Shown here in pieces: positions 1 through 64,000 of a DNA stretch of 64,000 nucleotides. The position numbers and the translations under genes were made by a program. Under the pieces are notes generated by a model that did no database searches, was not told the origin of the DNA, and saw nothing but the letters and a program-made list of their open reading frames with translations. Every line of letters begins with the position of its first letter. The first letter of the stretch is position 1. The DNA lies in IMG/VR virus record IMGVR_UViG_3300025379_000005, positions 42,652 through 106,651 of that record. The stretch is one strand, 5' to 3'. Source of the stretch: a virus.

Positions 1-504
1 TGGGACTATAACAAAAGCGATGAAGGTCCCGGTAAATTATGGGTTGAAAAAGACCGTAAGTATGTTTTTGGTGGTTGTGGTAGTATTCGTGCTATGCAAG
101 TAATCCAACATTGGACCGATTGGCCTGAATTTCGTGATTATCACAGAGATGATATAGAAAAATTTGTTATTAAAGAGATAATCCCAGCATTAAGAGAAGC
201 ATTAGATTCCCATGGTGCACTAGAAAGTTCTAGAAAAGTTGAATCTTTTGGTGCAGGTATTATTATGGCTTGGGAAGATAACTTAGTTGCAATTGATGAA
301 GATTTTTCTATAACAATACCAGTTAGTGGAAGATGGGCAATGGGTTCAGGCGGTGGAGAAGCATTTGGTAGTTTGGGTGATGAAGGCCCATGGACAAAGA
401 ATGATGTTATCAAGGCAGCTAAAAATGCTACCAAAACAGCAATGGGTGTAGGTGGTGACATTTACTATGTTACTAGTAAAAGCCTAGAAGTAAAAAAGGG
501 TTGA
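1..504 (+). CDS. Ntn-hydrolase (HslV/proteasome beta-like) protein, 5'-truncated
   Basis: The reading frame is open from the first base of the window, so the gene starts upstream and only its last 167 codons are here. Visible stretches such as YVFGGCGSIR, IIMAWEDNLVAID and WAMGSGGGEAFG followed by a helix-rich tail resemble the core of proteasome-beta/HslV-type N-terminal-nucleophile hydrolases, in which a buried beta sandwich carries a catalytic N-terminal Thr. That N-terminus is outside the window, so activity cannot be judged. Phages of actinobacteria often carry such a protein of unknown target; a role in processing or protein turnover is inference. A sigma70-like promoter directly follows the stop. 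Confidence 0.5.
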   Translation, partial: WDYNKSDEGPGKLWVEKDRKYVFGGCGSIRAMQVIQHWTDWPEFRDYHRDDIEKFVIKEIIPALREALDSHGALESSRKVESFGAGIIMAWEDNLVAIDEDFSITIPVSGRWAMGSGGGEAFGSLGDEGPWTKNDVIKAAKNATKTAMGVGGDIYYVTSKSLEVKKG

Positions 505-529
505 TTTCTTTTTCGACCTTTACTATATT
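501..529 (+). promoter_or_regulatory. Sigma70-type promoter TTGATT-N17-TATATT
   Basis: TTGATT at 501-506 and TATATT at 524-529 are separated by exactly 17 bases and lie 31 bp upstream of the next start codon. The same TTGATT-N17 pattern recurs at six other operon starts in the window. Confidence 0.7.
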
Positions 530-559
530 TATAAGTAGTTAGTATTTAAAGGAGATAGT

Positions 560-1240
560 ATGGAAAAAAGTTTGGCAGAACGCCTAAGTAGGAAAAATTT
601 AGTTGAGGTAAGTGAACCTCAATTTACAGAAGAGGTTGCAAAGACAAAAAGTCGTGCTGAAGTTCAACGTGAAAATTCAGTTGCGGTAAGTTCAGATGCA
701 CTTGATTCATTTAATAGTTGTCTAGATGTATTAGGTACAACTGATTTGTCAGATGTGCATGTACTTTCAGTTGAAGAGATTAACAGTCTTACAAATGAAC
801 TACTTGCAGTTCGTGCAGTAAAGGATATTACTGAAGGTCGTGAAACTGCACTTAAAAGTTATGTAACTAGTACAATTAATCTACAGTTAGAATTTGAAGG
901 CAAGGATTCAAACGCAGAAAGCGGTTACCTTGTCTCACCAGAGTTTAATGTTAAACTTTCTAAAGAAGTATCTGGTGGTAAGTTGAATGTTGACATTGAC
1001 CTACTCAAAGAGAACCTAGATGAGGACCAGTTCAAGAGTATTACTAACTACATTGAAACTGTAAAGTACACAATTTATCCAGGTGGTAAAAGGGCAGAAG
1101 AAACCAATGCATATTGGGAACTAAACGAAGAGGCATTGGAAAAAGAACTTAAGGTTGGTAACATAGGCATGGAACAAATACTAATGTCAACACTACCAGG
1201 AAAGAGTCGTACAGCACTCTATGTCCGACCAATCAAGTAG
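560..1240 (+). CDS. Hypothetical acidic protein, 226 aa
   Basis: Starts after a clear AAGGAG ribosome-binding site and promoter. The product is acidic, mostly predicted helical, with a YTIYPGGKRAEE stretch near residue 175 and no recognised motif. The last 20 bases overlap the next gene, implying coupled translation. First gene of a transcription unit leading into regulatory and repair genes. Function unknown. Confidence 0.75.
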   Translation: MEKSLAERLSRKNLVEVSEPQFTEEVAKTKSRAEVQRENSVAVSSDALDSFNSCLDVLGTTDLSDVHVLSVEEINSLTNELLAVRAVKDITEGRETALKSYVTSTINLQLEFEGKDSNAESGYLVSPEFNVKLSKEVSGGKLNVDIDLLKENLDEDQFKSITNYIETVKYTIYPGGKRAEETNAYWELNEEALEKELKVGNIGMEQILMSTLPGKSRTALYVRPIK

Positions 1241-1601
1241 CGGTTATACTAGACACATTAGAAGAGATGATGACCCTGTCTTTACTGCAGGTATGGCAGC
1301 CGCTTTCTTTGACCTAACTACACAATCTTTCTTGATGAAGGAAAGGCTTGGATATTGGCAAAATGCTGATGGTACACCAATTGTAATAACAAGGACCAAA
1401 GGTGGGGACAGAAGATTTAGTTTAGATGATTTGCAAAAGATTGCCCACTCATTAAGAAGACAGAATAAAATGACTTCAAGGCAAATGAAGTTAATTATTC
1501 TTAGGATTGATGCATTTAAAGAACCTATTAAGAAACACAGAAGTAGATATAGAAAAGGTACAATAGGTGGTATTAAACAACCACCTCCAACCATTCTATA
1601 A
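1221..1601 (+). CDS. MerR-like helix-turn-helix protein
   Basis: 126 aa. Residues about 25-75 carry a winged-helix-like pattern: a hydrophobic helix (AAAFFDLTTQSF), then DRRFSLDDLQKIAHSLRR, which resembles the wing and second helix of MerR-type DNA-binding domains where the conserved R-R-[FY] precedes 'DL..I'. The C-terminus is very basic (KKHRSRYRKGT), which would suit DNA binding. No effector domain is present, so it is more likely a small phage regulator than a classic MerR sensor. The start overlaps the upstream gene. Confidence 0.6.
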   Translation: MSDQSSSGYTRHIRRDDDPVFTAGMAAAFFDLTTQSFLMKERLGYWQNADGTPIVITRTKGGDRRFSLDDLQKIAHSLRRQNKMTSRQMKLIILRIDAFKEPIKKHRSRYRKGTIGGIKQPPPTIL

Positions 1602-1618
1602 TATCTAAAAAGGAAAAC

Positions 1619-2224
1619 ATGAAAATTACATTCACTGGTAGTCATGGTACAGGTAAGACAACTGCTGCCAAGATTTTAAGAAAAGTTATAAATGAAACTT
1701 ATCCAGGACTAGCAATTGCACCACTAGGAAGTGTAACTAGAAGTGTTTTAGGTTGGGGTCAAGGGGATGGTAAGTTATCACTTTCTCCAGAAAGTAATTC
1801 ATTCCAAGTTGCTTGTATTTATGAACGCCGCCGTCAGATGCTTGCTAAGGGTTCATTAAAAGCAGACATTGTAATCAGTGAACGTTGGGCAATGGATGAA
1901 ACTGCTTATCAACTTTATAAAGCTAGAAAAGATATGATGGACCGTGATAGTGCCCACACTCTAAGAGTATGTCAAATGGAAATGGATTGGGAACTAAACA
2001 ACTATTGGGACAAGGTTTATTACATACCAGTTGACCACCGACCAGTTGAAGAAGACGGCACTAGACCTGGTGATAAGAAGTATCAAATTGAAGTTGGTAA
2101 CATGATAGAAGTAGTCATGTCTCCTTATAACAAGAATCGTAAGATTAAAAAAATGCCTACTCAACTTGAACTTTGGGAAGACTATTTTAAGAAGGAAGCC
2201 GAGAGTTGGAACCTAAAGAAGTAG
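1619..2224 (+). CDS. P-loop AAA/nucleoside kinase-like protein
   Basis: 201 aa. The N-terminus has a textbook Walker A motif, GSHGTGKTT, at residues 8-16, followed by helix and strand patterns typical of AAA_28/NadR-type or thymidylate-kinase-like P-loop proteins; ISERWAMDE near residue 85 could supply the second acidic/Arg site. Length fits small phage nucleotide kinases. Preceded by AAAGGAAA, overlapped at its 3' end by the following gene. Substrate unknown; nucleoside, nucleotide or polynucleotide 5'-OH are all possible. Confidence 0.6.
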   Translation: MKITFTGSHGTGKTTAAKILRKVINETYPGLAIAPLGSVTRSVLGWGQGDGKLSLSPESNSFQVACIYERRRQMLAKGSLKADIVISERWAMDETAYQLYKARKDMMDRDSAHTLRVCQMEMDWELNNYWDKVYYIPVDHRPVEEDGTRPGDKKYQIEVGNMIEVVMSPYNKNRKIKKMPTQLELWEDYFKKEAESWNLKK

Positions 2225-2589
2225 ACAACCAAGAAGTATTAAGAGCACAGTTTGTTATTGCTAAGGCATTTAGAGACAATCTTAATGTAGTTGAGACACT
2301 CACATCCCATATGGTTGGTAAGTCATTGATTGAAGAATTAACCGGTGAAGTCCCAAACTGGGCTAAGAAAGAAAAGCAAGATAAAACTAAAGAACTTAAA
2401 GAATGGGTTCAAAACAACCTTTCTAAGCAATTAAGTACAAAAGAAATTGCTTCAAGTCTAGATTGTAGTTATGAGACTGCAATCAAAACTATTAAGGAGA
2501 ACCCTTTTTATTTTGTTGGTATTCGTAGGGGTTACTATGAAGTTAGAGACGGTGAAACCGAAAGAGAACAAGCTAAGAAGGGTAAGTAA
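2206..2589 (+). CDS. Putative HTH DNA-binding protein
   Basis: 127 aa with a TTG start at 2206 overlapping the kinase gene. Residues about 70-110 (LKEWVQNNLSKQLSTKEIA, then SLDCSYETAIKTIKEN) read as a helix-turn-helix in which a 'STKEIASSL' helix is followed by a recognition helix; GIRRGYYEV follows as a possible wing. The tail is Lys/Glu rich. Likely a small regulator; target unknown. The stop overlaps the next ATG (TAATG). Confidence 0.55.
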   Translation: MEPKEVDNQEVLRAQFVIAKAFRDNLNVVETLTSHMVGKSLIEELTGEVPNWAKKEKQDKTKELKEWVQNNLSKQLSTKEIASSLDCSYETAIKTIKENPFYFVGIRRGYYEVRDGETEREQAKKGK

Positions 2590-2687
2590 TGTCTGATAGG
2601 CCTAGTGAAGAACTTCTTGAAAGTGCAAAAGAGATGACATATAATCTTGAAGAATGGGAAAAGAAATTCCCTGAGGAGGAACAGTAA
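2589..2687 (+). CDS. Small acidic protein, 32 aa
   Basis: Begins MSDRPSEELLE and ends EEEQ; entirely charged and probably one helix. It is packed between two genes with a TAATG overlap on its left, and GAGGAGG within its end serves as the ribosome-binding site for the next gene, so it may mainly act as a translational linker. Confidence 0.5.
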   Translation: MSDRPSEELLESAKEMTYNLEEWEKKFPEEEQ

Positions 2688-3107
2688 GTGCAAACATTTT
2701 TACCATACGCAGATTTTGAAAAGTCAGCAAAATCATTGGACCGTCAACGACTTGGTAAACAACGTGTAGAGACAATGCAAATTATGAACGCAATTCTTAA
2801 TCCGAATTACGGTTGGCAAAGTCATCCAGCAGTAAACATGTGGAGAGGTCATGAAACTACATTACTAGAATACCAAAAAGCAATTTGCAATGAGTGGGTT
2901 AGTCGTGGCTACAAAGATACATGCTTGCAAAAGACTATTGATTTGGTTGATTCTGTTAAGACAAACACAACTAGGCCTGGTTGGATTGGTGACTATAAAT
3001 TTCACCTTTCTCACCAAAGTAACCTACTTCGTAAATTACCAGACCACTATTCACAACACTTTATAGGAGTCCCAGATGACTTGCCTTACTTTTGGCCAGG
3101 AGAATAA
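2688..3107 (+). CDS. Pyrimidine-dimer DNA glycosylase-like protein
   Basis: 139 aa with a GTG start right after the upstream stop and a GAGGAGG ribosome-binding site. The N-terminus MQTFLPYADF..S...LDRQRLGKQRVE, then YGWQSHPAVNMW and CNEWVSRGY, matches the actinobacterial MSMEG_6728-type family annotated as pyrimidine dimer DNA glycosylase (distant from T4 DenV). It would start base-excision repair of UV damage in phage DNA. Family assignment is from recognised sequence pattern; activity is known mainly by annotation. Confidence 0.65.
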   Translation: MQTFLPYADFEKSAKSLDRQRLGKQRVETMQIMNAILNPNYGWQSHPAVNMWRGHETTLLEYQKAICNEWVSRGYKDTCLQKTIDLVDSVKTNTTRPGWIGDYKFHLSHQSNLLRKLPDHYSQHFIGVPDDLPYFWPGE

Positions 3108-3277
3108 TGATAAAAGAGTTTTTTAAAAAAGGCAAAGAATGGCGTTGTGAGGGTTGGGTATCACTTTCACTAAAAGATTTTGGTTTAGGTTTAATTACCT
3201 ACAATAATAAAAAATGCCATAATTTTCAGATTACTATTTTATTCTTTGATTTCTATATAAGTTGTTACAAACTATGA
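3107..3277 (+). CDS. Hypothetical protein, 56 aa
   Basis: Start chosen at the TAATG overlap (ATG 3107), giving MIKEFFKKGKEWRCEGW. The C-terminal third is hydrophobic and aromatic (ITILFFDFYISCYKL), perhaps a beta hairpin or membrane-associated tail. No family recognised. ATGA overlap with the next gene. Confidence 0.5.
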   Translation: MIKEFFKKGKEWRCEGWVSLSLKDFGLGLITYNNKKCHNFQITILFFDFYISCYKL

Positions 3278-3453
3278 ATAAAAAAGAATTAGATGAAATA
3301 AGGTTGAGGCACCATGAAACACGCCTCTGGTGGAGACAAGATGACAATGGAACAATTATAGATGAGTTAAGAGGTTGTTCTGATTGTGGTCAAGAAGTAC
3401 CTTGCGATGCAATTAAATTATTAGATGAATTGAATAAGTATGAAACCCAATGA
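3274..3453 (+). CDS. Small zinc-ribbon protein (paralog 1 of 3)
   Basis: 59 aa, start at the ATGA overlap. Pattern R.RHHETR......GCSDCGQEVPCDAIKLLDEL: a His-rich helix, a CxxC knuckle, then PCD and a Leu-rich helix. The next two genes share H-x(n)-CxxC-x(4)-PCD-x(4)-LD in the same order, so the three are a local tandem gene family. Probably binds one zinc; function unknown. Confidence 0.6.
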   Translation: MNKKELDEIRLRHHETRLWWRQDDNGTIIDELRGCSDCGQEVPCDAIKLLDELNKYETQ

Positions 3454-3595
3454 ACTTCAAAAAATAAGAGAAAAGCATCAAAAGCAATTTGGTAAGTGGC
3501 GTTGCCAACACTGCTATGAAAACTATCCTTGTGATGTAGCAAAGTTGCTAGATTACTCTGAGTCTTTAGAAAAAGTAACCAATGAAGTTATCTGA
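3440..3595 (+). CDS. Small zinc-ribbon protein (paralog 2 of 3)
   Basis: 51 aa, MKPNELQKIREKH at the start, then RCQHCYENYPCDVAKLLDY. It overlaps both neighbours and keeps the CxxC...PCD...LLD pattern of its paralogs, with the least spacer between helix and knuckle. Confidence 0.6.
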   Translation: MKPNELQKIREKHQKQFGKWRCQHCYENYPCDVAKLLDYSESLEKVTNEVI

Positions 3596-3785
3596 ACGTC
3601 AAGCATTAAGAAGAAAACACCATTCAAGGATAACAGACAGGGTTCCTTTTTGCTATCACTGTAAACTAATTTGGCCTTGCGATGTTATTAGGGTATTGGA
3701 TGCTTGGGATAGCCAATACAGTAAAGTAGAAGAAATAGTTTCTGAGTATAAAAATCAACTTAGTGGACCAGAATGGGATGATTAA
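3582..3785 (+). CDS. Small zinc-ribbon protein (paralog 3 of 3)
   Basis: 67 aa, MKLSERQALRRKHHSR then FCYHCKLIWPCDVIRVLDAW. Third copy of the CxxC...PCD...LD family; it has an extra acidic C-terminal helix ending GPEWDD. Confidence 0.6.
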   Translation: MKLSERQALRRKHHSRITDRVPFCYHCKLIWPCDVIRVLDAWDSQYSKVEEIVSEYKNQLSGPEWDD

Positions 3786-3786
3786 A

Positions 3787-3924
3787 ATGGAAGAATGCCT
3801 TCACATTGAGAAAAAAATAAATGAGTTAGGAGAAGAAGTAGAAAGACCTTACCACAGTATTTTTTGCCCAGATTGTGGAAAACGTTTGGTACGTGATTAC
3901 AAAGCAAGGCCATTTAAGTTTTAG
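3787..3924 (+). CDS. Small CxxC protein, 45 aa
   Basis: MEECLHIEKKINEL, then SIFCPDCGKRLVRDYK: a half zinc ribbon with C-x2-C-G-K-R and an N-terminal Cys/His pair (ECLH) that could complete the site. Sits one base after paralog 3 and before a strong promoter, so it ends this transcription unit. Confidence 0.5.
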   Translation: MEECLHIEKKINELGEEVERPYHSIFCPDCGKRLVRDYKARPFKF

Positions 3925-3929
3925 TAAAG

Positions 3930-3958
3930 TTGATTTTGTAGTAACAAGAAATTATAAT
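3930..3958 (+). promoter_or_regulatory. Sigma70-type promoter TTGATT-N17-TATAAT
   Basis: TTGATT at 3930-3935, perfect TATAAT at 3953-3958, spacer 17. It drives the dpdA-exonuclease-luxE-luxC-aminotransferase operon, which runs without a gap to 9072. Confidence 0.8.
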
Positions 3959-3985
3959 TTAACTATTAGTAGTTAGTAGGAGACA

Positions 3986-4843
3986 ATGGATCTATACCTA
4001 GGAGCACCTTTTGCTCACATTCAATCATCTGCCCCTGGGTATGCATTAGCTCATGAAATGACAGGTTTTACTGTTATGGAGCAATACAGTAAACTACCTA
4101 AACTTTTCCTTGATAATGGTGCTGATGAACTTGGAACAGGCCAGAGTGGTATGCGACTTGCCTATCTTGCAGGAAGATTAAAATCAAACTTTCTAATACT
4201 ACCGGATGTCCTTCACAAAGATAAACTTACTAGAAAAAAGGGTGAGAAGTTTTTTGAACAAATGAAAGATAGTGGATACCAAGGTAACTTTATTGGTGTA
4301 ATCCAAGCAAAGACTTTGGAGAAAGGTCTTGAAAGTTACAAGTGGTGGGCAAGAAGTGGAATGGTAGATAGGATTGGGATTACTTATGATACTAAGATCC
4401 CTAACACAACTTTTAAAGAGTTTGCATGGGGTGGAAGATTAAACTTTTTGTTTGAACTGGCAAAAACAAATGTTTATGACAATAATCCAATAGGACTTCA
4501 CTTGCTTGGTACACTAGATGTGCATGAACTCTATGTATTAAACCACTATCCAGAGTTTGAATATATTATTAAGTATATGGTTGATAGTCATGATACTACA
4601 ATGCCTTACGCTTGTGATACTCCATTTGTAGTTGAAGATTATTCAATTAAATTAGGGCGTGCAAAGGATTATCCCCGTCAAGATTTTAAAGCAAAACTAG
4701 AGGGTGAAAGACTTGAGATTGCTGAGTGGAATGTAGCGGCATACTTGACTGCTTGCAAGATTAAACCAAGTGACTGGCCAAAATATCTAGGTGATAAAGC
4801 AGTTCAATTATTTAGTGATTTTGAGTATCATTATGACCACTAA
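3986..4843 (+). CDS. dpdA: DpdA-like DNA guanine transglycosylase (TGT superfamily)
   Basis: 285 aa. Phage DpdA enzymes replace guanine in DNA with a 7-deazaguanine base through an Asp nucleophile, like tRNA-guanine transglycosylases. Visible TIM-barrel landmarks in the right order: LFLDNGADELG (candidate Asp about residue 43), FLILPDVL, GNFIGVIQAKTLE (equivalent of the GxxQG strand), IGLHLLGTLD (equivalent of LxGxG) and MVDSHDTTMPYA, resembling the phage DpdA S-x-D-[TS]-x-x-P motif. Length is typical of short phage DpdA. First gene after a strong promoter (GTAGGAGACA before the ATG), overlapping the exonuclease gene; queD, queE and folE lie 5-7 kb downstream. Assignment is by motif order, not by alignment. 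Confidence 0.65.
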   Translation: MDLYLGAPFAHIQSSAPGYALAHEMTGFTVMEQYSKLPKLFLDNGADELGTGQSGMRLAYLAGRLKSNFLILPDVLHKDKLTRKKGEKFFEQMKDSGYQGNFIGVIQAKTLEKGLESYKWWARSGMVDRIGITYDTKIPNTTFKEFAWGGRLNFLFELAKTNVYDNNPIGLHLLGTLDVHELYVLNHYPEFEYIIKYMVDSHDTTMPYACDTPFVVEDYSIKLGRAKDYPRQDFKAKLEGERLEIAEWNVAAYLTACKIKPSDWPKYLGDKAVQLFSDFEYHYDH

Positions 4844-5798
4844 GAAAACATTCCTTCTTGTTGATGGTCACAATGTTTTTATTCGTGCTTACTCAGGATT
4901 AGCAAAACAAGATTTTAGAAACTCTGATGGTATTGCAACTTGGGGTGTTTACGGATTCTTAAATACCTTAACTTCAATGGTTCGTAGATACCAACCAACC
5001 CATGTTCTTGTTACTTTTGATAAAGGAAAAAGTAGCAAAAGACTTGAAATGTATCCTCAATACAAAGCAAATAGAGATAAGGATTCTAAAGAAAGAATTG
5101 CTAAAAAAGTAGCGGCAGGAGAAGTAGATGAATTCTTGCCACAATTTGATTTGCTTTTTGAATTCCTTAAATCAATGGGTGTACCATACCTTAGGATTAG
5201 TGGTGTTGAGGCAGATGATATTATTGCTAAGGCCTCAATTGAATTTGGTCCACTCTTTGATAAAGTTGTAATTATCAGTGCAGACCATGACATTAGACAA
5301 CTAATTAGAAATAATGTTATAGTTGTAAAACCTAGTTTAAGTCAGAGTAGAGACGTTAAAGAAGAAGTATTTACAGTTGAAAAAACTCTTGAAGAATGGG
5401 GAGTTGAACCTTGGAGGTTACCAGAAATATGGGCACTCATGGGAGACAAGGGAGACAACATACCTGGAGTACCAGGCATAGGACCAGTAAAAGCTAAAAA
5501 ACTTATACAAGATTTTGGTAACCTTGAAAAAGCAATACAATCAGAAAAAGTAAACGAATATGAACCAACAGTTCGTAGAGCATTTAAACTTATTCAACTT
5601 GATGGTAAAGATGACATACCATTTCCACCTTTAGGAAATTTACAGTTTAACCCGATAACTAAAGAAATTCCCAATCATGGCTTGAAATTGCAGGAGATGC
5701 TCGACTATTTTGAATTTAATGTAATTAAAGAACGTTGGGAAAACAATGAACTTTGGTCAGAAAAGACCTTTGGTAGAAAGTTAGGAAACAATGGATAA
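4833..5798 (+). CDS. 5'-3' exonuclease (FEN/PIN, Pol I N-domain type)
   Basis: 321 aa. Start ATG 4833 was chosen because LLVDGHNVFIRAY, the first metal-binding Asp motif, should sit near the N-terminus; the coding overlap with dpdA is then 11 bases. Further acidic metal sites: VTFDKG, GVEADDIIAK, VVIISADHDIRQL, MGDKGDNIPGVPGIGPVKAKKL (helix-hairpin-helix with two Asp). This is the arrangement of T5/T7-like and Taq Pol I 5' nucleases that remove RNA primers and flaps. Overlaps luxE-like gene by 8 bases. Confidence 0.88.
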   Translation: MTTKKTFLLVDGHNVFIRAYSGLAKQDFRNSDGIATWGVYGFLNTLTSMVRRYQPTHVLVTFDKGKSSKRLEMYPQYKANRDKDSKERIAKKVAAGEVDEFLPQFDLLFEFLKSMGVPYLRISGVEADDIIAKASIEFGPLFDKVVIISADHDIRQLIRNNVIVVKPSLSQSRDVKEEVFTVEKTLEEWGVEPWRLPEIWALMGDKGDNIPGVPGIGPVKAKKLIQDFGNLEKAIQSEKVNEYEPTVRRAFKLIQLDGKDDIPFPPLGNLQFNPITKEIPNHGLKLQEMLDYFEFNVIKERWENNELWSEKTFGRKLGNNG

Positions 5799-6861
5799 CA
5801 AAAAAGTAGATAAGATAATTTCTAATGCAATAGAGTATGTTAAAGATCCGATTAATTCCCCTGACTTTAATACAGTTGCACTGGACCTTTATGACCTTCA
5901 CCGTGAATTGAACCCAGTTTATAGTAAATATGACAAAGGTCCTTTAAAAGATTGGCGTGAAATTCCATTAATGCCTATCGGTGAATTTAAAAAAGGTGAT
6001 GTAGGGATTACTCTTAGTGACCGCATGCCTTTCCCTGGAGTAGAGTTCCATTCAAGTGGTACAACGCAAGGTGACAAGAGTAAACACCGTATGTATGATA
6101 CTGAACCTTATAGAGCAAGTATTGCTGCTGGTTTTAAGCAAAGTGTACACCCTACTAGTTACCCTAGGTTTAGAGTTATTCTACTTACCCCTAAACTACC
6201 TAATAGTAGTTTATACTACATGATGAGTTATGTTAGTGAACTTTTTGACCATCGTGGAGTTCGTGAAGAGTTTGATGGACTAAATGACATGTTTAGGGTA
6301 CAGGCATTACTAGATGAACTAAGAGAAGAAAAAGAACCAGTATTGTTATTTGGAACTAGTTTGGCCTTTTATGACTTGATGACTACCATAGAGACAAATG
6401 GAATGCAATCTTTTAAACTCCCAGAGAGTTCAATGATGATTGAAACCGGAGGTTGGAAGGGGAGAGACATTAAGATTACCCCTTGGGACTTAACTACTAA
6501 AGTAAGTTTGTTCTTTGACATATCTTTTGATAATTGTATCCGTGAATACAGTATGAGTGAAATGTCTAGTCAACTATGGTCTTCAGGTAATGACCCAGGA
6601 AATGTAAATTATTATTGGCCTCAATGGTTGAGTGTTAGATTAGTTGACCCACTATCTCAAGTTGAGGTTCCTTATGGTCAAAGTGGTATTATTAGTTTTG
6701 TAGATTTAGCAAATGTTTGGAGTTGCCCCTTTATCTTGACCGAAGACATGGGCCACCTATACAATGATAATGGAATTGATGCCCTAGTATTAGAAGGAAG
6801 AGCAATTAATGCACCTGAGAAAGGATGTAGTCTAACTTATGCGGAAGCAATGGGTAATTAA
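5791..6861 (+). CDS. LuxE-like acyl-protein synthetase / carboxylate-activating enzyme
   Basis: 356 aa, close to the usual LuxE length. LuxE belongs to the ANL adenylating fold: it makes acyl-AMP from a carboxylic acid and ATP, passes the acyl group to its own Cys, and hands it to LuxC. Signatures seen: VEFHSSGTTQGDKSKH (P-loop-like motif, residues about 86-102), SMMIETGGWKGRDIKI, CIREYSMSEMSSQLW, and the C-terminal VLEGRAINAPEKGCSLT, where Cys near residue 347 is the expected acyl acceptor. Start and stop overlap the neighbours. There is no luciferase here, so a role in light production is excluded; the operon context with dpdA suggests a different carboxylate substrate. Confidence 0.82.
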   Translation: MDNKKVDKIISNAIEYVKDPINSPDFNTVALDLYDLHRELNPVYSKYDKGPLKDWREIPLMPIGEFKKGDVGITLSDRMPFPGVEFHSSGTTQGDKSKHRMYDTEPYRASIAAGFKQSVHPTSYPRFRVILLTPKLPNSSLYYMMSYVSELFDHRGVREEFDGLNDMFRVQALLDELREEKEPVLLFGTSLAFYDLMTTIETNGMQSFKLPESSMMIETGGWKGRDIKITPWDLTTKVSLFFDISFDNCIREYSMSEMSSQLWSSGNDPGNVNYYWPQWLSVRLVDPLSQVEVPYGQSGIISFVDLANVWSCPFILTEDMGHLYNDNGIDALVLEGRAINAPEKGCSLTYAEAMGN

Positions 6862-7873
6862 TCCAGATGTAGGTTTTTCTAAAGTCCTTGCAGAGTTTGG
6901 AAGATTCCTAGAAGAAGATTATAAGATGGCAATAGGTGCTTTAACGGTTCCCCACGCCTTTGAAGAGTACACAGAAAAGACAGGTAGAAATTTTGTAATT
7001 GTAGGAGCAAGGAGTGTACCAACCGCTACTGCAAAGAGTGTTTTCCTTTGTCTTAAATTGGCAGGACCAGAAAGTGTAACTGTAAAGGCACCAACAATTG
7101 ATGAAGGTTTCTTAATTGATAATGTTATTGAATACTATGGTAAAGATATTAGGTGTAAGGTATTCAATGACCCAAGTGAACAACTTGAATTATCACTAGA
7201 ATGGCGTAAAGCACTTGATGAAGCAACAGATATAGTTGTTTTTGGTGGTGGTGACACAGTTGCTAGATTTAAAGAACTAGAAAATGAACATCGTCAAGTT
7301 CACATTCATGGTCCTAAGTTTTCATTTGGTATTGTTAGAGCAGAAGATTTAAGTCTTTCTTACATGGAAGAAATTGGTTTTGATTTTTATTCATTCTATG
7401 GTGAAGGTTGTCTATCTCCAAAGTTTTATGTAGTAGTTGGAGAGACAGCACCACAAATGTGGAAAGAGATGTCTGAGGTTTATTCAAACCTTTATGCCTC
7501 ATATGTTGATGAGTTTAGAGCAAAGTTGCCACTTTCAAGGAAAAGCGAATTAGTGCAACAGTTCCTAAACTCCAATTATGTAGCAAAATATATTCGTAGG
7601 GAAGACTTGAATTCTAATGAAATATTTTCTACACTTTATGGTGACGTACGCTTTATAGTAGTAGAAAGTTTAGATGATTTGGAAGAATTCATTGAAAAAT
7701 GGCGTTTTCAAATTAGTACAGTAGCAATTAACGAACAAGATGATGAAATAGTAGATTTTGTTGAAAGTCATATGATTACTAGAATCTGTGATATTGGTCA
7801 GATGCAGTTCCCAGATTTCTTTGAACAATTTGACACAACAGATGACTTTGACATTTACACAGGAGGATATTAA
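6839..7873 (+). CDS. LuxC-like acyl reductase (acid to aldehyde)
   Basis: 344 aa, shorter than typical LuxC (about 480 aa) because much of the usual N-terminal region is absent. LuxC reduces an acyl-enzyme thioester to an aldehyde with NADPH and is a relative of aldehyde dehydrogenases. Seen: FVIVGARSVPTATAKSVF (nucleotide-binding side), DIVVFGGGDTVARFKEL, FYGEGCLSPKFYVV with the catalytic Cys in GxGCxSP context, and the C-terminal MITRICDIGQMQFP, matching the RICPxGEMQxP signature. Overlaps luxE-like gene by 23 bases and meets the aminotransferase start at one base, so three-gene stoichiometric expression is likely. Confidence 0.78.
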   Translation: MRKQWVINPDVGFSKVLAEFGRFLEEDYKMAIGALTVPHAFEEYTEKTGRNFVIVGARSVPTATAKSVFLCLKLAGPESVTVKAPTIDEGFLIDNVIEYYGKDIRCKVFNDPSEQLELSLEWRKALDEATDIVVFGGGDTVARFKELENEHRQVHIHGPKFSFGIVRAEDLSLSYMEEIGFDFYSFYGEGCLSPKFYVVVGETAPQMWKEMSEVYSNLYASYVDEFRAKLPLSRKSELVQQFLNSNYVAKYIRREDLNSNEIFSTLYGDVRFIVVESLDDLEEFIEKWRFQISTVAINEQDDEIVDFVESHMITRICDIGQMQFPDFFEQFDTTDDFDIYTGGY

Positions 7874-9072
7874 TGAGTGATTATTTAGCTAGAACTAACC
7901 CTTGGCCTTACGACATAACAATTACTGGTGCAAAGGGTGGTTATTATCAAACTAAAGAGTACGGGGACATGTTTGATATGGCCTGTGGTATTGCTGTAAA
8001 CAATTTAGGTCACAGAAACAAAAAGATTCTTAATGCCTCATTGAAAGTTTTAGATAAGTATGCTCACGTTAATGTTTATGGTGAGTTCAATATTAAAGAG
8101 CAATTGAAGTATGCTGAACTATTAAGTGAACGTTTTTCAACCCTTACAATGAGTAATGGAATTGATGAAAATAATAAAACTTGGTTCTGCACTAGCGGAA
8201 CAGAAGCAAATGAACTTGCCATGAAGCTTGCAATGCTAAGTACACAAAGAAAAGGTTTCATTGCCCTTGAGAATGGTTTTCATGGACGTACTCTTGGAAG
8301 TTTGAGTTTAACTCACAAACCTCAATACAGAGAACCATTTAAGAGTATGGTTAACAAAAATCTTACTAAGTGGATTGTTCCTGGAGAAGAAATCCCAGAT
8401 GAGTATAAAGACAGAGCAGCATTTTTTATGGAACTGGTTCAAGGAGAAGCAGGAGTAGTTGCTCAAGACAAAGAATGGGCAAAGTATGTTAGTGACTGGT
8501 GTCATGAAAATGGTGTTCTTTTGGTCATTGATGAAGTACAAACAGGGTTTGGTAGAACCGGTACACACTTTGTTCTTGACCAATACCAAGATGTTTATCC
8601 GGACATTGTAACCTTGGGGAAAGCAGCAGGTGGAGGTTATCCTTTGGGTGCAGTAGTTGCTAGTTCTGAAAGGTGGAACTCTATTTCTAGAGACATGCCA
8701 TTTGCTCACCTAAGTACATTCGGTGGTAATCCAATGAGTGTTGCTGCCGGTACAGTCATGTTTAAAGAAACAGAAAAACCACAACTTCTTGGTAATGTTA
8801 AAGATGGTGAAATACTAGCAAGAAGTGTATTCCAAGATTTTGAACATGCTTACATTAGAGGCAAAGGTTTGATGTTGGGGTTAGTTTTAGATGATGCAAT
8901 TGATATAGATACAGTTGTTCAAAACATCTGGGACAATAAAGTTTTTTGTGGAAGAGTCTTATATGGGTCAAATACAATTCGTTTATATGCACCCTTGAAT
9001 ACCACACCATCAGATGTATATAATAAGTTCTTGAGGGTAAGAGACGCTGTAGAACAGAGTATCAAGAGTTGA
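7873..9072 (+). CDS. Class III PLP-dependent aminotransferase
   Basis: 399 aa, full length for the acetylornithine/4-aminobutyrate/omega-aminotransferase family. Seen: CTSGTEANELAMKLA (PLP phosphate loop), NGFHGRTLGSLSLT, VLLVIDEVQTGFGRTG (Asp binding the PLP ring nitrogen), TLGKAAGGGYPLGA (Schiff-base Lys about residue 257), STFGGNPMSVAAG. Such enzymes convert an aldehyde or ketone to a primary amine. Directly downstream of an aldehyde-producing LuxE/LuxC pair it would aminate the aldehyde they make. Strong GGAGG ribosome-binding site; a promoter begins at the stop codon, so it ends the operon. Confidence 0.9.
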   Translation: MSDYLARTNPWPYDITITGAKGGYYQTKEYGDMFDMACGIAVNNLGHRNKKILNASLKVLDKYAHVNVYGEFNIKEQLKYAELLSERFSTLTMSNGIDENNKTWFCTSGTEANELAMKLAMLSTQRKGFIALENGFHGRTLGSLSLTHKPQYREPFKSMVNKNLTKWIVPGEEIPDEYKDRAAFFMELVQGEAGVVAQDKEWAKYVSDWCHENGVLLVIDEVQTGFGRTGTHFVLDQYQDVYPDIVTLGKAAGGGYPLGAVVASSERWNSISRDMPFAHLSTFGGNPMSVAAGTVMFKETEKPQLLGNVKDGEILARSVFQDFEHAYIRGKGLMLGLVLDDAIDIDTVVQNIWDNKVFCGRVLYGSNTIRLYAPLNTTPSDVYNKFLRVRDAVEQSIKS

Positions 9073-9097
9073 TTTATTAATCAATCTAATATAAAAT
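9069..9097 (+). promoter_or_regulatory. Sigma70-type promoter TTGATT-N17-TAAAAT
   Basis: TTGATT 9069-9074 overlaps the aminotransferase stop codon; TAAAAT 9092-9097. Spacer 17. Precedes the queD/queE/folE/replication operon. Confidence 0.7.
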
Positions 9098-9119
9098 AAT
9101 AAGAAAGTAAGGAGAAGTA

Positions 9120-9344
9120 ATGCAAGAAAATATTGAAGAAATTCGTTCCAAACTTTGGGATTTGTATAACAGGTTTGCCAAAGCTCGTGGTGAATGGAAT
9201 GATGGTTATAAACAAGGAGTTATGGACTCACTTTCAATTGTAAGTGAAGTAGACAGGGCTTCACACAAGACAGATGAGAATGACCACTTTGTAGACATTG
9301 AAAAGTTTAAAAACAATTATTTTAAGAAGGATTTTGGAAAGTGA
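9120..9344 (+). CDS. Hypothetical protein, 74 aa
   Basis: Begins MQENIEEIRSKLWDLYNRF after AAGGAGAAGTA. Predicted two-helix acidic protein, no motif recognised. Its stop overlaps the queD GTG start. First gene of the 7-deazaguanine synthesis operon. Confidence 0.6.
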   Translation: MQENIEEIRSKLWDLYNRFAKARGEWNDGYKQGVMDSLSIVSEVDRASHKTDENDHFVDIEKFKNNYFKKDFGK

Positions 9345-9796
9345 ATCTAATCTCTAAGGAAATAGAATTTGACCTTGGCCATCGTGTTAGTACACATGGT
9401 AGCAAGTGTCGCAATCCTCACGGTCACCGTTATAAGGTTCGTGTAACTTGTGAAGGAGATATTATAGATGATGTTAGCCGTCCTGACCATGGAATGCTTA
9501 TTGACTTTGGTAATCTTAAGACAATTATGAACAAGCGTATCCATGATGTTTTAGACCACGGTTTTTGTGTATGGGAGAATGACCATGTTGTTCGTAACAT
9601 GATGGAAGATGAGGCGCATGGCCAAGGTTGGAACTATATTGTTTTCCCTTACATACCAACAGCAGAAAACATTGCTCGTTGGTCTTGGGAAGAAATTAAG
9701 GACGACATTGAGGTAGAGTTTGGTAACGACCTCAGGTTGTATGAAGTAGCCGTGTGGGAAACGCCTACATCGGTAGCCTATTGTAGAGGAGAATAA
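9341..9796 (+). CDS. queD: 6-carboxytetrahydropterin synthase
   Basis: 151 aa, usual length. QueD turns dihydroneopterin triphosphate into 6-carboxy-tetrahydropterin, the second step to 7-deazaguanines. Seen: FDLGHRV (first Zn His), SKCRNPHGHRYKVRV (catalytic Cys and two Zn His), GMLIDFGNLK, LDHGF, PTAENIARW and VWETPTSVAYC (Glu contacting the pterin). GTG start overlaps the previous stop. Works with FolE and QueE encoded just downstream. Confidence 0.9.
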   Translation: MNLISKEIEFDLGHRVSTHGSKCRNPHGHRYKVRVTCEGDIIDDVSRPDHGMLIDFGNLKTIMNKRIHDVLDHGFCVWENDHVVRNMMEDEAHGQGWNYIVFPYIPTAENIARWSWEEIKDDIEVEFGNDLRLYEVAVWETPTSVAYCRGE

Positions 9797-9798
9797 TA

Positions 9799-9996
9799 AT
9801 GGGTGCAGGAAAGAATTTTCTAAATTGGTTGCAAGGAACATTTGGTGGCAATAACAGTATGCCAGAAATCCCAGAAATTCCACTAGCAGTAGAGGCACCG
9901 AAGCCAGAACCAAAGAAGGCAAAGCCAGCAGCAAAAAAGGCAACAACTAAGAAAGCAGCACCTAAAAAGGCCGCACCAAAGAAGAAGGACCAATAA
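9799..9996 (+). CDS. Histone H1-like Lys/Ala/Pro-rich protein
   Basis: 65 aa. An N-terminal segment MGAGKNFLNWLQGTFGG is followed by an acidic linker and a tail of AKKA/APKK repeats, like bacterial histone-H1-like and eukaryotic linker-histone tails. Likely binds DNA nonspecifically. Lies between queD and queE with TAATG coupling to the next small gene. Confidence 0.55.
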   Translation: MGAGKNFLNWLQGTFGGNNSMPEIPEIPLAVEAPKPEPKKAKPAAKKATTKKAAPKKAAPKKKDQ

Positions 9997-10127
9997 TGCA
10001 CGTAGTATTAGTATTTATTTTGCCAGCACTATTCTTTATGGGTGTTGGTGCTTTTATTCACATGTTTTCTCAGGGTGTTAAAAGTGGCATTTATCAAAAG
10101 ACTAAGGCACCAAAGAAGAGGAAGTAA
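9996..10127 (+). CDS. Small single-span membrane protein, 43 aa
   Basis: MHVVLVFILPALFFMGVGAF is one clear transmembrane segment; the C-terminus is basic (KTKAPKKRK), so topology should be N-out, C-in. Start overlaps the preceding stop, and its stop overlaps queE. Function unknown. Confidence 0.6.
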   Translation: MHVVLVFILPALFFMGVGAFIHMFSQGVKSGIYQKTKAPKKRK

Positions 10128-10837
10128 TGGCTGATTTAAGACTAGTAGAACACTATGTAAGTACCCAAGGTGAAGGTCCACGTACAGGACGTACAACACA
10201 ATTTGTACGTTTTGCAGGATGCAACATGACTTGTGCTGGTTGGCCTTGTGATACACCATTTGCTGTAGATGTTAAAATTTGGGGCAAAGAAGGTGGAAGT
10301 TACAAAAGGACTCCAGGTGAACTTCTAGAAGATTGTAAGAGTAAGAGAGAAGAAACAGGTGCTAATAACATCTGTCTAACAGGTGGTGAACCTTTTCTTC
10401 AACCAAATGATAAGATGGATGACTTGATTATCCTTCTAACACAGAATGGTTTTGAGGTTGAGGCATTCTCTAATGGTAGTTTCCTTTACTCAGACATTGC
10501 TCTAGAACATGTTACCTTTATGATGGACTGGAAGTTAGGTGGTTCAGGAGAAGCACAAACTCGTAGAGAAAATCGTACAATGAACGCTGCTAAGATTCGT
10601 AATGGTAGCGGTATTAAGTTTGTTTGTAAGGATGGCAATGACTTTAATGAAGCATTGGAAGTTCATGATTTTCTAAAAGGGCAAGTCCGCTCAGGTGTAA
10701 GATTCTGGGCAGGTAGTGCCTGGGATGTTTACCCAACAAAAGATTTAGTAGCAAAGATGCTTGAACATCAGGTTCCATGGAGTCTAAATGTTCAAGTACA
10801 CAATTATATTTGGCCCGCAAATGAAAGAGGAAGATGA
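10127..10837 (+). CDS. queE: 7-carboxy-7-deazaguanine synthase (radical SAM)
   Basis: 236 aa. QueE converts 6-carboxytetrahydropterin to 7-carboxy-7-deazaguanine (CDG). Seen: LRLVEHYVSTQGEGPRTGR at the N-terminus, GCNMTCAGWPCDTPFAVD with a C-x3-C-x4-C cluster-binding motif rather than the usual C-x3-C-x2-C, NNICLTGGEPFLQ (SAM-binding GGEP), and DWKLGGSGE. Residue order and length otherwise match the family. CDG is the last 7-deazaguanine precursor whose synthesis can be accounted for in this window. Confidence 0.88.
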   Translation: MADLRLVEHYVSTQGEGPRTGRTTQFVRFAGCNMTCAGWPCDTPFAVDVKIWGKEGGSYKRTPGELLEDCKSKREETGANNICLTGGEPFLQPNDKMDDLIILLTQNGFEVEAFSNGSFLYSDIALEHVTFMMDWKLGGSGEAQTRRENRTMNAAKIRNGSGIKFVCKDGNDFNEALEVHDFLKGQVRSGVRFWAGSAWDVYPTKDLVAKMLEHQVPWSLNVQVHNYIWPANERGR

Positions 10838-11511
10838 TGACACCGAATGTACACTATACCAAAACAGGTATCTTAATAGAAGAAAGTAAGGAAATGAAGA
10901 TTAAAAAGTCAAACCCACAAATATTGAATGAAAGTGATAGAGAAGCTTATGGTTTCCAAGTTGCTAAAGAAAATGTTAGAGGGTTGCTTAGTTACATGGG
11001 AGAAGATGTAAGCCGTGAAGGTTTGCTTGACACACCACGTAGAGTTGTAGAGATGTATGAGGAATTAACAAGCGGGTATGTAATGGACCCAATTGCAATT
11101 ATTGAGAAAGCAGTTTTTCATGAGCAAACAAAAGAAATGGTTATTGTCAAGAACATTCCGTTTTATAGTCTATGTGAGCATCATCTTGCTCCTTTCTTTG
11201 GTACTGCTACTATCGGTTATCTTCCTAACAACGGCCGTATTGTTGGCTTGTCTAAACTCGCTCGTGTATTGGATGCTTACGCTCGTAGGCTTCAGGTCCA
11301 AGAACGACTCGGAGCACAAGTCGCAGATGCGTTCTATAAATCCTCTCTCAAACCGGAGGGTGTAGGAGTTCACATTGAAGCAGAACACCTTTGCATGGCA
11401 ATGCGTGGTGTACAAAAGCCAGGTACCAGTACAACTACAGTTAGTATTCGTGGAATTTTTGAGTCAGACAAGGCAGTGAAAGACGAATGGACACGACTAG
11501 CCCTTTCGTAG
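10834..11511 (+). CDS. folE: GTP cyclohydrolase I
   Basis: 225 aa, with an N-terminal extension before the family domain (an alternative start at ATG 10894 would remove 20 residues). It opens GTP to dihydroneopterin triphosphate, the first step of the queuosine-type pathway. Seen: GLLDTPRRVVEMYEEL, FYSLCEHHLAPFFGTATIGY (Zn Cys/His), RIVGLSKLARVLDAYARR, RLQVQERL and EAEHLCMAMRGVQKPG (second Zn Cys). Overlaps queE at ATGATGA. Confidence 0.93.
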   Translation: MMTPNVHYTKTGILIEESKEMKIKKSNPQILNESDREAYGFQVAKENVRGLLSYMGEDVSREGLLDTPRRVVEMYEELTSGYVMDPIAIIEKAVFHEQTKEMVIVKNIPFYSLCEHHLAPFFGTATIGYLPNNGRIVGLSKLARVLDAYARRLQVQERLGAQVADAFYKSSLKPEGVGVHIEAEHLCMAMRGVQKPGTSTTTVSIRGIFESDKAVKDEWTRLALS

Positions 11512-12017
11512 GGGTACTAAACCCAGAAGAAGTAATCCGTAAAGGTTATATTTCAAACACAATTACAGACAGGATTCAACCAAATAGCATTGACCTGACT
11601 GTTCAGAGTGTTTATGTAATCTCCGGACCACTGATTCTTTTTGCAGACAAAGAAACAAAGAGGCAATTACCAGAGTATAACTTAATAAAGCCTTTTCCTT
11701 ATGAAGGAAGAGACATGTATTTGTTAGAACCTGGTATTCGTTATCAAGTTGAATTTAACGAAACTCTAAGTTTTGATACTTCTATTTGTGGAATCACTCT
11801 TGTTCGTAGTACTATGGCAAAGAGTGGTTGCAGTGGTGAAAACGGTCTTTTTGACAGTGGATATCATGGTGCATGTGGAATGATGGTATCAGTGCAAACA
11901 CCTTCTTATATTGAAGTTGGTTCAAGTATTGCACAGATGGTTTTCTTTTCTACAAACAGTAGTAAAGTTTATAATGGTTTCTATCAGGGATCCGAAAGCC
12001 CAATGGAGTGGAATTAA
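11487..12017 (+). CDS. dCTP deaminase / dUTPase-superfamily protein
   Basis: 176 aa. N-terminal ITDRIQPNSIDLTVQSVYVI and LLEPGIRYQVEFNETL match the dCTP deaminase fold; TLVRSTMAKSGC and GLFDSGYHGACGMMVSV correspond to the trimer active-site strands (RSSLAR..., DPGFxG...). Probably deaminates dCTP or hydrolyses dUTP, feeding dTTP synthesis. Overlaps folE by 25 bases. The residue replacing the deaminase catalytic Glu cannot be settled without alignment. Confidence 0.75.
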   Translation: MDTTSPFVGVLNPEEVIRKGYISNTITDRIQPNSIDLTVQSVYVISGPLILFADKETKRQLPEYNLIKPFPYEGRDMYLLEPGIRYQVEFNETLSFDTSICGITLVRSTMAKSGCSGENGLFDSGYHGACGMMVSVQTPSYIEVGSSIAQMVFFSTNSSKVYNGFYQGSESPMEWN

Positions 12018-12385
12018 TGGAAAAATTAGCACAACAGAATGATTCAATGTTTGAAAGAAATATTGCAATCATTGCCAGTAGAAAAAATCAAGTGCTTACC
12101 TATAGTGATGGTTTTGTATTTGAAGGTTTTCTTTGTGGTCTAGATGAAAATTGGGTTCAGATGTATGGTCATGAAGAAGACCAAACCGACCCTCAATCTA
12201 GGTGGAGATTTATACTTTTGGGTAAGAATAACATTTCTGGTATTATTCCTTCAGGAAAGACATTGTATGATGTTGATGCTGAAACCCGAGAGTATGTAGA
12301 AAAGAAAATTAAGATGTTTTCTGAAGTTAGTGAGAAGTTCTTAGGAGCAAAGGAAAAGAATGACAGTAGGAGAGAAAAGTTTTGA
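12017..12385 (+). CDS. Sm/LSm-like beta-barrel protein (putative)
   Basis: 122 aa, start chosen at TAATG. GFVFEGFLCGLDENWVQMYG followed by WRFILLGKNNISGIIP resembles the five-strand Sm fold (a 'G..F.G.L.g.D.....l' strand pair, then a short 'I...NI.GI' strand), as in Hfq and LSm proteins. An RNA-binding role would be notable here given the structured RNAs elsewhere in the genome, but the match is by pattern only. Confidence 0.4.
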   Translation: MEKLAQQNDSMFERNIAIIASRKNQVLTYSDGFVFEGFLCGLDENWVQMYGHEEDQTDPQSRWRFILLGKNNISGIIPSGKTLYDVDAETREYVEKKIKMFSEVSEKFLGAKEKNDSRREKF

Positions 12386-12824
12386 TGAACCTGTTCGTGA
12401 TTATGATAATGATAGTTATGATGAAGTCGTTATTGTAAAAGCGAATGAGAAGTCATCTCAACAAGAAATTGATTTGGTAAATGCTACACCAAAAGAGTTG
12501 TTAGTTTATTTTGCCAATAGATTTAAAGAAACACAAGGCTTTGAATACAATGTTGAGTGGGTTAAAGAAATGGCAATCTTTAAAAGTTTTAAAGAACGTT
12601 ATGGTGATGATGCAGGTCCAATGATTTCACTCTTGTTTGATAAGTACAATTGTGTTATAAATGGAGACGTTATGACTGCAACTGCCTTTACTCAAGGTGC
12701 AAAGTGGATTCAAGACAAGCTTTATATTGAACTTAAGAAAGATATTATTCGGGAAAGTATGCCCGGACCGGATACAGAAGGGTTGATGCACACTAATGAG
12801 TTCCTTAAACGATTCGCTGTTTGA
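12360..12824 (+). CDS. Hypothetical replication-block protein, 154 aa
   Basis: Acidic N-terminus (DEPVRDYDNDSYDEV), then a helical domain. It overlaps its neighbours on both sides (26 and 29 bases) and directly precedes the helicase loader, so it may be an accessory of helicase loading. No family recognised. Confidence 0.6.
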   Translation: MTVGEKSFDEPVRDYDNDSYDEVVIVKANEKSSQQEIDLVNATPKELLVYFANRFKETQGFEYNVEWVKEMAIFKSFKERYGDDAGPMISLLFDKYNCVINGDVMTATAFTQGAKWIQDKLYIELKKDIIRESMPGPDTEGLMHTNEFLKRFAV

Positions 12825-13596
12825 TTGGGAAAAAGATTACGTTAACCTAAGGTTTCAATTTCTAGATGATGGAGATGTAGAGTTCCTTTCTGCAAAAAGT
12901 CCTCAGTTTGAGAAGTTTAATAAGGTTGGTTGCCCAACTTGTTCTGACAACAGTTGTGGTGAGTGTAAAACACAACTCCAACTCTATAAGCACTATTTAA
13001 AGGCAGGCATTGGTTTAAACTATCAAAGGTTAGGCTGGGATGATTTCCATGGTGATGATAAGGCACTTGAACTTGCTAAGATTTACCTTGGTAAGAATAA
13101 AGAGTTTGTCAAAGGTGGTATGGGCATTATGTATCACGGAACCTGGGGAACCGGTAAGACTTTGTTGACCAGTCTTATGGCAAAAGAGCTAGTAAAGTTA
13201 GGTTATAGTGTTTACTTTGCTACTTTTACTCAAATGGTAGATGAGTTTACTAGAGGTTGGGGTAGTAATGAAGACAAGGCAAGATTTGAAGCTAAAGTGG
13301 TTAAGAGTGACATTTTCTTTCTTGATGATGTTGGAAAAGAATTTAGAACAAAAAACAATTTGTCTGAAGCCACTTTTGACCATGTACTTAGACAACGTGC
13401 TCTAGATAACAGGCCAACTTTTATTACCACAAATATGGATGAGAAGGACCTTGCAGAAGGTTATGGTAGTGCTATATTTTCTCTCTTGAAAGAGCGAATG
13501 ATTGTCCATAAAATGGAAGGTAACGACTATCGTGAATTTGCTAGAGATAGAACATTAGATGAAATTGCAGACGGAACAGTTAGAAAGATTAGATAG
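12796..13596 (+). CDS. DnaC/IstB-like helicase loader ATPase with zinc finger
   Basis: 266 aa. Residues 45-60 carry CPTCSDNSCGEC, a four-Cys zinc site as in several DnaC/DnaI-type loaders. The AAA+ domain follows: MYHGTWGTGKTLLTSL (Walker A), VYFATFTQMVDEF, DIFFLDDVGKEF (Walker B), and PTFITTNMDEKDL (sensor 1). It should load the DnaB-like helicase encoded immediately downstream, whose GTG start overlaps its stop. Confidence 0.82.
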   Translation: MSSLNDSLFDWEKDYVNLRFQFLDDGDVEFLSAKSPQFEKFNKVGCPTCSDNSCGECKTQLQLYKHYLKAGIGLNYQRLGWDDFHGDDKALELAKIYLGKNKEFVKGGMGIMYHGTWGTGKTLLTSLMAKELVKLGYSVYFATFTQMVDEFTRGWGSNEDKARFEAKVVKSDIFFLDDVGKEFRTKNNLSEATFDHVLRQRALDNRPTFITTNMDEKDLAEGYGSAIFSLLKERMIVHKMEGNDYREFARDRTLDEIADGTVRKIR

Positions 13597-14870
13597 TGGA
13601 CATTGAAAAGGCCTTTGTGCCGCATTTCACAAAGTTAGAAAGCATTAAAGTAATTTGGGATAAAGGAGTAAGAGGTGAACACTTTTTTGACGATGGTGTT
13701 CGTGAACTCTTTGAATATTCTATAGAATACTACATCAAGAGTGAGTTCAAGCAAACTATTACAAGAGAGTTCTTGGAAGAAAAGTTTTCTGACTACTTTG
13801 TTAAGAATGAATGGCCAGACGGTGAATACCTTGTAGTTGTATTGATTGAGGAATTACTCACTAAGTATCGCAAGACAACCACTCAGAATGTCCTTTTAAA
13901 AGCAGCACATGAACTAGATACTGACCCAGAGGCCGGTATTACAATGGCACTTAATAATCTGACAAAGATTCAAAGTGACACATCAACTCGTGAACGCATT
14001 GAAATTTACGGTGAGGGTTATGAACGCCGTACTAATGAGTATGTAGATAATCAGTTGAACAATAACAAAACTAAGCAAGGTATTTACCTTGGTTGGGATG
14101 AATTAAATAACCACACCTACGGTATTCAAAAGGGTGAACTTGCTGTAGTTGTTGGTATTCCTAATGTTGGTAAGTCATGGATTGGTTCTCACATTGCACT
14201 TGAAGCTGCTAAGCGTAAAAACAAAGTTTACTTTGCATCACTTGAACTCCGTAAAGAACTAACTCTTATGAGACTTGACTGCCTTGCAAGTGGTGTACCT
14301 TACTCAAGATATGAACGTGGTGAATTAACACCTGCTGAGTTAAAGCGACTAAAAGAAGCAAGAGAAGAAATTATGGAATATGGTGAGTATCTATTGATTG
14401 ACTCACCAAGTCGTAAGAGTGAAAGAACAGTTCTTGAACTTTACTCTAAAGCAAAGCATTGGGGTGCAGATCTAATTGTTGGTGACCAATTGTCTTGGTT
14501 GACCAATGAGAAGAACTACGGTACAGCAAGTAACTTTCAAACATTGCAGATGGCAGAAGTAATTACAGATGTTGCTAGTATTAACCGTGAAATGGGGATG
14601 GCAAGTGTTTGGTTGGCACAGTTTAACCGTGAAGCAATGAAGGGTAAGCAAAAGCGAGGAGACCTTGGTCAAATTGGACTTTCATCACAAATTGAACAAA
14701 TTGTTGACTGGGCCTTTGGTATTGGTGCAACTAAAGAAATGAAGTCACAAGAAGCACTAATCTTTGACATTATGAAAAGTCGTAGAAGTAACTTGAAGAG
14801 TTGGATGATGGGCTTTGAACTAAAGGACCGCACCAAGTTGGAGTTTGTAAGAGAGTTCGAAGACGAATAA
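13596..14870 (+). CDS. DnaB-family replicative helicase
   Basis: 424 aa, GTG start overlapping the loader gene. The C-terminal RecA-like domain shows AVVVGIPNVGKSWIGSHIA (Walker A), KVYFASLELRKELTLMRL, DLIVGDQLSWL (Walker B-like), and ASVWLAQFNRE followed by GLSSQIEQIVDWAFGI and FDIMKSRRS (H4-type and Arg finger region). The N-terminal domain is short, as in T7/phage-type DnaB-like helicases. Unwinds the fork ahead of the DnaE polymerase encoded downstream. Confidence 0.88.
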   Translation: MDIEKAFVPHFTKLESIKVIWDKGVRGEHFFDDGVRELFEYSIEYYIKSEFKQTITREFLEEKFSDYFVKNEWPDGEYLVVVLIEELLTKYRKTTTQNVLLKAAHELDTDPEAGITMALNNLTKIQSDTSTRERIEIYGEGYERRTNEYVDNQLNNNKTKQGIYLGWDELNNHTYGIQKGELAVVVGIPNVGKSWIGSHIALEAAKRKNKVYFASLELRKELTLMRLDCLASGVPYSRYERGELTPAELKRLKEAREEIMEYGEYLLIDSPSRKSERTVLELYSKAKHWGADLIVGDQLSWLTNEKNYGTASNFQTLQMAEVITDVASINREMGMASVWLAQFNREAMKGKQKRGDLGQIGLSSQIEQIVDWAFGIGATKEMKSQEALIFDIMKSRRSNLKSWMMGFELKDRTKLEFVREFEDE

Positions 14871-15871
14871 TGCAAAAGTTAAGCGATGTTTTTAGAGGAC
14901 TTGATGCCGAAGGTGTACTAAGAGACCTTTTAAATGTACATGAAATTACAGAAATGGGTGATGAGTTAATCCATTCATGCAGGTTGCCTTTTGGTATGCA
15001 CAAGAATGGTGATGCTAATCCAAGTGCAAGTCTTAATAAAAAAGATCTTGTCTTTAATTGTTTTACTTGTGGTGGTGGAAGTATTGTCTGGTTGGTTCAG
15101 AATGTTATGGACATTGACCGTGATAGTGCTCTTGCAGAACTAAAAAATTATGCTAGTGGCTTAAAAGTAATACCAATAGAAGAGTTTATGGATAAGTTGA
15201 ATAAACTCTTTACAGATGAAGAAACAAAGAGATATGAAATACCAATTTACAATGAAAAGATTCTTAATCGCTGGACTTGCACTACTGACTACCTTACTTC
15301 TAGGGGAGTTAGTGAAGAAGTTCAAAGGCAAATGCAAACAGGATTGGATAGAGGTAGGCTGGAGTATCGTAAATCAATCACTGGGCAGGATACTGTCCAT
15401 GTTAGTAGAGTAGTATTGCCTCACTTTATCAATGGGAAACTGGTTGGTTGGGTAGCAAGAAAAGTTGAGGAAATTAATGGAGTCAGTAAATATAAGAACT
15501 CTAAAGGTTTCCCAAGGCAGTATTCACTATACAACCAAGACAATGTTAAAGGTATGAAATCTATCTATGTAGTAGAAAGCCCTATGAGTGTTCTTGTACT
15601 TAAGAGTCGTGGCATTGAAAATGTAGTTGCAACCTTTGGTGCAAAGTTCTCAGAACCTCAAGTAGAATTACTAAGAAACTTTAAAGAAGTTACAGTGTTC
15701 ATGGATGGGGATGCCCCAGGTAGAAGTGCTTCTGTCAATTTAATTAAGGCGCTAAGTAACTATACTAATGTAAAGGTCATTGATACTCCCGAAGGAGAAG
15801 ACCCAGCAAGTCTAGATAAAATACCACCAAGTGTAGGTCACTTCATTTATGAACTTTCTAAATGTGGTTGA
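14870..15871 (+). CDS. DNA primase (CHC2-like zinc finger plus Toprim)
   Basis: 333 aa. N-terminal zinc region: HSCRLPFGMHKNGDANPSAS then FNCFTCGGGSIVWLV (C...H...C..C). Toprim domain: SIYVVESPMSVLVLKS (catalytic Glu), then EVTVFMDGDAPGRSASVNLI (DxD). Lacks a helicase domain, consistent with the separate helicase gene, whose stop overlaps this ATG. Synthesises primers for DnaE. Confidence 0.88.
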   Translation: MQKLSDVFRGLDAEGVLRDLLNVHEITEMGDELIHSCRLPFGMHKNGDANPSASLNKKDLVFNCFTCGGGSIVWLVQNVMDIDRDSALAELKNYASGLKVIPIEEFMDKLNKLFTDEETKRYEIPIYNEKILNRWTCTTDYLTSRGVSEEVQRQMQTGLDRGRLEYRKSITGQDTVHVSRVVLPHFINGKLVGWVARKVEEINGVSKYKNSKGFPRQYSLYNQDNVKGMKSIYVVESPMSVLVLKSRGIENVVATFGAKFSEPQVELLRNFKEVTVFMDGDAPGRSASVNLIKALSNYTNVKVIDTPEGEDPASLDKIPPSVGHFIYELSKCG

Positions 15872-15896
15872 TTTTTTACTAACTGGTATATAAACT
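15868..15896 (+). promoter_or_regulatory. Sigma70-type promoter TTGATT-N17-TAAACT
   Basis: TTGATT 15868-15873 overlaps the primase stop; TAAACT 15891-15896 (an alternative -10, TATAAA, would give a shorter spacer). Precedes the SSB gene, which needs high expression. Confidence 0.6.
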
Positions 15897-15949
15897 AGTA
15901 AATGTAGTAAACCAAAAAACCAAAAAAATAAACCAAAAAGGATACTAAA

Positions 15950-16765
15950 ATGGCACTAAAAAAAGGTATGGAAGCAGTCAAGGAAAGCCTCGAGCGTTCC
16001 CAGCGTAGTGCTTCTCAATCATCAACAACATACACAGAAACTAACTGGTTCTACTGGAAGGCCGGAGAGACAAAAGCAATCCGCTTCCTCACAGATGCTA
16101 ATGACATCTTTGTTGTACCAGTACACGAAAACGTTCCTGTCCATGACGGAAAGAACAAGACATTCGTTTGTCGTAAGGCTTTTGAATCTTCTTGTGAACT
16201 ATGTGACAACAAAGTTTACCGCCGTGATGTAGGTTATGGTGTTGCAGTCCTTCGTGAAGAAGTTTACGAAGAAGTAAATGGTCAGAAGAAGTTGACCGGT
16301 TACCGTGACGTAACTAGCAACTATGAGGTAGAAGAGAACGGTAAGACTGTTCTTAAGAAGAAGCCTTATGTTGGTATTGTCTCACAAGGTATGCGTAACT
16401 TCTGGAACCAGATTGCTGTTATCTCAGAAAAGTATGGTTCACTTCGTGACCGTGAAATTGAGATTATGCGCCAAGGTGCAGGTACAGACACAACCTACAT
16501 GGCATTTGCACTTGACAAGAAAGAAATCGAGAACATTGAAACTCGTTATTCTAAGTTTGTCCCAGACATTGAAGCATTCTTGAACCGTATTGGTAGTCAA
16601 GAATACTACGATGCACAACTCCGTGGTATTAAGCCTGAGTCAAAGGATGACTTCACGACAAGCACTACTTCAAACTCTACTGAAGATGAGTATGAGGACG
16701 AAGAGTACATTGAAATTGAAGAAGACACCACGGCTGACCGTTTGAAGGCAAAACTTCAAGGTTAG
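15950..16765 (+). CDS. T4 gp32-like single-stranded DNA-binding protein
   Basis: 271 aa. A basic N-terminus, then an OB-fold region interrupted by a zinc-type cluster FVCRKAFESSCELCDNKVY, as in T4 gp32; the C-terminus is strongly acidic (EDEYEDEEYIEIEEDTT), the usual docking tail for replication partners. Codon use is richer in C-ending codons than that of its neighbours, fitting high expression. It has its own promoter and is followed by a structured RNA element. Confidence 0.78.
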   Translation: MALKKGMEAVKESLERSQRSASQSSTTYTETNWFYWKAGETKAIRFLTDANDIFVVPVHENVPVHDGKNKTFVCRKAFESSCELCDNKVYRRDVGYGVAVLREEVYEEVNGQKKLTGYRDVTSNYEVEENGKTVLKKKPYVGIVSQGMRNFWNQIAVISEKYGSLRDREIEIMRQGAGTDTTYMAFALDKKEIENIETRYSKFVPDIEAFLNRIGSQEYYDAQLRGIKPESKDDFTTSTTSNSTEDEYEDEEYIEIEEDTTADRLKAKLQG

Positions 16766-16777
16766 TAAATTCGGAGT

Positions 16778-16843
16778 CCCCGATGAGGTTAGGTCCGTTG
16801 TAGTTTACTACAACAACTTGATGAGGACTTGATTTCATCGGGG
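16778..16843 (+). other. Nested three-stem RNA structure after the SSB gene
   Basis: Three nested helices: CCCCGATGA (16778-16786) with TCATCGGGG (16835-16843); AGGTCC (16791-16796) with GGACTT (16825-16830); GTTGTAG (16797-16803) with CTACAAC (16808-16814), loop TTTA. Only TTT follows, so it is a weak intrinsic terminator at best and may instead protect the SSB mRNA 3' end. Its 3' half contains the -35 box of the next promoter. Confidence 0.7.
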
Positions 16844-16857
16844 GTTTCCATTATAAT
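16829..16857 (+). promoter_or_regulatory. Sigma70-type promoter TTGATT-N17-TATAAT overlapping an RNA hairpin
   Basis: TTGATT 16829-16834 and perfect TATAAT 16852-16857 with 17-base spacing. The -35 box and spacer lie inside the 3' arm of the preceding hairpin. Drives the MazG/Nmad1-like gene, dnaE and onward. Confidence 0.75.
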
Positions 16858-16883
16858 TAGTGCAATACAAGTAAGGAGTAGAA

Positions 16884-17192
16884 GTGAGTACTTCTAAAAA
16901 TAAAAAACTTGAAGTAGTATTAAAAGAGATTCAACAGATTCATGATACTAAGTCACAGGGTTACGGACTTCCGGGTAAACCATTTCATAACCTTGAAGAA
17001 GCAGGACGATTGGTAAATATTCCTTCTTGGGTTGCTGCTATTTCTCGTGCCGGTGATAAGATGACTAGAATTAGTTCTCATCTACACAATAATAAAATTA
17101 AAGATGAGAAGTTGCGAGACAACTTAATTGACCTTGCAACCTATTGTGCCATTGCACTTGCACTTTACGATATTGAGGAATCAGATGACTGA
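16884..17192 (+). CDS. MazG-like / nucleotide-modification-associated (DUF1599-like) protein
   Basis: 102 aa, GTG start after AAGGAG. EIQQIHDTKSQGYGLPGKPFHNL followed by AISRAGDKMTRISSHL and DNLIDLATYCAIALALYD resembles the helical DUF1599/Nmad1 family and, more distantly, MazG-like dNTP pyrophosphohydrolases (helices bearing E/D metal ligands). In phages with modified DNA, such proteins often clean or convert the dNTP pool. Overlaps the dnaE start (ATGACTGA). Confidence 0.55.
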   Translation: MSTSKNKKLEVVLKEIQQIHDTKSQGYGLPGKPFHNLEEAGRLVNIPSWVAAISRAGDKMTRISSHLHNNKIKDEKLRDNLIDLATYCAIALALYDIEESDD

Positions 17193-20100
17193 TAATTTAG
17201 TCCACCTTCATGTTCACACAGAACATTCTTTCCTTGACGGTTTGAGTACAGTAGAACAATTGGTATCTCGTGTAGTTGAACTTGGCCAAACAGCAGTTGC
17301 AATTACCGACCATGGTGAAGTATCAGGTCATTACAGATTTCAGAATGAATGTGACAAGCAAGGTATTAAACCCATCTTTGGTATGGAAGGTTACTTTTGT
17401 GATGACAGATTTGATAAATCTGGTAAGAAGGGTGAGAACTATGACCACATGACGGTCATTGCACTCAATCAAAAAGGACTAGAAAACCTTTGGGCATTAA
17501 GTAGTAGAGCGTATATTGAAGGTAGTTATTATGGTAATCCTCGCTTTGACTGGGAACTACTTAATGAGTACAAAGAAGGATTAATGATTACCGGTGGTTG
17601 CATGGGTGGTTGTGTTGGAAAGTTCCTTCATGGTACAACTCGTAATTATGAAAAAGCAGTAGAAAGAATTTCAAGACTTCAAGCAATGTTTGGTGATGAT
17701 TTCTATTTAGAGTTGCACACTTACTTAAGTGATGAAAGTATTCTTTGGAACAAAAAAGTTGCAGAGATTGCAAATGACTTCTCAGTACCACTACTTGCTG
17801 TTAGTGATGCACATTATTCTAAACCAGATGATTGGTATGCCCACGAACTAATGACCGCAGTTCAAATGGGTAAGCACATGGATGACCCAGAAAGATTCTC
17901 ATACGGTCCTAATCAACTTTGCATTTTTAGTGAAGCAGAAACTCGTGAAAGACTAAATTATCTACCAGCATCAGTTGTTGACCAAGCAATTAAGAATACA
18001 ACTGTAATTGGTGAAAAGGCAAATGCAAGAATGCCAGAGGCAAAGACAATGCCTGTTTTCCTTGCAACACCTGAACAAGATGAAAGAAAACTAGAAAAGA
18101 ATGTTGAAGAAGGCTTTCAACGTAAGGTTCTTCCATATATTAAAGAAGAAGAATTACCAGTTTATAGAGAACGACTTCGTTATGAAACTGAACTAATTAA
18201 CAAAAAAGGTTATGCAGGTTACTTCTTAATGGTTCAAGACATTATTGTTTGGAGTAAGAATGAAGGGCACCTTGTTGGTCCTAGTCGTGGTTCTGTAGGT
18301 GGTAGTCTACTTGCTTTCTGTTTGGACATTACTGAAGTAGAACCAATTAAGGCAGACCTTTTGTTTGAACGTTTTCTTGACCCAGAACGTGACTCAATGC
18401 CTGATATTGATATTGACTTCCCTAGAGTTGAACGTCACTTAGTACGTGAGTATCTAGAAGATAAATATGGTAAGTTTAATATCTCAAGTGTAGGGACACT
18501 TAACACTTTGGGTGTAAAACAAACCCTTCGTGACCTTTGTCGTGGTTTGAATATTAGTAAAGCAGAATCTGACCAGATTTGCAATGTTGTTGAAGACCAG
18601 TGGAACAGAGAATTCATGGGTCAGGGCAATGAGTGGGATAAGATTGAAAAATACTATATCAAAGAGTTTGCTCCTTGGAAAAAGAAATATCCTAAGTTGT
18701 TTGAAATGATGCCAGAATTCCTTGACCACATTAGGCATGCATCAGCACACGCTGCTGGTGTAGTAGTGTCAAAAGAGTCATTAATTGGTAGACTTCCTCT
18801 TCGTTTTAAGAATGATGATATTAGAACACAGTTTGACAAATGGGATGTTGAAGAACTAGGTTTTGTAAAGATTGACGTTTTGGGGCTTCGTACACTAAGT
18901 ACGTTGATGGCTGCTTTTAATCTAATCAAAGAAAACCATGGTGAAGATGTTCTTCCTCACTTCTATGAATGGCAATATAGTTGGGATAAGTTTTATGATG
19001 ACCCAGCAGTATGGGGAAGTATTTGTGCCGGTCATAACATGGGTATCTTTCAACTTGAAACAAACAACCTTCAAGGACTTGTAAAGAGATTTAATCCTAA
19101 AGACATTGAAGATCTAACAACAATGATTGCTGTATGTCGACCAGGTATTACTCGTACAACTGACCCAGAAACTGGTTTGAACCTTCTTGAACTGTACCTT
19201 CAAAAGAAGGACGGTAAGCGTAAGGTTACATATAAACACCCAAACATTGAAAAAGTCCTTGGTTCAACCTTTGGTAACTTTATTTACCAAGAACAAATTA
19301 TGCAGATGTGTGTAGAACTTGCTGGATATTCACTTGGTGAAACTGACCGTGTTCGCCGTATCATGGGTAAGCAGCAGTTAGACAAGATGAAGAAAGAAAA
19401 GGTTAACTTTGTTGCCGGATGTTTGAAGCAAGGTGTTAGTGAAGATATAGCATCTAGTGTCTTTAACGAAATGATTGCCTTCGGTACCTATGGTTATAAC
19501 AAGAGTCACTCCTGGGGATATGCATTGATTTCCTACTGGTGTGCCTACTTAAAGCATTACTATCCAAAAGAGTATATGGCAGCATTGTTCCGCACAAATC
19601 CTGAGATGACCGTTATGTACACTCGGGAATGTAGGAGAATGGGAATTCCTGTACTAGGACCAGACATCTATGAATCTGGTGCAAGGTTTACTTTGACAAA
19701 AAGTGGTTCAATTAGATATGGACTTGCAAGTGTTAAGTATGTATCTGGTGGTGCAACTGACCTTGCTAAGATTGGTCCTTTTACTAACATGGAAGATTTT
19801 GTTGCAAAAGTTCCAAGTAAAAAGATTAATAAAAGAGCAGCAATTTCAATGATTAAGTGTGGTGTCTTTGATTCCATGTGTGGTGACTCAAAGTCTGCCC
19901 TTTATCAATATTTTAAGGCTCGTAAAGACTTTAAGAACATTGACGGTCAATGTCAAGATACTTGTGAGTTTTGTCATGGTAGTATCCCTGCCTTTGATTG
20001 TTACGCTGACCTACAAGAAAAAATTCAAGATAGAGTACTTCATGAACGTGAATTACTTGGTAGTTTGATTACTGCTGACCCACTAGGTGCATATAGAGAT

Positions 20101-20487
20101 ATTATTCAAGAAGAAGCAAACTATCCTGGTGAGTCAAAAATGTTTAAGGGTGAAAAGGCAATGCTTGGAGGTACCATTACTAGAGTTAAGCACCTAGTAA
20201 CAAAGAGTGGTAAGAATCCTGGTTCTGCAATGTGCCAATTTTGGGTTGAGCTTCCTATTGATGAACAAATACTTGACTATGATGAATTGGACGAATTAGA
20301 AGGAGAAGTAGAGATTAAGTCTTCCAATGATGATAGTGTCCAGATTGTTTCTTTCCCTGACTCATTTTCTAAGTTGGGTGAAAAGATTGAAGTAGGAAGC
20401 CCTGTATTAGTTCAGGTAGAAAAGATGGACGGCGGTTTAAGTCTAAGAAATATTTATAGATTAGATCTTTTGAAGGAGAGTGCATGA
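17185..20487 (+). CDS. dnaE: DNA polymerase III alpha subunit (DnaE-type)
   Basis: 1100 aa. Start ATG 17185 puts the PHP motif HLHVHTEHSFLDG at the N-terminus. PHP domain metals continue with AITDHGEVSGH and LLAVSDAHY. The polymerase active site shows GPSRGSVGGSLLAFCL and DSMPDIDIDFPR (catalytic Asp triad), with SAHAAGVVVS and FGTYGYNKSHSWGYALISYW in the fingers region. The C-terminal part holds a Cys cluster (CQDTCEFCHGSIPAFDC) and a degenerate OB/tau-binding region. Main replicase of this phage; it forms one block with helicase, loader, primase, SSB and RecA. Confidence 0.95.
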   Translation: MTDNLVHLHVHTEHSFLDGLSTVEQLVSRVVELGQTAVAITDHGEVSGHYRFQNECDKQGIKPIFGMEGYFCDDRFDKSGKKGENYDHMTVIALNQKGLENLWALSSRAYIEGSYYGNPRFDWELLNEYKEGLMITGGCMGGCVGKFLHGTTRNYEKAVERISRLQAMFGDDFYLELHTYLSDESILWNKKVAEIANDFSVPLLAVSDAHYSKPDDWYAHELMTAVQMGKHMDDPERFSYGPNQLCIFSEAETRERLNYLPASVVDQAIKNTTVIGEKANARMPEAKTMPVFLATPEQDERKLEKNVEEGFQRKVLPYIKEEELPVYRERLRYETELINKKGYAGYFLMVQDIIVWSKNEGHLVGPSRGSVGGSLLAFCLDITEVEPIKADLLFERFLDPERDSMPDIDIDFPRVERHLVREYLEDKYGKFNISSVGTLNTLGVKQTLRDLCRGLNISKAESDQICNVVEDQWNREFMGQGNEWDKIEKYYIKEFAPWKKKYPKLFEMMPEFLDHIRHASAHAAGVVVSKESLIGRLPLRFKNDDIRTQFDKWDVEELGFVKIDVLGLRTLSTLMAAFNLIKENHGEDVLPHFYEWQYSWDKFYDDPAVWGSICAGHNMGIFQLETNNLQGLVKRFNPKDIEDLTTMIAVCRPGITRTTDPETGLNLLELYLQKKDGKRKVTYKHPNIEKVLGSTFGNFIYQEQIMQMCVELAGYSLGETDRVRRIMGKQQLDKMKKEKVNFVAGCLKQGVSEDIASSVFNEMIAFGTYGYNKSHSWGYALISYWCAYLKHYYPKEYMAALFRTNPEMTVMYTRECRRMGIPVLGPDIYESGARFTLTKSGSIRYGLASVKYVSGGATDLAKIGPFTNMEDFVAKVPSKKINKRAAISMIKCGVFDSMCGDSKSALYQYFKARKDFKNIDGQCQDTCEFCHGSIPAFDCYADLQEKIQDRVLHERELLGSLITADPLGAYRDIIQEEANYPGESKMFKGEKAMLGGTITRVKHLVTKSGKNPGSAMCQFWVELPIDEQILDYDELDELEGEVEIKSSNDDSVQIVSFPDSFSKLGEKIEVGSPVLVQVEKMDGGLSLRNIYRLDLLKESA

Positions 20488-20627
20488 TGCAAGATACACT
20501 AGACCACATTTGCCTTTGTGGACACTACATTGAAGACCATGATATAATTGATGATATTTCAATGTGCTATAAGTGCCACTGTTCTTTTTGGCAACCATTA
20601 GATTTTGGATTAGATTATGACCTTTAA
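20484..20627 (+). CDS. Small zinc-ribbon protein, 47 aa
   Basis: MMQDTLDHICLCGHYIEDH then SMCYKCHCSFWQPLDF: CxC plus CxxCxC, enough for one zinc. ATGA overlap with dnaE; its tail overlaps the next small gene. Confidence 0.55.
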   Translation: MMQDTLDHICLCGHYIEDHDIIDDISMCYKCHCSFWQPLDFGLDYDL

Positions 20628-20751
20628 ACACTTTTGCCATGTTTGTAATGTTAACTTTCATCGTGCAGTAGATTTTATTCTTCATAAGCATGAAGAAGTA
20701 AAGCCAATTGTAGAAACTTTTGTAGGAGATAAAGATGGAAAAGCCGACTGA
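20617..20751 (+). CDS. Small C2H2-like zinc-finger protein, 44 aa
   Basis: MTFKHFCHVCNVNFHRAVDF followed by ILHKHEE: a C-x2-C ... H-x3-H finger typical of DNA- or RNA-binding modules. Overlaps both neighbours. Confidence 0.5.
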   Translation: MTFKHFCHVCNVNFHRAVDFILHKHEEVKPIVETFVGDKDGKAD

Positions 20752-20914
20752 GTGGGAAACAGCAGAGTGCAAAAACTGTTATAGTAAACTTGGTTTAACT
20801 AGAGAAATTATTTTAAGTAAAAGTGGAACATGGGTTCACAACAATCCAATTAATTATGACTTAAAATGTCATATCTGGGAACCATATGTTGCAGAACCTA
20901 GGGAAAAGGAGTAG
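20735..20914 (+). CDS. Small Cys/Trp-rich protein, 59 aa
   Basis: MEKPTEWETAECKNCYSKLGLT, with CKNC near residue 12 and KCHIWEP near 45. GGAGATAAAG precedes the ATG. Another probable zinc-binding mini-protein; unknown role. Confidence 0.5.
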   Translation: MEKPTEWETAECKNCYSKLGLTREIILSKSGTWVHNNPINYDLKCHIWEPYVAEPREKE

Positions 20915-20915
20915 T

Positions 20916-21047
20916 ATGGCTGGTTATGAATATATTGAGATTGAAGTAACACAAAAACTTTACAATTCTATTCAAGCAATTGCAAAAAGTTATGGTGTAG
21001 ATGTTAAGGTATTTATTGAAGATAGATTAGAGGAACTTTATGGCTAG
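20916..21047 (+). CDS. Ribbon-helix-helix-like mini-protein, 43 aa
   Basis: YIEIEVTQKLYNSIQAIAKS then YGVDVKVFIEDRLEELYG: a short strand followed by two helices, the pattern of Arc/CopG-type ribbon-helix-helix DNA binders. Overlaps recA by 8 bases; it might regulate recA. Pattern-based, tentative. Confidence 0.45.
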   Translation: MAGYEYIEIEVTQKLYNSIQAIAKSYGVDVKVFIEDRLEELYG

Positions 21048-22155
21048 AGATGCTATTGATAAACTTATTGCAGATTTGAACAAATTTACACCTGCTGGTT
21101 CAAATAAACCTATTGCTATGAGAGGCAATAGTATTGAGAAGATTAATGCTATCCCTACTTTCTCCCCTGCACTTGACTATCTACTTGCTGTAGGCGGTTG
21201 GCCTGAAGGTAAAATGATTGAACTCTTTGGTAAGGAACACTCAGGTAAAAGTTCATTTGCTTTAATGGCATTGAAGGACTGCTATGACTATTACAAGGGT
21301 GAAAAGTTGGTCGCCTATATTGACTTGGAACATCGTTTTAATCCTGATTGGGCAGAAAAGTTGGGCCTAAAAGTTGATGAGAGTTTGATTGTAGTTCAAC
21401 CACCAGATGCAGAAACTGGAACTGACATTATGGTAGAATTAATTAAGAGTAAAGAGATTTGTGCCATTGTTTGGGACTCAACAGGTGCTGCTGCTACAAA
21501 GCACAGCATGCAACAACTAACTGACAAGAACGACAAGATGGGTGGCAATGCTGCTGTAATGAAGCGTAATGTCCAGACAGTTGCTCCACTTGCCAACCTT
21601 TATGATGTTACTGTATTTTACTTAAATCAACTTCGTGATGATATGGATGGATATAACCGTCCTATGACTCCTGGTGGTCACGCAGTAAAGCATGCTATGT
21701 CTGTTCGTATCTATCTTCGCCCAGGTACAGACAAATACTTTGATAAGGTTGACGGAGAAACTGTACAAGTTGGATTCCCAATTGTTATGAAGACAGTTAA
21801 AAATTCATATGGTCCTCCACTCCGTGAAGGTTGGACTGATTTCTACAACCAACCAAATAGTAATCTTGACCATGCAGGTATTGATACTCGTAGAGATCTT
21901 GCCCGTATGGGTATTTTACTTGGTGTTGCCCAAAGAGCAGGTGCATGGTTTAATTGGAAAGATGTTAAAGCACAAGGTCGTGACTCTTTCTTTGAAGAAA
22001 TTTGGTCCCGTGGATTGGGAGAAGAGTTTGCAAAAGAAATCTCAAAGGCAATTGAAATGGGCAAAGGTGCTAGTCAAACGGTAGTTGAGAATGATGACTT
22101 CTTTGGTCGTCCAGTAACAAGTGACAGTGCAGATATTAACGATAGCGAGGTATAA
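21040..22155 (+). CDS. recA: RecA-like recombinase
   Basis: 371 aa. Walker A in ELFGKEHSGKSSFALMALKD (about residues 64-83), VAYIDLEHRFNPDWAEKLG, CAIVWDSTGAAATK (Walker B), MGGNAAVMKRNVQTVAPLAN, and VTVFYLNQLRDDM with PGGHAVKHAMSVRIYL (loop L2 region). Gene order and length match actinophage RecA/UvsX-like proteins. Acts in recombination-dependent replication and repair with the downstream nucleases. Confidence 0.88.
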   Translation: MARDAIDKLIADLNKFTPAGSNKPIAMRGNSIEKINAIPTFSPALDYLLAVGGWPEGKMIELFGKEHSGKSSFALMALKDCYDYYKGEKLVAYIDLEHRFNPDWAEKLGLKVDESLIVVQPPDAETGTDIMVELIKSKEICAIVWDSTGAAATKHSMQQLTDKNDKMGGNAAVMKRNVQTVAPLANLYDVTVFYLNQLRDDMDGYNRPMTPGGHAVKHAMSVRIYLRPGTDKYFDKVDGETVQVGFPIVMKTVKNSYGPPLREGWTDFYNQPNSNLDHAGIDTRRDLARMGILLGVAQRAGAWFNWKDVKAQGRDSFFEEIWSRGLGEEFAKEISKAIEMGKGASQTVVENDDFFGRPVTSDSADINDSEV

Positions 22156-22156
22156 G

Positions 22157-22351
22157 ATGAATGTTGGAGATAAAGTAGTATTGATTGATGCTGTAGGAAC
22201 AATTGTTGGTGTTAGTACCAATGGTTTCCCTGTAGTAGAATTTGAAGTTCTTGGTGGTTCTACTTATGATGAGTATGACCCTTCCGAACTACTACCAGTC
22301 GAACTCCCGGTTCCTAATGAGGAATTAAATCCAGACAAAGAAAAAGAGTAA
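22157..22351 (+). CDS. Small SH3/KOW-like barrel protein, 64 aa
   Basis: MNVGDKVVLIDAVGTIVGV then GFPVVEFEVLG: a K-O-W-like strand pattern, followed by an acidic Pro-rich tail. One base after recA. No known role. Confidence 0.5.
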   Translation: MNVGDKVVLIDAVGTIVGVSTNGFPVVEFEVLGGSTYDEYDPSELLPVELPVPNEELNPDKEKE

Positions 22352-22779
22352 TGGGTGCTTTCCAAAAAAAGATGGCTGACAGACATGAGAATGAAATAGC
22401 AGAAATTTGGCCAGAAGCAAGCAAGACAATTGCTAGTGGTGCTAAGTTTGAAAAAGGTGACCTCAAGACCAATGAGGTTGAACAAATTTCATTTGTTGTA
22501 GAGTGTAAGTGTACACAGAATGTTAGTTATTCTATAACTGAAAAAGTATGGAATGAAGTAAAAGAACACTCTCAAAATAGAAGTTGGACATCAAGGCCTG
22601 CATTATGTATTAGGTTGTACGGTAAAACAGAAGAAGAAACTTCATGGGGTGGGAAAAGAACAAACACACCAGAACAATTGCCTGTTGAATTAGACTTGGT
22701 AGTTTTAGATTTAAATGATTTTCTAGAGTTTTATGAACAATACCTAGAATTAAAAAGCAAACAAGAAAAGGAATCTTAA
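22351..22779 (+). CDS. Putative PD-(D/E)XK nuclease-like protein, 142 aa
   Basis: The central FVVECKCTQNVSYS could be the E-x-K core, with KFEKGDLKTN upstream as the Asp strand. Helix-strand order fits a minimal nuclease or resolvase fold, but no family is recognised outright. Overlaps neighbours by one base each side, between recA and groES. Confidence 0.4.
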   Translation: MGAFQKKMADRHENEIAEIWPEASKTIASGAKFEKGDLKTNEVEQISFVVECKCTQNVSYSITEKVWNEVKEHSQNRSWTSRPALCIRLYGKTEEETSWGGKRTNTPEQLPVELDLVVLDLNDFLEFYEQYLELKSKQEKES

Positions 22780-23069
22780 TGTCGTTTCAGGCTTTAGAAG
22801 ACAAAGTAATTATTAAAGTTGCAATAGTAGAAGAAAAGACTGAAAGTGGACTTTTTATTCCAGATACAGCAACTGCAGTTCCAGATACAGGTGTTGTGGT
22901 TGCAGTTGGTCCAGGTCGTATTTCTTCTAACGGTACATTGATTCCAGCAACCGTTAAGGTTGGGGACAAGGTCATTTTTGAACAACGTGCTGCTCAAAGA
23001 CTTGAGATTGAAGAAGAAGAATACTTGGTTTTCTTAAATGACCACATTCTTGCAATTGTGGAGGATTAA
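22779..23069 (+). CDS. groES: GroES-like co-chaperonin
   Basis: 96 aa, full-length Cpn10. LEDKVIIKVAIVEEKTESGLFIPDTA includes the mobile loop region, then GVVVAVGPGRI, VKVGDKVIFE and YLVFLNDHILAIVED. No GroEL is in the window, so like T4 gp31 it probably replaces host GroES on the host GroEL to fold a phage protein, perhaps the capsid. Confidence 0.92.
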   Translation: MSFQALEDKVIIKVAIVEEKTESGLFIPDTATAVPDTGVVVAVGPGRISSNGTLIPATVKVGDKVIFEQRAAQRLEIEEEEYLVFLNDHILAIVED

Positions 23070-23285
23070 ATGTGGTCCTGGGTACTAGCAATTGTCGGTT
23101 CGTTAGGTATCTACGTAGTAGGTAAAAAGAATGTGTTCGGTTGGTTCATCCTAATGTTGAGTGAAACACTTTGGACTATCTATGCTTTTGTTACTCATCA
23201 GTATGGATTTCTTTTTGCTGTAGTATTGTATTCATTTGCTTATATTAAAAGTTATTTACGTTGGAGGAAAGATGCTAGCAAATAG
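23070..23285 (+). CDS. Three-span membrane protein, 71 aa
   Basis: Three hydrophobic segments: SWVLAIVGSLGIYVVG, FGWFILMLSETLWTIYAFV and YGFLFAVVLYSFAYIKSYL, then a basic end. Such small proteins are frequent in actinophages. Could be a holin-like or transporter-derived protein; not decidable. Confidence 0.6.
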   Translation: MWSWVLAIVGSLGIYVVGKKNVFGWFILMLSETLWTIYAFVTHQYGFLFAVVLYSFAYIKSYLRWRKDASK

Positions 23286-23361
23286 ATTTTTAGATTTGGT
23301 TTTTATGGTTTTAGGTACTATAATTGTAACTAAGATTACAATGGGAAAGATGAAGAAGTGA
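23272..23361 (+). CDS. Single-span membrane peptide, 29 aa
   Basis: MLANRFLDLVFMVLGTIIVT then a basic tail. ATG preceded by GGAGGAAAG inside the upstream gene; ends in ATGA-type overlap with the next GTG. Confidence 0.45.
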   Translation: MLANRFLDLVFMVLGTIIVTKITMGKMKK

Positions 23362-23543
23362 AAAAGTACACACTAGAACTAACTGTAGAAGAGTTAGATT
23401 ATCTGGATAATTTTATCCATGAACATGCCACCGCAGAAGACATGTACGATGTTGGTACCTTTAAGACCACTGTCTTTTCTAAAGTTTGTGACCTTTGTGA
23501 GTTTGCACTAGACGAAGGTGAGAAGCCAGTTGAGCTTTCTTGA
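23358..23543 (+). CDS. Hypothetical protein, 61 aa
   Basis: MKKYTLELTVEELDYLDNFI, acidic two-helix protein with CDLCEFA near residue 45. GTG start; 3' end overlaps the Cas4-like nuclease. Confidence 0.5.
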   Translation: MKKYTLELTVEELDYLDNFIHEHATAEDMYDVGTFKTTVFSKVCDLCEFALDEGEKPVELS

Positions 23544-24282
23544 ACGCACACTAGCAGCATATCAAAATCAAGAACCTATAACTCCATACTTGGAGCAGGC
23601 TTTGATGAAAGGTGATTTTGTCCCTGATGAATATCCTGTAAAAATCTTTAACTATCCTAGAGAGTTTGACAACATGTATCACCCCTCAAGTGACATTGAG
23701 GCGGGAGAGTTGCAATTGTATTATAAGTTCCATCCAGAATTGAGGCTACAATGTCAAGAAGAAAGAATATCTCCAACACTAGCAATGACCTTTCAAGTGG
23801 GTTCAGCTTTTCACAGTATTATACAGAACATGTTAATTCACTTGGGTTTGACTTCTCTGGAAAAAGTAGAAGTAAAGTTCAAAAACGAAGAAAGAATGAT
23901 AGCAGGGGCAGTAGACGTCTTGGAGTTAACTACTCCAGATGGAGAAAAGTTTTTAGTAGATATAAAAAGCACTAACCGTATTCCCAACGAGGCTAGTCAA
24001 CAATATTCTATGCAGTTGAGAGTATACCAAGATAATTGCCCAGGTGCACCAGATAGAATGGCACTATTGTTTATTGAAAAAGCATATCCTCACAAGATTA
24101 AAACCATTGAAGTCACTAAAGACCAAAAGTCACTAGATACACTTTATGCAAAGTGGTCTAAGGTTAGAGTTGCTATTGGGAAAAATAGTACAGATGGTTT
24201 AAAGCACTGTTGCAGTGGTCCAACAGATGAAAAGTTTATGTCTTGTCCAGCAAGAAAAATCTGTGAGTATTGGAATAAATAA
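23518..24282 (+). CDS. Cas4/RecB-like PD-(D/E)XK exonuclease with probable Fe-S cluster
   Basis: 254 aa, GTG start. FQVGSAFHSIIQNML (helix with His), MIAGAVDVLELTTPDGEKFL (Asp), VDIKSTNRIP (D-x-K core) and QLRVYQDNC (QxxxY motif) are the ordered motifs of Cas4/AddB-type nucleases. Cys at LQCQEE near residue 81 plus KHCCSG and SCPARKICEYW at the end could ligate a 4Fe-4S cluster as in Cas4. Probably a recombination exonuclease; no CRISPR array is seen. Confidence 0.75.
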   Translation: MRSQLSFLERTLAAYQNQEPITPYLEQALMKGDFVPDEYPVKIFNYPREFDNMYHPSSDIEAGELQLYYKFHPELRLQCQEERISPTLAMTFQVGSAFHSIIQNMLIHLGLTSLEKVEVKFKNEERMIAGAVDVLELTTPDGEKFLVDIKSTNRIPNEASQQYSMQLRVYQDNCPGAPDRMALLFIEKAYPHKIKTIEVTKDQKSLDTLYAKWSKVRVAIGKNSTDGLKHCCSGPTDEKFMSCPARKICEYWNK

Positions 24283-24620
24283 TGACAACGCCTCAAAAAG
24301 CCAAAGGTTCCCAATGGGAAAGAGATGTAGCAAAATACTTCAATGAACGTGGGTATCTTGAGGTGGAGAGGCGTTACGGTGCAGGGAATACACTTGATAA
24401 AGGTGATATTAATGGAGTCAAAGACACTGTAGTTGAGGCCAAAAATTGGGCTAAGATTTCGCTAGCCACCATTATGGATGAAACTCTTGTTGAACAAAAG
24501 AATGCCAAGAAACGTTTTGGTATTGCTGTAATTAAACGTAGAAATAAGAATGTTAAAGATGCTTATGTTGTTATGACACTAGAGCAATTTGTTGACATTT
24601 ATGCCTTGTTTCACAAGTAA
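24282..24620 (+). CDS. Holliday-junction-resolvase-type nuclease
   Basis: 112 aa. GSQWERDVAKYF, RRYGAGNTLDKGDINGV and VVEAKNWAKISLATI are the three motifs (E, D, E-x-K) of a minimal archaeal-Hjc/phage resolvase-like nuclease. Likely resolves branched replication intermediates before packaging. Confidence 0.72.
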   Translation: MTTPQKAKGSQWERDVAKYFNERGYLEVERRYGAGNTLDKGDINGVKDTVVEAKNWAKISLATIMDETLVEQKNAKKRFGIAVIKRRNKNVKDAYVVMTLEQFVDIYALFHK

Positions 24621-24680
24621 CACCACAAAATTCAAGAAAATATGATAAATTATTATTAGGTTTGTTTAGAGAGGACAGTA

Positions 24681-25226
24681 ATGAGTGGGATTAGAAAAGG
24701 ACTTGAAGAACTCAAGCAACCTTCTCTTGGTCTAGAACATGAGCGTGAGAAGGAATACCTTCACAACTTTACTGTCCGTGCCTTTACTTGGGAAAGTAGA
24801 CCTGAAGAACTTGGTGCATTAAATCAAATTGATACTTTGGTTGATGAGTTCATGAAGGAATACCTTCGCCCAGCAGAAATAATCATTGCTAGATTTAATA
24901 GTGACATTCCAATGAGTGACACAGAAGCAGACAGATTGTTCCTAAACCTTCAAAGTGCAATTGTTGCCATTGAAGATGAAGTAACACGCAGATATCTTAA
25001 GGCACAGTTTTCCTATTATAACTGGGATGACCGTTATTGGGAAGAATACCGTAAACCTGTTTCTGGTACAACTAATGACCGTGAGGCTCGTGCTAGAATG
25101 GAAACAAAAGATGACCGTTACTTCTATTTTGTTCAGTATGCTGCTTGGAGAATTATCAATGACAAGGTGCAAAGTCTAAAAGCAACCCAAAGATATATCC
25201 AAAATCAAATTTACAGGAGAGGCTAA
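24681..25226 (+). CDS. Hypothetical protein, 181 aa
   Basis: Helical, with many Tyr/Trp/Arg (FSYYNWDDRYWEEYRKPV; YFVQYAAWRIINDK). Starts after AGAGGACAGTA; first gene after a 60-base gap. Next gene overlaps by one base. No family recognised. Confidence 0.65.
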   Translation: MSGIRKGLEELKQPSLGLEHEREKEYLHNFTVRAFTWESRPEELGALNQIDTLVDEFMKEYLRPAEIIIARFNSDIPMSDTEADRLFLNLQSAIVAIEDEVTRRYLKAQFSYYNWDDRYWEEYRKPVSGTTNDREARARMETKDDRYFYFVQYAAWRIINDKVQSLKATQRYIQNQIYRRG

Positions 25227-25594
25227 TGGAAGACGATAAGCCTCAAAGAAGGTCTAGAAAACAAGAAGTCATTAAAGGTAAGATGACTTGGCAGGTTCTT
25301 GAAAGACTGTTGAATAATTATTGGGAATGGCGTGAAGCATACAGGGTAAGCGGTAATCCTGAACTTCAATTACTAAATGGTGTAACAGTTAATATTCATG
25401 ATGTTTTAAAGGGTATTGATAAATTACCACCAAGACAAAAGCAAGCAGTTGTACTTTCTTGTCTTGAAAACAGAAAAGAAGTTGACGTTGCAAAAATTAT
25501 GGGTTTCACAAAATGGTCAAGTCCTGTAGGCATGTATAAACGTAGGGCATTAAAGAATCTTTGTGACACATTATGGGCAGAGGATATTGACTGA
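25226..25594 (+). CDS. Sigma-70 region-4-like HTH protein
   Basis: 122 aa. IDKLPPRQKQAVVLSCLEN then RKEVDVAKIMGFTKWSSPVG and MYKRRALKNLCDTL is the region 4 layout: LPPRxRxV, a turn, a recognition helix. No region 2 is present, so it is an anti-sigma/co-sigma style or transcription-shift factor rather than a full sigma. Candidate for turning on late genes just downstream. Confidence 0.6.
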   Translation: MEDDKPQRRSRKQEVIKGKMTWQVLERLLNNYWEWREAYRVSGNPELQLLNGVTVNIHDVLKGIDKLPPRQKQAVVLSCLENRKEVDVAKIMGFTKWSSPVGMYKRRALKNLCDTLWAEDID

Positions 25595-25890
25595 TGAATA
25601 CTCCAGAAGAACTAAATAAGATTATTGAAGAAAATAACATTAAGTTGCCAAAGCATTGGGATGAATTTACTTGGGAACAAAAGATTGATTTTGTAACTCA
25701 CAGGATTCTAATTAATGCTAGGACTTCTACAAAGCACTCTGACATGAAAGAAGAAGGTTGGTTGAGTAATTACCAACTTGAAAGAAGAAGACGTAGGGAA
25801 GTCCTTTCAAAGTTTGGTAGTTGGGATGAGATACCGCCAAAGAAAGGAACTTTTGGTCGTTCCTATAATCCTGATTCAAAGGAACAGTAA
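25594..25890 (+). CDS. Hypothetical protein, 98 aa
   Basis: Begins MNTPEELNKIIEENNI; basic RRRRREVL near residue 73; no motif recognised. Coupled to the sigma-like gene by one-base overlap and followed without gap by the next gene. Confidence 0.6.
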   Translation: MNTPEELNKIIEENNIKLPKHWDEFTWEQKIDFVTHRILINARTSTKHSDMKEEGWLSNYQLERRRRREVLSKFGSWDEIPPKKGTFGRSYNPDSKEQ

Positions 25891-26607
25891 ATGGGTGAAG
25901 AACTAGAACCTATCAAGAAAGATTATAGAGACCTTGATAGAATAACACCAGCAACTGAAGAATTGCTCAGTGAAAATATTGATGGTGAGATTTTTCTTTA
26001 TAGAGCAATTCCCCAATGCAAAGTTTGTAGTAGTGGTGATGAGATTCGAAGGTATGTTGATGACCTTCTACTGTACCCAAAAGGATATAAAGAAATCCTT
26101 AGAACTATTCAACCATTAGAAGAAAAACTAGGTGTTGAACCTGAAGATAGAATTTCATACAGTAGTATCAGAACACACTACCGCAATCATCTACCACTTG
26201 ATAAAAAGCAAGTTCGTGAAGTAATTGAACGTAAGGCCAATAAGAATAACACAAGTATCATTGATGCAGACGGCACACTACTTACACCTGAAGCATTTTA
26301 TGAAGTAATTGTTGCTAAGGGTTTTGAAGACATTGTAAGTGGTGCAGCAAGGCCTACACTAAGTCAAACTTTCCAAGCAATGGGTATTCTTCAAAGAATG
26401 GAAGAGAAGGAAAAGCAAGGTTACAAACCTGAAGTCCTTGTTAACCAACTAAATATTATTCTTCAAGCAATTAGAGATGTTCTGCCTGTAGAATGGCGTG
26501 AAAAGGTCTTCGATAAAATTCAACTTTATAGTGAAGAACAGCAAAAACTTCCAACTACAATGGAACTTGCAGAAGCACAAGAATATATTGATGACGACTT
26601 AATGTAG
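25891..26607 (+). CDS. Putative small-terminase-like / HTH protein, 238 aa
   Basis: IPQCKVCSSGDEIRRYVDDLL then YKEILRTIQ and SSIRTHYRNHLPLDKKQV resembles an actinophage pattern 'C..C....ID..L....Y..I......S...H..NHL', a helix-turn-helix-like region of proteins that sometimes lie upstream of terL. The remainder is helical with an acidic tail. Small terminase is a guess from position and pattern. Confidence 0.4.
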   Translation: MGEELEPIKKDYRDLDRITPATEELLSENIDGEIFLYRAIPQCKVCSSGDEIRRYVDDLLLYPKGYKEILRTIQPLEEKLGVEPEDRISYSSIRTHYRNHLPLDKKQVREVIERKANKNNTSIIDADGTLLTPEAFYEVIVAKGFEDIVSGAARPTLSQTFQAMGILQRMEEKEKQGYKPEVLVNQLNIILQAIRDVLPVEWREKVFDKIQLYSEEQQKLPTTMELAEAQEYIDDDLM

Positions 26608-26636
26608 TTGATTTTTTTCAACTCTTAATATATCAT
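26608..26636 (+). promoter_or_regulatory. Sigma70-type promoter TTGATT-N17-TATCAT
   Basis: TTGATT 26608-26613 directly follows the stop codon; TATCAT 26631-26636. Drives the gene at 26660. Confidence 0.6.
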
Positions 26637-26659
26637 TTAGTATCTAACTAAGGAGTAAG

Positions 26660-27643
26660 ATGTTAACAATTAAAGAACTAAAAGATTCTATTGACAAACT
26701 AACACCAAAATATGTTCCTGTAACAATCGGTGAATTTGAGTATGTGCCATCACTTGGTAATGAACTTGATGGTGATGGACTTCTTCGTAAGTCAACCGGT
26801 GAACTTCTTGGTTTTGCAGATGATACTGCTTTTGGTAACTTTACAACATTTATTGGTGCACCTGGTAAGTTCCTAATGAAGTTGCAACCAGAGATGCGTA
26901 AATCAGTTGTTGACTATATGATTCAAAAGAGTCACGAAGTTGAAGGAACTGTTACTCTTCAAGACAATCAATTGTTAAATGTCTTTAAGGCAGACCAACT
27001 GTTGCTACCACCAGACAAAGTCCTTACTACTGTTTCTTCATTGTTCCAAGATGATGATGTTGTTTCTCAATTGGATTTCAGAACAGGCCTTGTAATGAAC
27101 ATTCGTACAGGTCAAGTAGAAACTGCTGTTAAAGCAGGAGATATCACTCAAGGTGGTATTCGTTTTGACACAACTCACGGAAAGAGTCCAGAAGTCAGTG
27201 CTTATATGGAGCGTCTAGTTTGCTCAAATGGAATGGTAGCAACCAGTGACCTAGATAAGATTCCAGTTCGTGGATACACACTTGCAGAAGTTCTCAATAG
27301 TATGCAACATATTGCAGACCACTACTTGAACACCACAGTTCCACGTTTCTTGGAAAACTGGAAGAAGTTGACCAGTGTTCGTAGTTCTAACCCTGAGCAG
27401 TTGATTCACCGACTAGCCAAGGAAAATGACCTTTCACCTAAGATTGAGACTAGAATTATTGAAGCAGCAGCTAGTCTAGATGATAGTAGTTACTATGACG
27501 TAATCAATCTAATCACCAGTTTTCAACATGCAGAAGGCGTTGATTCCAAGCAAATTAACAAGTTGCAAACACTTGGTGGTAATGCAGTTCGTGATATGGG
27601 CGGTCACCGTTGTGTGAACTGCCAGCATAATCTAGACATTTAA
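26660..27643 (+). CDS. DUF932-like protein
   Basis: 327 aa. FADDTAFGNFTTFIG, LVCSNGMVATS and the long C-terminal helical part are reminiscent of DUF932/phage-plasmid TIGR03299 proteins, where 'V.CSNG' is typical. The tail GGHRCVNCQHNLDI adds a CxxC. These proteins are usually expressed early and highly; function unknown. Own promoter and AAGGAG site. Confidence 0.55.
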   Translation: MLTIKELKDSIDKLTPKYVPVTIGEFEYVPSLGNELDGDGLLRKSTGELLGFADDTAFGNFTTFIGAPGKFLMKLQPEMRKSVVDYMIQKSHEVEGTVTLQDNQLLNVFKADQLLLPPDKVLTTVSSLFQDDDVVSQLDFRTGLVMNIRTGQVETAVKAGDITQGGIRFDTTHGKSPEVSAYMERLVCSNGMVATSDLDKIPVRGYTLAEVLNSMQHIADHYLNTTVPRFLENWKKLTSVRSSNPEQLIHRLAKENDLSPKIETRIIEAAASLDDSSYYDVINLITSFQHAEGVDSKQINKLQTLGGNAVRDMGGHRCVNCQHNLDI

Positions 27644-27746
27644 GTTTGTCGGACAGGTTGCACCTGGGTATGTGTATAAACTGCCCCCTTCTAACATTGT
27701 AAAACCCCTTAGAATTTATTAAAGAAATGTACTACTAAGGGTAAAT
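27644..27746. other. Intergenic region before the late/virion genes
   Basis: 103 bp with no gene. It contains TATGTGTATAAAC after TTGCACCTGGG (no 17-base spacing) and an AT-rich stretch; it may hold a late promoter of a different type, but no clear one is seen. Confidence 0.4.
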
Positions 27747-28379
27747 ATGACCAAAACTTTCAACTCATCTGGTATAAAGATATCAAGCGAGAATATCCCT
27801 GACTTAAATAAGAGGTGTACTGGTGGTAACTGTAAAGTTTGTGACTACTTTGATAAAGAGTTAGACCGCAATCGGAACTTAAGAAACGATAAGTCTCGCC
27901 CAGGTGGTAAACCAATGACCCCAGGAGAACTTCAAGAAAGTACTGCTAATTCAAGTGCTTTATTAAAACTTTGGAATAATCATATTAGGTGGGATGAGCC
28001 TTGCACTGGTGAGGGTTGTAATACTTGTAAATATATTTCAAAAGAAAATAAAAAAGTACCAGAGTCTGCTAAACACCAGAACTCTAGAGAACCAAAGATT
28101 AGTTTCTTTCCTATGAACTTCGGTGTCCCTAGGATTGTTCCAGATGAGTCACACCCAACAGGAATTATTGGTGAAGATCCTCACTCTCACTATACTGAAA
28201 CTACTTCTTTTGTAACTGATAACCCCCTTCACTCTTGTGAACGTTGTATGCCAACATGCAGACGTTGTGGAACAAGAGACACAGCAGCAAGAATTAAAGA
28301 TGGTGAACACATTCCTGAATATCAATCAGAGTGCAGAAGAAGAGAACGTGGTTTAGGCTCTATACCACTTTATAACTAA
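27747..28379 (+). CDS. Multi-CxxC virion-type protein, 210 aa
   Basis: Two copies of a Cys motif: CTGGNCKVCDYFDKE and CTGEGCNTCKYISKE, also seen in the protein encoded at 30697 (CTGKGCDTCMHFNEK). The C-terminus has HSCERCMPTCRRCGTRD. Probably binds several zinc ions. Lies upstream of terminase with other tagged or Cys-rich proteins, so likely packaged or structural; unknown function. Confidence 0.6.
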   Translation: MTKTFNSSGIKISSENIPDLNKRCTGGNCKVCDYFDKELDRNRNLRNDKSRPGGKPMTPGELQESTANSSALLKLWNNHIRWDEPCTGEGCNTCKYISKENKKVPESAKHQNSREPKISFFPMNFGVPRIVPDESHPTGIIGEDPHSHYTETTSFVTDNPLHSCERCMPTCRRCGTRDTAARIKDGEHIPEYQSECRRRERGLGSIPLYN

Positions 28380-28387
28380 GTATAAAA

Positions 28388-28561
28388 ATGAATTGGAATA
28401 CTCGTTACTCTAGTGATAAACCTTGGGATGAAAAAGATCCAGACGGTGGTAAGCACCACAAACTAAGTCCAGAACAAAAAGCAAAGGCAAAAGCTCGTGC
28501 AAAGGCGCACGGTCGTCCATATCCAAATTGGATTGATAATGCTTGGGCCTCTAAACACTAA
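28388..28561 (+). CDS. MNWN-tagged small basic protein, 57 aa
   Basis: MNWNTRYSSDKPWDEKDPDG then LSPEQKAKAKARAKAHGRPY and PNWIDNAWAS. The K/A-rich helix plus GRPYPN...DN.WA is common in small phage proteins. Carries the M-N-W-N-x-R-Y N-terminus shared by many proteins of the 47-60 kb block. Confidence 0.65.
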   Translation: MNWNTRYSSDKPWDEKDPDGGKHHKLSPEQKAKAKARAKAHGRPYPNWIDNAWASKH

Positions 28562-28570
28562 GGATAACTA

Positions 28571-29437
28571 ATGTCATTCAATGAAAGATTCGCTAAAGAA
28601 GAAAAGAAGACATTCACACCACCAGAAGGTGTACAATCTGCTGCTCGTAAAGCATTAAAGTGGATTGAAGAAGGTCACGCAGGTAGTGGGTTCACTGGTG
28701 TTGGTCGTGGACGTGCTCACCAACTTGCTAATGGTGAAGCAGTTAGTTTATCAACTATCAAGCGTATGCACTCATTCTTCTCACGTCACCGTGTAGATAA
28801 GCAAGGCAAAGACTGGAATAAGCCAAGTCCAGGTAAAGTTGCATGGTACGCATGGGGTGGAGATGCTGGTGCATCATGGGCAAAGAGTATTGCAGAAAAG
28901 CATGACGGTAAGAAAAAAGAAGCAGGAATTGCAGAACACCTTCAGTTCCTTCCAGAGATTGCTAAAGGTGTAGGTCACGTTATTCAAAATACTTTTATGG
29001 AGCCTGAAAATGCTGTTAAAAGTGTAGGCCATTTTGTTAATGAACTTGCTACAGGTCAAGGTTCTACTCCTACTCCTAAGGATAACTACTATGGAACTTC
29101 TCCTTTTCACTTGACAAAAACAGAAGAAGGTGCCCCAGGCGCAGCCTATTTGATTAATAAGGGTATGGATGCAGTTAAAGGTTTAATGCCTAAGGGTAGA
29201 AATTCTTCTACATTTAGTTATAATTCAAAGAATGCTGGCTTTCAAGATGAAAAAAATAAATTTACATATTATGAAAAGCCTGAAGCATTTTCAACCTACT
29301 CAGGTCCATCTTTGAATCAATGTGGTAGATGTGGTATTGACATAAATAGAGGTAGTAAACTATTTACAAATAGGAATTTTGGTAGAATCTGTCCTGATTG
29401 TAGAGATGTTTTAACAGCAAAACCTGAAGAAGAATAA
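28571..29437 (+). CDS. Virion-type protein with 'RAHQLANG...RMHSFFSRH' domain and zinc ribbon
   Basis: 288 aa. MSFNERFAKEE resembles the tag of other virion-block proteins. Residues 20-110 hold a domain seen in many phages: GVGRGRAHQLANGEAVSL, TIKRMHSFFSRH, VAWYAWGGDAGASWA. The tail has CGRCGIDINRGSKLF...CPDC, a zinc ribbon. The function of the domain is not established; it is often found next to portal/capsid genes. Confidence 0.6.
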   Translation: MSFNERFAKEEKKTFTPPEGVQSAARKALKWIEEGHAGSGFTGVGRGRAHQLANGEAVSLSTIKRMHSFFSRHRVDKQGKDWNKPSPGKVAWYAWGGDAGASWAKSIAEKHDGKKKEAGIAEHLQFLPEIAKGVGHVIQNTFMEPENAVKSVGHFVNELATGQGSTPTPKDNYYGTSPFHLTKTEEGAPGAAYLINKGMDAVKGLMPKGRNSSTFSYNSKNAGFQDEKNKFTYYEKPEAFSTYSGPSLNQCGRCGIDINRGSKLFTNRNFGRICPDCRDVLTAKPEEE

Positions 29438-29475
29438 ACTATAATATATAGTTATATCTCTAAGAAAGGTTACTA

Positions 29476-29955
29476 ATGGCTTTTGATAAATTAAATATCC
29501 CAAAAGAAGGAATTGCACCTGAGGATGTTCCAAAGCTAACTGCACTTCAAGAAGCACAAATGGCTGCTTTCCAGGCAGAACAGAAGGCAGAACGTGAAGC
29601 AGACAAAGAAGTCCTTGAACTTCAAGAAGGTGAAATTGCTGCTGCTACTAAGATTATGCAGGAACTTTACCAAAAGTATTACTACCGTAAGGCAAGTTTC
29701 GATAATCTACTTTCATTAAAAGGTGAGGCAGAAGAAAAGTTTGCTGCTATTAATCTTCAAGTTGTTGTTGACTGGGTCATGCCAAGTATCAGTGTAAAAC
29801 CAACACCGCCACAGATTACTATTGTTAATAGACTTAAGCAATTCGACCCAGAACAAAACCGTTATGAAGTCGGTAAGGGACTCGCTGATGATTACTACGA
29901 TGCAAAGCGTGCCCAAATGAAAAAGAAGAATAAATTAATTATCCCAGGACAGTAA
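29476..29955 (+). CDS. Hypothetical protein, 159 aa
   Basis: An Ala/Glu/Gln-rich coiled-coil-like N-terminal half (EAQMAAFQAEQKAEREADKE) followed by YRKASFDNLL and a basic end (RAQMKKKNKLI). Own GAAAGG ribosome-binding site after a 38-base AT-rich gap. Unknown. Confidence 0.6.
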   Translation: MAFDKLNIPKEGIAPEDVPKLTALQEAQMAAFQAEQKAEREADKEVLELQEGEIAAATKIMQELYQKYYYRKASFDNLLSLKGEAEEKFAAINLQVVVDWVMPSISVKPTPPQITIVNRLKQFDPEQNRYEVGKGLADDYYDAKRAQMKKKNKLIIPGQ

Positions 29956-29964
29956 AGGAACATC

Positions 29965-30693
29965 ATGAGAAAAGTATCTCGTTCAGAAGACAGTATTAAT
30001 AACAACATTAAAGAAGTAATGGCAAAAGAAGCTGGAATTGCAGACATTCCACACAATATTGTAACCCACCTTCCCACACTAATTCCTACTGTTGCTGCTG
30101 AAGCAGGACTTTTAACCGGTCTGGTAAAAAATATTAAAAATAGAAATAAGACTGCCCCTAACCCTACCCCTGGAACTGATGAAGCATACAATGCTACTGG
30201 ATTTATGTCACCTAGTCAAATACAAAACTACAAAAACAAAGATGCTGTTGAAAAAGATTCTTCTTTTGAAGAGCGTTATGCAACTGATGACCCACTAGCT
30301 TTTGCTCACAGTCTTCAGACGGCACCAAAACAGAAGGACCAAAATCAACCTATACTTGAGCCAAGTGAGGCTGTTGAAGGTGAAGGTATTGGTGCATTGG
30401 GAGAATTGGCAGCACTTTCTTCCAAAACTGCAGGTGCATGGCCTAGTGAAACTGACTGGGATGGTCACCTACACAACTTAGAAGAACTTCTTGCTGAAAC
30501 TCAAAAGGGTGTAGGCTGGCACGCTGCTAAAGATGAAAAGAAGGAAATGAAGGCCCACGACAAGTTGGCAAAAGACCTTCAAAAAGTAATCGATGACATT
30601 AAAAAGGTCATGAAGTTCCCACCAGCAAAGACAGCAAGTGTAGAGTCAGATGACTGGCGTGATGACCACTCCAACCTAGATTCAGACTGGTAA
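29965..30693 (+). CDS. Hypothetical virion-type protein, 242 aa
   Basis: MRKVSRSEDSINNNIKEVMA, then IPTVAAEAGLLTGLVKNI (hydrophobic), FEERYATDDPLAFAHSL (a tag-like motif inside the protein) and a charged C-terminal helix ending DSDW. Overall a flexible, low-complexity protein as expected for internal virion cargo. Function unknown. Confidence 0.55.
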   Translation: MRKVSRSEDSINNNIKEVMAKEAGIADIPHNIVTHLPTLIPTVAAEAGLLTGLVKNIKNRNKTAPNPTPGTDEAYNATGFMSPSQIQNYKNKDAVEKDSSFEERYATDDPLAFAHSLQTAPKQKDQNQPILEPSEAVEGEGIGALGELAALSSKTAGAWPSETDWDGHLHNLEELLAETQKGVGWHAAKDEKKEMKAHDKLAKDLQKVIDDIKKVMKFPPAKTASVESDDWRDDHSNLDSDW

Positions 30694-30696
30694 GTC

Positions 30697-31398
30697 ATGA
30701 ACTTCGCAGAACGTTTTATCTATGACCACTTAAATGTTCGTCAAGCAGGTGTACTTGAATTTGCAGGACCATGCACTGGTAAAGGGTGCGATACCTGTAT
30801 GCACTTCAATGAAAAGATTTCTGAATTAACTCAATCAAGTGAAACTAAAAAACCAAAGCCAAGTCAACTTGCAAAAGCAAAGCAACTAAGAAGTTTAAAA
30901 AAGAAACACAGAAGTGCTAGGACTGCTAGTAATTTAAGAAACTGCCCTTTTTGTGAAGGTTTTCATCCTATAACTGCTGCAGAATATTCTCTTGGAGATG
31001 AATCTAGGAGAGGGCTTCCAAGACCTACTATGAAGGTTGAAGATGGTGTTTCTAAAAGAGTAATAGATGAAAATTGGCCTGCTAAAGGAATGACGCATAA
31101 AAGAGTACCAATTCCTTTTGGGGATGTTCCAGGTGAGGATGGTCCCGAAACTGCCCGGAGTGGACCAAATGATAATCCAGAAGGAAAAGATGAATGTAGA
31201 TGGTGCGGTGGGTTTATTACAGATCCTGGAGAGGCTGTAACTAAATGGAAAGAGACCAATGAATTATTTCATCCAGGGTGCCTTCGTTCATTAAGGACTT
31301 TCTGTAGTGGTGCTAGAAGAGCACCTGAAGATACATTTGAATCTGGTCCTTATAGTGAACTAAGAAAAAATGCAGAAGAAGAAACTGGTCTTTCATAA
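30697..31398 (+). CDS. Cys-rich protein with three zinc modules, 233 aa
   Basis: MNFAERFIYDHL (tag-like), PCTGKGCDTCMHFNEK, NCPFCEGFHPITAAEYSLG, then a LIM/HNH-like C-terminal module ECRWCGGFITDPGEAVTKW...HPGC...FCSGARRAPEDTFESGPY. The C-terminal module recurs at the end of the protein encoded at 49420 (CVFCGVPFKRDETVTRF...FETGPYEQLR), so the two are domain paralogs. Directly upstream of terL with one-base overlap. Confidence 0.65.
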   Translation: MNFAERFIYDHLNVRQAGVLEFAGPCTGKGCDTCMHFNEKISELTQSSETKKPKPSQLAKAKQLRSLKKKHRSARTASNLRNCPFCEGFHPITAAEYSLGDESRRGLPRPTMKVEDGVSKRVIDENWPAKGMTHKRVPIPFGDVPGEDGPETARSGPNDNPEGKDECRWCGGFITDPGEAVTKWKETNELFHPGCLRSLRTFCSGARRAPEDTFESGPYSELRKNAEEETGLS

Positions 31399-33401
31399 TG
31401 GCAACAGGCGGAACTAGTAGGGTATCTAAAAAGGGTAATGACAATATCCTTAAGACCCAAAGTGACTTCTTTGAAATTGCTAAACAAGCACTTCAAACTA
31501 CACCAGAGATTCCAGACATTGTTACTTTTGCTGAACACCCAAACTTTCTAGGTCGCAAACTTTATCCAAGACAACAAACTCTTTTAAGATTGATTAATCT
31601 TGAAACAGAACACATGACTGACTATGACCGTGAAGTCATTGATGAATGGTCTAAAAACTTTGATAAAAGTGGTGTTTCAATTGGTGTTTGCCCAGACATT
31701 TGGGATAGGGTAGAGTATCTAAAAGCAAACGGGTACAGTCACTTTCGTGAAGTAGTAAACATCACTGGTCGCCGTGGTGGTAAAGGTCACATCGGTGGAA
31801 TCCAAGGTGCATATCTTAACTGGAAACTTTTGATGCTTGATGACCCACAGTGGTATTATGGTATTGATAAGTCAAAAGATATTTATCTTTTTACTGTTGC
31901 AACCAATATTGAACAGGCAAAGAAATATCAGTTTGCAGACCTTGCTAACACTATCCTTGATGCTCCATGCTTTCAACCATATGTTGCAACTGCTAATGAA
32001 TACTTTGTTGCATTAAGAACTGCTAGTGATATTAGAAGAATTGCTGCTTTTGAAGCAAGAGGCATTCGACCAAACCGTTTGATTGCATCTGTTCGTAATA
32101 TGGCAGTAACTTCCAACAGTAAATCAAGTCGTGGTGCTGCTGCTTTCTGTGTAATGTTTGACGAGTTTGCCCACATGCTTGTAGGAACTTCAGGACCAAG
32201 AACATCTGATGAAGTTTACAATGCTATCACACCTGCACTTGACCAGTTCCAAAAAGACGGTTTTATTTATATCCCAACATCTCCTTTTACAAAAGTTGGA
32301 AAGTGTTTTGAACTCTATCAAAATGCACTCCAATCTAATGAAGATGGAACACCTGCATTTCCTGACATGATGATGTGTCAGTTGCCTTCATGGGGTCCAT
32401 ATGAAGATTGGGATGACCCAAGTGCCACCGGTGGATTCCAATTTAGAAGTGCTCCTCAGACATATGATGAGGGTATGAAGCGTTTGGAAAAGCGTGAACC
32501 TGATTCCTTTAAGGTTGAGCGTCTTTCCCAATGGGCAGAAGTTACTGACGCATATCTTAATCCAAAAACTGTTGAAAGAATGTTTGAGCCTTTCATTGAT
32601 GCAACTGGTGAACTTCGTGAACTTTACCAGATTAATCAAGGTACAATGGGATTCATTTACCGTGGTCACTGTGACCCTTCAAAATCTAATGCCAATACAG
32701 CCGCTATGATTTGCCACGTTGAACCAATTCCAGATCCAGAAGATGGAGAAATTTGGTTCCATGTTATTGTTGACTGGATTAAAGTTTGGGACCCACAAAA
32801 CTATGATGAACACCAAATTGACTATGAAGAGATTGAAGAAGAACTTGTAGAAACAATTTCTAGATTCAATACACTAAAAGTATTCTCATTTGACCAATAC
32901 GGTGCTTTTGTTACACTTCCACGTTTGAAGAAGCGCCTAAAGCAAATTGGTCACAAAGCACAAGTTCGTGAAGAACAGTTCCAAGACAGAAGTAATGACA
33001 AAAGAGCAGAACGCTTTAAGTCAGCACTTGGACAGAATTGGGTCCACAGTTTCAAAGATATCTATGGTCCTGATGGAACATGTCTACTTGAACAGGAATT
33101 GAAGTTCCTTCAAGAAATAAATGGACGTGTAAAGAAGCAAGATTTTGGTCCTATTCAAACAAAAGACCTTGCAGACTGTTTGATGGTTTGTGTTGACCAA
33201 CTATTGGAAGATAACTTCATTAAGTTGGAGATGAGAGATAAACTTTCTGGAACAGATCTTGGTATTGGTGCACAAGGTGGATACCACACAGGAAGAGCAC
33301 CTTCCTTTTCTCAATTGTCTGCAAGAGAAAAACTTTCTCGTTTTTCAGGTTCTAGAAATTCAAATCCATATAATGGTATGAGTCACAGGAGAGGTCGTTA
33401 A
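31398..33401 (+). CDS. terL: Terminase large subunit
   Basis: 667 aa. ATPase: NITGRRGGKGHIGGIQGAYL (Walker A variant), AFCVMFDEFAHMLV (Walker B with catalytic Glu), IYIPTSPFTKVG (motif III). Nuclease: YRGHCDPSKSNANTA (first Asp), KVFSFDQYGAFVTLPRL (second Asp), IQTKDLADCLMVCVD (third Asp). Packages DNA into proheads; the presence of TerL marks a tailed phage. Confidence 0.9.
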   Translation: MATGGTSRVSKKGNDNILKTQSDFFEIAKQALQTTPEIPDIVTFAEHPNFLGRKLYPRQQTLLRLINLETEHMTDYDREVIDEWSKNFDKSGVSIGVCPDIWDRVEYLKANGYSHFREVVNITGRRGGKGHIGGIQGAYLNWKLLMLDDPQWYYGIDKSKDIYLFTVATNIEQAKKYQFADLANTILDAPCFQPYVATANEYFVALRTASDIRRIAAFEARGIRPNRLIASVRNMAVTSNSKSSRGAAAFCVMFDEFAHMLVGTSGPRTSDEVYNAITPALDQFQKDGFIYIPTSPFTKVGKCFELYQNALQSNEDGTPAFPDMMMCQLPSWGPYEDWDDPSATGGFQFRSAPQTYDEGMKRLEKREPDSFKVERLSQWAEVTDAYLNPKTVERMFEPFIDATGELRELYQINQGTMGFIYRGHCDPSKSNANTAAMICHVEPIPDPEDGEIWFHVIVDWIKVWDPQNYDEHQIDYEEIEEELVETISRFNTLKVFSFDQYGAFVTLPRLKKRLKQIGHKAQVREEQFQDRSNDKRAERFKSALGQNWVHSFKDIYGPDGTCLLEQELKFLQEINGRVKKQDFGPIQTKDLADCLMVCVDQLLEDNFIKLEMRDKLSGTDLGIGAQGGYHTGRAPSFSQLSAREKLSRFSGSRNSNPYNGMSHRRGR

Positions 33402-33910
33402 TGGATAAGAAACAAGTTGGTATTGGCATCGGACCAAAAATTAAACCATCTGAACAAAAAAGAACTCCTGAAGAAGAGCATGACCTTCTTTACTCACGTT
33501 ACATGGGCCTTAATGCTTTTAGAAACATGAAAAGAAGAACACCAAGCACGCCTGAACTTGAATCTGCTATGAAAGAAAAAGGTGTAGGCGGACTGGGTAA
33601 AGTTCAAACTAGATCTGAAGATGCAATGTTTCTTCAAGGAAATTGTTATGGTGATGAAAAAGCCAGAGAACAAGCATTTAGTCCTGACAAAGATGAACGT
33701 CAAGAGTTTATTAACAACAAATGTTCTACTTGCCCTATAAAGGGTGGATGTTTGAATTATGCACTAGAACACCCAAATGAGTCATTGGGAAGTCAAGGTG
33801 TATGGGGTGGTACACATCCAGAAGAACGTGCAGGTTACAGAAGGTCCTTACAAGAGGGGGATATAAATCCCTTAGATTCCCATTGGTTCCCCAAGTATCA
33901 GGAACCTTAG
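33401..33910 (+). CDS. WhiB-family Fe-S regulator (1)
   Basis: 169 aa. The WhiB core is at residues 70-140: Cys in QGNCYGDEKAR, then NNKCSTCPIKGGCLNYALEH (C-x2-C-x5-C), and the GVWGGTHPEERAGYR turn. The N-terminal 60 residues are an extension with basic patches. WhiB proteins are confined to actinobacteria and their phages; phage copies can block host WhiB function or superinfection. Overlaps terL by one base; convergent with the - strand cluster. Confidence 0.85.
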   Translation: MDKKQVGIGIGPKIKPSEQKRTPEEEHDLLYSRYMGLNAFRNMKRRTPSTPELESAMKEKGVGGLGKVQTRSEDAMFLQGNCYGDEKAREQAFSPDKDERQEFINNKCSTCPIKGGCLNYALEHPNESLGSQGVWGGTHPEERAGYRRSLQEGDINPLDSHWFPKYQEP

Positions 33911-33923
33911 TCAAACCTTACTT

Positions 33924-34202
33924 TTATTCCTCAACCATTTTGTCTAGGAAAGAACCTAATACTTCTTTACTTGCGGTTAGTTGGTTGTTACTAGATTCAA
34001 GAACACCGACAAGGCCTTGTTCTTCTTCTAACTGAGCAAGGACTTCGTAAACGGGTCGGTTTAACAATTCGGATAGTTTTCGTAGTGCTGAACCTAGTAC
34101 TAATGGATAATACCCTAGCATTTGTTCTAGTGAGTCTAAGATACTTTCACTAGAAATGATTGCACTCTCGTTAAGCATGTCATCTTCAAACTCAATACTC
34201 AC
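33924..34202 (-). CDS. Hypothetical protein, 92 aa
   Basis: GTG start (MSIEFEDDMLNESAIISS), overlapping the stop of the mini-protein upstream. Acidic, helical, LEEEQGLVGVLESSN near the end. Last gene of the - strand region, with its own promoter 90 bases upstream. Unknown. Confidence 0.6.
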   Translation of the reverse strand: MSIEFEDDMLNESAIISSESILDSLEQMLGYYPLVLGSALRKLSELLNRPVYEVLAQLEEEQGLVGVLESSNNQLTASKEVLGSFLDKMVEE

Positions 34203-34267
34203 TTTGAAAGCCCCTTAAGTTCCTTGCCTACAAAATAAACAACGGCACAGATGAATAGAAACTGCAT
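34199..34267 (-). CDS. Single-span membrane peptide, 22 aa
   Basis: MQFLFICAVVYFVGKELKGL preceded by AAGGAGTTGTT. One hydrophobic segment; stop overlaps the next GTG. Likely leader/membrane mini-protein. Confidence 0.45.
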   Translation of the reverse strand: MQFLFICAVVYFVGKELKGLSK

Positions 34268-34294
34268 AACAACTCCTTACTTGATTTATCAAGT

Positions 34295-34323
34295 ATTATA
34301 ATTACTTATGCAACAGAAATCAA
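34295..34323 (-). promoter_or_regulatory. Sigma70-type promoter on - strand, TTGATT-N17-TATAAT
   Basis: On the - strand TTGATT (34318-34323) and TATAAT (34295-34300) are 17 bases apart, 28 bp before the first start codon. Same consensus as the + strand promoters. Confidence 0.75.
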
Positions 34324-34351
34324 CCAGTACTAATAAAATAACTTGTATAAT

Positions 34352-34401
34352 GGCCAGTAATTTTTAGAACCTAAAAAAGGGTCTGGGGCCAGTAATTTTT
34401 T
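34352..34401. repeat. Short direct repeat GGCCAGTAATTTTT
   Basis: GGCCAGTAATTTTT at 34352-34365 and again from 34387, each followed by GAACC within two bases. Lies between a promoter and a terminator; meaning unknown. Confidence 0.6.
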
Positions 34402-34408
34402 GAACCCC

Positions 34409-34437
34409 AAAAAAAGGCCCTCCCCGAAGGGAGAGCC
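34409..34437 (-). terminator. Intrinsic terminator, - strand
   Basis: On the - strand GGCTCTCCC-TTCG-GGGAGGGCC (one G-U pair) is followed by seven T. It lies directly after the tRNA-like element and ends the main - strand transcript. Confidence 0.88.
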
Positions 34438-34440
34438 CAA

Positions 34441-34530
34441 TGGTGGATACGAGAGGGTTCGAACCTCTATACAATGTTAGTGGAGTCCTGTGTAAGGGAA
34501 TTGTGTTTTTCCAACTTAAACTACGTATCC
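34441..34530 (-). tRNA. tRNA-like gene A, CCA-encoded, abnormal anticodon arm
   Basis: Read on the - strand: acceptor stem GGATACG/CGTATCC (7 bp), T8A9, D-arm GTTT-loop-AAAC with AAGTTGGAA loop, T-arm AGAGG-TTCGAAC-CCTCT, discriminator A and encoded CCA. The region between D- and T-arms does not give a 5-bp stem with a 7-base anticodon loop; instead ACAAT pairs with ATTGT around 24 bases. Total 86 bases before CCA. I cannot assign an amino acid. It may be a degraded tRNA or a processing signal (RNase P site) at the end of the operon, just before the terminator. Confidence 0.6.
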
Positions 34531-34564
34531 TAGCAGGCAGTTTTAGACATACCCAGGTCTTATC

Positions 34565-34966
34565 TTACCACCAACTGTCGTAGTAGATTTCCATGTCTTG
34601 ACCGATTGCCTTCATGGCATCATCAATAAACTTAAGGTCATCATCTATATCCTCTGGTCTACTTTCACCAAAGAAAAAACCTGTTGTTACTGGTAGTTCT
34701 TTACTTACTACAATTTCTTTTAATCTCATCAAATCTTGAAACGATACTCTAACTGGTGTACAGTTAAAAGTACCTTCACCACCCTTACTTTCATACAATT
34801 CTTCCATCCAACCCTGAAGGTCTGGGTGCTTACGCCATTGAGCAATAATAAACATACTTTGTTCATGTTCCTCTTGCTTAACTTTCCCAGAATCATTCCA
34901 ATAAATGTAAGTATCTGTATTTTCTGGGTGTGGCATTACTGCAAATGCGTATTGGTCTAACCCCAT
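34565..34966 (-). CDS. Conserved phage 'MGLDQYA' family protein, 133 aa
   Basis: MGLDQYAFAVMPH...WRKHPDLQGWMEELYE is a conserved phage family sometimes mislabelled phosphoglycerate kinase; no kinase motif is present. Two halves: a beta-rich N-part and a C-part ending YYDSWW. Function unknown. AAAGGAG site in the upstream gene's end. Confidence 0.65.
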   Translation of the reverse strand: MGLDQYAFAVMPHPENTDTYIYWNDSGKVKQEEHEQSMFIIAQWRKHPDLQGWMEELYESKGGEGTFNCTPVRVSFQDLMRLKEIVVSKELPVTTGFFFGESRPEDIDDDLKFIDDAMKAIGQDMEIYYDSWW

Positions 34967-34968
34967 AC

Positions 34969-35133
34969 TTACTCCTTTGTATTATCTCTAATTGATGCTA
35001 CTATACGTAATGCTTCTGCAAACCCTTGAGCAAATCCATTCTCAAAATCATCTTGCCTTGCCATTGCTAACTTAGTGTGATGACGAGTTTCATTACTAAG
35101 ACGAAAGTATGCTTCATCTAACTTCTTACCCAT
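34969..35133 (-). CDS. Hypothetical protein, 54 aa
   Basis: MGKKLDEAYFRLSNETRHH, then FENGFAQGFAEALRIVAS, an amphipathic helix. Start overlaps the WhiB stop (TAATG). Confidence 0.55.
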   Translation of the reverse strand: MGKKLDEAYFRLSNETRHHTKLAMARQDDFENGFAQGFAEALRIVASIRDNTKE

Positions 35134-35432
35134 TACTGTTCTCCTTCTTTATTTAGATTATTAAGTGCCCAGGCAAGCCTTTCTTGCTCATCCATACCGC
35201 CCCACCAACCAACCTCCATGTTACGGATGGCTTCAAGACGGCATGTATTAAGAACAGGACAATCTGTGCAAATTCTAACAAGTTTTTCTCTTATTTTATT
35301 TCCTGGAAGTTCTGAACCATAGACAAAATCATTAACATCTTTATCTCTACAGTTAGCAAAATCAAACCAACCAGACCTTGCAGGCTTAATTTTATCTGCA
35401 ATTCTTTTTATCTTTACTTTACTGGTAGCCAA
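35133..35432 (-). CDS. WhiB-family Fe-S regulator (2)
   Basis: 99 aa, the canonical small WhiB: WFDFANCRDKDVNDF (first Cys), VRICTDCPVLNTCRLEAI (C-x2-C-x5-C), then VGWWGGMDEQERLAW. TTG start after AAAGGGA. Fe-S/NO-sensing DNA-binding partner of host sigma factors. A second WhiB on the opposite strand from the first. Confidence 0.92.
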   Translation of the reverse strand: MATSKVKIKRIADKIKPARSGWFDFANCRDKDVNDFVYGSELPGNKIREKLVRICTDCPVLNTCRLEAIRNMEVGWWGGMDEQERLAWALNNLNKEGEQ

Positions 35433-35433
35433 A

Positions 35434-36114
35434 CTATCCCTTTCCTACTTTTGGTTGACCAAGGTCTACTGAACTAGCACTTGAAACACCTGACTCGTAA
35501 CCTTGTCTGTCTTTCAAAGTTCTACTTGAAATTTTTATTCTATCAACAGATTCCCAAAATTCAAGTATTGAATGTTCTTTCTTTCTTAAAGCAAGAGCAA
35601 AATTGTCATTGCCATTAAAAATAGATTCTTGTTCAATTTGAAACTTTTTTGCTTCTCTTAATCTTTTACTTATTGTTGCTGCATACCCACCAAAAAAACT
35701 TTTCTTCCAAGAAGTTGTTGCTCCATTACTAGGTATATTCATTGCTGCCTTACTAAACATGTCTATAACCAAATAGTTATACATGACTAGAGTTAATTCT
35801 ATGTCACTTTCATAACCATAGATAATAGCATAGTTAGAACCTCTGAGTACACGACAAAAGTTTTGCCTAGCAATAGAACCAAGCAATACACTCTTATCAA
35901 TTACATAAGGCGGAACAATCTCAACCTTTCGGTTAGAAATTACTTCATCCTTACTCCTACCAAATAGATCTGTTTCTTCTACTTGATACTTTGTCATTAA
36001 CTCTTGAGCTTTTTGTTGAAAGGCTTTTGCTTCTTCAACATACATTGTGCTGTTTGCTTTCTGAAGTAAACCTTCAACTTTTCTGATTACATCTTTGAGT
36101 TTCTGGTTACCCAT
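35434..36114 (-). CDS. DUF2786-domain protein
   Basis: 226 aa. VIRKVEGLLQKANSTMYVEE and FQQKAQELMTKYQVEE are the DUF2786 N-terminal helices; the rest is helical with an Arg/Lys-rich middle (KRLREAKKF). The domain occurs in phage and actinobacterial proteins without known function. Start ATG 36114 has AAGGAG six bases upstream; a hammerhead ribozyme forms its 5' leader. Confidence 0.7.
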   Translation of the reverse strand: MGNQKLKDVIRKVEGLLQKANSTMYVEEAKAFQQKAQELMTKYQVEETDLFGRSKDEVISNRKVEIVPPYVIDKSVLLGSIARQNFCRVLRGSNYAIIYGYESDIELTLVMYNYLVIDMFSKAAMNIPSNGATTSWKKSFFGGYAATISKRLREAKKFQIEQESIFNGNDNFALALRKKEHSILEFWESVDRIKISSRTLKDRQGYESGVSSASSVDLGQPKVGKG

Positions 36115-36130
36115 CAATCTCCTTTCAACC

Positions 36131-36187
36131 TATCTCATCAGTATGAAGTTAGTTATTCTTCATAGACGCCCGAAGGCGTTTCGACTT
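36131..36187 (-). ncRNA. Type II hammerhead ribozyme 1
   Basis: On the - strand: AGUC-GAA, stem III ACGCC-UUCG-GGCGU, C17 cleavage site (GUC), stem I UAUGAAG/CUUCAUA with a 9-base loop, core CUGAUGA, then GAU closing the short open stem II. All invariant core bases (CUGANGA, GAA, A15.1-U16.1, NUH) are present. Predicted cut is between plus positions 36165 and 36164. The downstream product would start with stem I as a 5' hairpin 40-50 bases before the DUF2786 start codon. Confidence 0.9.
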
Positions 36188-36200
36188 ATTATAATTCCTA

Positions 36201-36389
36201 CTACCATCTACTATCTAATCTTGCCTCATAAGCAATCTCTGCACGTTCAATGTCATAATCGTCTACTTCATCATAGTCATCTGGTTCTGGATCTGGGTCA
36301 AGTTCATCATTTATTTCATCTGGATCATAATCTCTTTCATCATAACCACAAGAACCACCACAACCTGGCCAGTTACAACTAGCACACAT
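36201..36389 (-). CDS. Acidic Cys-rich protein, 62 aa
   Basis: MCASCNWPGCGGSCGYDERD with four Cys near the N-terminus, then a long Asp/Glu/Pro tract. AAAGGAGAAAGT precedes the ATG. Ends 14 bases before ribozyme 1. Confidence 0.6.
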   Translation of the reverse strand: MCASCNWPGCGGSCGYDERDYDPDEINDELDPDPEPDDYDEVDDYDIERAEIAYEARLDSRW

Positions 36390-36399
36390 ACTTTCTCCT

Positions 36400-36618
36400 T
36401 TACTTAAAAGTTATTTTGAACCTTAACTTAAATGGTTTTGATTTTTTTACTTTAGCAATTTTTGGTAACTTAACAATACTAGATGTACTTGGTACCTTAA
36501 ATGCTTTTGTAGCACTAGCACTTATTTGTTTCTTTCTAGTTGCACTCAAAGTTTTAGTTGCTGGTTTTCTACTAGGCTTTGGTGCAATCCTGTATGGCTT
36601 CTTATTTCTAGTTGCCAT
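36400..36618 (-). CDS. Strongly basic protein, 72 aa
   Basis: Lys/Arg/Ser/Thr/Pro-rich throughout (YRIAPKPSRKPATKTL; KLPKIAKVKKSKPF). GGAGAAGAATA site. Possibly nucleic-acid binding; pairs in position with the very acidic protein next to it. Confidence 0.55.
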   Translation of the reverse strand: MATRNKKPYRIAPKPSRKPATKTLSATRKKQISASATKAFKVPSTSSIVKLPKIAKVKKSKPFKLRFKITFK

Positions 36619-36824
36619 TATTCTTCTCCTATCATAGGTTGACCATATTCTTCTTCAAAGGCAAGTCTTACTAGTGGGTCATAACTAGCAATCTCTTTTT
36701 CTACTTCTGAAAACATATCTTGTACTGCTTCATCAAGGCAACATCTTAGATAGTTAACTTGTTCATCAGTCCAACCGATGACCATTTGTTCACTAATCCA
36801 ACCTTCCCAGACGTAATCATCCAT
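36618..36824 (-). CDS. Hypothetical acidic protein, 68 aa
   Basis: MDDYVWEGWISEQMVIGWTD then CCLDEAVQDMFSEVEKE. Overlaps both neighbours by one base. No motif. Confidence 0.55.
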   Translation of the reverse strand: MDDYVWEGWISEQMVIGWTDEQVNYLRCCLDEAVQDMFSEVEKEIASYDPLVRLAFEEEYGQPMIGEE

Positions 36825-37237
36825 TAGATGACAACTCCTGAATACTTAAATACGAACTCTTCGTAAGCAATAGGTTCTTGTGACCATTCCCAAACAACGT
36901 CTTCTGAATTGTAATTTTCCCAGTCAACATTGTCATAGTTAATTTGTTGAATACCAACAGTTTTATCTAAGTGGTTAACAACAACTAACTTCCAAGTATC
37001 ACCGTGAAGTTCAAAACCAATACCAAATCCAATATCACTTAAAACTTCATCTTTAATCATTTCACTAAAAATAATTCTATTTAGGTACTCTTTGTCATTC
37101 CATCTTCCCCGACCTCTATCTAATGCATCAGAGACATAATTTTCTAATGAAGTTGCACCCCAATGTGTATAGAAATACAAATTAGGACTTTCTGCATTAT
37201 CTGTACCAATAATTTTTACTTGACCACGGTCTCCCAT
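36824..37237 (-). CDS. Conserved phage 'MGDRGQV' family protein, 137 aa
   Basis: MGDRGQVKIIG...LYFYTHWGATSLENYVSDAL matches a widespread small phage protein family of unknown role; the N-terminal GDRGxVxI and YxHW are its hallmarks. GAGGAGG site. Its leader contains minihelix B. Confidence 0.65.
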   Translation of the reverse strand: MGDRGQVKIIGTDNAESPNLYFYTHWGATSLENYVSDALDRGRGRWNDKEYLNRIIFSEMIKDEVLSDIGFGIGFELHGDTWKLVVVNHLDKTVGIQQINYDNVDWENYNSEDVVWEWSQEPIAYEEFVFKYSGVVI

Positions 37238-37279
37238 GATACCTCCTCTTTTATTTATTTTAATGTCTCACGACATAGT

Positions 37280-37325
37280 ACCTAATTTAAGAATCGAACT
37301 TAAATTAAATCCACCAGGATTAGGT
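37280..37325 (-). ncRNA. tRNA-like minihelix B (acceptor stem plus T-arm only)
   Basis: - strand: ACCTAAT, 15-base linker CCTGGTGGATTTAAT, T-arm TTAAG-TTCGATT-CTTAA, then ATTAGGT. Acceptor pairing is 7/7, T-stem 5/5, T-loop is the consensus TTCRANN, and the T-stem abuts the acceptor as in tRNA. D- and anticodon arms are missing. 3' flank is A-CTA, no CCA, followed by hairpin ATGTC-GTGA-GACAT. Sits 10 bases after one stop and before the next ribosome-binding site. Confidence 0.82.
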
Positions 37326-37334
37326 TACTTACTT

Positions 37335-37490
37335 CTAATAAGATAATAATGGAAAACCAAAATAGTCATCCAGACCTTCTACTGTACCACATGGTGAGCA
37401 AATGTCAGTCTTATTATCAACTCTAGACAAGGCAGGGTGTCCTGTCCATTCTTCTTTACAACGAGGACATACAAATGTCTTTTTTGTCAT
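37335..37490 (-). CDS. Zinc-ribbon protein, 51 aa
   Basis: MTKKTFVCPRCKEEWTGHPA then DICSPCGTVEGLDDYF: two CxxC knuckles of a classic ribbon. AAAGGAG site. Stop is 9 bases before minihelix B. Confidence 0.65.
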   Translation of the reverse strand: MTKKTFVCPRCKEEWTGHPALSRVDNKTDICSPCGTVEGLDDYFGFPLLSY

Positions 37491-37499
37491 AACTCTCCT

Positions 37500-37637
37500 T
37501 TAGTTAAAACCAAATTCTTCAAATACTGCTGCTCTAGCATCACTAAGTTCTGTATTTAGTTCTTCAAGCAATGTATTACTAATACCATTGTCTGTACCAA
37601 ACCATTCTGTTAGTAATTCACGAGTTACCTCTTCCAT
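37500..37637 (-). CDS. Hypothetical acidic protein, 45 aa
   Basis: MEEVTRELLTEWFGTDNGIS then a helical end EEFGFN. Packed between genes; AGGAGTAATA site. Confidence 0.5.
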   Translation of the reverse strand: MEEVTRELLTEWFGTDNGISNTLLEELNTELSDARAAVFEEFGFN

Positions 37638-37645
37638 TATTACTC

Positions 37646-38008
37646 CTATGCTTTATTGTGCAACTCATTGTGAAAATGAGAAGCAGGAATTATTACCATG
37701 TCTAGGAATGACTGAGGAACTGAGGTACTGTAACCTTCACCATCTGCCATGCCTGTGATAACAACTGGACCAACAATGTATCCATTGTCTACTCCATGTT
37801 CTGCCTCCCAAAGTGCTTTAGCAAAGACATTTAATTCCATACCTAGAAGTAATCCTTCATCGTGGACCCAAAGGTCAAGGCCTAAGTTAGGAAGTGAGAT
37901 ACAATCAAATATTCCCCCAATTAGTTCTTTTAGTTTGTCTCCACATTCTTCAACTGGAAATTCAACAATATCCATCTTACCTTCTGGTGTTAGATGTACT
38001 GCTTTCAT
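37646..38008 (-). CDS. DUF3846-like protein, 120 aa
   Basis: MKAVHLTPEGKMDIVEF, LDLWVHDEGLLLGMELNVFA and NGYIVGPVVITGMADGEGY follow the DUF3846 layout (short strands, 'vdeeG...glp.N..A', 'G.vvi.g'). The family is common in actinobacteria and phages, function unknown. AAAGGAG site; minihelix C in its leader. Confidence 0.6.
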   Translation of the reverse strand: MKAVHLTPEGKMDIVEFPVEECGDKLKELIGGIFDCISLPNLGLDLWVHDEGLLLGMELNVFAKALWEAEHGVDNGYIVGPVVITGMADGEGYSTSVPQSFLDMVIIPASHFHNELHNKA

Positions 38009-38040
38009 ATTTTCTCCTTTGTTTTACCCTTAACGGGAGC

Positions 38041-38082
38041 ACCCCATACAAGAATCGAACTTGTAAGAACACCATGTGGGGT
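38041..38082 (-). ncRNA. tRNA-like minihelix C
   Basis: - strand: ACCCCAC, 11-base linker ATGGTGTTCTT, T-arm ACAAG-TTCGATT-CTTGT, then ATGGGGT. Acceptor pairs 6/7 (A-C mismatch next to the T-stem), T-stem 5/5. 3' flank is G-CTC, followed by a short CCC-GTTAA-GGG hairpin. Lies 6 bases after a stop codon and before an AAAGGAG site. Confidence 0.8.
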
Positions 38083-38088
38083 TACCTA

Positions 38089-38226
38089 CTAAAAACAAAT
38101 GTCACAAGTGCAATGTTCCTTGCCACCAGATTCACATCTTAACTTAGCAAAATGAGGAGGCATTAAAGTTTCTCCTTTTTCTTTGCAATCTTGACAATAC
38201 TTACAACCATCAATAAATACAGACAC
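38089..38226 (-). CDS. Small Cys-rich protein, 45 aa
   Basis: GTG start. MSVFIDGCKYCQDCKEKGET, then LRCESGGKEHCTCDICF: seven Cys, two probable zinc sites. Overlaps the upstream stop by one base. Confidence 0.6.
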   Translation of the reverse strand: MSVFIDGCKYCQDCKEKGETLMPPHFAKLRCESGGKEHCTCDICF

Positions 38227-38324
38227 TACTCAACCTCCTGAAGTGAATACTTTTCTTCACATTGTGAACACATCTCCATACCCTCATCTGTAATTTCACC
38301 ACATTCAAGGCATGACCAATTCAT
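38226..38324 (-). CDS. Zinc-ribbon mini-protein, 32 aa
   Basis: MNWSCLECGEITDEG then EMCSQCEEKYSLQEVE: two CxxC. AAGGAG site (TAAGGAGTTTTATT). Confidence 0.6.
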   Translation of the reverse strand: MNWSCLECGEITDEGMEMCSQCEEKYSLQEVE

Positions 38325-38335
38325 AATAAAACTCC

Positions 38336-38677
38336 TTACTTTTCTCTTAGTTCATTCAGATAATTTTCTGCTTGTGTAAATGACTCATCATCATGAACAC
38401 TAACAATTGCTTCTTGGAACTGCTCCATTGCAGACTCATCAGTAGAAATTATCGTTGCTATATCTTTGATTCTTTGCAGTGTTTCTGAATGACTACTAGC
38501 ATGCAAGTGATTAGTATCACCATATAGATGTTGCATCTCATGCCAAAGTACAGGCATTTGCTGCTCATCTGTAACAATAGCAACACCTTCTGCACCATGC
38601 TTCTCAGCAATGTGCCTTAAGACATCTGTATAACTTAGCATTTCATAAACCCCAGTATATACTTCTTTGTCTTGCAT
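38336..38677 (-). CDS. Hypothetical protein, 113 aa
   Basis: Start ATG 38677 (MQDKEVYTGVYEML) has AAGGAGAAGT upstream; the frame is open further upstream, but that part is ribozyme 2. VAIVTDEQQMPVLWHEMQHLYG contains an H-E-x-x-H, so a zincin-like metal site is possible. Function unknown. Confidence 0.6.
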   Translation of the reverse strand: MQDKEVYTGVYEMLSYTDVLRHIAEKHGAEGVAIVTDEQQMPVLWHEMQHLYGDTNHLHASSHSETLQRIKDIATIISTDESAMEQFQEAIVSVHDDESFTQAENYLNELREK

Positions 38678-38693
38678 ACTTCTCCTTATTGTC

Positions 38694-38748
38694 TGTCTCT
38701 TCAGATTGGGTAGACTATCTCCCAATGACCCCTCCCGGGGTTTCGACT
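38694..38748 (-). ncRNA. Type II hammerhead ribozyme 2
   Basis: - strand: AGUC-GAA, stem III ACCCC-GGGA-GGGGU, C17 (GUC), stem I AUUGGG/CCCAAU with a 10-base loop, core CUGAAGA, GAC closing stem II with GUC. All core bases are canonical; N7 is A. Predicted cut between plus 38727 and 38726. Stem II begins inside the UAG stop codon of the VWA gene. Stem sequences differ from ribozyme 1 while pairing is kept, which supports function. Confidence 0.92.
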
Positions 38749-40174
38749 AAAATCCTTTCCGTTCTTTAGACGCTTTTTCTATGTAACTACGTAGATGTGT
38801 TGGTTTAGAAACATACTTTTTCCTACGCAACATTTCAATAGCCTCTTCTACTTTGTATGCAGTTGTAATCTTGTGCTTAACTACAAGTCGAGCACAAAAC
38901 ATACTAATCTCTGAGTTACGGTTATCTTGTGAATTTGTAACTAAACCGTCACATACCCAAATGATTGGTTCTTTCCTAAGTCTACGCTTAATAGCATACT
39001 CAAGTGCAGGACCATCAACACCATTACCACCATTGTTGTATTGAACATCACTAAGTTTTTCTACTTGCTTACCTCTATCTGCTAGAATAAACAGATTGGG
39101 CTTCCCAGCAATACGACTGTTGTGACTGTAAGCCATAACAAGTGCACCAGGAGCAGCATCAAGAATACTTTGAATTTGCTCATTAGTTAATGACATTGAA
39201 CCACTAACGTCAATAAGTACAACACCACCTTGGATTGGCATTTTCTGACCAAAAATCCTACGATGTGGATCTGTAAGCAAACGCTCTGGATAACGAATGT
39301 CAACACCAAACGCACCACCACGATACTTCCGAAGAAGTGACTTGGGGACAGTTTTGGTTAGTTTGACTGTATTATCAATCTTAAGCGGAGCAAAACCGAT
39401 ATTTGTTGACTCATTTACATCTGGGCCTTTGCCTGAACTTTCTTCAATGTCACTTGGTGAAAGCATGTACTTTTCTACAAGGTGACCAACAATAAAAGTG
39501 TGGTGAAAAGCAAATGGCATTTTAATTTCAACAACTTGTTTTGGTAGTAGGTAACTACATGGATCTGTATCAACAAGAGATTTTAAGGATGTCCTTTCGG
39601 TTACATACTTAGTAACTTCATTGCTCATTTCCCTAAGCACTTTGGCCCATTCCTCATTGTTTCGGCGAACGCCTACCAATAAAGAATTGAATGCCTTAGT
39701 GCCTACAAGTGATAAACCATAACACACAAGAATGTTCCAAGCACTGCCTGTACCATCTTCTGCTAAACGCTCACCCAATGATTTTTCTGAACCAGTCTTG
39801 AGCATGTCAGTATTGAAACCAGCAAGTTTTGCAACATAATTGATTCTAAACTCCTCAGCAGCTTTTAACAAACCTGGCAAGAATTCCTTGCAAGCAAGTT
39901 CAAAAGTTTCTGGATTACTTAGACCAACACGAACACGAATGTTCTCTTTGTTACGATAGAACTTGGAGGCTTCGTCTCGTAGTACGGTAGTCCTAAACGT
40001 ATGAGTGGAGAAATCTGCAAGTGTACTCTCTGGTTGGAGAATTTCTTCGATTTCCCACTGCACACGCTTAGAACCATCAGTATCAGAGCGAAATGTTGTC
40101 AATGCCTCTGGAAGAGGAATAACAGCATCTGAACGCCTGAACGAGACTTTTGTATTAGTCTCTTTCTGCTTCAT
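38747..40174 (-). CDS. VWA-domain (CoxE-like) protein, partner of MoxR ATPase
   Basis: 475 aa, start ATG 40174 just after the MoxR stop. The VWA domain lies in the C-terminal half with an intact MIDAS: GGVVLIDVSGSMSLTNEQ (DxSGS), GGNGVDGPAL, and IWVCDGLVTNSQ (late Asp). The N-terminal 280 residues are helical. MoxR-VWA pairs act as metal-dependent remodelling machines; in phages the target is unknown. Its stop codon is part of ribozyme 2. Confidence 0.8.
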   Translation of the reverse strand: MKQKETNTKVSFRRSDAVIPLPEALTTFRSDTDGSKRVQWEIEEILQPESTLADFSTHTFRTTVLRDEASKFYRNKENIRVRVGLSNPETFELACKEFLPGLLKAAEEFRINYVAKLAGFNTDMLKTGSEKSLGERLAEDGTGSAWNILVCYGLSLVGTKAFNSLLVGVRRNNEEWAKVLREMSNEVTKYVTERTSLKSLVDTDPCSYLLPKQVVEIKMPFAFHHTFIVGHLVEKYMLSPSDIEESSGKGPDVNESTNIGFAPLKIDNTVKLTKTVPKSLLRKYRGGAFGVDIRYPERLLTDPHRRIFGQKMPIQGGVVLIDVSGSMSLTNEQIQSILDAAPGALVMAYSHNSRIAGKPNLFILADRGKQVEKLSDVQYNNGGNGVDGPALEYAIKRRLRKEPIIWVCDGLVTNSQDNRNSEISMFCARLVVKHKITTAYKVEEAIEMLRRKKYVSKPTHLRSYIEKASKERKGF

Positions 40175-40175
40175 A

Positions 40176-40913
40176 CTACAACTGACCAATTAGCAATGTG
40201 TCTTGAATTGACTCTGCAATACCCTTACCAAAAGCAAGTTCTGCTGCCTTAGCAACCTCAAACACTTTTGACAACTGGACATAAGCAAGGAAACCACGAA
40301 GCGATACACGGCGACCGTTACCACCACTGCACAATTCACGAGCAATACCACGCAAGTTCTCTGGCAATGAAAGTAGTGCGGAAGGGTGAGGCTCTGTAAT
40401 CTCAATCTTGACTGGAAAACGGTCAAACAATGCTGGGTCTAACTCTGTCAAGTCAACTAAGTTAGTGGTCATTACTACCTCAAAACCAGGTTGAGGCGTG
40501 ATACGCTCACCTGTTGGTAGAATGTGCTTAGCACTTCCATCAGTGTCGGTGTAAGCCAACAACAATGAAAGAACGTCACCACTAGCACGGTTAACCTCGT
40601 CAATAAGAAGACGGCGACCATAACGCCAAGCACGAGTACCTGGACCATCGTGGTATGTGTAAGTGCCTTGTTCATTTGGCATCCACATACCCTCAATTGC
40701 TGCTACAGTCATTTCTTCGTGACAGACAATGCGGTCAACCTCTACACCTTCTGAAAGGCCAAAGTTGAGTGCTGCATAGGACTTACCAATACCAGGTTCC
40801 CCTGAAAGAATGATACGTCCTACCTCAGAGGCCATAGCCCCTTGAGTGTCTTGCCAGCATTGTGGGACTGGAAGGCCCATGTGGACCTTCTCAATTTCTA
40901 TTGTTTGTGTCAT
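40176..40913 (-). CDS. MoxR-type AAA+ ATPase
   Basis: 245 aa. IILSGEPGIGKSYAALNFGL (Walker A), RRLLIDEVNRASGDVLSLLL (Walker B), FEVVMTTNLVDLTELDPALF (sensor 1) and FDRFPVKIEIT (Arg finger) are all present. Works with the VWA protein encoded directly downstream. Start follows GAAGGAGTCAGAG; leader contains ribozyme 4. Confidence 0.88.
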   Translation of the reverse strand: MTQTIEIEKVHMGLPVPQCWQDTQGAMASEVGRIILSGEPGIGKSYAALNFGLSEGVEVDRIVCHEEMTVAAIEGMWMPNEQGTYTYHDGPGTRAWRYGRRLLIDEVNRASGDVLSLLLAYTDTDGSAKHILPTGERITPQPGFEVVMTTNLVDLTELDPALFDRFPVKIEITEPHPSALLSLPENLRGIARELCSGGNGRRVSLRGFLAYVQLSKVFEVAKAAELAFGKGIAESIQDTLLIGQL

Positions 40914-40931
40914 CTCTGACTCCTTCTAGCC

Positions 40932-40986
40932 TGTCTCATCGGTGCAAGGCGGCCACCCCTTACAGACGCCCGAAGGCGTTTCGACT
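40932..40986 (-). ncRNA. Hammerhead ribozyme 4, core variant (CCGAUGA)
   Basis: - strand: AGUC-GAA, stem III ACGCC-UUCG-GGCGU, C17, stem I UGUAAGG/CCUUGCA (one U-G), then CCGAUGA instead of CUGANGA, GAC closing stem II. Architecture and stems match the other copies exactly, but the invariant U4 is C. It is either inactive/slow or a genuine core variant. Located between the stop of the small membrane protein and the MoxR ribosome-binding site. Confidence 0.75.
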
Positions 40987-40987
40987 A

Positions 40988-41221
40988 TTAGAATATCTTT
41001 AATTGCTTATTTGTCTTACGAGCATAAACTCTAGCAATAGCATTTGGAATAGTTGCAATCAACCACCAAAGAGCAACCCAAAGGTAATAACTCTTATGAT
41101 ACCAAAATGCTTTTCCTATAAAATACCAGAAAACCAAATTGGCTAATCCACTAGCTGTCAATGCTGAGACAATAATCCACTTTAGAAAAGACTCTAACAA
41201 ATCTTTTACTGTCCTATTCAT
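40988..41221 (-). CDS. Two-span membrane protein, 77 aa
   Basis: Hydrophobic segments WIIVSALTASGLANLVFWYF and YYLWVALWWLIATIPNAIA; basic tail ARKTNKQLKIF. Could be a holin given the nearby lysozyme-fold gene, but this is only position-based. GGAGAATA site. Confidence 0.6.
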   Translation of the reverse strand: MNRTVKDLLESFLKWIIVSALTASGLANLVFWYFIGKAFWYHKSYYLWVALWWLIATIPNAIARVYARKTNKQLKIF

Positions 41222-41315
41222 TATTCTCCTTATCGTACTGCCTAGATAATTTCCAGACTATAATCAATGAGACACCTAATGCCACTTGAAATACAGTCGT
41301 AATGAATCTGTCCAT
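41214..41315 (-). CDS. Single-span membrane peptide, 33 aa
   Basis: MDRFITTVFQVALGVSLIIV, then WKLSRQYDKENNE. AAAGGAGAAATA site. 3' end overlaps the two-span gene. Possible holin/antiholin-like partner. Confidence 0.55.
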   Translation of the reverse strand: MDRFITTVFQVALGVSLIIVWKLSRQYDKENNE

Positions 41316-41366
41316 TATTTCTCCTTTTTAACAGTGGTCGGACTGACCACTTTGGGTTTAATCATG

Positions 41367-41849
41367 TTACCTACAAATTCTTAAATCTGGTCCCCATTCA
41401 GGGCCCAAACCTTGATTACGTTGGTAATACCATACAGCGACCAAAGACTGCTGGTCACCAGTTGCCTTGTTAGGCGATTCTGGTAAACCAATAATGTTTT
41501 GTCTTGCATAGTTCCATATACTTGGCATGAATTGATACCAACCTTGAGAATTTGACTCTTGATTAGTATCTACTAAGTGATTGCGAGATTCTTGATAACG
41601 AATACACGCAAACTGTGACTGAACGTTGACCGGAAGATTCCATGTTGGATCTGCCTTGTCTGGCCAACTAGCAGTTGAGTCAGTTGAACGAGTATCCCAC
41701 TTCATCACTGAAGGAGGAACTGTTATAACTGTCACTTGACTAACTTTTGGAATTGAAATAACTTCCTTGTGGTTAATCTGGTTCGAAGTGCCTGGCATGA
41801 CAATTGAACCAAGTGCAAGTACACTGAGATTGACTATTGTCTTTATCAT
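41367..41849 (-). CDS. Secreted lysozyme-fold (Rpf/SLT-like) transglycosylase
   Basis: 160 aa. An N-terminal signal-like segment (MIKTIVNLSVLALGSIVMPG) is followed by a Ser/Thr/Pro linker and a C-terminal domain FACIRYQESRNHLVDTNQES, SQGWYQFMPSIWNYA, DQQSLVAVWYYQRNQG. This is the resuscitation-promoting-factor/lysozyme-like fold with the catalytic Glu in IRYQES. It would cut cell-wall glycan at lysis or help exported spread. Preceded by a large 5' hairpin. Confidence 0.78.
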   Translation of the reverse strand: MIKTIVNLSVLALGSIVMPGTSNQINHKEVISIPKVSQVTVITVPPSVMKWDTRSTDSTASWPDKADPTWNLPVNVQSQFACIRYQESRNHLVDTNQESNSQGWYQFMPSIWNYARQNIIGLPESPNKATGDQQSLVAVWYYQRNQGLGPEWGPDLRICR

Positions 41850-41876
41850 TGTACTCTCCTTTCTGGGTAGTTTTAT

Positions 41877-41968
41877 TACCCAAGTGATAGCATGAACTGT
41901 TAACTACCGGGGGGATAAAGATTAATAGTTCATACTACCACTTGAGTAGTCGAAATTACTCTCGACTA
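41877..41968 (-). ncRNA. Long 5'-leader hairpin (22 bp) plus upstream 7-bp hairpin
   Basis: On the - strand a 22-bp helix with three G-U pairs and no mismatch forms between 41927-41948 and 41877-41898 around a 28-base loop. A second hairpin, TAGTCGA-GAGTAATT-TCGACTA (41947-41968), lies just upstream and shares the outer pair. It occupies the whole gap before the transglycosylase's AAAGGAG site. A perfect duplex this long is a typical RNase III substrate. Confidence 0.85.
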
Positions 41969-41978
41969 ACTACAAGGT

Positions 41979-42455
41979 TTAGTACATCTGGTATTCTCCA
42001 GCAATGTCTGCCAAAGGACCGGTGCGGATGCGCTTTTGACGCAACTTAACACCGTTCTTCATAGCATGTACTCCTAAACGAGCACCAAACTTTGCAAGAA
42101 CAAGAGATGTCTTTACTGTCTTGCCCCAACCAAAGAAGTCACGAACTTCTTGGGCGGTAACAATGTGGACTTCACCGTCTAAGAACCTGTCAAAGTCAAA
42201 ACCTTTCCAGTTCAATGGCTTTTTAGCAATTGACTTGGATACTTTTTGCTTTAATGGCAACTTAGTTAATGTTGTGCTTACTGTCTCACTAGATTTAGAT
42301 GCACCAAGCATGACAGGCACCAGGTCTGAATTGTTCTCAATGAACGAAACTGTCTGGTCAAGTGTTGCTGGCATGCCAAACATACCAGAAACTCTTTCCT
42401 GAATCTTGGTTATCTCACTCAAAGTGAGTTGGTCGGGGTTAAATGGGCGTACCAT
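41979..42455 (-). CDS. Hypothetical protein, 158 aa
   Basis: MVRPFNPDQLTLSEITKIQE; the C-terminal part is basic (KFGARLGVHAMKNG, KLRQKRIRTGPL), with HIVTAQEVRDFFGWGK as a possible HTH. Start ATG 42455 follows AAAGGAAGTG. Could bind DNA; family unknown. Confidence 0.55.
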   Translation of the reverse strand: MVRPFNPDQLTLSEITKIQERVSGMFGMPATLDQTVSFIENNSDLVPVMLGASKSSETVSTTLTKLPLKQKVSKSIAKKPLNWKGFDFDRFLDGEVHIVTAQEVRDFFGWGKTVKTSLVLAKFGARLGVHAMKNGVKLRQKRIRTGPLADIAGEYQMY

Positions 42456-42490
42456 AATAACACTTCCTTTGTTTAAACTGATTAGCAATC

Positions 42491-42550
42491 TGCCTCATCA
42501 GGCAATGAGCGATAAACCTCACTGCTATCCCCCGAAGGGGATTTCGGCTA
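42491..42550 (-). ncRNA. Type II hammerhead ribozyme 3
   Basis: - strand: UAGCC-GAA, stem III AUCCCC-UUCG-GGGGAU, cleavage base A17 (AUA, a permitted NUH), stem I GCAGUGAG/CUCAUUGC with an 8-base loop, core CUGAUGA, GGC closing stem II with GCC. Every core position is canonical. All three stems differ in sequence from the other copies, giving compensatory support. The UAG stop of the upstream gene is part of stem II. Confidence 0.92.
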
Positions 42551-42793
42551 ACTTCTAGTTAACTTTAATATCTCAATCTGTTGTTTCTGAACATCAATAA
42601 GTTGTTCTTGAACTGCTCTAATTTTGTTTGCACTGGTTAGTAGATCTTCTTGCATCTTCATTACCTCAACAAGCATTGAAACTAATTCTTTTACTTTCTC
42701 AATGCTTTCCAAAGAATCTTTCCCAACCTCAACCATTGCTAAAAATTGCTCAGTGTCTGAAAAACCAAAATCTTCAAGATTGAACTCTGACAT
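42548..42793 (-). CDS. Coiled-coil protein, 81 aa
   Basis: MSEFNLEDFGFSDTEQFLAM then a long heptad-like helix (ELVSMLVEVMKMQEDLL; VQEQLIDVQKQQIEILKL). Likely oligomeric. AAGGAGAAAGT site. Confidence 0.65.
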   Translation of the reverse strand: MSEFNLEDFGFSDTEQFLAMVEVGKDSLESIEKVKELVSMLVEVMKMQEDLLTSANKIRAVQEQLIDVQKQQIEILKLTRS

Positions 42794-42802
42794 ACTTTCT
42801 CC

Positions 42803-43003
42803 TTATACTTTTACTTTTCTGTTGCATTGACTGCAAGTTACTACATCTCCAGGGTTTTCAAGCACTAGTGTCTCAAAGTCTTCACCTGAAAGGTATTCAA
42901 ATAAACTTTCGTCCAAATACATTGAACTCATAGCACATTCTTTACAATAAAAACTGCTTGTAAAACCCTGAAGTTTGTCAATAAGTGAATAAACTAAAGT
43001 CAC
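42803..43003 (-). CDS. Small two-CxxC protein, 66 aa
   Basis: GTG start after GGAAGGAG. SFYCKECAMSSM and VVTCSQCNRKVKV form a split zinc ribbon. Leader contains ribozyme 5. Confidence 0.6.
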   Translation of the reverse strand: MTLVYSLIDKLQGFTSSFYCKECAMSSMYLDESLFEYLSGEDFETLVLENPGDVVTCSQCNRKVKV

Positions 43004-43030
43004 TTACCAAACTCCTTCCCTTTTTTGATT

Positions 43031-43085
43031 TGTCTCTTCAGTATGGGACAATCAACTCCCATAGACGCCCGAAGGCGTTTCGACT
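43031..43085 (-). ncRNA. Type II hammerhead ribozyme 5
   Basis: - strand: AGUC-GAA, stem III ACGCC-UUCG-GGCGU, C17 (GUC), stem I UAUGGGA/UCCCAUA with an 8-base loop, core CUGAAGA, GAC closing stem II with GUC. Canonical core. Stem III equals that of ribozymes 1 and 4; stem I differs. The UAG stop of the upstream gene (43084-43086) overlaps stem II. Confidence 0.92.
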
Positions 43086-43401
43086 ATTTAACTTCTTGCT
43101 TTGCAAGACGAACCAATGAGTCATAAACTTCATTGTAAATTGTCTGTGTTCTTTCAACACCTGAAACACATTGGTCAAATTCTTCACTATCTTCGTCATA
43201 CGTCTTGGAAACTTCCAAGAGCATTCCTCCAGCGACCGCACATGCTTGCATGGTGTCAAACCAAAGAATTGACGGCAAAGTAACTTGAATAAGTGTGTTC
43301 TCATCAACATCATTCTCATGCAAAATATCCAGGATTTCTTCTAAAGATCCCCGAACTCCTTTGCCTTCTTGAAAATTGCTTTCAAATGGACTGTCTTGCA
43401 T
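43084..43401 (-). CDS. Hypothetical acidic protein, 105 aa
   Basis: MQDSPFESNFQEGKGVRGSL then LEEILDILHENDVDENTL; helical, with Cys in MQACAVAGGM. GAGAGGAAGT site. Ends in ribozyme 5. Confidence 0.6.
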   Translation of the reverse strand: MQDSPFESNFQEGKGVRGSLEEILDILHENDVDENTLIQVTLPSILWFDTMQACAVAGGMLLEVSKTYDEDSEEFDQCVSGVERTQTIYNEVYDSLVRLAKQEVK

Positions 43402-43424
43402 TTTACTTCCTCTCTTTTTATTAT

Positions 43425-43694
43425 TTACTTCTCAATTGCTTCTTTTACAAAGTTGCCGAATAGGTTACTCCAACATCCATTACAAATGCCAGAGATAAAC
43501 AATTCTCTCAAACTTTTATCAAGATCTGGGAAAGCATCTTGAACCATAGAACCAGCGTTCCATTGCCCAAAATTATCTGTTGAAACTGAAAAAGAATGAA
43601 GTGTTGAACACTTTGTGCAAACAGCCTTAAGTGTCACTTCTTCTGACTTTTCAGAAACAACCTCAATCCAAGGTGTTCTTTCTAATTGTTTCAT
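43425..43694 (-). CDS. Zinc-binding protein, 89 aa
   Basis: AVCTKCSTLHSFSVST and FISGICNGCWSNLFG give two CxxC pairs 45 residues apart. Leader holds minihelix D. Confidence 0.6.
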   Translation of the reverse strand: MKQLERTPWIEVVSEKSEEVTLKAVCTKCSTLHSFSVSTDNFGQWNAGSMVQDAFPDLDKSLRELFISGICNGCWSNLFGNFVKEAIEK

Positions 43695-43734
43695 TTTTCC
43701 TCTCTTACTACTGCAATAATGAATACTGCATGGT

Positions 43735-43775
43735 TTCCGGGAGAAGAATCGAACTTCTCTACAACCATTCCGGAA
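43735..43775 (-). ncRNA. tRNA-like minihelix D with encoded CCA
   Basis: - strand: TTCCGGA, 10-base linker ATGGTTGTAG, T-arm AGAAG-TTCGATT-CTTCT, then CCCGGAA, immediately followed by A and CCA (plus 43734-43731). Acceptor 6/7 (A-C next to the T-stem), T-stem 5/5. The correctly placed discriminator and CCA make chance unlikely. A 7-bp hairpin TGCAGTA-TTCAT-TATTGCA follows at once. Located 9 bases after a stop codon. Confidence 0.85.
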
Positions 43776-43784
43776 TACTAAAAC

Positions 43785-44099
43785 TTACAATGTTTCTGCT
43801 GTCACTTCTACAAGAAATGGACTCTTGAGGCACTGATTGTGAACAAGAAGCGGTTCAATATCTTGCATTGAGCCACCCCAATTACAAAACTCACCATCCT
43901 TTTCTGGAACACAATTAAGAACCATCCAGTCATAACCACCGTGTCCGCTTGCTTCTGCATACCCTGTTGGGTGGCATGGAGGAACCATTGACTCTGCGTT
44001 AATGATTTCCCCACAACCTGCACAAGTAATTGCCGCATCTCCGTAAGATTCTGGACCATCCCATGCTTCTACTTTGTATTGCTCATAAGTCATCCTCAT
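43785..44099 (-). CDS. Hypothetical Cys-rich protein, 104 aa
   Basis: MRMTYEQYKVEAWDGPESYG, AAITCAGCGEIINAES, CHPTGYAEASGHGGYDW, and NCVPEKDGEFCNWGG: several Cys/His for metal binding. Overlaps the upstream gene by 17 bases. Unknown. Confidence 0.6.
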   Translation of the reverse strand: MRMTYEQYKVEAWDGPESYGDAAITCAGCGEIINAESMVPPCHPTGYAEASGHGGYDWMVLNCVPEKDGEFCNWGGSMQDIEPLLVHNQCLKSPFLVEVTAETL

Positions 44100-44313
44100 G
44101 ACTTACCTCCTTTGTCTGTACTGCTTTTATTTTCTCTAACTTTGTCCATAGAAAGTGATACATACCTTCCGGGAGAACTTCCCCGTTATCTGCTAATGTC
44201 TCTAGAAATTGCATAACAACAACTATGCCTGAACCAATCTGGTCAATTCTGGCAGAAACAATCTCTTCCAATTGACCATCTGACTCGTCATACAAACTTA
44301 CTATGTCATCCAT
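44083..44313 (-). CDS. Hypothetical acidic protein, 76 aa
   Basis: MDDIVSLYDESDGQLEEIVS; helical, no motif recognised. Three bases after the upstream stop. Confidence 0.55.
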   Translation of the reverse strand: MDDIVSLYDESDGQLEEIVSARIDQIGSGIVVVMQFLETLADNGEVLPEGMYHFLWTKLEKIKAVQTKEVSHEDDL

Positions 44314-44316
44314 GGA

Positions 44317-44448
44317 TTATCGCACCTTTGTGTGAATAGCCCATGACTTAGCACAAATGTAGACAACTTCTTTCTCTACCAATGGTTTCAAAATAAAGTT
44401 ACTTACTATAAGTTTGTCTAGTTCTTTTAACTTACTAATCTTTACCAC
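44317..44448 (-). CDS. Hypothetical protein, 43 aa
   Basis: Start GTG 44448 chosen because AAAGGAGG lies four bases upstream; the frame is open further upstream but without a site. Product VVKISKLKELDKLIVSNFIL... is amphipathic. Confidence 0.5.
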   Translation of the reverse strand: MVKISKLKELDKLIVSNFILKPLVEKEVVYICAKSWAIHTKVR

Positions 44449-44476
44449 TTTACCTCCTTTGTTTGTACTACCAATC

Positions 44477-44506
44477 GGTGACTCAAACATTTCTGCTTGA
44501 ATCACC
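44477..44506 (-). other. Leader hairpin, 10 bp
   Basis: - strand GGTGATTCAA pairs with TTGAGTCACC (one U-G) around a 10-base loop, between a stop codon and the AAAGGAGG of the next gene. Same position in the gene order as ribozymes and minihelices elsewhere. Confidence 0.65.
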
Positions 44507-44527
44507 TCAGATGTTACAAATCTTTAC

Positions 44528-45010
44528 TTAAACTGTCTCTTTAATAATTCCGGATTCTATCAATACTTGAGCACAATCAAAATTGTCCCAACCTACTTTG
44601 TACGGATCTAAACCGGTTAATGTCTCAAAACTGTGAACTGGATTACCCCAGTCGGTATTTTCATACAATTCAAAAATACCATCATCAGGCCAACTGAATA
44701 CTCTAGTTTCTGGGAACTTGTAACTAAAAAACTCACTTTCTTCTGAAATAAGAAAACGTGACTGTTCTTCTCCATTACCCAAGAACCAAACACTATCATT
44801 CATTGGATCTGCTGAATAAAACTCACAACAATACTTAAGATAACCATCTCTTGCATCACTCCCTTCGTAATTGTTGTACATTTCTTGGAATCTATCTTTC
44901 AATAGATCCTTTGCAACTTCGCTAATATCTGGTGAACTTTCAATAATTTCATCACCATCAACAGAAAAGTCACCACGACAACTAGTATAATCAACTATAC
45001 GGTATCTCAT
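44528..45010 (-). CDS. Hypothetical protein, 160 aa
   Basis: MRYRIVDYTSCRGDFSVDGD (start ATG 45010 just after the upstream stop). Aromatic and acidic: SVWFLGNGEEQSRFLISEES, FSWPDDGIFELYENTD. No family recognised. Confidence 0.6.
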   Translation of the reverse strand: MRYRIVDYTSCRGDFSVDGDEIIESSPDISEVAKDLLKDRFQEMYNNYEGSDARDGYLKYCCEFYSADPMNDSVWFLGNGEEQSRFLISEESEFFSYKFPETRVFSWPDDGIFELYENTDWGNPVHSFETLTGLDPYKVGWDNFDCAQVLIESGIIKETV

Positions 45011-45011
45011 C

Positions 45012-45353
45012 TTACAAATCACCACCATCAATGGTGCCCAACTTGGATTCTACTATTGGAAAACCAACCATGTGTGAAAACATTGAGTTAGCAAGTTCCA
45101 TAGCATCTTCTAATGTTTTGGCAAGACCTTCATGCTTTGGACCACCGTACATACCGCAGTCACCAACTTCTGCATGAAACCAACCATCATTAAGTTGGTC
45201 AATTTCTGCATAGTTCATTGAAACATCAACTCCTTCTACTTCTTCTGAAAGTTGCATGTATGAACCCCATGAGTCTTCTAAAATCCACTCACTTTTGTCA
45301 CCATCAAATGCTTGATTCTGATACCAATGTGCTTTTAACTTTAACTCTGACAT
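45012..45353 (-). CDS. Hypothetical protein, 113 aa
   Basis: MSELKLKAHWYQNQAFDGDK, then SWGSYMQLSEEVEGVDVSMN; beta-rich. AAAGGAGATAAAT site. Its long leader contains a cloverleaf-like structure. Confidence 0.6.
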   Translation of the reverse strand: MSELKLKAHWYQNQAFDGDKSEWILEDSWGSYMQLSEEVEGVDVSMNYAEIDQLNDGWFHAEVGDCGMYGGPKHEGLAKTLEDAMELANSMFSHMVGFPIVESKLGTIDGGDL

Positions 45354-45378
45354 ATTTATCTCCTTTATAGTCAGTTCT

Positions 45379-45513
45379 GGGCAAAATCGCCCAATGAATA
45401 CACATAAAACACATATCTGGACTAGACAACCAAGTAGATCCGTAGTGATACGTTAGTTCTTAAGGAGAACTCTAATTTTATGTGTACTCATTGCACGACT
45501 CTAATCAGTGCAA
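45379..45513 (-). ncRNA. Large multibranched leader RNA closed by a 17-bp helix
   Basis: - strand: hairpin TTGCAC-loop-GTGCAA (45491-45513); 17-bp helix between 45476-45492 and 45393-45409 (one G-U); inside it AGTTCT/AGAACT, CGTA-TCAC-TACG and an ATCT...AGAT arm; then GGGC-AAAATC-GCCC (45379-45392). The inner region thus looks like three arms closed by a long stem. It lies between a terminator and the gene at 45353. Could be a regulatory leader or processed ncRNA. Confidence 0.7.
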
Positions 45514-45514
45514 T

Positions 45515-45557
45515 AAAAAAGGGGCCACGCGTCCATGCTTTTTCGAGCGCGCTAGCC
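45515..45557 (-). terminator. Intrinsic terminator, - strand
   Basis: - strand GGCTA(G)CGC / GCGTGGCC, 8 bp with one bulged G and one U-G, loop of about 18 bases, then CCCC and six T. Ends the unit containing the gene at 45588-45797, or acts as attenuator. Confidence 0.65.
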
Positions 45558-45587
45558 ATAGATCTAAGATCTAATTATAAAACTTAC

Positions 45588-45797
45588 TTAAGACGTAAAT
45601 TCTACGTCTTCTGCAATACTTAACTTAATACCAAGTTCTGCTAAGTTTTCTAATGCCTCAATAAAATCTGGATCTTTGTGATACTTTTCAAACTGCTCCG
45701 TCATTGACATCCCCGCAATTGCAATAATAGTTATCAAAGTATCTATCTGCTTCTTGGAAAATGTAACAACTATTTCTTTTTCTGTTTCTTCCGGCAT
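45588..45797 (-). CDS. Hypothetical protein, 69 aa
   Basis: MPEETEKEIVVTFSKKQIDT then LITIIAIAGMSMTEQF; helical, acidic ends. GGAGGCAGTC site. Lies between tRNA-like element E and a terminator. Confidence 0.6.
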   Translation of the reverse strand: MPEETEKEIVVTFSKKQIDTLITIIAIAGMSMTEQFEKYHKDPDFIEALENLAELGIKLSIAEDVEFTS

Positions 45798-45832
45798 GAC
45801 TGCCTCCTTTCTCTTACATATTTACAACTAGA

Positions 45833-45962
45833 AGACGTGATTGGATTCGAACCAATACCAGCAACAAGATAAAAAGACAATGGAAACAACCGATGAACTG
45901 AAAGGAAAATTGTCTTTCTTATCTTATCTCTACTCTAATGCTACCACTTACACCACACGTCT
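45833..45962 (-). ncRNA. tRNA-like element E with giant hairpin replacing the anticodon arm
   Basis: - strand: acceptor AGACGTG/CACGTCT (7/7), TG, D-arm GTGT-AAGTGGTA-GCAT, T-arm ATTGG-TTCGAAT-CCAAT. Between them AAGATAA(G)AAAGACAAT pairs with ATTGTCTTTTTATCTT, a 16-bp helix with a bulged G and a 27-base loop, instead of an anticodon arm. Total 130 bases; no CCA. Too short and lacking a tag frame for tmRNA. All features needed for RNase P and RNase Z recognition are kept, those for decoding are not. Confidence 0.75.
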
Positions 45963-45969
45963 ATAAAGC

Positions 45970-46180
45970 TAATACAAACATCAAAATATATGTCTTACAC
46001 TCTCCATACTACAAGCATGGACTAATGTATTTATGGTATACTATTGAAAGGAGGTGCTTAGTTCCCTCTCTTTCCATATGACTACCACCATATATTCTCC
46101 CGTATAACGCCCCTATAATGACGTCTATACGGTTCTTTTCTCTTACTTGTATCTGCTGTATGTCAAATGAATGACCCTAC
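45970..46180 (-). other. Structured leader region without genes
   Basis: No credible gene. On the - strand it can form CCGTATA(G)ACG/CGTTATACGG (46100-46109 with 46122-46132) and ATATG-GTGGTAGT-CATAT, and it carries CACCTCCTTTC (46046-46056), identical to the actinobacterial 16S rRNA 3' tail. Lies between a strong terminator and tRNA-like E, so it probably contains a promoter, but I could not identify one with good spacing. Confidence 0.5.
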
Positions 46181-46223
46181 AAAAAAAGGCCCTCACCCAC
46201 ACATAATTGTATGGATGAAGGCC
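46181..46223 (-). terminator. Strong intrinsic terminator, - strand
   Basis: - strand GGCCTTCATCCATACA / TGTGTGGGTGAGGGCC: 16 bp with three U-G pairs, 4-base loop, then seven T. Begins 17 bases after the stop of the gene at 46240. Confidence 0.92.
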
Positions 46224-46239
46224 CTAATTTGTTTACTGC

Positions 46240-46797
46240 TTACTGCTTGTCTGCGTATTGACTCAATGCATCAATCAACAATGACCATGGTGCCAAAATC
46301 GGTGCTAACTCCGTTGCCTTTGGATCACCCTCAAAACTTTTGACTGCTTCGCCTAATGGCCACTCACATGCAAAGTGCTCGTTTGTAATGTAAACTTCAC
46401 CAAAAACCGCAACGTTCAACAACTGCTGAACTTGCTCGTCCGACTCCGCAACCGCCAAAATGTCTGACAAACGTACAATTTCGTCCCCGAACTTCAAATC
46501 CATGTCCGTAACGATAACCTTACTAAATGTCTTTGCTGACTCTGCTTTCTTTGACAATACCAAATCTACTGCTTCTTTACGAAACCACTCCGACCCGATA
46601 ACTGCCAAATCACGTGCCTTGACTGCGTTGTTCTTCATACTGTTATGAATGAATTCCAAACCGTCATAACCCAAAAGTTTCACTTGTGACGTGCGACTTG
46701 ATTCTCCGCTACCACCACGACTACGTGCCTTTTGTGCTGTGCCCGCTGCAACTAATGCTGCAATGTCAATAACTGCTTTTTCTACTGTCTGTGTCAT
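46240..46797 (-). CDS. Hypothetical protein, 185 aa, divergent operon head
   Basis: Start ATG 46797 has GGAG six bases upstream (MTQTVEKAVIDIAALVAAG). The N-terminus resembles that of the MoxR protein (MTQTIEIEK). A Ser/Arg/Gly linker (KARSRGGSGESSRTSQV) precedes a helical/beta domain ending WSLLIDALSQYADKQ. Codons use more C and CG than neighbours, suggesting high expression. Own terminator; monocistronic. Function unknown. Confidence 0.65.
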   Translation of the reverse strand: MTQTVEKAVIDIAALVAAGTAQKARSRGGSGESSRTSQVKLLGYDGLEFIHNSMKNNAVKARDLAVIGSEWFRKEAVDLVLSKKAESAKTFSKVIVTDMDLKFGDEIVRLSDILAVAESDEQVQQLLNVAVFGEVYITNEHFACEWPLGEAVKSFEGDPKATELAPILAPWSLLIDALSQYADKQ

Positions 46798-47281
46798 GTC
46801 TGACTCCACTAACATGTTACATCCCTTCCGGAACGACCAACAAACATTGTGTCTATTGGATTTATTTGTTTATTGCCATGATGACATAATCATCCCGACC
46901 ACACAACATTGCACATGGCCAAAACAATCACAAATGTGGTTAAACATGTGTGGTGCTTGGGTGTAACATACAATGTTTTTATGGCCGATAACACATAATT
47001 ATCACCACGACATAACATGGCATATGGCCAGCAACATCAAAAGTTCCTCATAATGTTCATGGGGCTCATGGCCAATGGCCAAGGCTAGCTTTCTAGCTGG
47101 AACAAAATTTTAGGGTCTTCCAGAACTACTGGGTTTTGATAGCCTACAAGTTGTTATACTATAAAAACGGTATTCTCTCTCTATCGGTGGGGGGGTAAAA
47201 AAAAGCTTGAAAAAAATTTTTGGGTTTTTCAGCACTAGGTGGTTTTAATGTAAAGCTTGCTGGAACTTATAGTGAAGTTGT
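46798..47281. other. Divergent intergenic region with degenerate repeats
   Basis: 484 bp with no gene. Two diverged copies of a ~50-bp unit (about 46875-46920 and 46982-47029) share GA(T)..ACATAAT.ATC, CGAC..A.AACAT and CA.ATGGCC. A palindrome GGCCATTGGCC-like stretch and the hairpin GCTAG-CTTT-CTAGC (near 47090) follow, then the + strand promoter. Could be a divergent control region or a replication origin; undetermined. Confidence 0.55.
47136..47165 (+). promoter_or_regulatory. Sigma70-like promoter TTGATA-N18-TATAAA
   Basis: TTGATA 47136-47141 and TATAAA 47160-47165, spacer 18 (TATACT, just before, is an alternative -10). About 115 bases before the first start of the virion/cargo block. 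Confidence 0.5.
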
Positions 47282-47602
47282 ATGAAAAGAACTTTTAATT
47301 CTAGATATGCCCATGGTAAGTTAGTCCTTGGTATTCCAGAACATGACCATGTTGGACTAGCCACCCACTTCCTCGCAAGTCATCCAGATGTTTTTGATAT
47401 TCAAGGTGATTATATTGACCAACGTGACAAAGTAGCTAAACTTATTGAACAAAGTGTAAGTATGTTTGGACCAGAAATGTCTATGCACGCTTTTCATAGA
47501 GATGGTATACACAGAGCTAATCCGGATGGTAGTATTGATACTGGCCCTTGGGCGGGTGCCCCGGCACTTGAAGAAGTACCAGACCACGAGCACATAGATT
47601 AA
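47282..47602 (+). CDS. Tagged hypothetical protein, 106 aa
   Basis: MKRTFNSRYAHGK is a variant of the F/W-N-x-R-Y-A tag. The body is His/Asp-rich (HDHVGLATHFLASHPDVF; MHAFHRDGIHRAN). No family recognised. First gene of the + block; the following gene starts two bases after its stop without a visible ribosome-binding site. Confidence 0.55.
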   Translation: MKRTFNSRYAHGKLVLGIPEHDHVGLATHFLASHPDVFDIQGDYIDQRDKVAKLIEQSVSMFGPEMSMHAFHRDGIHRANPDGSIDTGPWAGAPALEEVPDHEHID

Positions 47603-47603
47603 T

Positions 47604-48050
47604 ATGAATTGGAACCTTAGATATAGTAAAGAAGCTAGCTTAGCTGATTTTATTAATAAACAACGTACTTTTATTAATAAACAACGTACTAAGGGCGTAT
47701 CTAAAGAGTTCCAGTCATTGGCGGATCTAGATACTAGAAATACTCTCTCCCATGCTATTGGTCATCATTTAAAGCAATGTGAACACCACAAAGAGCTTAG
47801 TGAATTTTATACTAATGCTGGTGAACATGGCATTGCATCTGCTCACACATTTGCATCTGTTCACACATTTGCATATGGCCTGCACGCTCGTGCTTTAGAC
47901 GTTAATAGATCAGCACTAATGTTACACGCTTCTGGTGCTCCAGTAGAAGCAAAACTCGATGCTGTTGAACACGCTAAAGAATTAACAATAATAGCTGATC
48001 ATTATAGCGAAGAAAGTTCTAATGATATATGGAATATTGATGAGGATTAA
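47604..48050 (+). CDS. MNWN-tagged protein with internal tandem repeats, 148 aa
   Basis: MNWNLRYSKEAS, then FINKQRTFINKQRTK from a perfect 21-bp tandem duplication, and AHTFASVHTFAYG from an 18-bp duplication. Otherwise helical with many His. Unknown function. Confidence 0.6.
   Translation: MNWNLRYSKEASLADFINKQRTFINKQRTKGVSKEFQSLADLDTRNTLSHAIGHHLKQCEHHKELSEFYTNAGEHGIASAHTFASVHTFAYGLHARALDVNRSALMLHASGAPVEAKLDAVEHAKELTIIADHYSEESSNDIWNIDED
47648..47689 (+). repeat. Perfect 21-bp tandem repeat in a coding region
   Basis: TTTTATTAATAAACAACGTAC at 47648-47668 is repeated exactly at 47669-47689, adding seven residues in frame. Confidence 0.95.
47833..47868 (+). repeat. 18-bp tandem repeat in a coding region
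   Basis: TTGCATCTGCTCACACAT at 47833-47850 is followed by a copy with one change (T for C) at 47851-47868, in frame. Confidence 0.9.
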
Positions 48051-48051
48051 T

Positions 48052-48252
48052 ATGAACTGGAATCTTAGATACGCTACAGAAGATTGCGCTACTTGTAATA
48101 AGCTACAAAATAGTATGCGCTCCGCCTTTGAAGGTCTTAAGTCTGATGGACTAAGTGATAAGCAATATAGTAGTTTAAAGCTACAAGGACAGACGTCTTC
48201 TATTGACTTAGGCCAGCACATGGCTAAAGACCACCCGTTAACTTTAAGGTAA
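48052..48252 (+). CDS. MNWN-tagged small protein, 66 aa
   Basis: MNWNLRYATEDCATCNKLQN: tag followed at once by CATC, then a helix and GQHMAKDHPLTLR. Start ATG 48052 follows GAGGATTA. Confidence 0.6.
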   Translation: MNWNLRYATEDCATCNKLQNSMRSAFEGLKSDGLSDKQYSSLKLQGQTSSIDLGQHMAKDHPLTLR

Positions 48253-48256
48253 TAGT

Positions 48257-48910
48257 ATGAATTGGAATACTAGATACGCTTCTGATAAAAATACCCGTAA
48301 GTGGATACCATGGGAGCCTCTGTCTTCAATTGATTGGAATGAGTGGTCTTCACACAAACTCCCTACTGTACCACAGGGCAAAAAAGTTACTGGATTTTCT
48401 GGTGAAATAAATACCGACTTCTTCTTTGATGGTGGTACAACTGGTGGCAGTAACTACACACTTGGAAGTGATGGTAGTTATACTAAAACCTTATCACCTA
48501 AAGCACAAGAGGCTTATAAGACTACTCGTCCCGATAGCTATAAAAATCTGGACCCACAAGGACGTTATACTGAAAATTGGGAGAATACAGTATTTATTGA
48601 CCCACGCCATAGTGGGATAGGACATTTTATAAAACACAATCAACCTGCTGCTGAAAAACAATCAGATGGTAGTTTCAAATATAAAGCATATGGACTAATA
48701 AAAGGTATGCCAGAAGAACATATAATTAGCCGTGACTCTACAAGTCCTGAAGCAGCATTGGGTACTTACTATATTCCCAAAAATCATATTAGTACTACAC
48801 CATTCGTAGGTGCTATACCGTTTCAACATGGAAAAGTAACATTTGCTGATGGTAGTACTAAGAATGCACAACATAAAGGAAATGCTGTAGGCGAGGTGAA
48901 ATATCAATGA
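48257..48910 (+). CDS. MNWN-tagged protein, 217 aa
   Basis: MNWNTRYASDKNTRKWIPWE; then a Trp/Gly/Ser-rich region (FFFDGGTTGGSNYTLGSDGS) and a C-terminal part GTYYIPKNHISTTPF. The strand pattern could suit an ADP-ribosyltransferase-like fold, as in the next gene, but key residues are not clear. Overlaps the next gene by ATGA. Confidence 0.55.
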   Translation: MNWNTRYASDKNTRKWIPWEPLSSIDWNEWSSHKLPTVPQGKKVTGFSGEINTDFFFDGGTTGGSNYTLGSDGSYTKTLSPKAQEAYKTTRPDSYKNLDPQGRYTENWENTVFIDPRHSGIGHFIKHNQPAAEKQSDGSFKYKAYGLIKGMPEEHIISRDSTSPEAALGTYYIPKNHISTTPFVGAIPFQHGKVTFADGSTKNAQHKGNAVGEVKYQ

Positions 48911-49335
48911 ACTGGAATACTAGATACGCAATGGAATATGAAAGACATTCCCCTGCTGACTCTACGACTGGTACCCCACTACATAAATTTTACCCACTAG
49001 CTGAACAAAAAGTTAGAAATAGTAATAATGGCAAGATTCCTGCTGATATGAGGAGCGCATTGACTAAGATTAAGAAGTTTCATGAGCAGCCTGACCGCTT
49101 GGTTACAGTCTATCGTGCTGCTGAACAAGGTTCAGATACAAAAACCAAATTAAAAAAGGGTGATTGGGTTACAACCGACCAATATCAAGCTTTTCATTAC
49201 CGAGTTAATAGACAGGGACCTATAATTACCCAAAGAGTTCCGGCCCGTCACCTATACCATGTCCATACTCCTGAAAACATAACAGACGAATACATCCACG
49301 GCCCTATTCAAGACTTTGGTTATGATCCCTCTTAA
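48907..49335 (+). CDS. MNWN-tagged ADP-ribosyltransferase-like protein, 142 aa
   Basis: After the tag MNWNTRYAMEYE, residues 70-140 read LVTVYRAAEQG (Arg of the R-S-E triad), LKKGDWVTTDQYQAFHY (the strand with Ser replaced by Thr), and ENITDEYIHGP (Glu). This is the order in phage ART-like toxins and RES/ART folds. Activity uncertain because the catalytic Ser position is Thr. Confidence 0.45.
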   Translation: MNWNTRYAMEYERHSPADSTTGTPLHKFYPLAEQKVRNSNNGKIPADMRSALTKIKKFHEQPDRLVTVYRAAEQGSDTKTKLKKGDWVTTDQYQAFHYRVNRQGPIITQRVPARHLYHVHTPENITDEYIHGPIQDFGYDPS

Positions 49336-49397
49336 ATGTAAATTCACTCAACTCAAAAGACTTATAGTCTAGTCGTAGCGCTTCGCGAAAGGTAGAT

Positions 49398-49417
49398 GGG
49401 GCGCGTCCCCTTTTTTT
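49398..49417 (+). terminator. Short GC hairpin with seven T
   Basis: GGGG-CGCGT-CCCC followed by TTTTTTT, directly abutting the next start codon (ATG 49420). Either a true terminator or, given the position, an attenuator. Confidence 0.6.
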
Positions 49418-49419
49418 AT

Positions 49420-50535
49420 ATGAACTGGAACTTAAGATACGCAGTATGGCAAGACAGTGAAGAGAACCGTGCTGCCTTTTGGGCTGGTAGAAGTGAGTAT
49501 TACAAGGACTTCCCGGAGAAAGTTCCTCATGGTACCAATGAGGGTTATAGTGCTGGTGGTTGTCGCTGTGATGATTGTTCAGAGGCACATAGTAACTATC
49601 AAAAAGAATATCTTGGTAGAATAAAAGAAACACTAGAATCAGATCCAGACCATGAACTTCACGGTACGTACACAGGTTATGCTACCGGTTGTAGGTGTGA
49701 TAAGTGTTCAAGTAAAGCAACTAGTTATAGGTCTGAAGGATTAGCGGCTATGCAAGCTGACCCCGACCACCCATTCCACGGAACTTATACTGGATACGCT
49801 AGTTTTGGTTGTAGATGTGGTGACTGTAAGCAAGCCGGTAAGATTCAAAGAAAAAAAGTTAGAAGTGAACTACTAACTATTTTACAAGCAGATCCGGAAC
49901 ACCCAAAGCATGGGACTGAACTGGGAAGAGCGGCTGGTTGTAAATGCCCACTTTGTAAAAGTTACGCTGACAAAGTAAATGCAGAATATGCAGAAAAAAG
50001 AAGGGATAGAAGGTTGACTACTTCTAGTTGGAATAAAAGATACGCCAATAGTAAGATACCATCTAAATGTGTATTTTGTAATGGCTCTAGTCACTACTTT
50101 AAGACTGCTAAAGAAGTTATAAAAGATGAGAATTGGTCAGACTTTACTCCTGGTCAAGAAGGTTTACCTAGAAAGTTCTGGACTGAAACAAGTAGTAACT
50201 TTATGCATATGAAACCAATGCCTAAGTACGCTCCTGTTCCTTATATTCAAGATCCACTAGCAAACCCTGATGAAGAACATGCAATGAAAGCTATAACAGA
50301 ACACAGGTGTGTCTTCTGTGGTGTTCCTTTTAAAAGAGATGAAACTGTTACTAGATTTACTGATAGTAGTCCTAATGTAAATAGTCTTCAACCGGCTGAA
50401 TATTTTCCAATGCATGAAAAGTGTATGAGTACAACTAGAAGATTCTGCCCTGGACTGTATAACCACCCAGATGAACACTTTGAAACTGGTCCTTACGAAC
50501 AATTAAGAGCTAATGCTGAAAGGCAAGTTCTTTGA
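49420..50535 (+). CDS. MNWN-tagged protein with four HGT-x-GY-x-GCRC-x2-C repeats and C-terminal zinc modules
   Basis: 371 aa. Start ATG 49420 gives MNWNLRYAVWQDS; no ribosome-binding site is visible because T7 of the hairpin abuts it. Four repeats follow: HGTNEGYSAGGCRCDDC, HGTYTGYATGCRCDKC, HGTYTGYASFGCRCGDC, HGTELGRAAGCKCPLC. Then an internal tag copy SSWNKRYANSK near residue 205, CVFCNGSSHYF, and CVFCGVPFKRDETVTRF...FCPGLY...FETGPYEQLR, the module shared with the protein at 30697. Looks like two tagged proteins joined. Function unknown; the repeats resemble zinc knuckles of HNH-related actinophage proteins. Confidence 0.65.
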   Translation: MNWNLRYAVWQDSEENRAAFWAGRSEYYKDFPEKVPHGTNEGYSAGGCRCDDCSEAHSNYQKEYLGRIKETLESDPDHELHGTYTGYATGCRCDKCSSKATSYRSEGLAAMQADPDHPFHGTYTGYASFGCRCGDCKQAGKIQRKKVRSELLTILQADPEHPKHGTELGRAAGCKCPLCKSYADKVNAEYAEKRRDRRLTTSSWNKRYANSKIPSKCVFCNGSSHYFKTAKEVIKDENWSDFTPGQEGLPRKFWTETSSNFMHMKPMPKYAPVPYIQDPLANPDEEHAMKAITEHRCVFCGVPFKRDETVTRFTDSSPNVNSLQPAEYFPMHEKCMSTTRRFCPGLYNHPDEHFETGPYEQLRANAERQVL

Positions 50536-50654
50536 TAGAAAACTGTCCCCTCGCTATCTTTGATAGTTGCCCGTTATGTGGCAATGAATTAGACCCAGAA
50601 CACGCTCACTTTAAATGCAAAACATGCGGATGGCGAGACTCTTGCTGTGACTAA
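50532..50654 (+). CDS. Small zinc-ribbon protein, 40 aa
   Basis: TTG start overlapping the previous stop; FDSCPLCGNELDPEHAHFKC then KTCGWRDSCCD: a compact C-x2-C...C-x2-C ribbon. Start codon is unusual and expression unproven. Confidence 0.45.
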   Translation: MIENCPLAIFDSCPLCGNELDPEHAHFKCKTCGWRDSCCD

Positions 50655-50689
50655 ATGTAAATACCAATTTATATCAATAGAGTAGTATA

Positions 50690-52366
50690 ATGATATTTAA
50701 CTCCCAGGACACTACAGAAACTGACTTAGGCCAGAAAAAATCAGAACCTATTGGCGGTTCTACACTGGACATGAAAGTTACCGACCACATTGAAGAAGGT
50801 AAGATTAGTGTTCCAAGAATCGGTCGGGTGTTTAACTCAAACTGGGAACCACCAACCGAACAAGATGCCATAGACGCCGACCACAAAAGCACTATGAGTT
50901 ACATGAGAGCATTCCTTTCTGGTGATAATCCAGAATCAGATAAGGCTTTTAAGGCACTTGATGAACATGTTGCACAATATGGTGACAAGTGTACACAGTG
51001 TAAGAGAGTTAGAGGTGCTAAGGTGTTCAACTCACAACCCCTTAATAAAGGGGAAAGTGGGGGCTCGCGAAAAAAATTAGCGGAGTTTTCAATGCCAAGC
51101 GGAAGTCAAGAGACATTTACGCCTGATAACTCGCACTTTAAGACACACTTTCGTCTAAACCAAGGTCCAATGAAGACCAAGTATCTAAAGACTACTAGGA
51201 AGACGGGCGAAGAACCAAGTGAACTTGCCGATGAAGCCTTTGGAATGGGTGGATTTAATGATTCAGGCCCACATCCCGCACTACTTGGAAGAACTCTTGA
51301 CCAATTTTTTGGTATTAGACTGAGGCCGAGAGTCCCGGAAGGCACGCCAATGCACAAAAAACGTGGCCTTCAACAACAAGCACTTGCAGTTAATCCAGAA
51401 TTCCCTAGTATTACTGAAGATTCAGGAAGAAATCTTGATGCACCTCATGAAGTAACCCTTGGTCACTTACTACAAACTCCTAGTTTTATGGTAAGAGATG
51501 GTGAAAATGGAACAAGAACCCTTGGAAGTACAACAGATACTGAGGGTAGAACTTTTGATGACCACCCAAGTAACGCACTTGCCCGGGGTGGAATTGTAGA
51601 AAGACGACTTTACCATGAAGCAATGGGAAGATTGTCAAGTCACCCTGATATAAAAGTTGTTGATGGTGAAATTTCTTGGACTCCAGAAGCACATAAGGCA
51701 GTTCAAGGTGAAGTTGAAAAATATAAAAAAGATGTCCAAAGTCTTTACCATGGTAATGGAGCAACTTTGCAGGATGGAACTAGAGTTCGACCACTTTATA
51801 TGTCAAAACGTGCAGCTAGTTTTATCACCGATGTTAATGAACACTTTGAGCCCCACCCAGAAGATGCAGAAAGATGGCAAACTGCAATGACTGCTTTTGG
51901 GAATGTTACTAAAGGTTCTGGAATTAGGACAATGGCCGAGAGAGCACACTCACCTTGGTCTCAAATGTATGATACTTCTTTCCAAAGAAGAGTTGAAGAC
52001 AGTGATGATACTACATTAAAAGATGTTTTTAAAGAACACTTAGGAGAAAAAGGTCAACACAGGTATGTTGCAAGTGCTCCTGTAGGAAGTTTTGCTCAAG
52101 AAACAGAAAATTGGAAAACTGCACTAGGTGATAGGTTGCGTGGTAACTCCAGAGGAGCAGAAAGTAGCACACCAGAACTCACTCCTACTGAACTTGCTAG
52201 AAGTCCAAAGCCACCTAAGACCAAAAGACAAAAAACTTTTAGAGTTGCACCAACACCAACTCCTATTGATTGGGAATCTATAAAAGGTGAAGGAACTACA
52301 GCAAAAAAGAGAACTTTTTCTTCAAAAGTTAAAAAGTTTTTCTTTAATTCCAGTAATTCCAAGTAA
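50690..52366 (+). CDS. Large virion/cargo-type protein, 558 aa
   Basis: MIFNSQDTTETDLGQKKSEP; the motif V-F-N-S recurs internally (RVFNSNWEPP, KVFNSQPLNK). CTQCKRVRGAKVF supplies a CxxC. The middle is His/Pro-rich (GPHPALLGRTLDQFFGIRLR) and the C-terminus basic and Pro-rich, ending KKFFFNSSNSK. Low complexity and repeats of F-N-S suggest a structural or packaged protein, possibly cut by a protease. No family recognised. Confidence 0.55.
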   Translation: MIFNSQDTTETDLGQKKSEPIGGSTLDMKVTDHIEEGKISVPRIGRVFNSNWEPPTEQDAIDADHKSTMSYMRAFLSGDNPESDKAFKALDEHVAQYGDKCTQCKRVRGAKVFNSQPLNKGESGGSRKKLAEFSMPSGSQETFTPDNSHFKTHFRLNQGPMKTKYLKTTRKTGEEPSELADEAFGMGGFNDSGPHPALLGRTLDQFFGIRLRPRVPEGTPMHKKRGLQQQALAVNPEFPSITEDSGRNLDAPHEVTLGHLLQTPSFMVRDGENGTRTLGSTTDTEGRTFDDHPSNALARGGIVERRLYHEAMGRLSSHPDIKVVDGEISWTPEAHKAVQGEVEKYKKDVQSLYHGNGATLQDGTRVRPLYMSKRAASFITDVNEHFEPHPEDAERWQTAMTAFGNVTKGSGIRTMAERAHSPWSQMYDTSFQRRVEDSDDTTLKDVFKEHLGEKGQHRYVASAPVGSFAQETENWKTALGDRLRGNSRGAESSTPELTPTELARSPKPPKTKRQKTFRVAPTPTPIDWESIKGEGTTAKKRTFSSKVKKFFFNSSNSK

Positions 52367-52382
52367 AATGAAATTTGACAAC

Positions 52383-52410
52383 TTGAAAATAATCCTCAAT
52401 GATATATAAT
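52383..52410 (+). promoter_or_regulatory. Sigma70-like promoter TTGAAA-N16-TATAAT
   Basis: TTGAAA 52383-52388, perfect TATAAT 52405-52410, spacer 16; a TTGACA lies just upstream. Drives the gene at 52453. Confidence 0.6.
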
Positions 52411-52452
52411 GACTTGTTGAAGTCTACAACGAGTCGTTATATGGGAGTGAAT

Positions 52453-52746
52453 ATGAGTAAATGCAATGATGGTAACTGTGAAAATTGCAACTGCAAGCAA
52501 AGCCAATCTCTAGGTGAAACCAGATATGCCTTCTGGGAAGGTCTTGACAAGTATCTAAACAATCCAGAACTTGTAGGAACTGGTTATACACTCTCACTTA
52601 GTGACCCTGGTACTAAAGAGGGTTACAAAATTACTTTTAGAACAGAGATTAGTATTTTTGAGTTCTTTAATATCTTCCAAGAATACTTTGATGGGTCAAA
52701 GCTTCAGATGGATGTAGTCTACACAGGCGAAGAAGACCTAGACTAA
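52453..52746 (+). CDS. Cys-rich hypothetical protein, 97 aa
   Basis: MSKCNDGNCENCNCKQSQSL at the start (five Cys), then GETRYAFWEGLDKYL and a C-terminal YFDGSKLQMDVVYTGEE. Start ATG 52453 is preceded by GGGAGTGA. Unknown. Confidence 0.6.
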   Translation: MSKCNDGNCENCNCKQSQSLGETRYAFWEGLDKYLNNPELVGTGYTLSLSDPGTKEGYKITFRTEISIFEFFNIFQEYFDGSKLQMDVVYTGEEDLD

Positions 52747-52778
52747 ATGTAATTTCCCCTAACTGTCACGTTAGTGGT

Positions 52779-53216
52779 ATGACAGTCGAGGCACATGATG
52801 GAAATATTACTCACCACTATACTATTCATTATCCTGCTCACCCTGAGCGCACCTCCGACCCACATTACAAAGATTTCAATTCTTACAGGCAGAGAACGAA
52901 AGATACTGCGCAGTGCTCTATTGGTCTGCATCGTAATGACTTTAGTGAATGTTCTTTAGAAAAACCTCTTGAACTCCATCATAGTCATGTTGAGTTCAGT
53001 TTACAAAATGGTGTAGACTTAAAATGGCTAGAAATCGACTACCCTGGTATCTCAGACCCAGAAAACGTAGGCGCATGGGTAGAAAGTGCCGATAACCTTG
53101 AATGGCTTTGTGAATTTCACCACAGAGGTCATGGTGGTATTCATACCGCAGCCGCTTCTGACTTTGAAGCAGAAAAATATGTTAAGGGATTAATTATTTC
53201 CCAGGAGTCAAAATGA
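52779..53216 (+). CDS. HNH-type endonuclease-like protein, 145 aa
   Basis: CSIGLHRNDFSECSLEKPLE then LELHHSHVEFS (first His pair) and DNLEWLCEFHHRGHGGIHTA (N and final His pair) give the HNH/beta-beta-alpha metal order. Could be a free-standing homing or packaging nuclease; location within the virion block rather than next to terL leaves this open. Confidence 0.65.
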   Translation: MTVEAHDGNITHHYTIHYPAHPERTSDPHYKDFNSYRQRTKDTAQCSIGLHRNDFSECSLEKPLELHHSHVEFSLQNGVDLKWLEIDYPGISDPENVGAWVESADNLEWLCEFHHRGHGGIHTAAASDFEAEKYVKGLIISQESK

Positions 53217-53458
53217 GTAACTGGAATAAACGTTATAATATAGAGAAAAGATCTTCTACCGCTGAATTGCTAGGACTTCTTACCCCAGCTGCAATTGTAG
53301 CTCAACCCTTTATTATGGATAGAATTAATAAACATAATGAAAAAAGAGAGCAACAAGAACTCCCTAGTGCTATAAGCAGTGATTATATTGAACCATCAGA
53401 AAATAATGAAGAACTTCCTAGGCCTCAAATGGGTTTTCAACCAAACAAAAAGAAATAA
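53213..53458 (+). CDS. Tagged protein with hydrophobic segment, 81 aa
   Basis: MSNWNKRYNIEKRSS (tag variant), then AELLGLLTPAAIVAQPFIMD (hydrophobic helix) and a Glu/Pro-rich end. ATGA overlap with the HNH gene. Confidence 0.55.
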   Translation: MSNWNKRYNIEKRSSTAELLGLLTPAAIVAQPFIMDRINKHNEKREQQELPSAISSDYIEPSENNEELPRPQMGFQPNKKK

Positions 53459-53461
53459 ACT

Positions 53462-53503
53462 ATGAATTGGTCTGAGAGATATGTAAGAGGTCTTATCAAA
53501 TGA
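53462..53503 (+). CDS. Orphan tag peptide, 13 aa
   Basis: MNWSERYVRGLIK then stop, overlapping the next ATG (ATGA). It is nothing but the N-terminal tag, and its DNA closely matches the in-frame tag inside the next gene (ATG 53686, MKWSERYAKK). Perhaps a remnant of recombination at tag sequences. Confidence 0.4.
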   Translation: MNWSERYVRGLIK

Positions 53504-54108
53504 CATGTAAGCTAGGGCATATTGATGCTAAAATAGGTTGTACAGACTGTATTAACCAAGCAATGAATATTATTACACCACTTCTTCAAACTGGTCGTAT
53601 ACCACATTTTAAAATTTTTCGTTCCAAACCTTCAGAAAAAACACAAGAAGAAAATTCCAATACTCCAGTACAAGGAACAGTTGGAATGAAATGGTCTGAG
53701 AGATATGCTAAAAAATCTTCAAAAGAAAAAGTTTGGTACCAACTTTCTAAAAGTTTTTATGAAAAAGACATGGGTTGGATTAAAAATGCACACTGGATTG
53801 GTCCTGTAGAAGTTCCTCTAGATAGAGTTAATTTTTCTACTGAAAATACTTGGACTGCAAGAAAAGAACCAGAACTTGTAAAGAGTAAAGTCAAGAAAAT
53901 TAAAAAAGGCAAAAGAAAGCCTGTAGTTCTTATTGATGCCCCAAAAAATAATAAGTATTTTATTTTAGACGGTCACCACAGAGCCTTGGCTTACAAAGAA
54001 CTAGATATTCCAATAACTGCTTTTATTGGTAAGGTAAGTAAAGAAAAAGGTCCCTGGGATACTTTTCATAATAAACAAAAGCCAAAAGATCCAGAGGCAA
54101 AACTATGA
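53500..54108 (+). CDS. ParB/sulfiredoxin-like domain protein with internal tag, 202 aa
   Basis: MTCKLGHIDAKIGCTDCINQ (Cys/His), a Pro/Ser linker, an internal tag GMKWSERYAKKSS at residue 62 with its own ATG (53686), then PVVLIDAPKNNKYFILDGHH with RALAYKELDIP: the 'DGHHR..A' motif of the ParB/Srx nuclease-like fold. The internal ATG could give a shorter tagged protein. Role unknown; ParB-like domains in phages often act as nucleases or regulators. Confidence 0.6.
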   Translation: MTCKLGHIDAKIGCTDCINQAMNIITPLLQTGRIPHFKIFRSKPSEKTQEENSNTPVQGTVGMKWSERYAKKSSKEKVWYQLSKSFYEKDMGWIKNAHWIGPVEVPLDRVNFSTENTWTARKEPELVKSKVKKIKKGKRKPVVLIDAPKNNKYFILDGHHRALAYKELDIPITAFIGKVSKEKGPWDTFHNKQKPKDPEAKL

Positions 54109-54542
54109 ATTGGAACAGTCGTTATATTAAAGAAGCAGCTCTTGATGACACTTACAAACAATTGTTTGAAAAGTTTAAAGGGGAGACAGCATTTACTGCA
54201 CCAACTGACCCTCGCCGTCAAGCTTGGAAAGAATACACTTCTACTCCTTTAAAAGATGGAACAGTTAGAGATCGGGATTATTGGTCTAACTCAGACCACA
54301 TTAATCCAAATGACCTAGACCATTCAGCTTTAATGAGGGTATGTGACAAATGGTCACCTATAATAGCAAGAGCAACCGGTGGGGACTCAAATAGTGGAGA
54401 AAGTTACCATTGGCCTGTAGCTAATCATATTGCAGAAATGAAAGATTATCACCAATCACAATTTCAACCAACTTTAAATGATGCTGTTTTTAGTCCACCA
54501 CCTCACAGAGAACAAATAACTAGAAAAAGAAGGAATCAATAA
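54105..54542 (+). CDS. MNWN-tagged hypothetical protein, 145 aa
   Basis: MNWNSRYIKEAALDDTYKQL; middle DYWSNSDHINPNDLDHSALM; basic end TRKRRNQ. ATGA overlap with the ParB-like gene. Function unknown. Confidence 0.6.
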   Translation: MNWNSRYIKEAALDDTYKQLFEKFKGETAFTAPTDPRRQAWKEYTSTPLKDGTVRDRDYWSNSDHINPNDLDHSALMRVCDKWSPIIARATGGDSNSGESYHWPVANHIAEMKDYHQSQFQPTLNDAVFSPPPHREQITRKRRNQ

Positions 54543-55276
54543 TGTCAGAAGAACGTTCAATTGGTAAGTTAGGTAAACTAGCACCAGAAATGCCTACAGG
54601 ATTAAATATGTTGGCATCATACTTGAATAGTCCACTTCCAGAAGCACCAGAAAGTGTTTCTGTGCCTGAAGTTTCAAATTGGGACATGCTAGGAAATGAC
54701 AAATATGGTGATTGTACCTTTGCTGGTATGGTACATGCTTTTATGGCAACTGCTAGTGAAGAAAAAGAAACAGAAACTTTCCCAACAACCGGTGAAACTG
54801 TTACTGCTTATTTAACTTATAATAATGGACAAGATGTTGGTGCTGTAGAAGCACAACTACTCCAAACTTGGAAGAGTAAAGAAATTCTAGGCCGTCAGTT
54901 AATAGCTTATGCACCGGTACCAGTTAGTAACCTAGATGAGGTTAAACAAGTTATTAATACTTTCGGTGTATGCTATATTGGGATTAGAGTTCCAGCCGCT
55001 TGTGAAACACAGTTCCAACAACACCAACCCTGGGCAGTAACTAACACACCAGCAGATGACCAAATCCTTGGTGGTCACTGCATTATTCTAGTTGGTTATG
55101 ACTCACAATATTTCTATGCAATTACCTGGGGTGCAGTTCAAAAAATTGAATATACCTGGCTTAATCAATACATGGATGAAGCATGGGCAATTATTACTCC
55201 AGAAATTTCTCAAAAAGATGGTTATAATGGCTTAAACCTTGAACAACTTGAGAAAGACATTGAGGCATTAGCATGA
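54542..55276 (+). CDS. Papain-like cysteine-protease-fold protein, 244 aa
   Basis: VSNWDMLGNDKYGDCTFAGMVH has Cys in the DCTxA context; DDQILGGHCIILVGYDSQYF carries the His; YAITWGAVQKIEY follows. This Cys-His order is that of C1-type peptidases, and similar proteins occur in actinobacteria and phages. Could mature cargo proteins or act on host. TAATG overlap upstream. Confidence 0.6.
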   Translation: MSEERSIGKLGKLAPEMPTGLNMLASYLNSPLPEAPESVSVPEVSNWDMLGNDKYGDCTFAGMVHAFMATASEEKETETFPTTGETVTAYLTYNNGQDVGAVEAQLLQTWKSKEILGRQLIAYAPVPVSNLDEVKQVINTFGVCYIGIRVPAACETQFQQHQPWAVTNTPADDQILGGHCIILVGYDSQYFYAITWGAVQKIEYTWLNQYMDEAWAIITPEISQKDGYNGLNLEQLEKDIEALA

Positions 55277-55680
55277 GCGAAGAAGTAAAACCAGAAACAC
55301 CAAGTAATCAAGAGCTTGCAGCAGATACATTAAATAAATTAACGGGGTATTTATCTGATGCTAGAGATGTTCACGCAAGAGCAGCTCTTTTGCCTTTAAA
55401 TCACCCAAGATACCACCCAGATAACATAACTGCCTATCATGCATGGAACCATGCTTTAGAAACACTTGATAAGTATGTAAAAGGTGGAGGGTTTGATGAA
55501 GATTGGGATGAATTTACAAAAGCTCATACAGATGCAAGAGCACTTAGTACAAAGATTTTGAATGAAACAAATGCTTTGCATGAAGCTAGTATTGACAATG
55601 AATTTAGAAAACTTTCAAGTGCACTTTCAAACATTGACAAAATTTTAGGAGAAAAAGAACTAGTAAGTTCTTGGAACTAA
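55273..55680 (+). CDS. Hypothetical protein, 135 aa
   Basis: MSEEVKPETPSNQELAADTL; helical, with TGYLSDARDVHARAALLPLN, ending LVSSWN, which resembles the tag core. Unknown. Confidence 0.6.
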   Translation: MSEEVKPETPSNQELAADTLNKLTGYLSDARDVHARAALLPLNHPRYHPDNITAYHAWNHALETLDKYVKGGGFDEDWDEFTKAHTDARALSTKILNETNALHEASIDNEFRKLSSALSNIDKILGEKELVSSWN

Positions 55681-55681
55681 T

Positions 55682-56653
55682 ATGGGAATTAAAAGAAGTC
55701 CTGCACCTTATGAATATGATGGTGACTACCTTGCTGAATGGCCTAAGTATGGACTTAACTTTGATAAGTTAAGAAGTTTAGACCCTGAAGGTGAAACCAA
55801 AAAACAAGAATATTTAATGGGGAACGTACCCCATGTAACTAGAATGTTACGTTCAGGGTTCAAACCAGAAGACTTTAGTAGTTTGCACCCAGGTATACCT
55901 TTACCAGTTTATTCTGAAGCCTGGGAACACAATATCCATCCTTCAGTATTAAATAAAGCTTATTTTGTTGGTTCATTAAAACCAGAAGACTTAGAATCTA
56001 AGCCTGATAACTTAAAAAAGTATATTAAACAACAACACAGAATTTTCCCAACAATAGATGAAGGTTCAGGTGCAGGTTATAAAAATATAATTCCAGGAAA
56101 CATGGGCCATTTTGTTAGTTCACTTATTTCTGGAGCAACTCCTGAAGAGGCAACAGAAGCACACAGACTACTTATGCCTTATGCAACTTCTAAAGACTAT
56201 ATTCTTGGTAATGAGGACTCAGAGCAACACTTTTATACACCACTAGATGAGTATGCTAAGTTTAGAAAAAATGGTGGTAGTCATGATGAGTTTAAACAAC
56301 TTCACTCTGCAATAACTGCAAGCCACAGTAGAAAAGGTATTAAACAGTCAACTCCAGAAGCCAGAGCATCATTAAGGAGTATACTTTCTAGTTATTCTGA
56401 CTATAGAGGTATGGGTTTAAGTCACCAAGACGCTGGTAAAGCGGTTTCTAAGTTTTCTGAAGGAACTTCACCACTTATAATTAAAGGTGATGAAACTTTT
56501 AGAAAAGCAATTAAACATGGTGCAACTTCTGATGAATACTGGGATGCTTCTGGTAAAAAAATGGATATGAACCAATATGCAGAAGATAGAAAAACCAAGA
56601 ATCATGCTCAAGCTTTAAGAAAAGGGACTTTTGACATTAGTTCTTTATTTTAA
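55682..56653 (+). CDS. Hypothetical protein, 323 aa
   Basis: MGIKRSPAPYEYDGDYLAEW; helical repeats with motifs such as LRSGFKPEDFSSLHPGIP, SLKPEDLESKPDNLKK and ISGATPEEATEAHRLL, reminiscent of multi-helix scaffolds. Ends at an AT-rich gap. Unknown. Confidence 0.6.
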   Translation: MGIKRSPAPYEYDGDYLAEWPKYGLNFDKLRSLDPEGETKKQEYLMGNVPHVTRMLRSGFKPEDFSSLHPGIPLPVYSEAWEHNIHPSVLNKAYFVGSLKPEDLESKPDNLKKYIKQQHRIFPTIDEGSGAGYKNIIPGNMGHFVSSLISGATPEEATEAHRLLMPYATSKDYILGNEDSEQHFYTPLDEYAKFRKNGGSHDEFKQLHSAITASHSRKGIKQSTPEARASLRSILSSYSDYRGMGLSHQDAGKAVSKFSEGTSPLIIKGDETFRKAIKHGATSDEYWDASGKKMDMNQYAEDRKTKNHAQALRKGTFDISSLF

Positions 56654-56710
56654 ACTATTGTAAAAATGCCAAAAAATCATTCTAGTTAAAGAACTATATT
56701 AAAGGAAAAA

Positions 56711-58039
56711 ATGTCAGTAGACAGTGGGATGGGGAATAAATCCGCAGATGATGACCTTGAGTCAATTGAAAACGGAACTCTTCCAGGTACTAGTAATGTT
56801 CAAAAGATTATTGGATCTTTAAAACTTAGACTAGCACAGGACAATCCAACTAATACAGACACTAATATAAATAGAACGGAAAGAGTAGATGTCACTACTC
56901 CTCCAAGAGCCCAAACACCTCTAGAACAACTAGGTTTGGGAGAAGGATTTAGTACGCCCGTGGATTATGAACTACCAAGAAGTTTAGCAAGTGCAGACAA
57001 CCCTGCAGCAACAACACCAGCAGTTACTACACCACCTGCACCACAAATGAATGTACAAGGTACACCAGCAAGTGTTGCAATGCCAGAAGGGACACCTATG
57101 GATGGTGCAGTTATGAGTTCATTCAATGCAATTGCATATGTAATTGAAAATGGTGAGGTCAAGTGTGCATCATGTGAAAACTACTACATTCCTGAAAGTG
57201 AAGCACACATTAAGTCTGCTCACTGTGGTGCTCCTGAATGCCATGATGCAAGAGAAGAAGAAGAAATGAAGAATGCTGATGGTGTTATGGTAGCATCTAA
57301 ACTTCCTGAAGATGCTGATGAGGGTGATGTTATTCGTGGTAAAATGATTAAGACCACAGATGAAGAAACTCGTCTTGCATCAACTGATGACTACCTTTCT
57401 GCTTTTGAAAAGAGTGCGAGTGATTCTACTCTTTACTACCGTGGTTACGAAGATGCAAAAGCCGGTAAACCAATGGATGAAGATCTTGCTGAACTTTCAG
57501 ATGATTATTTTCACGGTTATGACCAGTTCAAGCATTACCATGAAGGTCCTCAAAAATCTGCACCACAAAGTCTTTACGACATTAAGCCAAACAGTAATAA
57601 CAATCCTCGTATGACTCAAGGTGAAGCTGACCGAGGCCCACTTGAACTAACCGACGGTCACAGTTTTGCAACACATGCCTCTAATGATAGTTTAAAAGAA
57701 GCCGGTCCTCTTGATTTTGCCCATGCCTTAGAACAATCAGAAGAAGTAAAAAAGCAACAAAAGCAAAATATGATTATGAATATGGCTTTAATGTCTCCAA
57801 TGCATCATGAATTAGAAGAAGTAAACAATAATACTTGTAAACTTTGTGACCAACTTGGCCACACTAATTATCATGCAATGCATGAATCAATTGTGCCTCA
57901 AGGAGAAACTCCAAAACCTACATTTAATCCTAAGGGTCCAGGTAACTTTACAGATACACATCAAAATTTGCCTATAGGTGTTCTTTCTTCAAAGTTACCT
58001 TTCCCAACCGATGTTATTGAGAACTTCTTCGAGGATTAA
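56711..58039 (+). CDS. Large acidic virion/cargo-type protein, 442 aa
   Basis: Low-complexity Pro/Thr/Ala segments (ATTPAVTTPPAPQMN), CASCENYYIPESEAHIKSAH then CGAPECHD (zinc site), FEKSASDSTLYYRGYEDAKA and TCKLCDQLGHTNYHAMHES. AAAGGAAAAA site. Many such proteins surround it; it may be a scaffold or packaged protein. Confidence 0.55.
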   Translation: MSVDSGMGNKSADDDLESIENGTLPGTSNVQKIIGSLKLRLAQDNPTNTDTNINRTERVDVTTPPRAQTPLEQLGLGEGFSTPVDYELPRSLASADNPAATTPAVTTPPAPQMNVQGTPASVAMPEGTPMDGAVMSSFNAIAYVIENGEVKCASCENYYIPESEAHIKSAHCGAPECHDAREEEEMKNADGVMVASKLPEDADEGDVIRGKMIKTTDEETRLASTDDYLSAFEKSASDSTLYYRGYEDAKAGKPMDEDLAELSDDYFHGYDQFKHYHEGPQKSAPQSLYDIKPNSNNNPRMTQGEADRGPLELTDGHSFATHASNDSLKEAGPLDFAHALEQSEEVKKQQKQNMIMNMALMSPMHHELEEVNNNTCKLCDQLGHTNYHAMHESIVPQGETPKPTFNPKGPGNFTDTHQNLPIGVLSSKLPFPTDVIENFFED

Positions 58040-58641
58040 TGAATACTTGCCCACTTTGTGAAGGTACTACTATAACTAGAATTTCTAGTGTTGGTGAAGA
58101 AACTTGGTGCACTAGTTGCAGAAGTATTTTAGCTAGTGCTACACTTGATTTTAAGTTTGCTGGTAGTGAACCTGAAGCTTGTAGTCGTGATGGCCTTCCA
58201 GGTTATAAAGGACCAGGTGCAAGTGCAAAATGCTATACTTATGACCCGGGTGATGAAGTAGCAGAAAAGAAGGCAAAGCAAAGAGCCGGACAATCTGCTT
58301 ATATGGAACAAAGAAGGATGCAAAGCTCAAAGATTGTTGAAGCAATACCATTCTTTACAGAAGCACCTAGTAAAATTGTTGAAGGCATAGATTACACAGA
58401 AGAAGATGAACCTAAAGTAGCCTCAGATGTATTACAAAGAATTATTCCTGGTAGCACCGTGCAAACCGAGGATGAAGTTGAGGTAGGTAGTAACATGGAC
58501 ATTGGTTCAGGAATCACACCAATGTCATCTAAATTTTTTCACCCAACTATGGGCATCCAAAAAGATGAACTAGACCACTTGGGTAGAGCGTATTGTACAA
58601 GTTGTGGAGGAGACCATGAATTTGGTTCTCCTTGTAATTAA
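58039..58641 (+). CDS. Zinc-ribbon protein, 200 aa
   Basis: N-terminal ribbon MNTCPLCEGTTITRI...WCTSCRSIL, DFKFAGSEPEACSRDGLPGY in the middle, and a C-terminal ribbon AYCTSCGGDHEFGSPC. The middle is Glu/Asp/Ser-rich. Overlaps the upstream gene by one base. Confidence 0.6.
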   Translation: MNTCPLCEGTTITRISSVGEETWCTSCRSILASATLDFKFAGSEPEACSRDGLPGYKGPGASAKCYTYDPGDEVAEKKAKQRAGQSAYMEQRRMQSSKIVEAIPFFTEAPSKIVEGIDYTEEDEPKVASDVLQRIIPGSTVQTEDEVEVGSNMDIGSGITPMSSKFFHPTMGIQKDELDHLGRAYCTSCGGDHEFGSPCN

Positions 58642-58668
58642 TCTCAGTAAAGGGACATAGGAAATAAA

Positions 58669-59379
58669 ATGGATTATAACGAAATTATCAGAACAGCAAA
58701 TGTAACAACTGCTGACTCACAGTGGTTTAATGGTACTAACGAAAGTATCTTCAACCGCCTAGACAGATTGCAGAATGTTTTGGATGACATGAGGGTAGCA
58801 GCAAGCAACCCAAACGTTCCAGAACTTGAGCTTACTCGTCTTGCTACTTACATCACTGAACTTGATGAAGAAAAGAGTCAACTTGAAAAGTTGGCAAGTG
58901 AATGGGTTGATTACGACCACGAAGAGTACCTTCAGAGCCTCCCAGGAGGAACTGTTGCAAGTACATACCGTGTTAATCCAGCTGGAACACTTTCATTGGG
59001 TGAAGATGATGGAAGTCTCCTTTACCGCACCGCTTCTGAAGTTGAGAATGAGTTCAAAGATGCTGATTGGATTAACTTTGTAACTGCAGGTGCTGAAGTT
59101 TGGCTTGAAGACCAGAATAACGCATTGCTACAAGACCAGATTAGTACTCGTGAGGCTGCTGCTTTCTACGTTGAGAGGAAGACACTTCCAATTCTTGACA
59201 TGGAAAAGCGTGCAACTATCATTGACAATTTTATTTCTAATGTAGAAATTTGCCGCCGTGCAAAGAAGGAAAACTTAGACACAAAGAAGGCAACAACAGA
59301 GAAGAAACTCCGTGTTGCTAGCAAGTTGACTGAGCACTCAATTGATGACTCATTCGGGAATACAGTTAACTGGTTCTAG
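58669..59379 (+). CDS. Hypothetical virion-type protein, 236 aa
   Basis: MDYNEIIRTANVTTADSQWF; helical with LATYITELDEEKSQLEKLAS; codon use has more C-ending codons than neighbours, as in the SSB and other abundant proteins, suggesting high expression. Ends NTVNWF. Unknown structural or cargo protein. Confidence 0.6.
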   Translation: MDYNEIIRTANVTTADSQWFNGTNESIFNRLDRLQNVLDDMRVAASNPNVPELELTRLATYITELDEEKSQLEKLASEWVDYDHEEYLQSLPGGTVASTYRVNPAGTLSLGEDDGSLLYRTASEVENEFKDADWINFVTAGAEVWLEDQNNALLQDQISTREAAAFYVERKTLPILDMEKRATIIDNFISNVEICRRAKKENLDTKKATTEKKLRVASKLTEHSIDDSFGNTVNWF

Positions 59380-59380
59380 T

Positions 59381-59896
59381 ATGTCTGATTGGAATGGATT
59401 TCGTATCCTTGCTGAACAGGAACCTGAAAAAGAACCTGTAAAAACAGAATCAAAAAATGAACTTATTGAGTCTCTAAAGAAAACTTTGGCTGAAGCCTAT
59501 GTCCTTTACCACACCATCCACGGTTTTCACTGGAATCTTAAAGGTTCAGATTTTTATGAGTATCACAAGTTCTTCGATGAAATAGTAGATGATATTTACG
59601 AACACATTGACCCAATCGCAGAAAATATAGTAAAACTAGGTGGTGTCGCTCCATTTATGATGAGTGAACTTGCTAGTAGTTCATCAATTGAACAAGTAGG
59701 ATTAATAAGTGAAGATCCGATTGAGCTTTCTAAAAAGTTTTTAGAAATGAACACTCAATACATTGACAATATTAAAAAAGCGTTTATAATTGCCAATAAC
59801 AGTAATGAGCAAGGCGTTGCCAATTTTATTGCTGAACGGATTGACCAACACCAAAAATGGAATTGGTTCTTAAAGGCTTCACTTGGAGAAAAGTAA
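59381..59896 (+). CDS. Dps/ferritin-like protein with N-terminal tag
   Basis: 171 aa. The tag-like MSDWNGFRILAEQEPEK precedes a Dps domain: LAEAYVLYHTIHGFHWNLKG (His ligand), FYEYHKFFDEIVDDIYEHID (Asp/Glu ligands), IAENIVKLGG, and QHQKWNWFLKASLG. Dps oxidises iron and shields DNA from peroxide. In a virion/cargo block it might ride in the capsid or protect DNA on entry. The ferroxidase residues H...H...D...E appear retained. Confidence 0.8.
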   Translation: MSDWNGFRILAEQEPEKEPVKTESKNELIESLKKTLAEAYVLYHTIHGFHWNLKGSDFYEYHKFFDEIVDDIYEHIDPIAENIVKLGGVAPFMMSELASSSSIEQVGLISEDPIELSKKFLEMNTQYIDNIKKAFIIANNSNEQGVANFIAERIDQHQKWNWFLKASLGEK

Positions 59897-60127
59897 ATGG
59901 ACCCTACTGCAGAGAACATCAGTCGGGTTGTTGCCATCTTAACTGCAATTCTTAGTGGACAAGAAGATACAGCATATGCAATGGTATTAGAAAGTAATCC
60001 AGTAGAACTTTTCAGTGCATTAACTGGAGTTTTACTTTCTACACTACATACTATTGCACAAATAAATGGCCAGGAAGTGGAAGACTACTTACAACACCTA
60101 GGTATGTCGGCCTTTAATAACGAATAA
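59897..60127 (+). CDS. Hypothetical protein, 76 aa
   Basis: MDPTAENISRVVAILTAILS; hydrophobic helices (LTGVLLSTLHTIAQIN). Starts at the Dps stop. Unknown. Confidence 0.55.
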   Translation: MDPTAENISRVVAILTAILSGQEDTAYAMVLESNPVELFSALTGVLLSTLHTIAQINGQEVEDYLQHLGMSAFNNE

Positions 60128-60134
60128 TATATAT

Positions 60135-60422
60135 ATGACACAAGAATTACCAGAAGGGGTTTCCATCAATCGTAATTATGATGGTGACCTTGAAGTAGAG
60201 TTACCATTTGAAACTATTGAAATATGGCTCTGTGAAAAATGTGAACTATCCTTTGAATCTTTGCTAATAGGTAATGAAGGAAGGTACACAGGTCAAGTAA
60301 TGACCTCTGGAAATAATGCTGTCACTTGGCAAGGCCCTCTTCCTAAGTTTAAAGAAAAAGCAATAAAATTTCTTAAAGAAAATCTTGACAAGAAAGTTGA
60401 AAGACACCTAGAAAGGCACTAA
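60135..60422 (+). CDS. Hypothetical protein, 95 aa
   Basis: MTQELPEGVSINRNYDGDLE; CEKCELSFESLL gives a CxxC; basic C-terminal helix. Unknown. Confidence 0.55.
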   Translation: MTQELPEGVSINRNYDGDLEVELPFETIEIWLCEKCELSFESLLIGNEGRYTGQVMTSGNNAVTWQGPLPKFKEKAIKFLKENLDKKVERHLERH

Positions 60423-60423
60423 T

Positions 60424-60585
60424 ATGATTAGGTATTCTCAAGCACCAAAGAATTTAAAAAATGCAGTCGCAGATAATTATATTGAAGAGATGCAACAGGA
60501 AAAAAAGAAAACATCTGACTCTGAAAATAATGTAGAGGTACCAGATACCAGTACGGGTGATGATGATGGGTCAGACAATAACTAA
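60424..60585 (+). CDS. Small acidic-tailed protein, 53 aa
   Basis: MIRYSQAPKNLKNAVADNYI then an Asp/Ser/Gly tail (TSTGDDDGSDNN). Between two genes; start overlaps none. Plausible but short. Confidence 0.5.
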   Translation: MIRYSQAPKNLKNAVADNYIEEMQQEKKKTSDSENNVEVPDTSTGDDDGSDNN

Positions 60586-60596
60586 CAGGGGCTGAA

Positions 60597-61451
60597 GTGA
60601 CCGAACTAATTTCAGATGTACTAGACTTACCTGTAACACACATTATGATTCCAGACACTCAAGCAAAACTTGATGTGCCTACAGACCACTTGAGTTGGAT
60701 TGGTCAATTTATTGTTGATGAATATCACAATAAAAATATTAAAATTATCCACATTGGAGACCATGCTGACATGCCTTCTTTGTCTATGTATGACAAAGGC
60801 ATGAAAAAGATGGAAGGTCGCCGTTATCAAGATGACCTAGATGCTGCTAATGAAGCATGGAGAATTTTAAACCAACCACTCTATGACTACAATACTGGTC
60901 GTAGAAAGAATAAAGCAAAGATTTGGAATCCTGAGAGATATGTTACTCTAGGAAACCATGAAGATAGAATTAACAGGACAGTTAATGCTAATCCTCAACT
61001 TGAAGGCATGCTAAGCCTTGAAAAACTTGACTATGAAAGAAGTGGTTGGAAGGTTAGTCCTTACACTCAACCTATTTGCCTAGATGGAGTTTACTACTCA
61101 CACTTTTTCTACAATCCAATGACCGGTAAACCTTATGGTGGACAAAATATTGAAACCCGTCTTAAGACAATTGGTCACTCTTTTTCAATGGGTCACCAGC
61201 AGACACTTATGTACGGACTTAGGTTTGTTGCAGGTAAGAGTCAACATGGTCTTGTAGCCGGTGCATGTTACCTTCACGATGAAGATTATAAAGGACCCCA
61301 AGGAAATGCCCACTGGCGTGGCATTGTTGTCAAGCATCAGGTTAAAGACGGTTCTTATGACCCAATGTTTGTAAGCCTAGACTATCTTTGTCGTAGATAC
61401 GAAGGTTCTAGTCTAGAACACTTCATGAAACTTAAATATCCAAACCTGTAA
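60597..61451 (+). CDS. Calcineurin-like metallophosphoesterase
   Basis: 284 aa, GTG start. MIPDTQAKLD (D-x-[HQ]), IIHIGDHADMPSL (GDxxD), RYVTLGNHEDRINR (GNHE), VYYSHFFYNP and SFSMGHQQTLMYG (GHxx) are all in order. The fold hydrolyses phosphodi- or monoesters (DNA, RNA, nucleotides). In a genome with self-cleaving RNAs it could conceivably open 2',3'-cyclic phosphates; speculative. Confidence 0.78.
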   Translation: MTELISDVLDLPVTHIMIPDTQAKLDVPTDHLSWIGQFIVDEYHNKNIKIIHIGDHADMPSLSMYDKGMKKMEGRRYQDDLDAANEAWRILNQPLYDYNTGRRKNKAKIWNPERYVTLGNHEDRINRTVNANPQLEGMLSLEKLDYERSGWKVSPYTQPICLDGVYYSHFFYNPMTGKPYGGQNIETRLKTIGHSFSMGHQQTLMYGLRFVAGKSQHGLVAGACYLHDEDYKGPQGNAHWRGIVVKHQVKDGSYDPMFVSLDYLCRRYEGSSLEHFMKLKYPNL

Positions 61452-61490
61452 AACTCAGTAGTACTCATATTAGTACTGAACTGGAGAATT

Positions 61491-62549
61491 ATGGGTACAC
61501 GAAGAACTTTTAAGTGCAAATTTAGTGACAGAGTAACCAGTGATAATCGTGACGGGGTTGTTCAAAGTCTAATAAACCAATTTCAAGGTTTAGGTGCAGA
61601 ACCAGAAGTTACTCTTGACGGTGATACTTTCTCAATTACACTTACTATAAGTGATAATCTTACTCCAACTTTAGTTAGAGACAAACTAGCTTTAAATTAT
61701 TTTATTGACCGAGTAACTACCGGTGATAGTATCAGAAAAATTCAAATTATGAGATTGCCAAAAGCAACTACTGAAGTATTAGGTGACGGTAAAGGTCAAC
61801 TTGATGGTATTGCCCGTGATACTGGTGTTAATGAAATACTTACTGAAAACACTAAAGATGGTGAAGAAGTTGTACCAAGAGAAAAATATACTATTGGGCC
61901 TAATCCTCCAGGTATCCCTGAAAAGAAGAGAAAGACTGTAAGTGTTTTTGGTCTGGGTATGAGTAGGGGTGGAAGTTCTTGGGTTAAACAAGCAGATCCA
62001 GGCTCACTTCGAAATGAAGGACAAGCTTTTACTAGCTTGGATGATGACATTATGGGACCAGAAGATTTAGATTCAATGGCAACTAATGTTACAAAACTTC
62101 CAAAAGTTTTTGCTACTGAACAAGATGCTGGTGGTGGTGGTCAATTTGCTCAACCATTTGACAAAAAGACTGTTATGGACAGTGTCAATAGAGCACCTCA
62201 AGAAAGTCGTACACCAAGAGTAACTGTATTTAATTCAGGAAGTTCTCCAGCAAGAGCAGATGGTGGTCCAATACCATTTAACAGTTGGTTTTCAGAAGTT
62301 GGTTCAGAATCAACAATGCCTGCAGAAGAAAATGCTAAAGGACCTTTGGACTTTTCAATAGCAGCAAGTCTTAAAGGTGAAAAAACTGAATCTGAAAATG
62401 TAGAAAGTACAATTGAATTACCTGAAGCAACTCAAGGTGGAACTGTTCTTGGTCTAGAGGGCTGGTTTTCAGCAAGTTTGCATTTTGGTTATGATAATGA
62501 AGCCGGTCACAATGACGATGATGATGATGACGATGATGAGGATGATTAG
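61491..62549 (+). CDS. Hypothetical virion-type protein with poly-Asp tail, 352 aa
   Basis: MGTRRTFKCKFSDRVTSDNR; N-terminal half beta-rich, middle low complexity with F-N-S motifs (VTVFNSGSSPARADGGPIPF NSWF region), end acidic (HNDDDDDDDDEDD). TGGAGAATT site. Shares F-N-S elements with the 50690 protein. Confidence 0.55.
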   Translation: MGTRRTFKCKFSDRVTSDNRDGVVQSLINQFQGLGAEPEVTLDGDTFSITLTISDNLTPTLVRDKLALNYFIDRVTTGDSIRKIQIMRLPKATTEVLGDGKGQLDGIARDTGVNEILTENTKDGEEVVPREKYTIGPNPPGIPEKKRKTVSVFGLGMSRGGSSWVKQADPGSLRNEGQAFTSLDDDIMGPEDLDSMATNVTKLPKVFATEQDAGGGGQFAQPFDKKTVMDSVNRAPQESRTPRVTVFNSGSSPARADGGPIPFNSWFSEVGSESTMPAEENAKGPLDFSIAASLKGEKTESENVESTIELPEATQGGTVLGLEGWFSASLHFGYDNEAGHNDDDDDDDDEDD

Positions 62550-63088
62550 TGAGCTATAAAGTTTATAGTGTAGGCCAACAACCACCAAAGTTTACACCAG
62601 GTGATTTTATATTAGTTTCAACAACCGGAATACTTGCAAAGTGTATTAGAGCAGGACAATTTTTTAGATATCATGGGAAAATGAGAAACTATTCTCACTG
62701 GAACCATGCTGCTATGATTGTTGATACTGATGGTACAGTTGTTGAAGCCGCTGGTCGTGGTGTTCGTTACTCAAACATTAATGAATACAAAGAATCTGAA
62801 TATTATCTTGTAAGCACCAAACTTAATAAACAAAGTCGTGACCAAACAGTTGCAGCAGCCAGAAGTTTTGTAAAAGATAAGTATGGTTGGTTTACTATCC
62901 TTAGTATTATTTTGCAACTTATTACAGGTATTGAGTTTCAATTCTCATTTGGCAATAGTGTAATCTGTTCTGGTGTAGTTGCTCAAAGTTTATGGGCAGG
63001 TGGTGTTATTTTTGATAGTAACCCTTATCAAATAATGCCTGCTGACCTTGCAAGTGCTTATGATGTGGATTGTTATGCAAAGAACTAA
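62549..63088 (+). CDS. YiiX/NlpC-P60-like (permuted papain) hydrolase
   Basis: 179 aa, GTG start overlapping the upstream stop. FTPGDFILVSTTG, NYSHWNHAAMIVDTDG (catalytic His), VVEAAGRGVRYSNI, and SVICSGVVAQSLW (catalytic Cys after the His) show the permuted order typical of YiiX/DUF830 enzymes. Acts on amide or thioester bonds, cell wall or lipid. Could help entry through the wall. Confidence 0.65.
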   Translation: MSYKVYSVGQQPPKFTPGDFILVSTTGILAKCIRAGQFFRYHGKMRNYSHWNHAAMIVDTDGTVVEAAGRGVRYSNINEYKESEYYLVSTKLNKQSRDQTVAAARSFVKDKYGWFTILSIILQLITGIEFQFSFGNSVICSGVVAQSLWAGGVIFDSNPYQIMPADLASAYDVDCYAKN

Positions 63089-63905
63089 ACATTCTTCCCT
63101 TTATGACCGTCAAAGGCCTTTAACTTTTTCAGACCGTCATGAACTTGAAGAAATGGGTAGAGACTTAAATAGTAAAGTTCATGAGTATAACTACCTACCA
63201 TTAACCCACCCTGACTCAGACCCCTACTATGACCGTGATATTGTAAATAGGTCTGGTATGAAGGATGAGGAGTTACTATCTGAACAAAGATCACGTTATG
63301 GTTTTGATACTCATGCCGGTAGTTCTGTTAGTACAATAAATCCAGGAGAATCAGGTTTTAATATTACTCATGAAGCAGCACGTCAAATAAAAGAGTTCGG
63401 TGATGGTCATAGTGGTATTAATAAAATAGCAAATGACCCTGAAACCTACCGTGAACTACACTATTTAGTTAATAATTCTGATAGAGCAAATGTCCCTAAA
63501 TTACATAGAGGGATTACTTATTATTATGATGATAAGGAACTTGAACCGAGTAAGAAATTTTCTAAAGGTAGTACTTTTAAGTTTAATATGAGTAGTACAA
63601 GTAGTGACCCTATAGTCGCTAATGAATGGGTTTGGCGTGAGCCTCACTACCACCAACAGTTAAAAGAAAGGTTCCTTAACCCTATTGAAAGAAGGAATTG
63701 GGAACCCGTTAGAGGAAAGAAAGATAATTGTGCCGCTGTAGTACTACACTTCCCTGAAAAAACTCAAGCAGTGCAAGTAGCACCATTAACAGACTACTCG
63801 GGCCAGTGTGAGTATATAGCCGCCCCAGGCAAATTTAAAGTAACTCGTTATGCTGGTCAAGATCCAAAAGGTGTCCACCATGTTTACTTACAAAAAATTA
63901 GTTAA
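63075..63905 (+). CDS. ADP-ribosyltransferase-like protein with R-STS-QxE
   Basis: 276 aa with ATG 63075 (ATG 63060 is also possible; neither has a clear ribosome-binding site). The C-terminal half has KLHRGITYYYDD (Arg), FKFNMSSTSSDPIVAN (S-T-S), and YSGQCEYIAAPGKFKVT (Q-x-E), the catalytic triad order of C3/VIP2-type mono-ADP-ribosyltransferases. T4 Alt shows that phages inject such enzymes with DNA to modify host RNA polymerase. Overlaps the YiiX-like gene by 14 bases. Confidence 0.68.
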   Translation: MQRTKHSSLYDRQRPLTFSDRHELEEMGRDLNSKVHEYNYLPLTHPDSDPYYDRDIVNRSGMKDEELLSEQRSRYGFDTHAGSSVSTINPGESGFNITHEAARQIKEFGDGHSGINKIANDPETYRELHYLVNNSDRANVPKLHRGITYYYDDKELEPSKKFSKGSTFKFNMSSTSSDPIVANEWVWREPHYHQQLKERFLNPIERRNWEPVRGKKDNCAAVVLHFPEKTQAVQVAPLTDYSGQCEYIAAPGKFKVTRYAGQDPKGVHHVYLQKIS

Positions 63906-63907
63906 TC

Positions 63908-63936
63908 TTGTTTTTTAGAAAATAAGCATATATAGT
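63908..63936 (+). promoter_or_regulatory. Sigma70-type promoter TTGTTT-N17-TATAGT
   Basis: TTGTTT 63908-63913 and TATAGT 63931-63936, spacer 17, right after the previous stop. Confidence 0.55.
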
Positions 63937-63943
63937 AAGTATC

Positions 63944-64000
63944 ATGAAAGTTACAATTACAATTAATTACACATCCCGAAATTCACTTGATGAAAACTTG
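63944..64000 (+). CDS. Start of a gene cut by the window end
   Basis: ATG 63944 opens a frame MKVTITINYTSRNSLDENL that runs out of the window. No ribosome-binding site is seen apart from AGTAAGT. Product unknown. Confidence 0.4.
   Translation, partial: MKVTITINYTSRNSLDENL

Follow-up and report, generated by a model that had tools for sequence, protein, structure and literature searches.

The gene cluster on the - strand at positions 34415-46186 of the analyzed DNA (the window, 64,000 nucleotides of an actinobacterial virus) has ribozymes and tRNA-like structures in the gaps between its genes. These are five hammerheads of type II, three minihelices made of an acceptor stem and a T-arm, and two larger tRNA-like elements, and all of them are on the coding strand. 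A strong terminator stands at each end of the cluster: an intrinsic one with a 10-bp stem followed by a T-run (34415-34438, - strand) closes the operon, and that of the preceding gene (46186-46225, - strand) marks its upstream border. No convincing terminator was found on the coding strand between 34438 and 46186.

The eight short elements (hammerheads plus minihelices) share the coding strand, and the opposite strand has neither type anywhere in the 64-kb window. The same scanner, run on both strands of 150 shuffled versions of the window (first-order Markov), yielded 0 hammerheads and 1 minihelix. Each element sits between a stop codon and the downstream ribosome-binding site, and the short elements bear out this placement as it had been claimed in a first-pass annotation of the locus. 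The upstream stop codon shares one base with stem II at 43084, 42548, and 38747, and it is at most ~20 nt away from the remaining hammerheads and the minihelices. As in tRNA punctuation, tRNA-like structures occupy gaps between co-directional genes.

All five hammerheads that the annotation placed in these gaps have an intact type II core (GAAA, CUGANGA, and cleavage after UH). On the - strand, they occur at 43024-43085 (predicted cut 43064/43063), at 42485-42548 with an A at the cleavage position (42526/42525), before the MoxR-type AAA gene at 40925-40986 (40965/40964), after the VWA-type gene at 38687-38748 (38727/38726), and before the DUF2786 gene at 36125-36185 (36165/36164). Their GAAA motifs are, in the same order, at 43081, 42545, 40982, 38744, and 36182. 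Stems I and III are closed by loops and the 3-bp stem II is open in every copy, and the core deviates by U4 to C in one copy and by A at N7 in two. Judged by eye, loop I could pair with the 3' tail in a pseudoknot of 6 bp at 43081, of at least 4 at 40982 and 38744, and of only ~3 at 42545 and 36182. Scores with the Rfam model RF02276 (cut-off 37 bits) are at or above this value for three copies, namely 49 bits for 40925-40986 and, from a smaller search, 37.4 for 43024-43085 and 37.3 for 38687-38748; the copy at 42548 falls below it with 25 bits, and no score was reported for the copy at 36185. It is a caveat to reading the elements as punctuation that four of the five lie just at or under the cut-off. 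Hammerheads of related phages include natural core variants, an extra U in GAAA and a U3/A8 pair, which correspond to variants treated in PMC3088659.

The three predicted minihelices likewise proved to be well formed. The structure scan places them on the - strand at 37279-37325, followed by a small hairpin (ATGTC-GTGA-GACAT), at 38040-38082 before the DUF3846 gene, again followed by a small hairpin, and at 43734-43775, after which come ACCA and a small hairpin. Each has 12 stacked base pairs, the T-loop TTCGATT, and GGT in the linker. In its general form, the element stacks an acceptor stem on a T-arm to give the 12-bp length found in tRNA, with a T-loop that is mostly UUCGAUU and a short linker that bears a D-loop-like GG. 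Only the same three copies were found in the whole 106,651-bp virus record. Compared with the tRNA family (RF00005), the minihelices and the larger tRNA-like elements share the 12-bp acceptor/T-arm stack and the T-loop, and the minihelices have neither a D-arm nor an anticodon arm with a 7-nt loop.

Both larger tRNA-like elements of the first-pass annotation are recognizable as such. The element that lies at the operon's 3' end (34441-34530, - strand) has an encoded CCA, is without a normal anticodon loop, and is reported by ARAGORN as 'tRNA-???'; positions 34444-34530 match the RF00005 model with 40 bits. Near the operon's 5' end, the predicted fold of 45834-45962 (- strand) has a long hairpin for an anticodon arm, and it combines a tRNA-like acceptor (AGACGTG/CACGTCT) with a D-arm and a T-arm (ATTGG-TTCGAAT-CCAAT). 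The cloverleaf-like elements of relatives have anticodon arms closed by loops of 3-5 nt, which makes decoding unlikely. From these features, the minihelices and cloverleaf-like elements are predicted to be tRNA-like for the sake of processing and not to be decoding tRNAs. Other gaps on the - strand hold plain predicted hairpins: one of 7-8 bp (AGTGGTC..GACCACT) at 41314-41370, one of ~20 bp at 41850-41978 (129 nt, -49.0 kcal/mol), one of 13 bp at 44449-44527 (79 nt, -25.3 kcal/mol), and an extensive long-stem structure at 45354-45590 (-75.5 kcal/mol). The second and third of these are the strong folds that had been expected at 41877 and 44477. Rfam matches to MIR393 and snoRNAs in the window and to Plastid-ycf2 in relatives are far under the cut-offs and were dismissed as chance.

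Comparison of the window with six related phages (G050, L274, L277, L278, L280, and L281) shows that hammerhead and tRNA-like forms replace one another at orthologous junctions in both directions. The first-pass annotation had named absence from equivalent gaps as the result that would speak against it; instead, most orthologous junctions compared again carry an element. Before the MoxR-type gene, where the window has a hammerhead, G050 and L274 have a minihelix, and L277, L280, and L281 have a cloverleaf-like element whose anticodon arm is closed. The acceptor (ACTGCAG/CTGCAGT) and T-arm (GTGGG..CCCAC) of the G050 minihelix are nearly those of the L281 cloverleaf, as expected for a trimmed tRNA. 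At the F1b junction, G050 and L274 have a hammerhead, L277 and L280 a minihelix, and L281 a variant hammerhead recognized by eye. After gene F6, the window has a minihelix whereas G050 and L274 have a hammerhead.

Elsewhere the element type is kept. The DUF2786 junction also has a hammerhead in G050, L274, L277, L280, and L281, the DUF3846 gene is preceded by a similar element in L274, and the junction before gene F2 (37279-37325 in the window) has a minihelix in all six relatives. Among the F2 minihelices, 8 of 11 pairs show double (compensatory) changes, with a covariation of 0.75 versus 0.26 when shuffled. The counterpart before F2 in L281 contains an outer mismatch. A comparison of strains was uninformative about compensatory changes because they are 99.95-99.98% identical. 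The gap upstream of F3 in L278, of F8 in L277, L280, and L281, and of F7 in both the window and L274 holds a plain hairpin or no element, so the elements are not obligatory.

Judged from sequence searches, this putative minihelix element is widespread in phages, where several different copies per phage lie in operon gaps. A pattern scan of viral contigs that required only the two loop-adjacent pairs gave 111 matches, of which 75 have three further T-stem pairs (10.8 with shuffled partners) and 35 have an acceptor run of at least 6 (4.7 with shuffled partners). About half of the 22 pattern matches in genome contigs are not full minihelices; some of these resemble ordinary tRNAs matched in part, and others are without a match. 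For model building, the sequences were trimmed to equal linkers, and the profile search of 35 related loci gave 13 matches, all on the coding strand. A C follows the discriminator in 40 of 63 minihelices, and an encoded CCA is missing in most. Cultured carriers are a prophage of Lapidilactobacillus luobeiensis (L257, at a tail gene junction) and Lactobacillus phage Lc-Nu. In the stretches examined of the Streptomyces phages Yaboi and StarPlatinum, we found real tRNAs, which in Yaboi alternate with genes, and no convincing minihelices. Neither an Rfam family nor a published description of the element was found. Megablast matched neither 24 kb of the window nor loci L202, L195, and L092 to annotated phages.

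Directly observed are the structures with the strand and gaps in which they lie, the way in which they recur and are exchanged at orthologous junctions, and the compensatory changes. We consider it probable that the elements serve as mRNA punctuation, through self-cleavage or host RNase P; the single transcript, the cleavage, the enzymes, and the benefit are what we infer. The operon would be transcribed as one long RNA and then cut at gene junctions. After self-cutting by a type II hammerhead, the upstream message would end (3') in the stem III hairpin, and the downstream message would begin (5') with the stem I hairpin. At other junctions, host RNase P would recognize a minihelix or a non-decoding cloverleaf, with RNase Z perhaps acting on the 3' side, and the small hairpin that usually follows a minihelix would remain close to the start of the downstream message. 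The two element types would be functionally equivalent and could replace each other during evolution. Most simply, a minihelix may derive from a tRNA gene that has lost its D-stem and anticodon arm. The first-pass proposal that one transcript is cut into gene-sized mRNAs gains from the terminators at both ends and from the recurrence and exchange at junctions, but the cutting idea itself is not new (PMC3088659). Its suggestion that both mRNA ends are protected fits the hammerheads and does not obviously extend to the minihelices, since RNase P alone would leave the upstream 3' end without a hairpin. No RNA ligase or kinase was named among 20 window proteins compared with PHROGs.

The minihelices keep the tRNA features that RNase P reads (12-bp stack, T-loop, D-loop-like GG, and C after the discriminator; reviewed in PMC4919913), which argues for punctuation. 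The same features bear on an unlikely alternative, in which hammerheads cut while tRNA-like elements stay uncut as stable, tRNA-shaped caps or insulators that stop exonucleases or bind a tRNA-handling protein. Any robust structure would then serve in a shared gap, and plain long hairpins do fill gaps in the window and its relatives; after the VWA-type gene, for example, G050 and L274 have a long hairpin at the junction where the window has a hammerhead. However, a mere insulator needs no conserved T-loop, D-loop-like GG, tRNA-length stack, or C after the discriminator. The location of every element, after a stop codon and ahead of a ribosome-binding site, would also suit a main effect of all elements, hammerheads included, on translation or transcription (prevention of coupling, pausing of the polymerase, or display of the ribosome-binding site) with cleavage irrelevant or rare. 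This is quite improbable given that the hammerhead catalytic core is kept, including the paired U3/A8 change, which is expected only if cleavage matters.

The tRNA-mimic look and the several copies per phage might instead indicate that small RNAs are excised to lure host defenses that target tRNAs, or to titrate tRNA enzymes, with message cutting as a by-product. We regard this as highly improbable: minihelices have no anticodon and are therefore unable to bait anticodon nucleases, and both the stop-to-start position and the exchange with hammerheads at a junction indicate a role in cis. It is scarcely credible that the minihelices have no present function and are products of chance, tRNA genes in decay, or attachment sites. 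Although one junction does show a series from cloverleaf to minihelix, the distinct copies per phage in operon gaps, the compensatory changes, and the shuffle results speak against this; the covariation and recurrence results already contradict it, and the copies and compensatory changes rule out an attachment-site or decayed-tRNA origin as the whole story.

Mitochondrial tRNA punctuation and plant mitochondrial t-elements provide a precedent for mRNA punctuation, with intergenic tRNAs or tRNA-like structures that mark RNase P and RNase Z cuts. They share tRNA-like structures between genes with the window, whereas here DNA phages have minihelices without a D-stem or anticodon arm that alternate with self-cleaving ribozymes. 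Perreault et al. 2011 (PMC3088659) described clustered phage hammerheads and proposed that these divide phage transcripts into gene-sized mRNAs. In the portions of that paper on which we draw, the prophage hammerheads (RF02276) resemble those of the window in being type II with a short stem II and in that several copies border one gene or a small block of genes, and their loop I/3'-tail pseudoknot may have a counterpart in the window; unlike here, those portions name no tRNA-like partner and no exchange of element types at orthologous junctions. RNase P is known to cut synthetic acceptor/T-arm minihelices, and its natural non-tRNA substrates include phage M3 RNA, C4 antisense RNA, T4 gene 32 mRNA, and polycistronic mRNAs, although the relevant sections of the review that covers them (PMC11143913) name no natural minihelix family at gene junctions. 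Theta ribozymes beside phage tRNAs (PMC10879173) also tie phage self-cleaving ribozymes to tRNA-type processing, but they are HDV-like, are proposed to process tRNA 3' ends, and are neither at mRNA junctions nor exchangeable with tRNA mimics. What appears to be new is the minihelix element, the exchange of types at orthologous junctions, and the presence of a cloverleaf-like acceptor and T-arm in one minihelix.

Swaps at the same gap suggest that the signals for cutting one long message into gene-sized pieces form an interchangeable set. With somewhat less assurance, we lean toward the broader view that tailed phages of several host phyla mark RNase P cutting sites between genes with tRNA-derived minihelices, a family not described before, and that one actinophage group exchanges these freely with hammerheads as interchangeable cutters. 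For the many hammerheads in phage genomes, whose roles are still putative, replacement at orthologous gene junctions by putative tRNA-like RNase P substrates offers independent evidence from evolution in favor of mRNA cutting, and a way to test it directly. If this reading is correct, it would supply compact processing parts for multi-gene constructs, add an RNA element not found in our Rfam and literature search, and carry tRNA punctuation over from organelles to viruses.

The first-pass annotation assigned positions to five hammerheads, three minihelices (a tRNA acceptor stem and T-arm joined by a short linker) and two tRNA-like elements, all of which are borne out; the hammerheads are of type II. 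Our scanners recover the five hammerheads and three minihelices on the - strand of the window and neither element on its + strand. Applied to 150 Markov-shuffled versions of the window, they return a single minihelix and not one hammerhead. No further minihelices were found in the whole 106,651-bp virus record, of which the window is bases 42652-106651. The elements lie in a - strand cluster of small genes that also encodes a MoxR-type ATPase and a VWA-type protein. Strong - strand intrinsic terminators at 46225-46186 and 34438-34415 border this cluster, and no comparable - strand terminators occur between them. The host is probably an actinobacterium, since the cluster has a WhiB-like gene and the DNA polymerase is closest (~35% identity) to those of Rhodococcus, Gordonia and Mycobacterium phages. 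The three tRNA genes just upstream of the window (Arg, Ser and Tyr; G000 41609-41917) are ordinary, which makes the odd tRNA-like elements of the cluster conspicuous. Over 12.4 kb the window differs from the strain in L074 at six positions, all of them (45822-45917) within or next to the 5' tRNA-like element. Elsewhere in the window, a QueE-like radical SAM gene (10127-10837) suggests 7-deazaguanine chemistry.

The product of the gene at 37237-36824, used as the query, turned up six related phage lineages that share this operon (G050, L274, L277, L278, L280 and L281). Flanking-gene orthology was tested by BLASTP, and junction states were read from metagenomic contigs by the scanners and by eye. 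The junction upstream of gene F2 has a minihelix in all seven phages, with changes on both sides in 8 of 11 pairs and a covariation of 0.75 vs 0.26 in shuffles. A hammerhead precedes the DUF2786 gene in six of the seven (those of L274 and L277 being core or stem variants assigned by eye); in L278 this gap is 36 nt long. Element types are exchanged at other junctions. Upstream of the MoxR gene there is a hammerhead in the window, a minihelix in G050 and L274, and a cloverleaf-like element in L277, L280 and L281. The F1b gene is preceded by a hammerhead in G050 and L274, a minihelix in L277 and L280, and a variant hammerhead, read by eye, in L281; F6 is followed by a minihelix in the window and a hammerhead in G050 and L274. 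Some orthologous junctions have no element. At the MoxR junction, the acceptor (ACTGCAG/CTGCAGT) and T-arm (GTGGG/CCCAC) of the G050 minihelix nearly match those of the L281 cloverleaf, as expected if this minihelix derived from a cloverleaf that had lost its D-stem and anticodon arm. The cloverleaf-like elements are unlikely to decode, because their anticodon arms are closed by loops of 3-5 nt.

Among the hammerheads of the relatives there are forms with an additional U inside GAAA and with a U3/A8 pair, both variants described in PMC3088659. Those at conserved junctions at L274 8310, L281 ~5700-5790 and L277 ~12635-12693 have unusual cores (GAAA with an additional U; CTGAATGA carrying an insertion after A6; TTGACAA).

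In the three window minihelices the acceptor stem stacks on the T-arm for a total of 12 bp, the T-loop is TTCGATT, and a 10-15-nt linker with GGT replaces the D-arm, anticodon arm and variable loop. These are the features of a tRNA that RNase P measures, namely its elbow and its acceptor/T-arm length (PMC4919913). A discriminator base follows the acceptor stem, and in 40 of the 63 copies the next base is C; downstream there is usually a small hairpin and then a ribosome-binding site. For 29 of the 63 there is a stop codon somewhere between -12 and +25 nt of the acceptor, vs 11.8% of random places.

The minihelices form a family of elements. When viral contigs were scanned for TGGT-(7-12 nt)-AGTTCGATTCT, a pattern that requires pairing only at the two positions nearest the loop, at least 120 stretches matched. 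Among the 111 distinct matches listed, three further pairs extend the T-stem in 75 (10.8 expected with shuffled partners) and the acceptor run is at least 6 in 35 (4.7 expected). A 52-copy profile finds eight, five and four copies in whole records G089, G050 and G090, and one genome-contig scan adds copies from contigs assigned to Bacteroidota, Firmicutes and other groups. We found no such family in Rfam or in literature searches. A Lapidilactobacillus prophage from the genome-contig scan (L257 2935-2976) has a canonical minihelix between its major tail protein and tail assembly chaperone genes. Lactobacillus phage Lc-Nu (L310, ~2090-2145) has a structure that resembles it but has diverged, with TCCGATT as the T-loop, in the gap after its major tail protein gene, and R24.1 (L311) has a minihelix-like structure before the next tail gene at the same place. 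The Lc-Nu structure is only a candidate, as the minihelix profile does not detect it. Four minihelices occur within 500 bp of a contig filed under Porphyromonadaceae (L255 5569-6067), and one lies directly 5' of an ArdC-type anti-restriction gene (L249 10620-11681).

Cultured Streptomyces phages Yaboi (NC_048730, 584-22535) and StarPlatinum (NC_048721) alternate single tRNA genes with small coding genes over ~24 kb, and several of their CDSs begin at the base right after a tRNA. This stretch also has tmRNA, RNA ligase and polynucleotide kinase genes, and these phages encode a distant homologue of a window cluster gene. Their arrangement is possibly true tRNA punctuation.

The proposal that hammerheads cleave phage transcripts dates from 2011, when clusters were also tested in vitro (PMC3088659). 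RNase P substrates reviewed in PMC11143913 include synthetic acceptor/T-arm hairpins, phage M3 and C4 RNAs, T4 gene 32 mRNA and polycistronic mRNAs. Cleavage by RNase P would yield a 3' end without the hairpin that a hammerhead leaves. The long hairpins at other junctions may be double-strand nuclease sites or plain end protectors. Because two unrelated elements, each known to direct a cut, swap at the same junctions, the simplest explanation of these sequence comparisons would be that hammerheads and tRNA-like elements have a common role in cutting the transcript.
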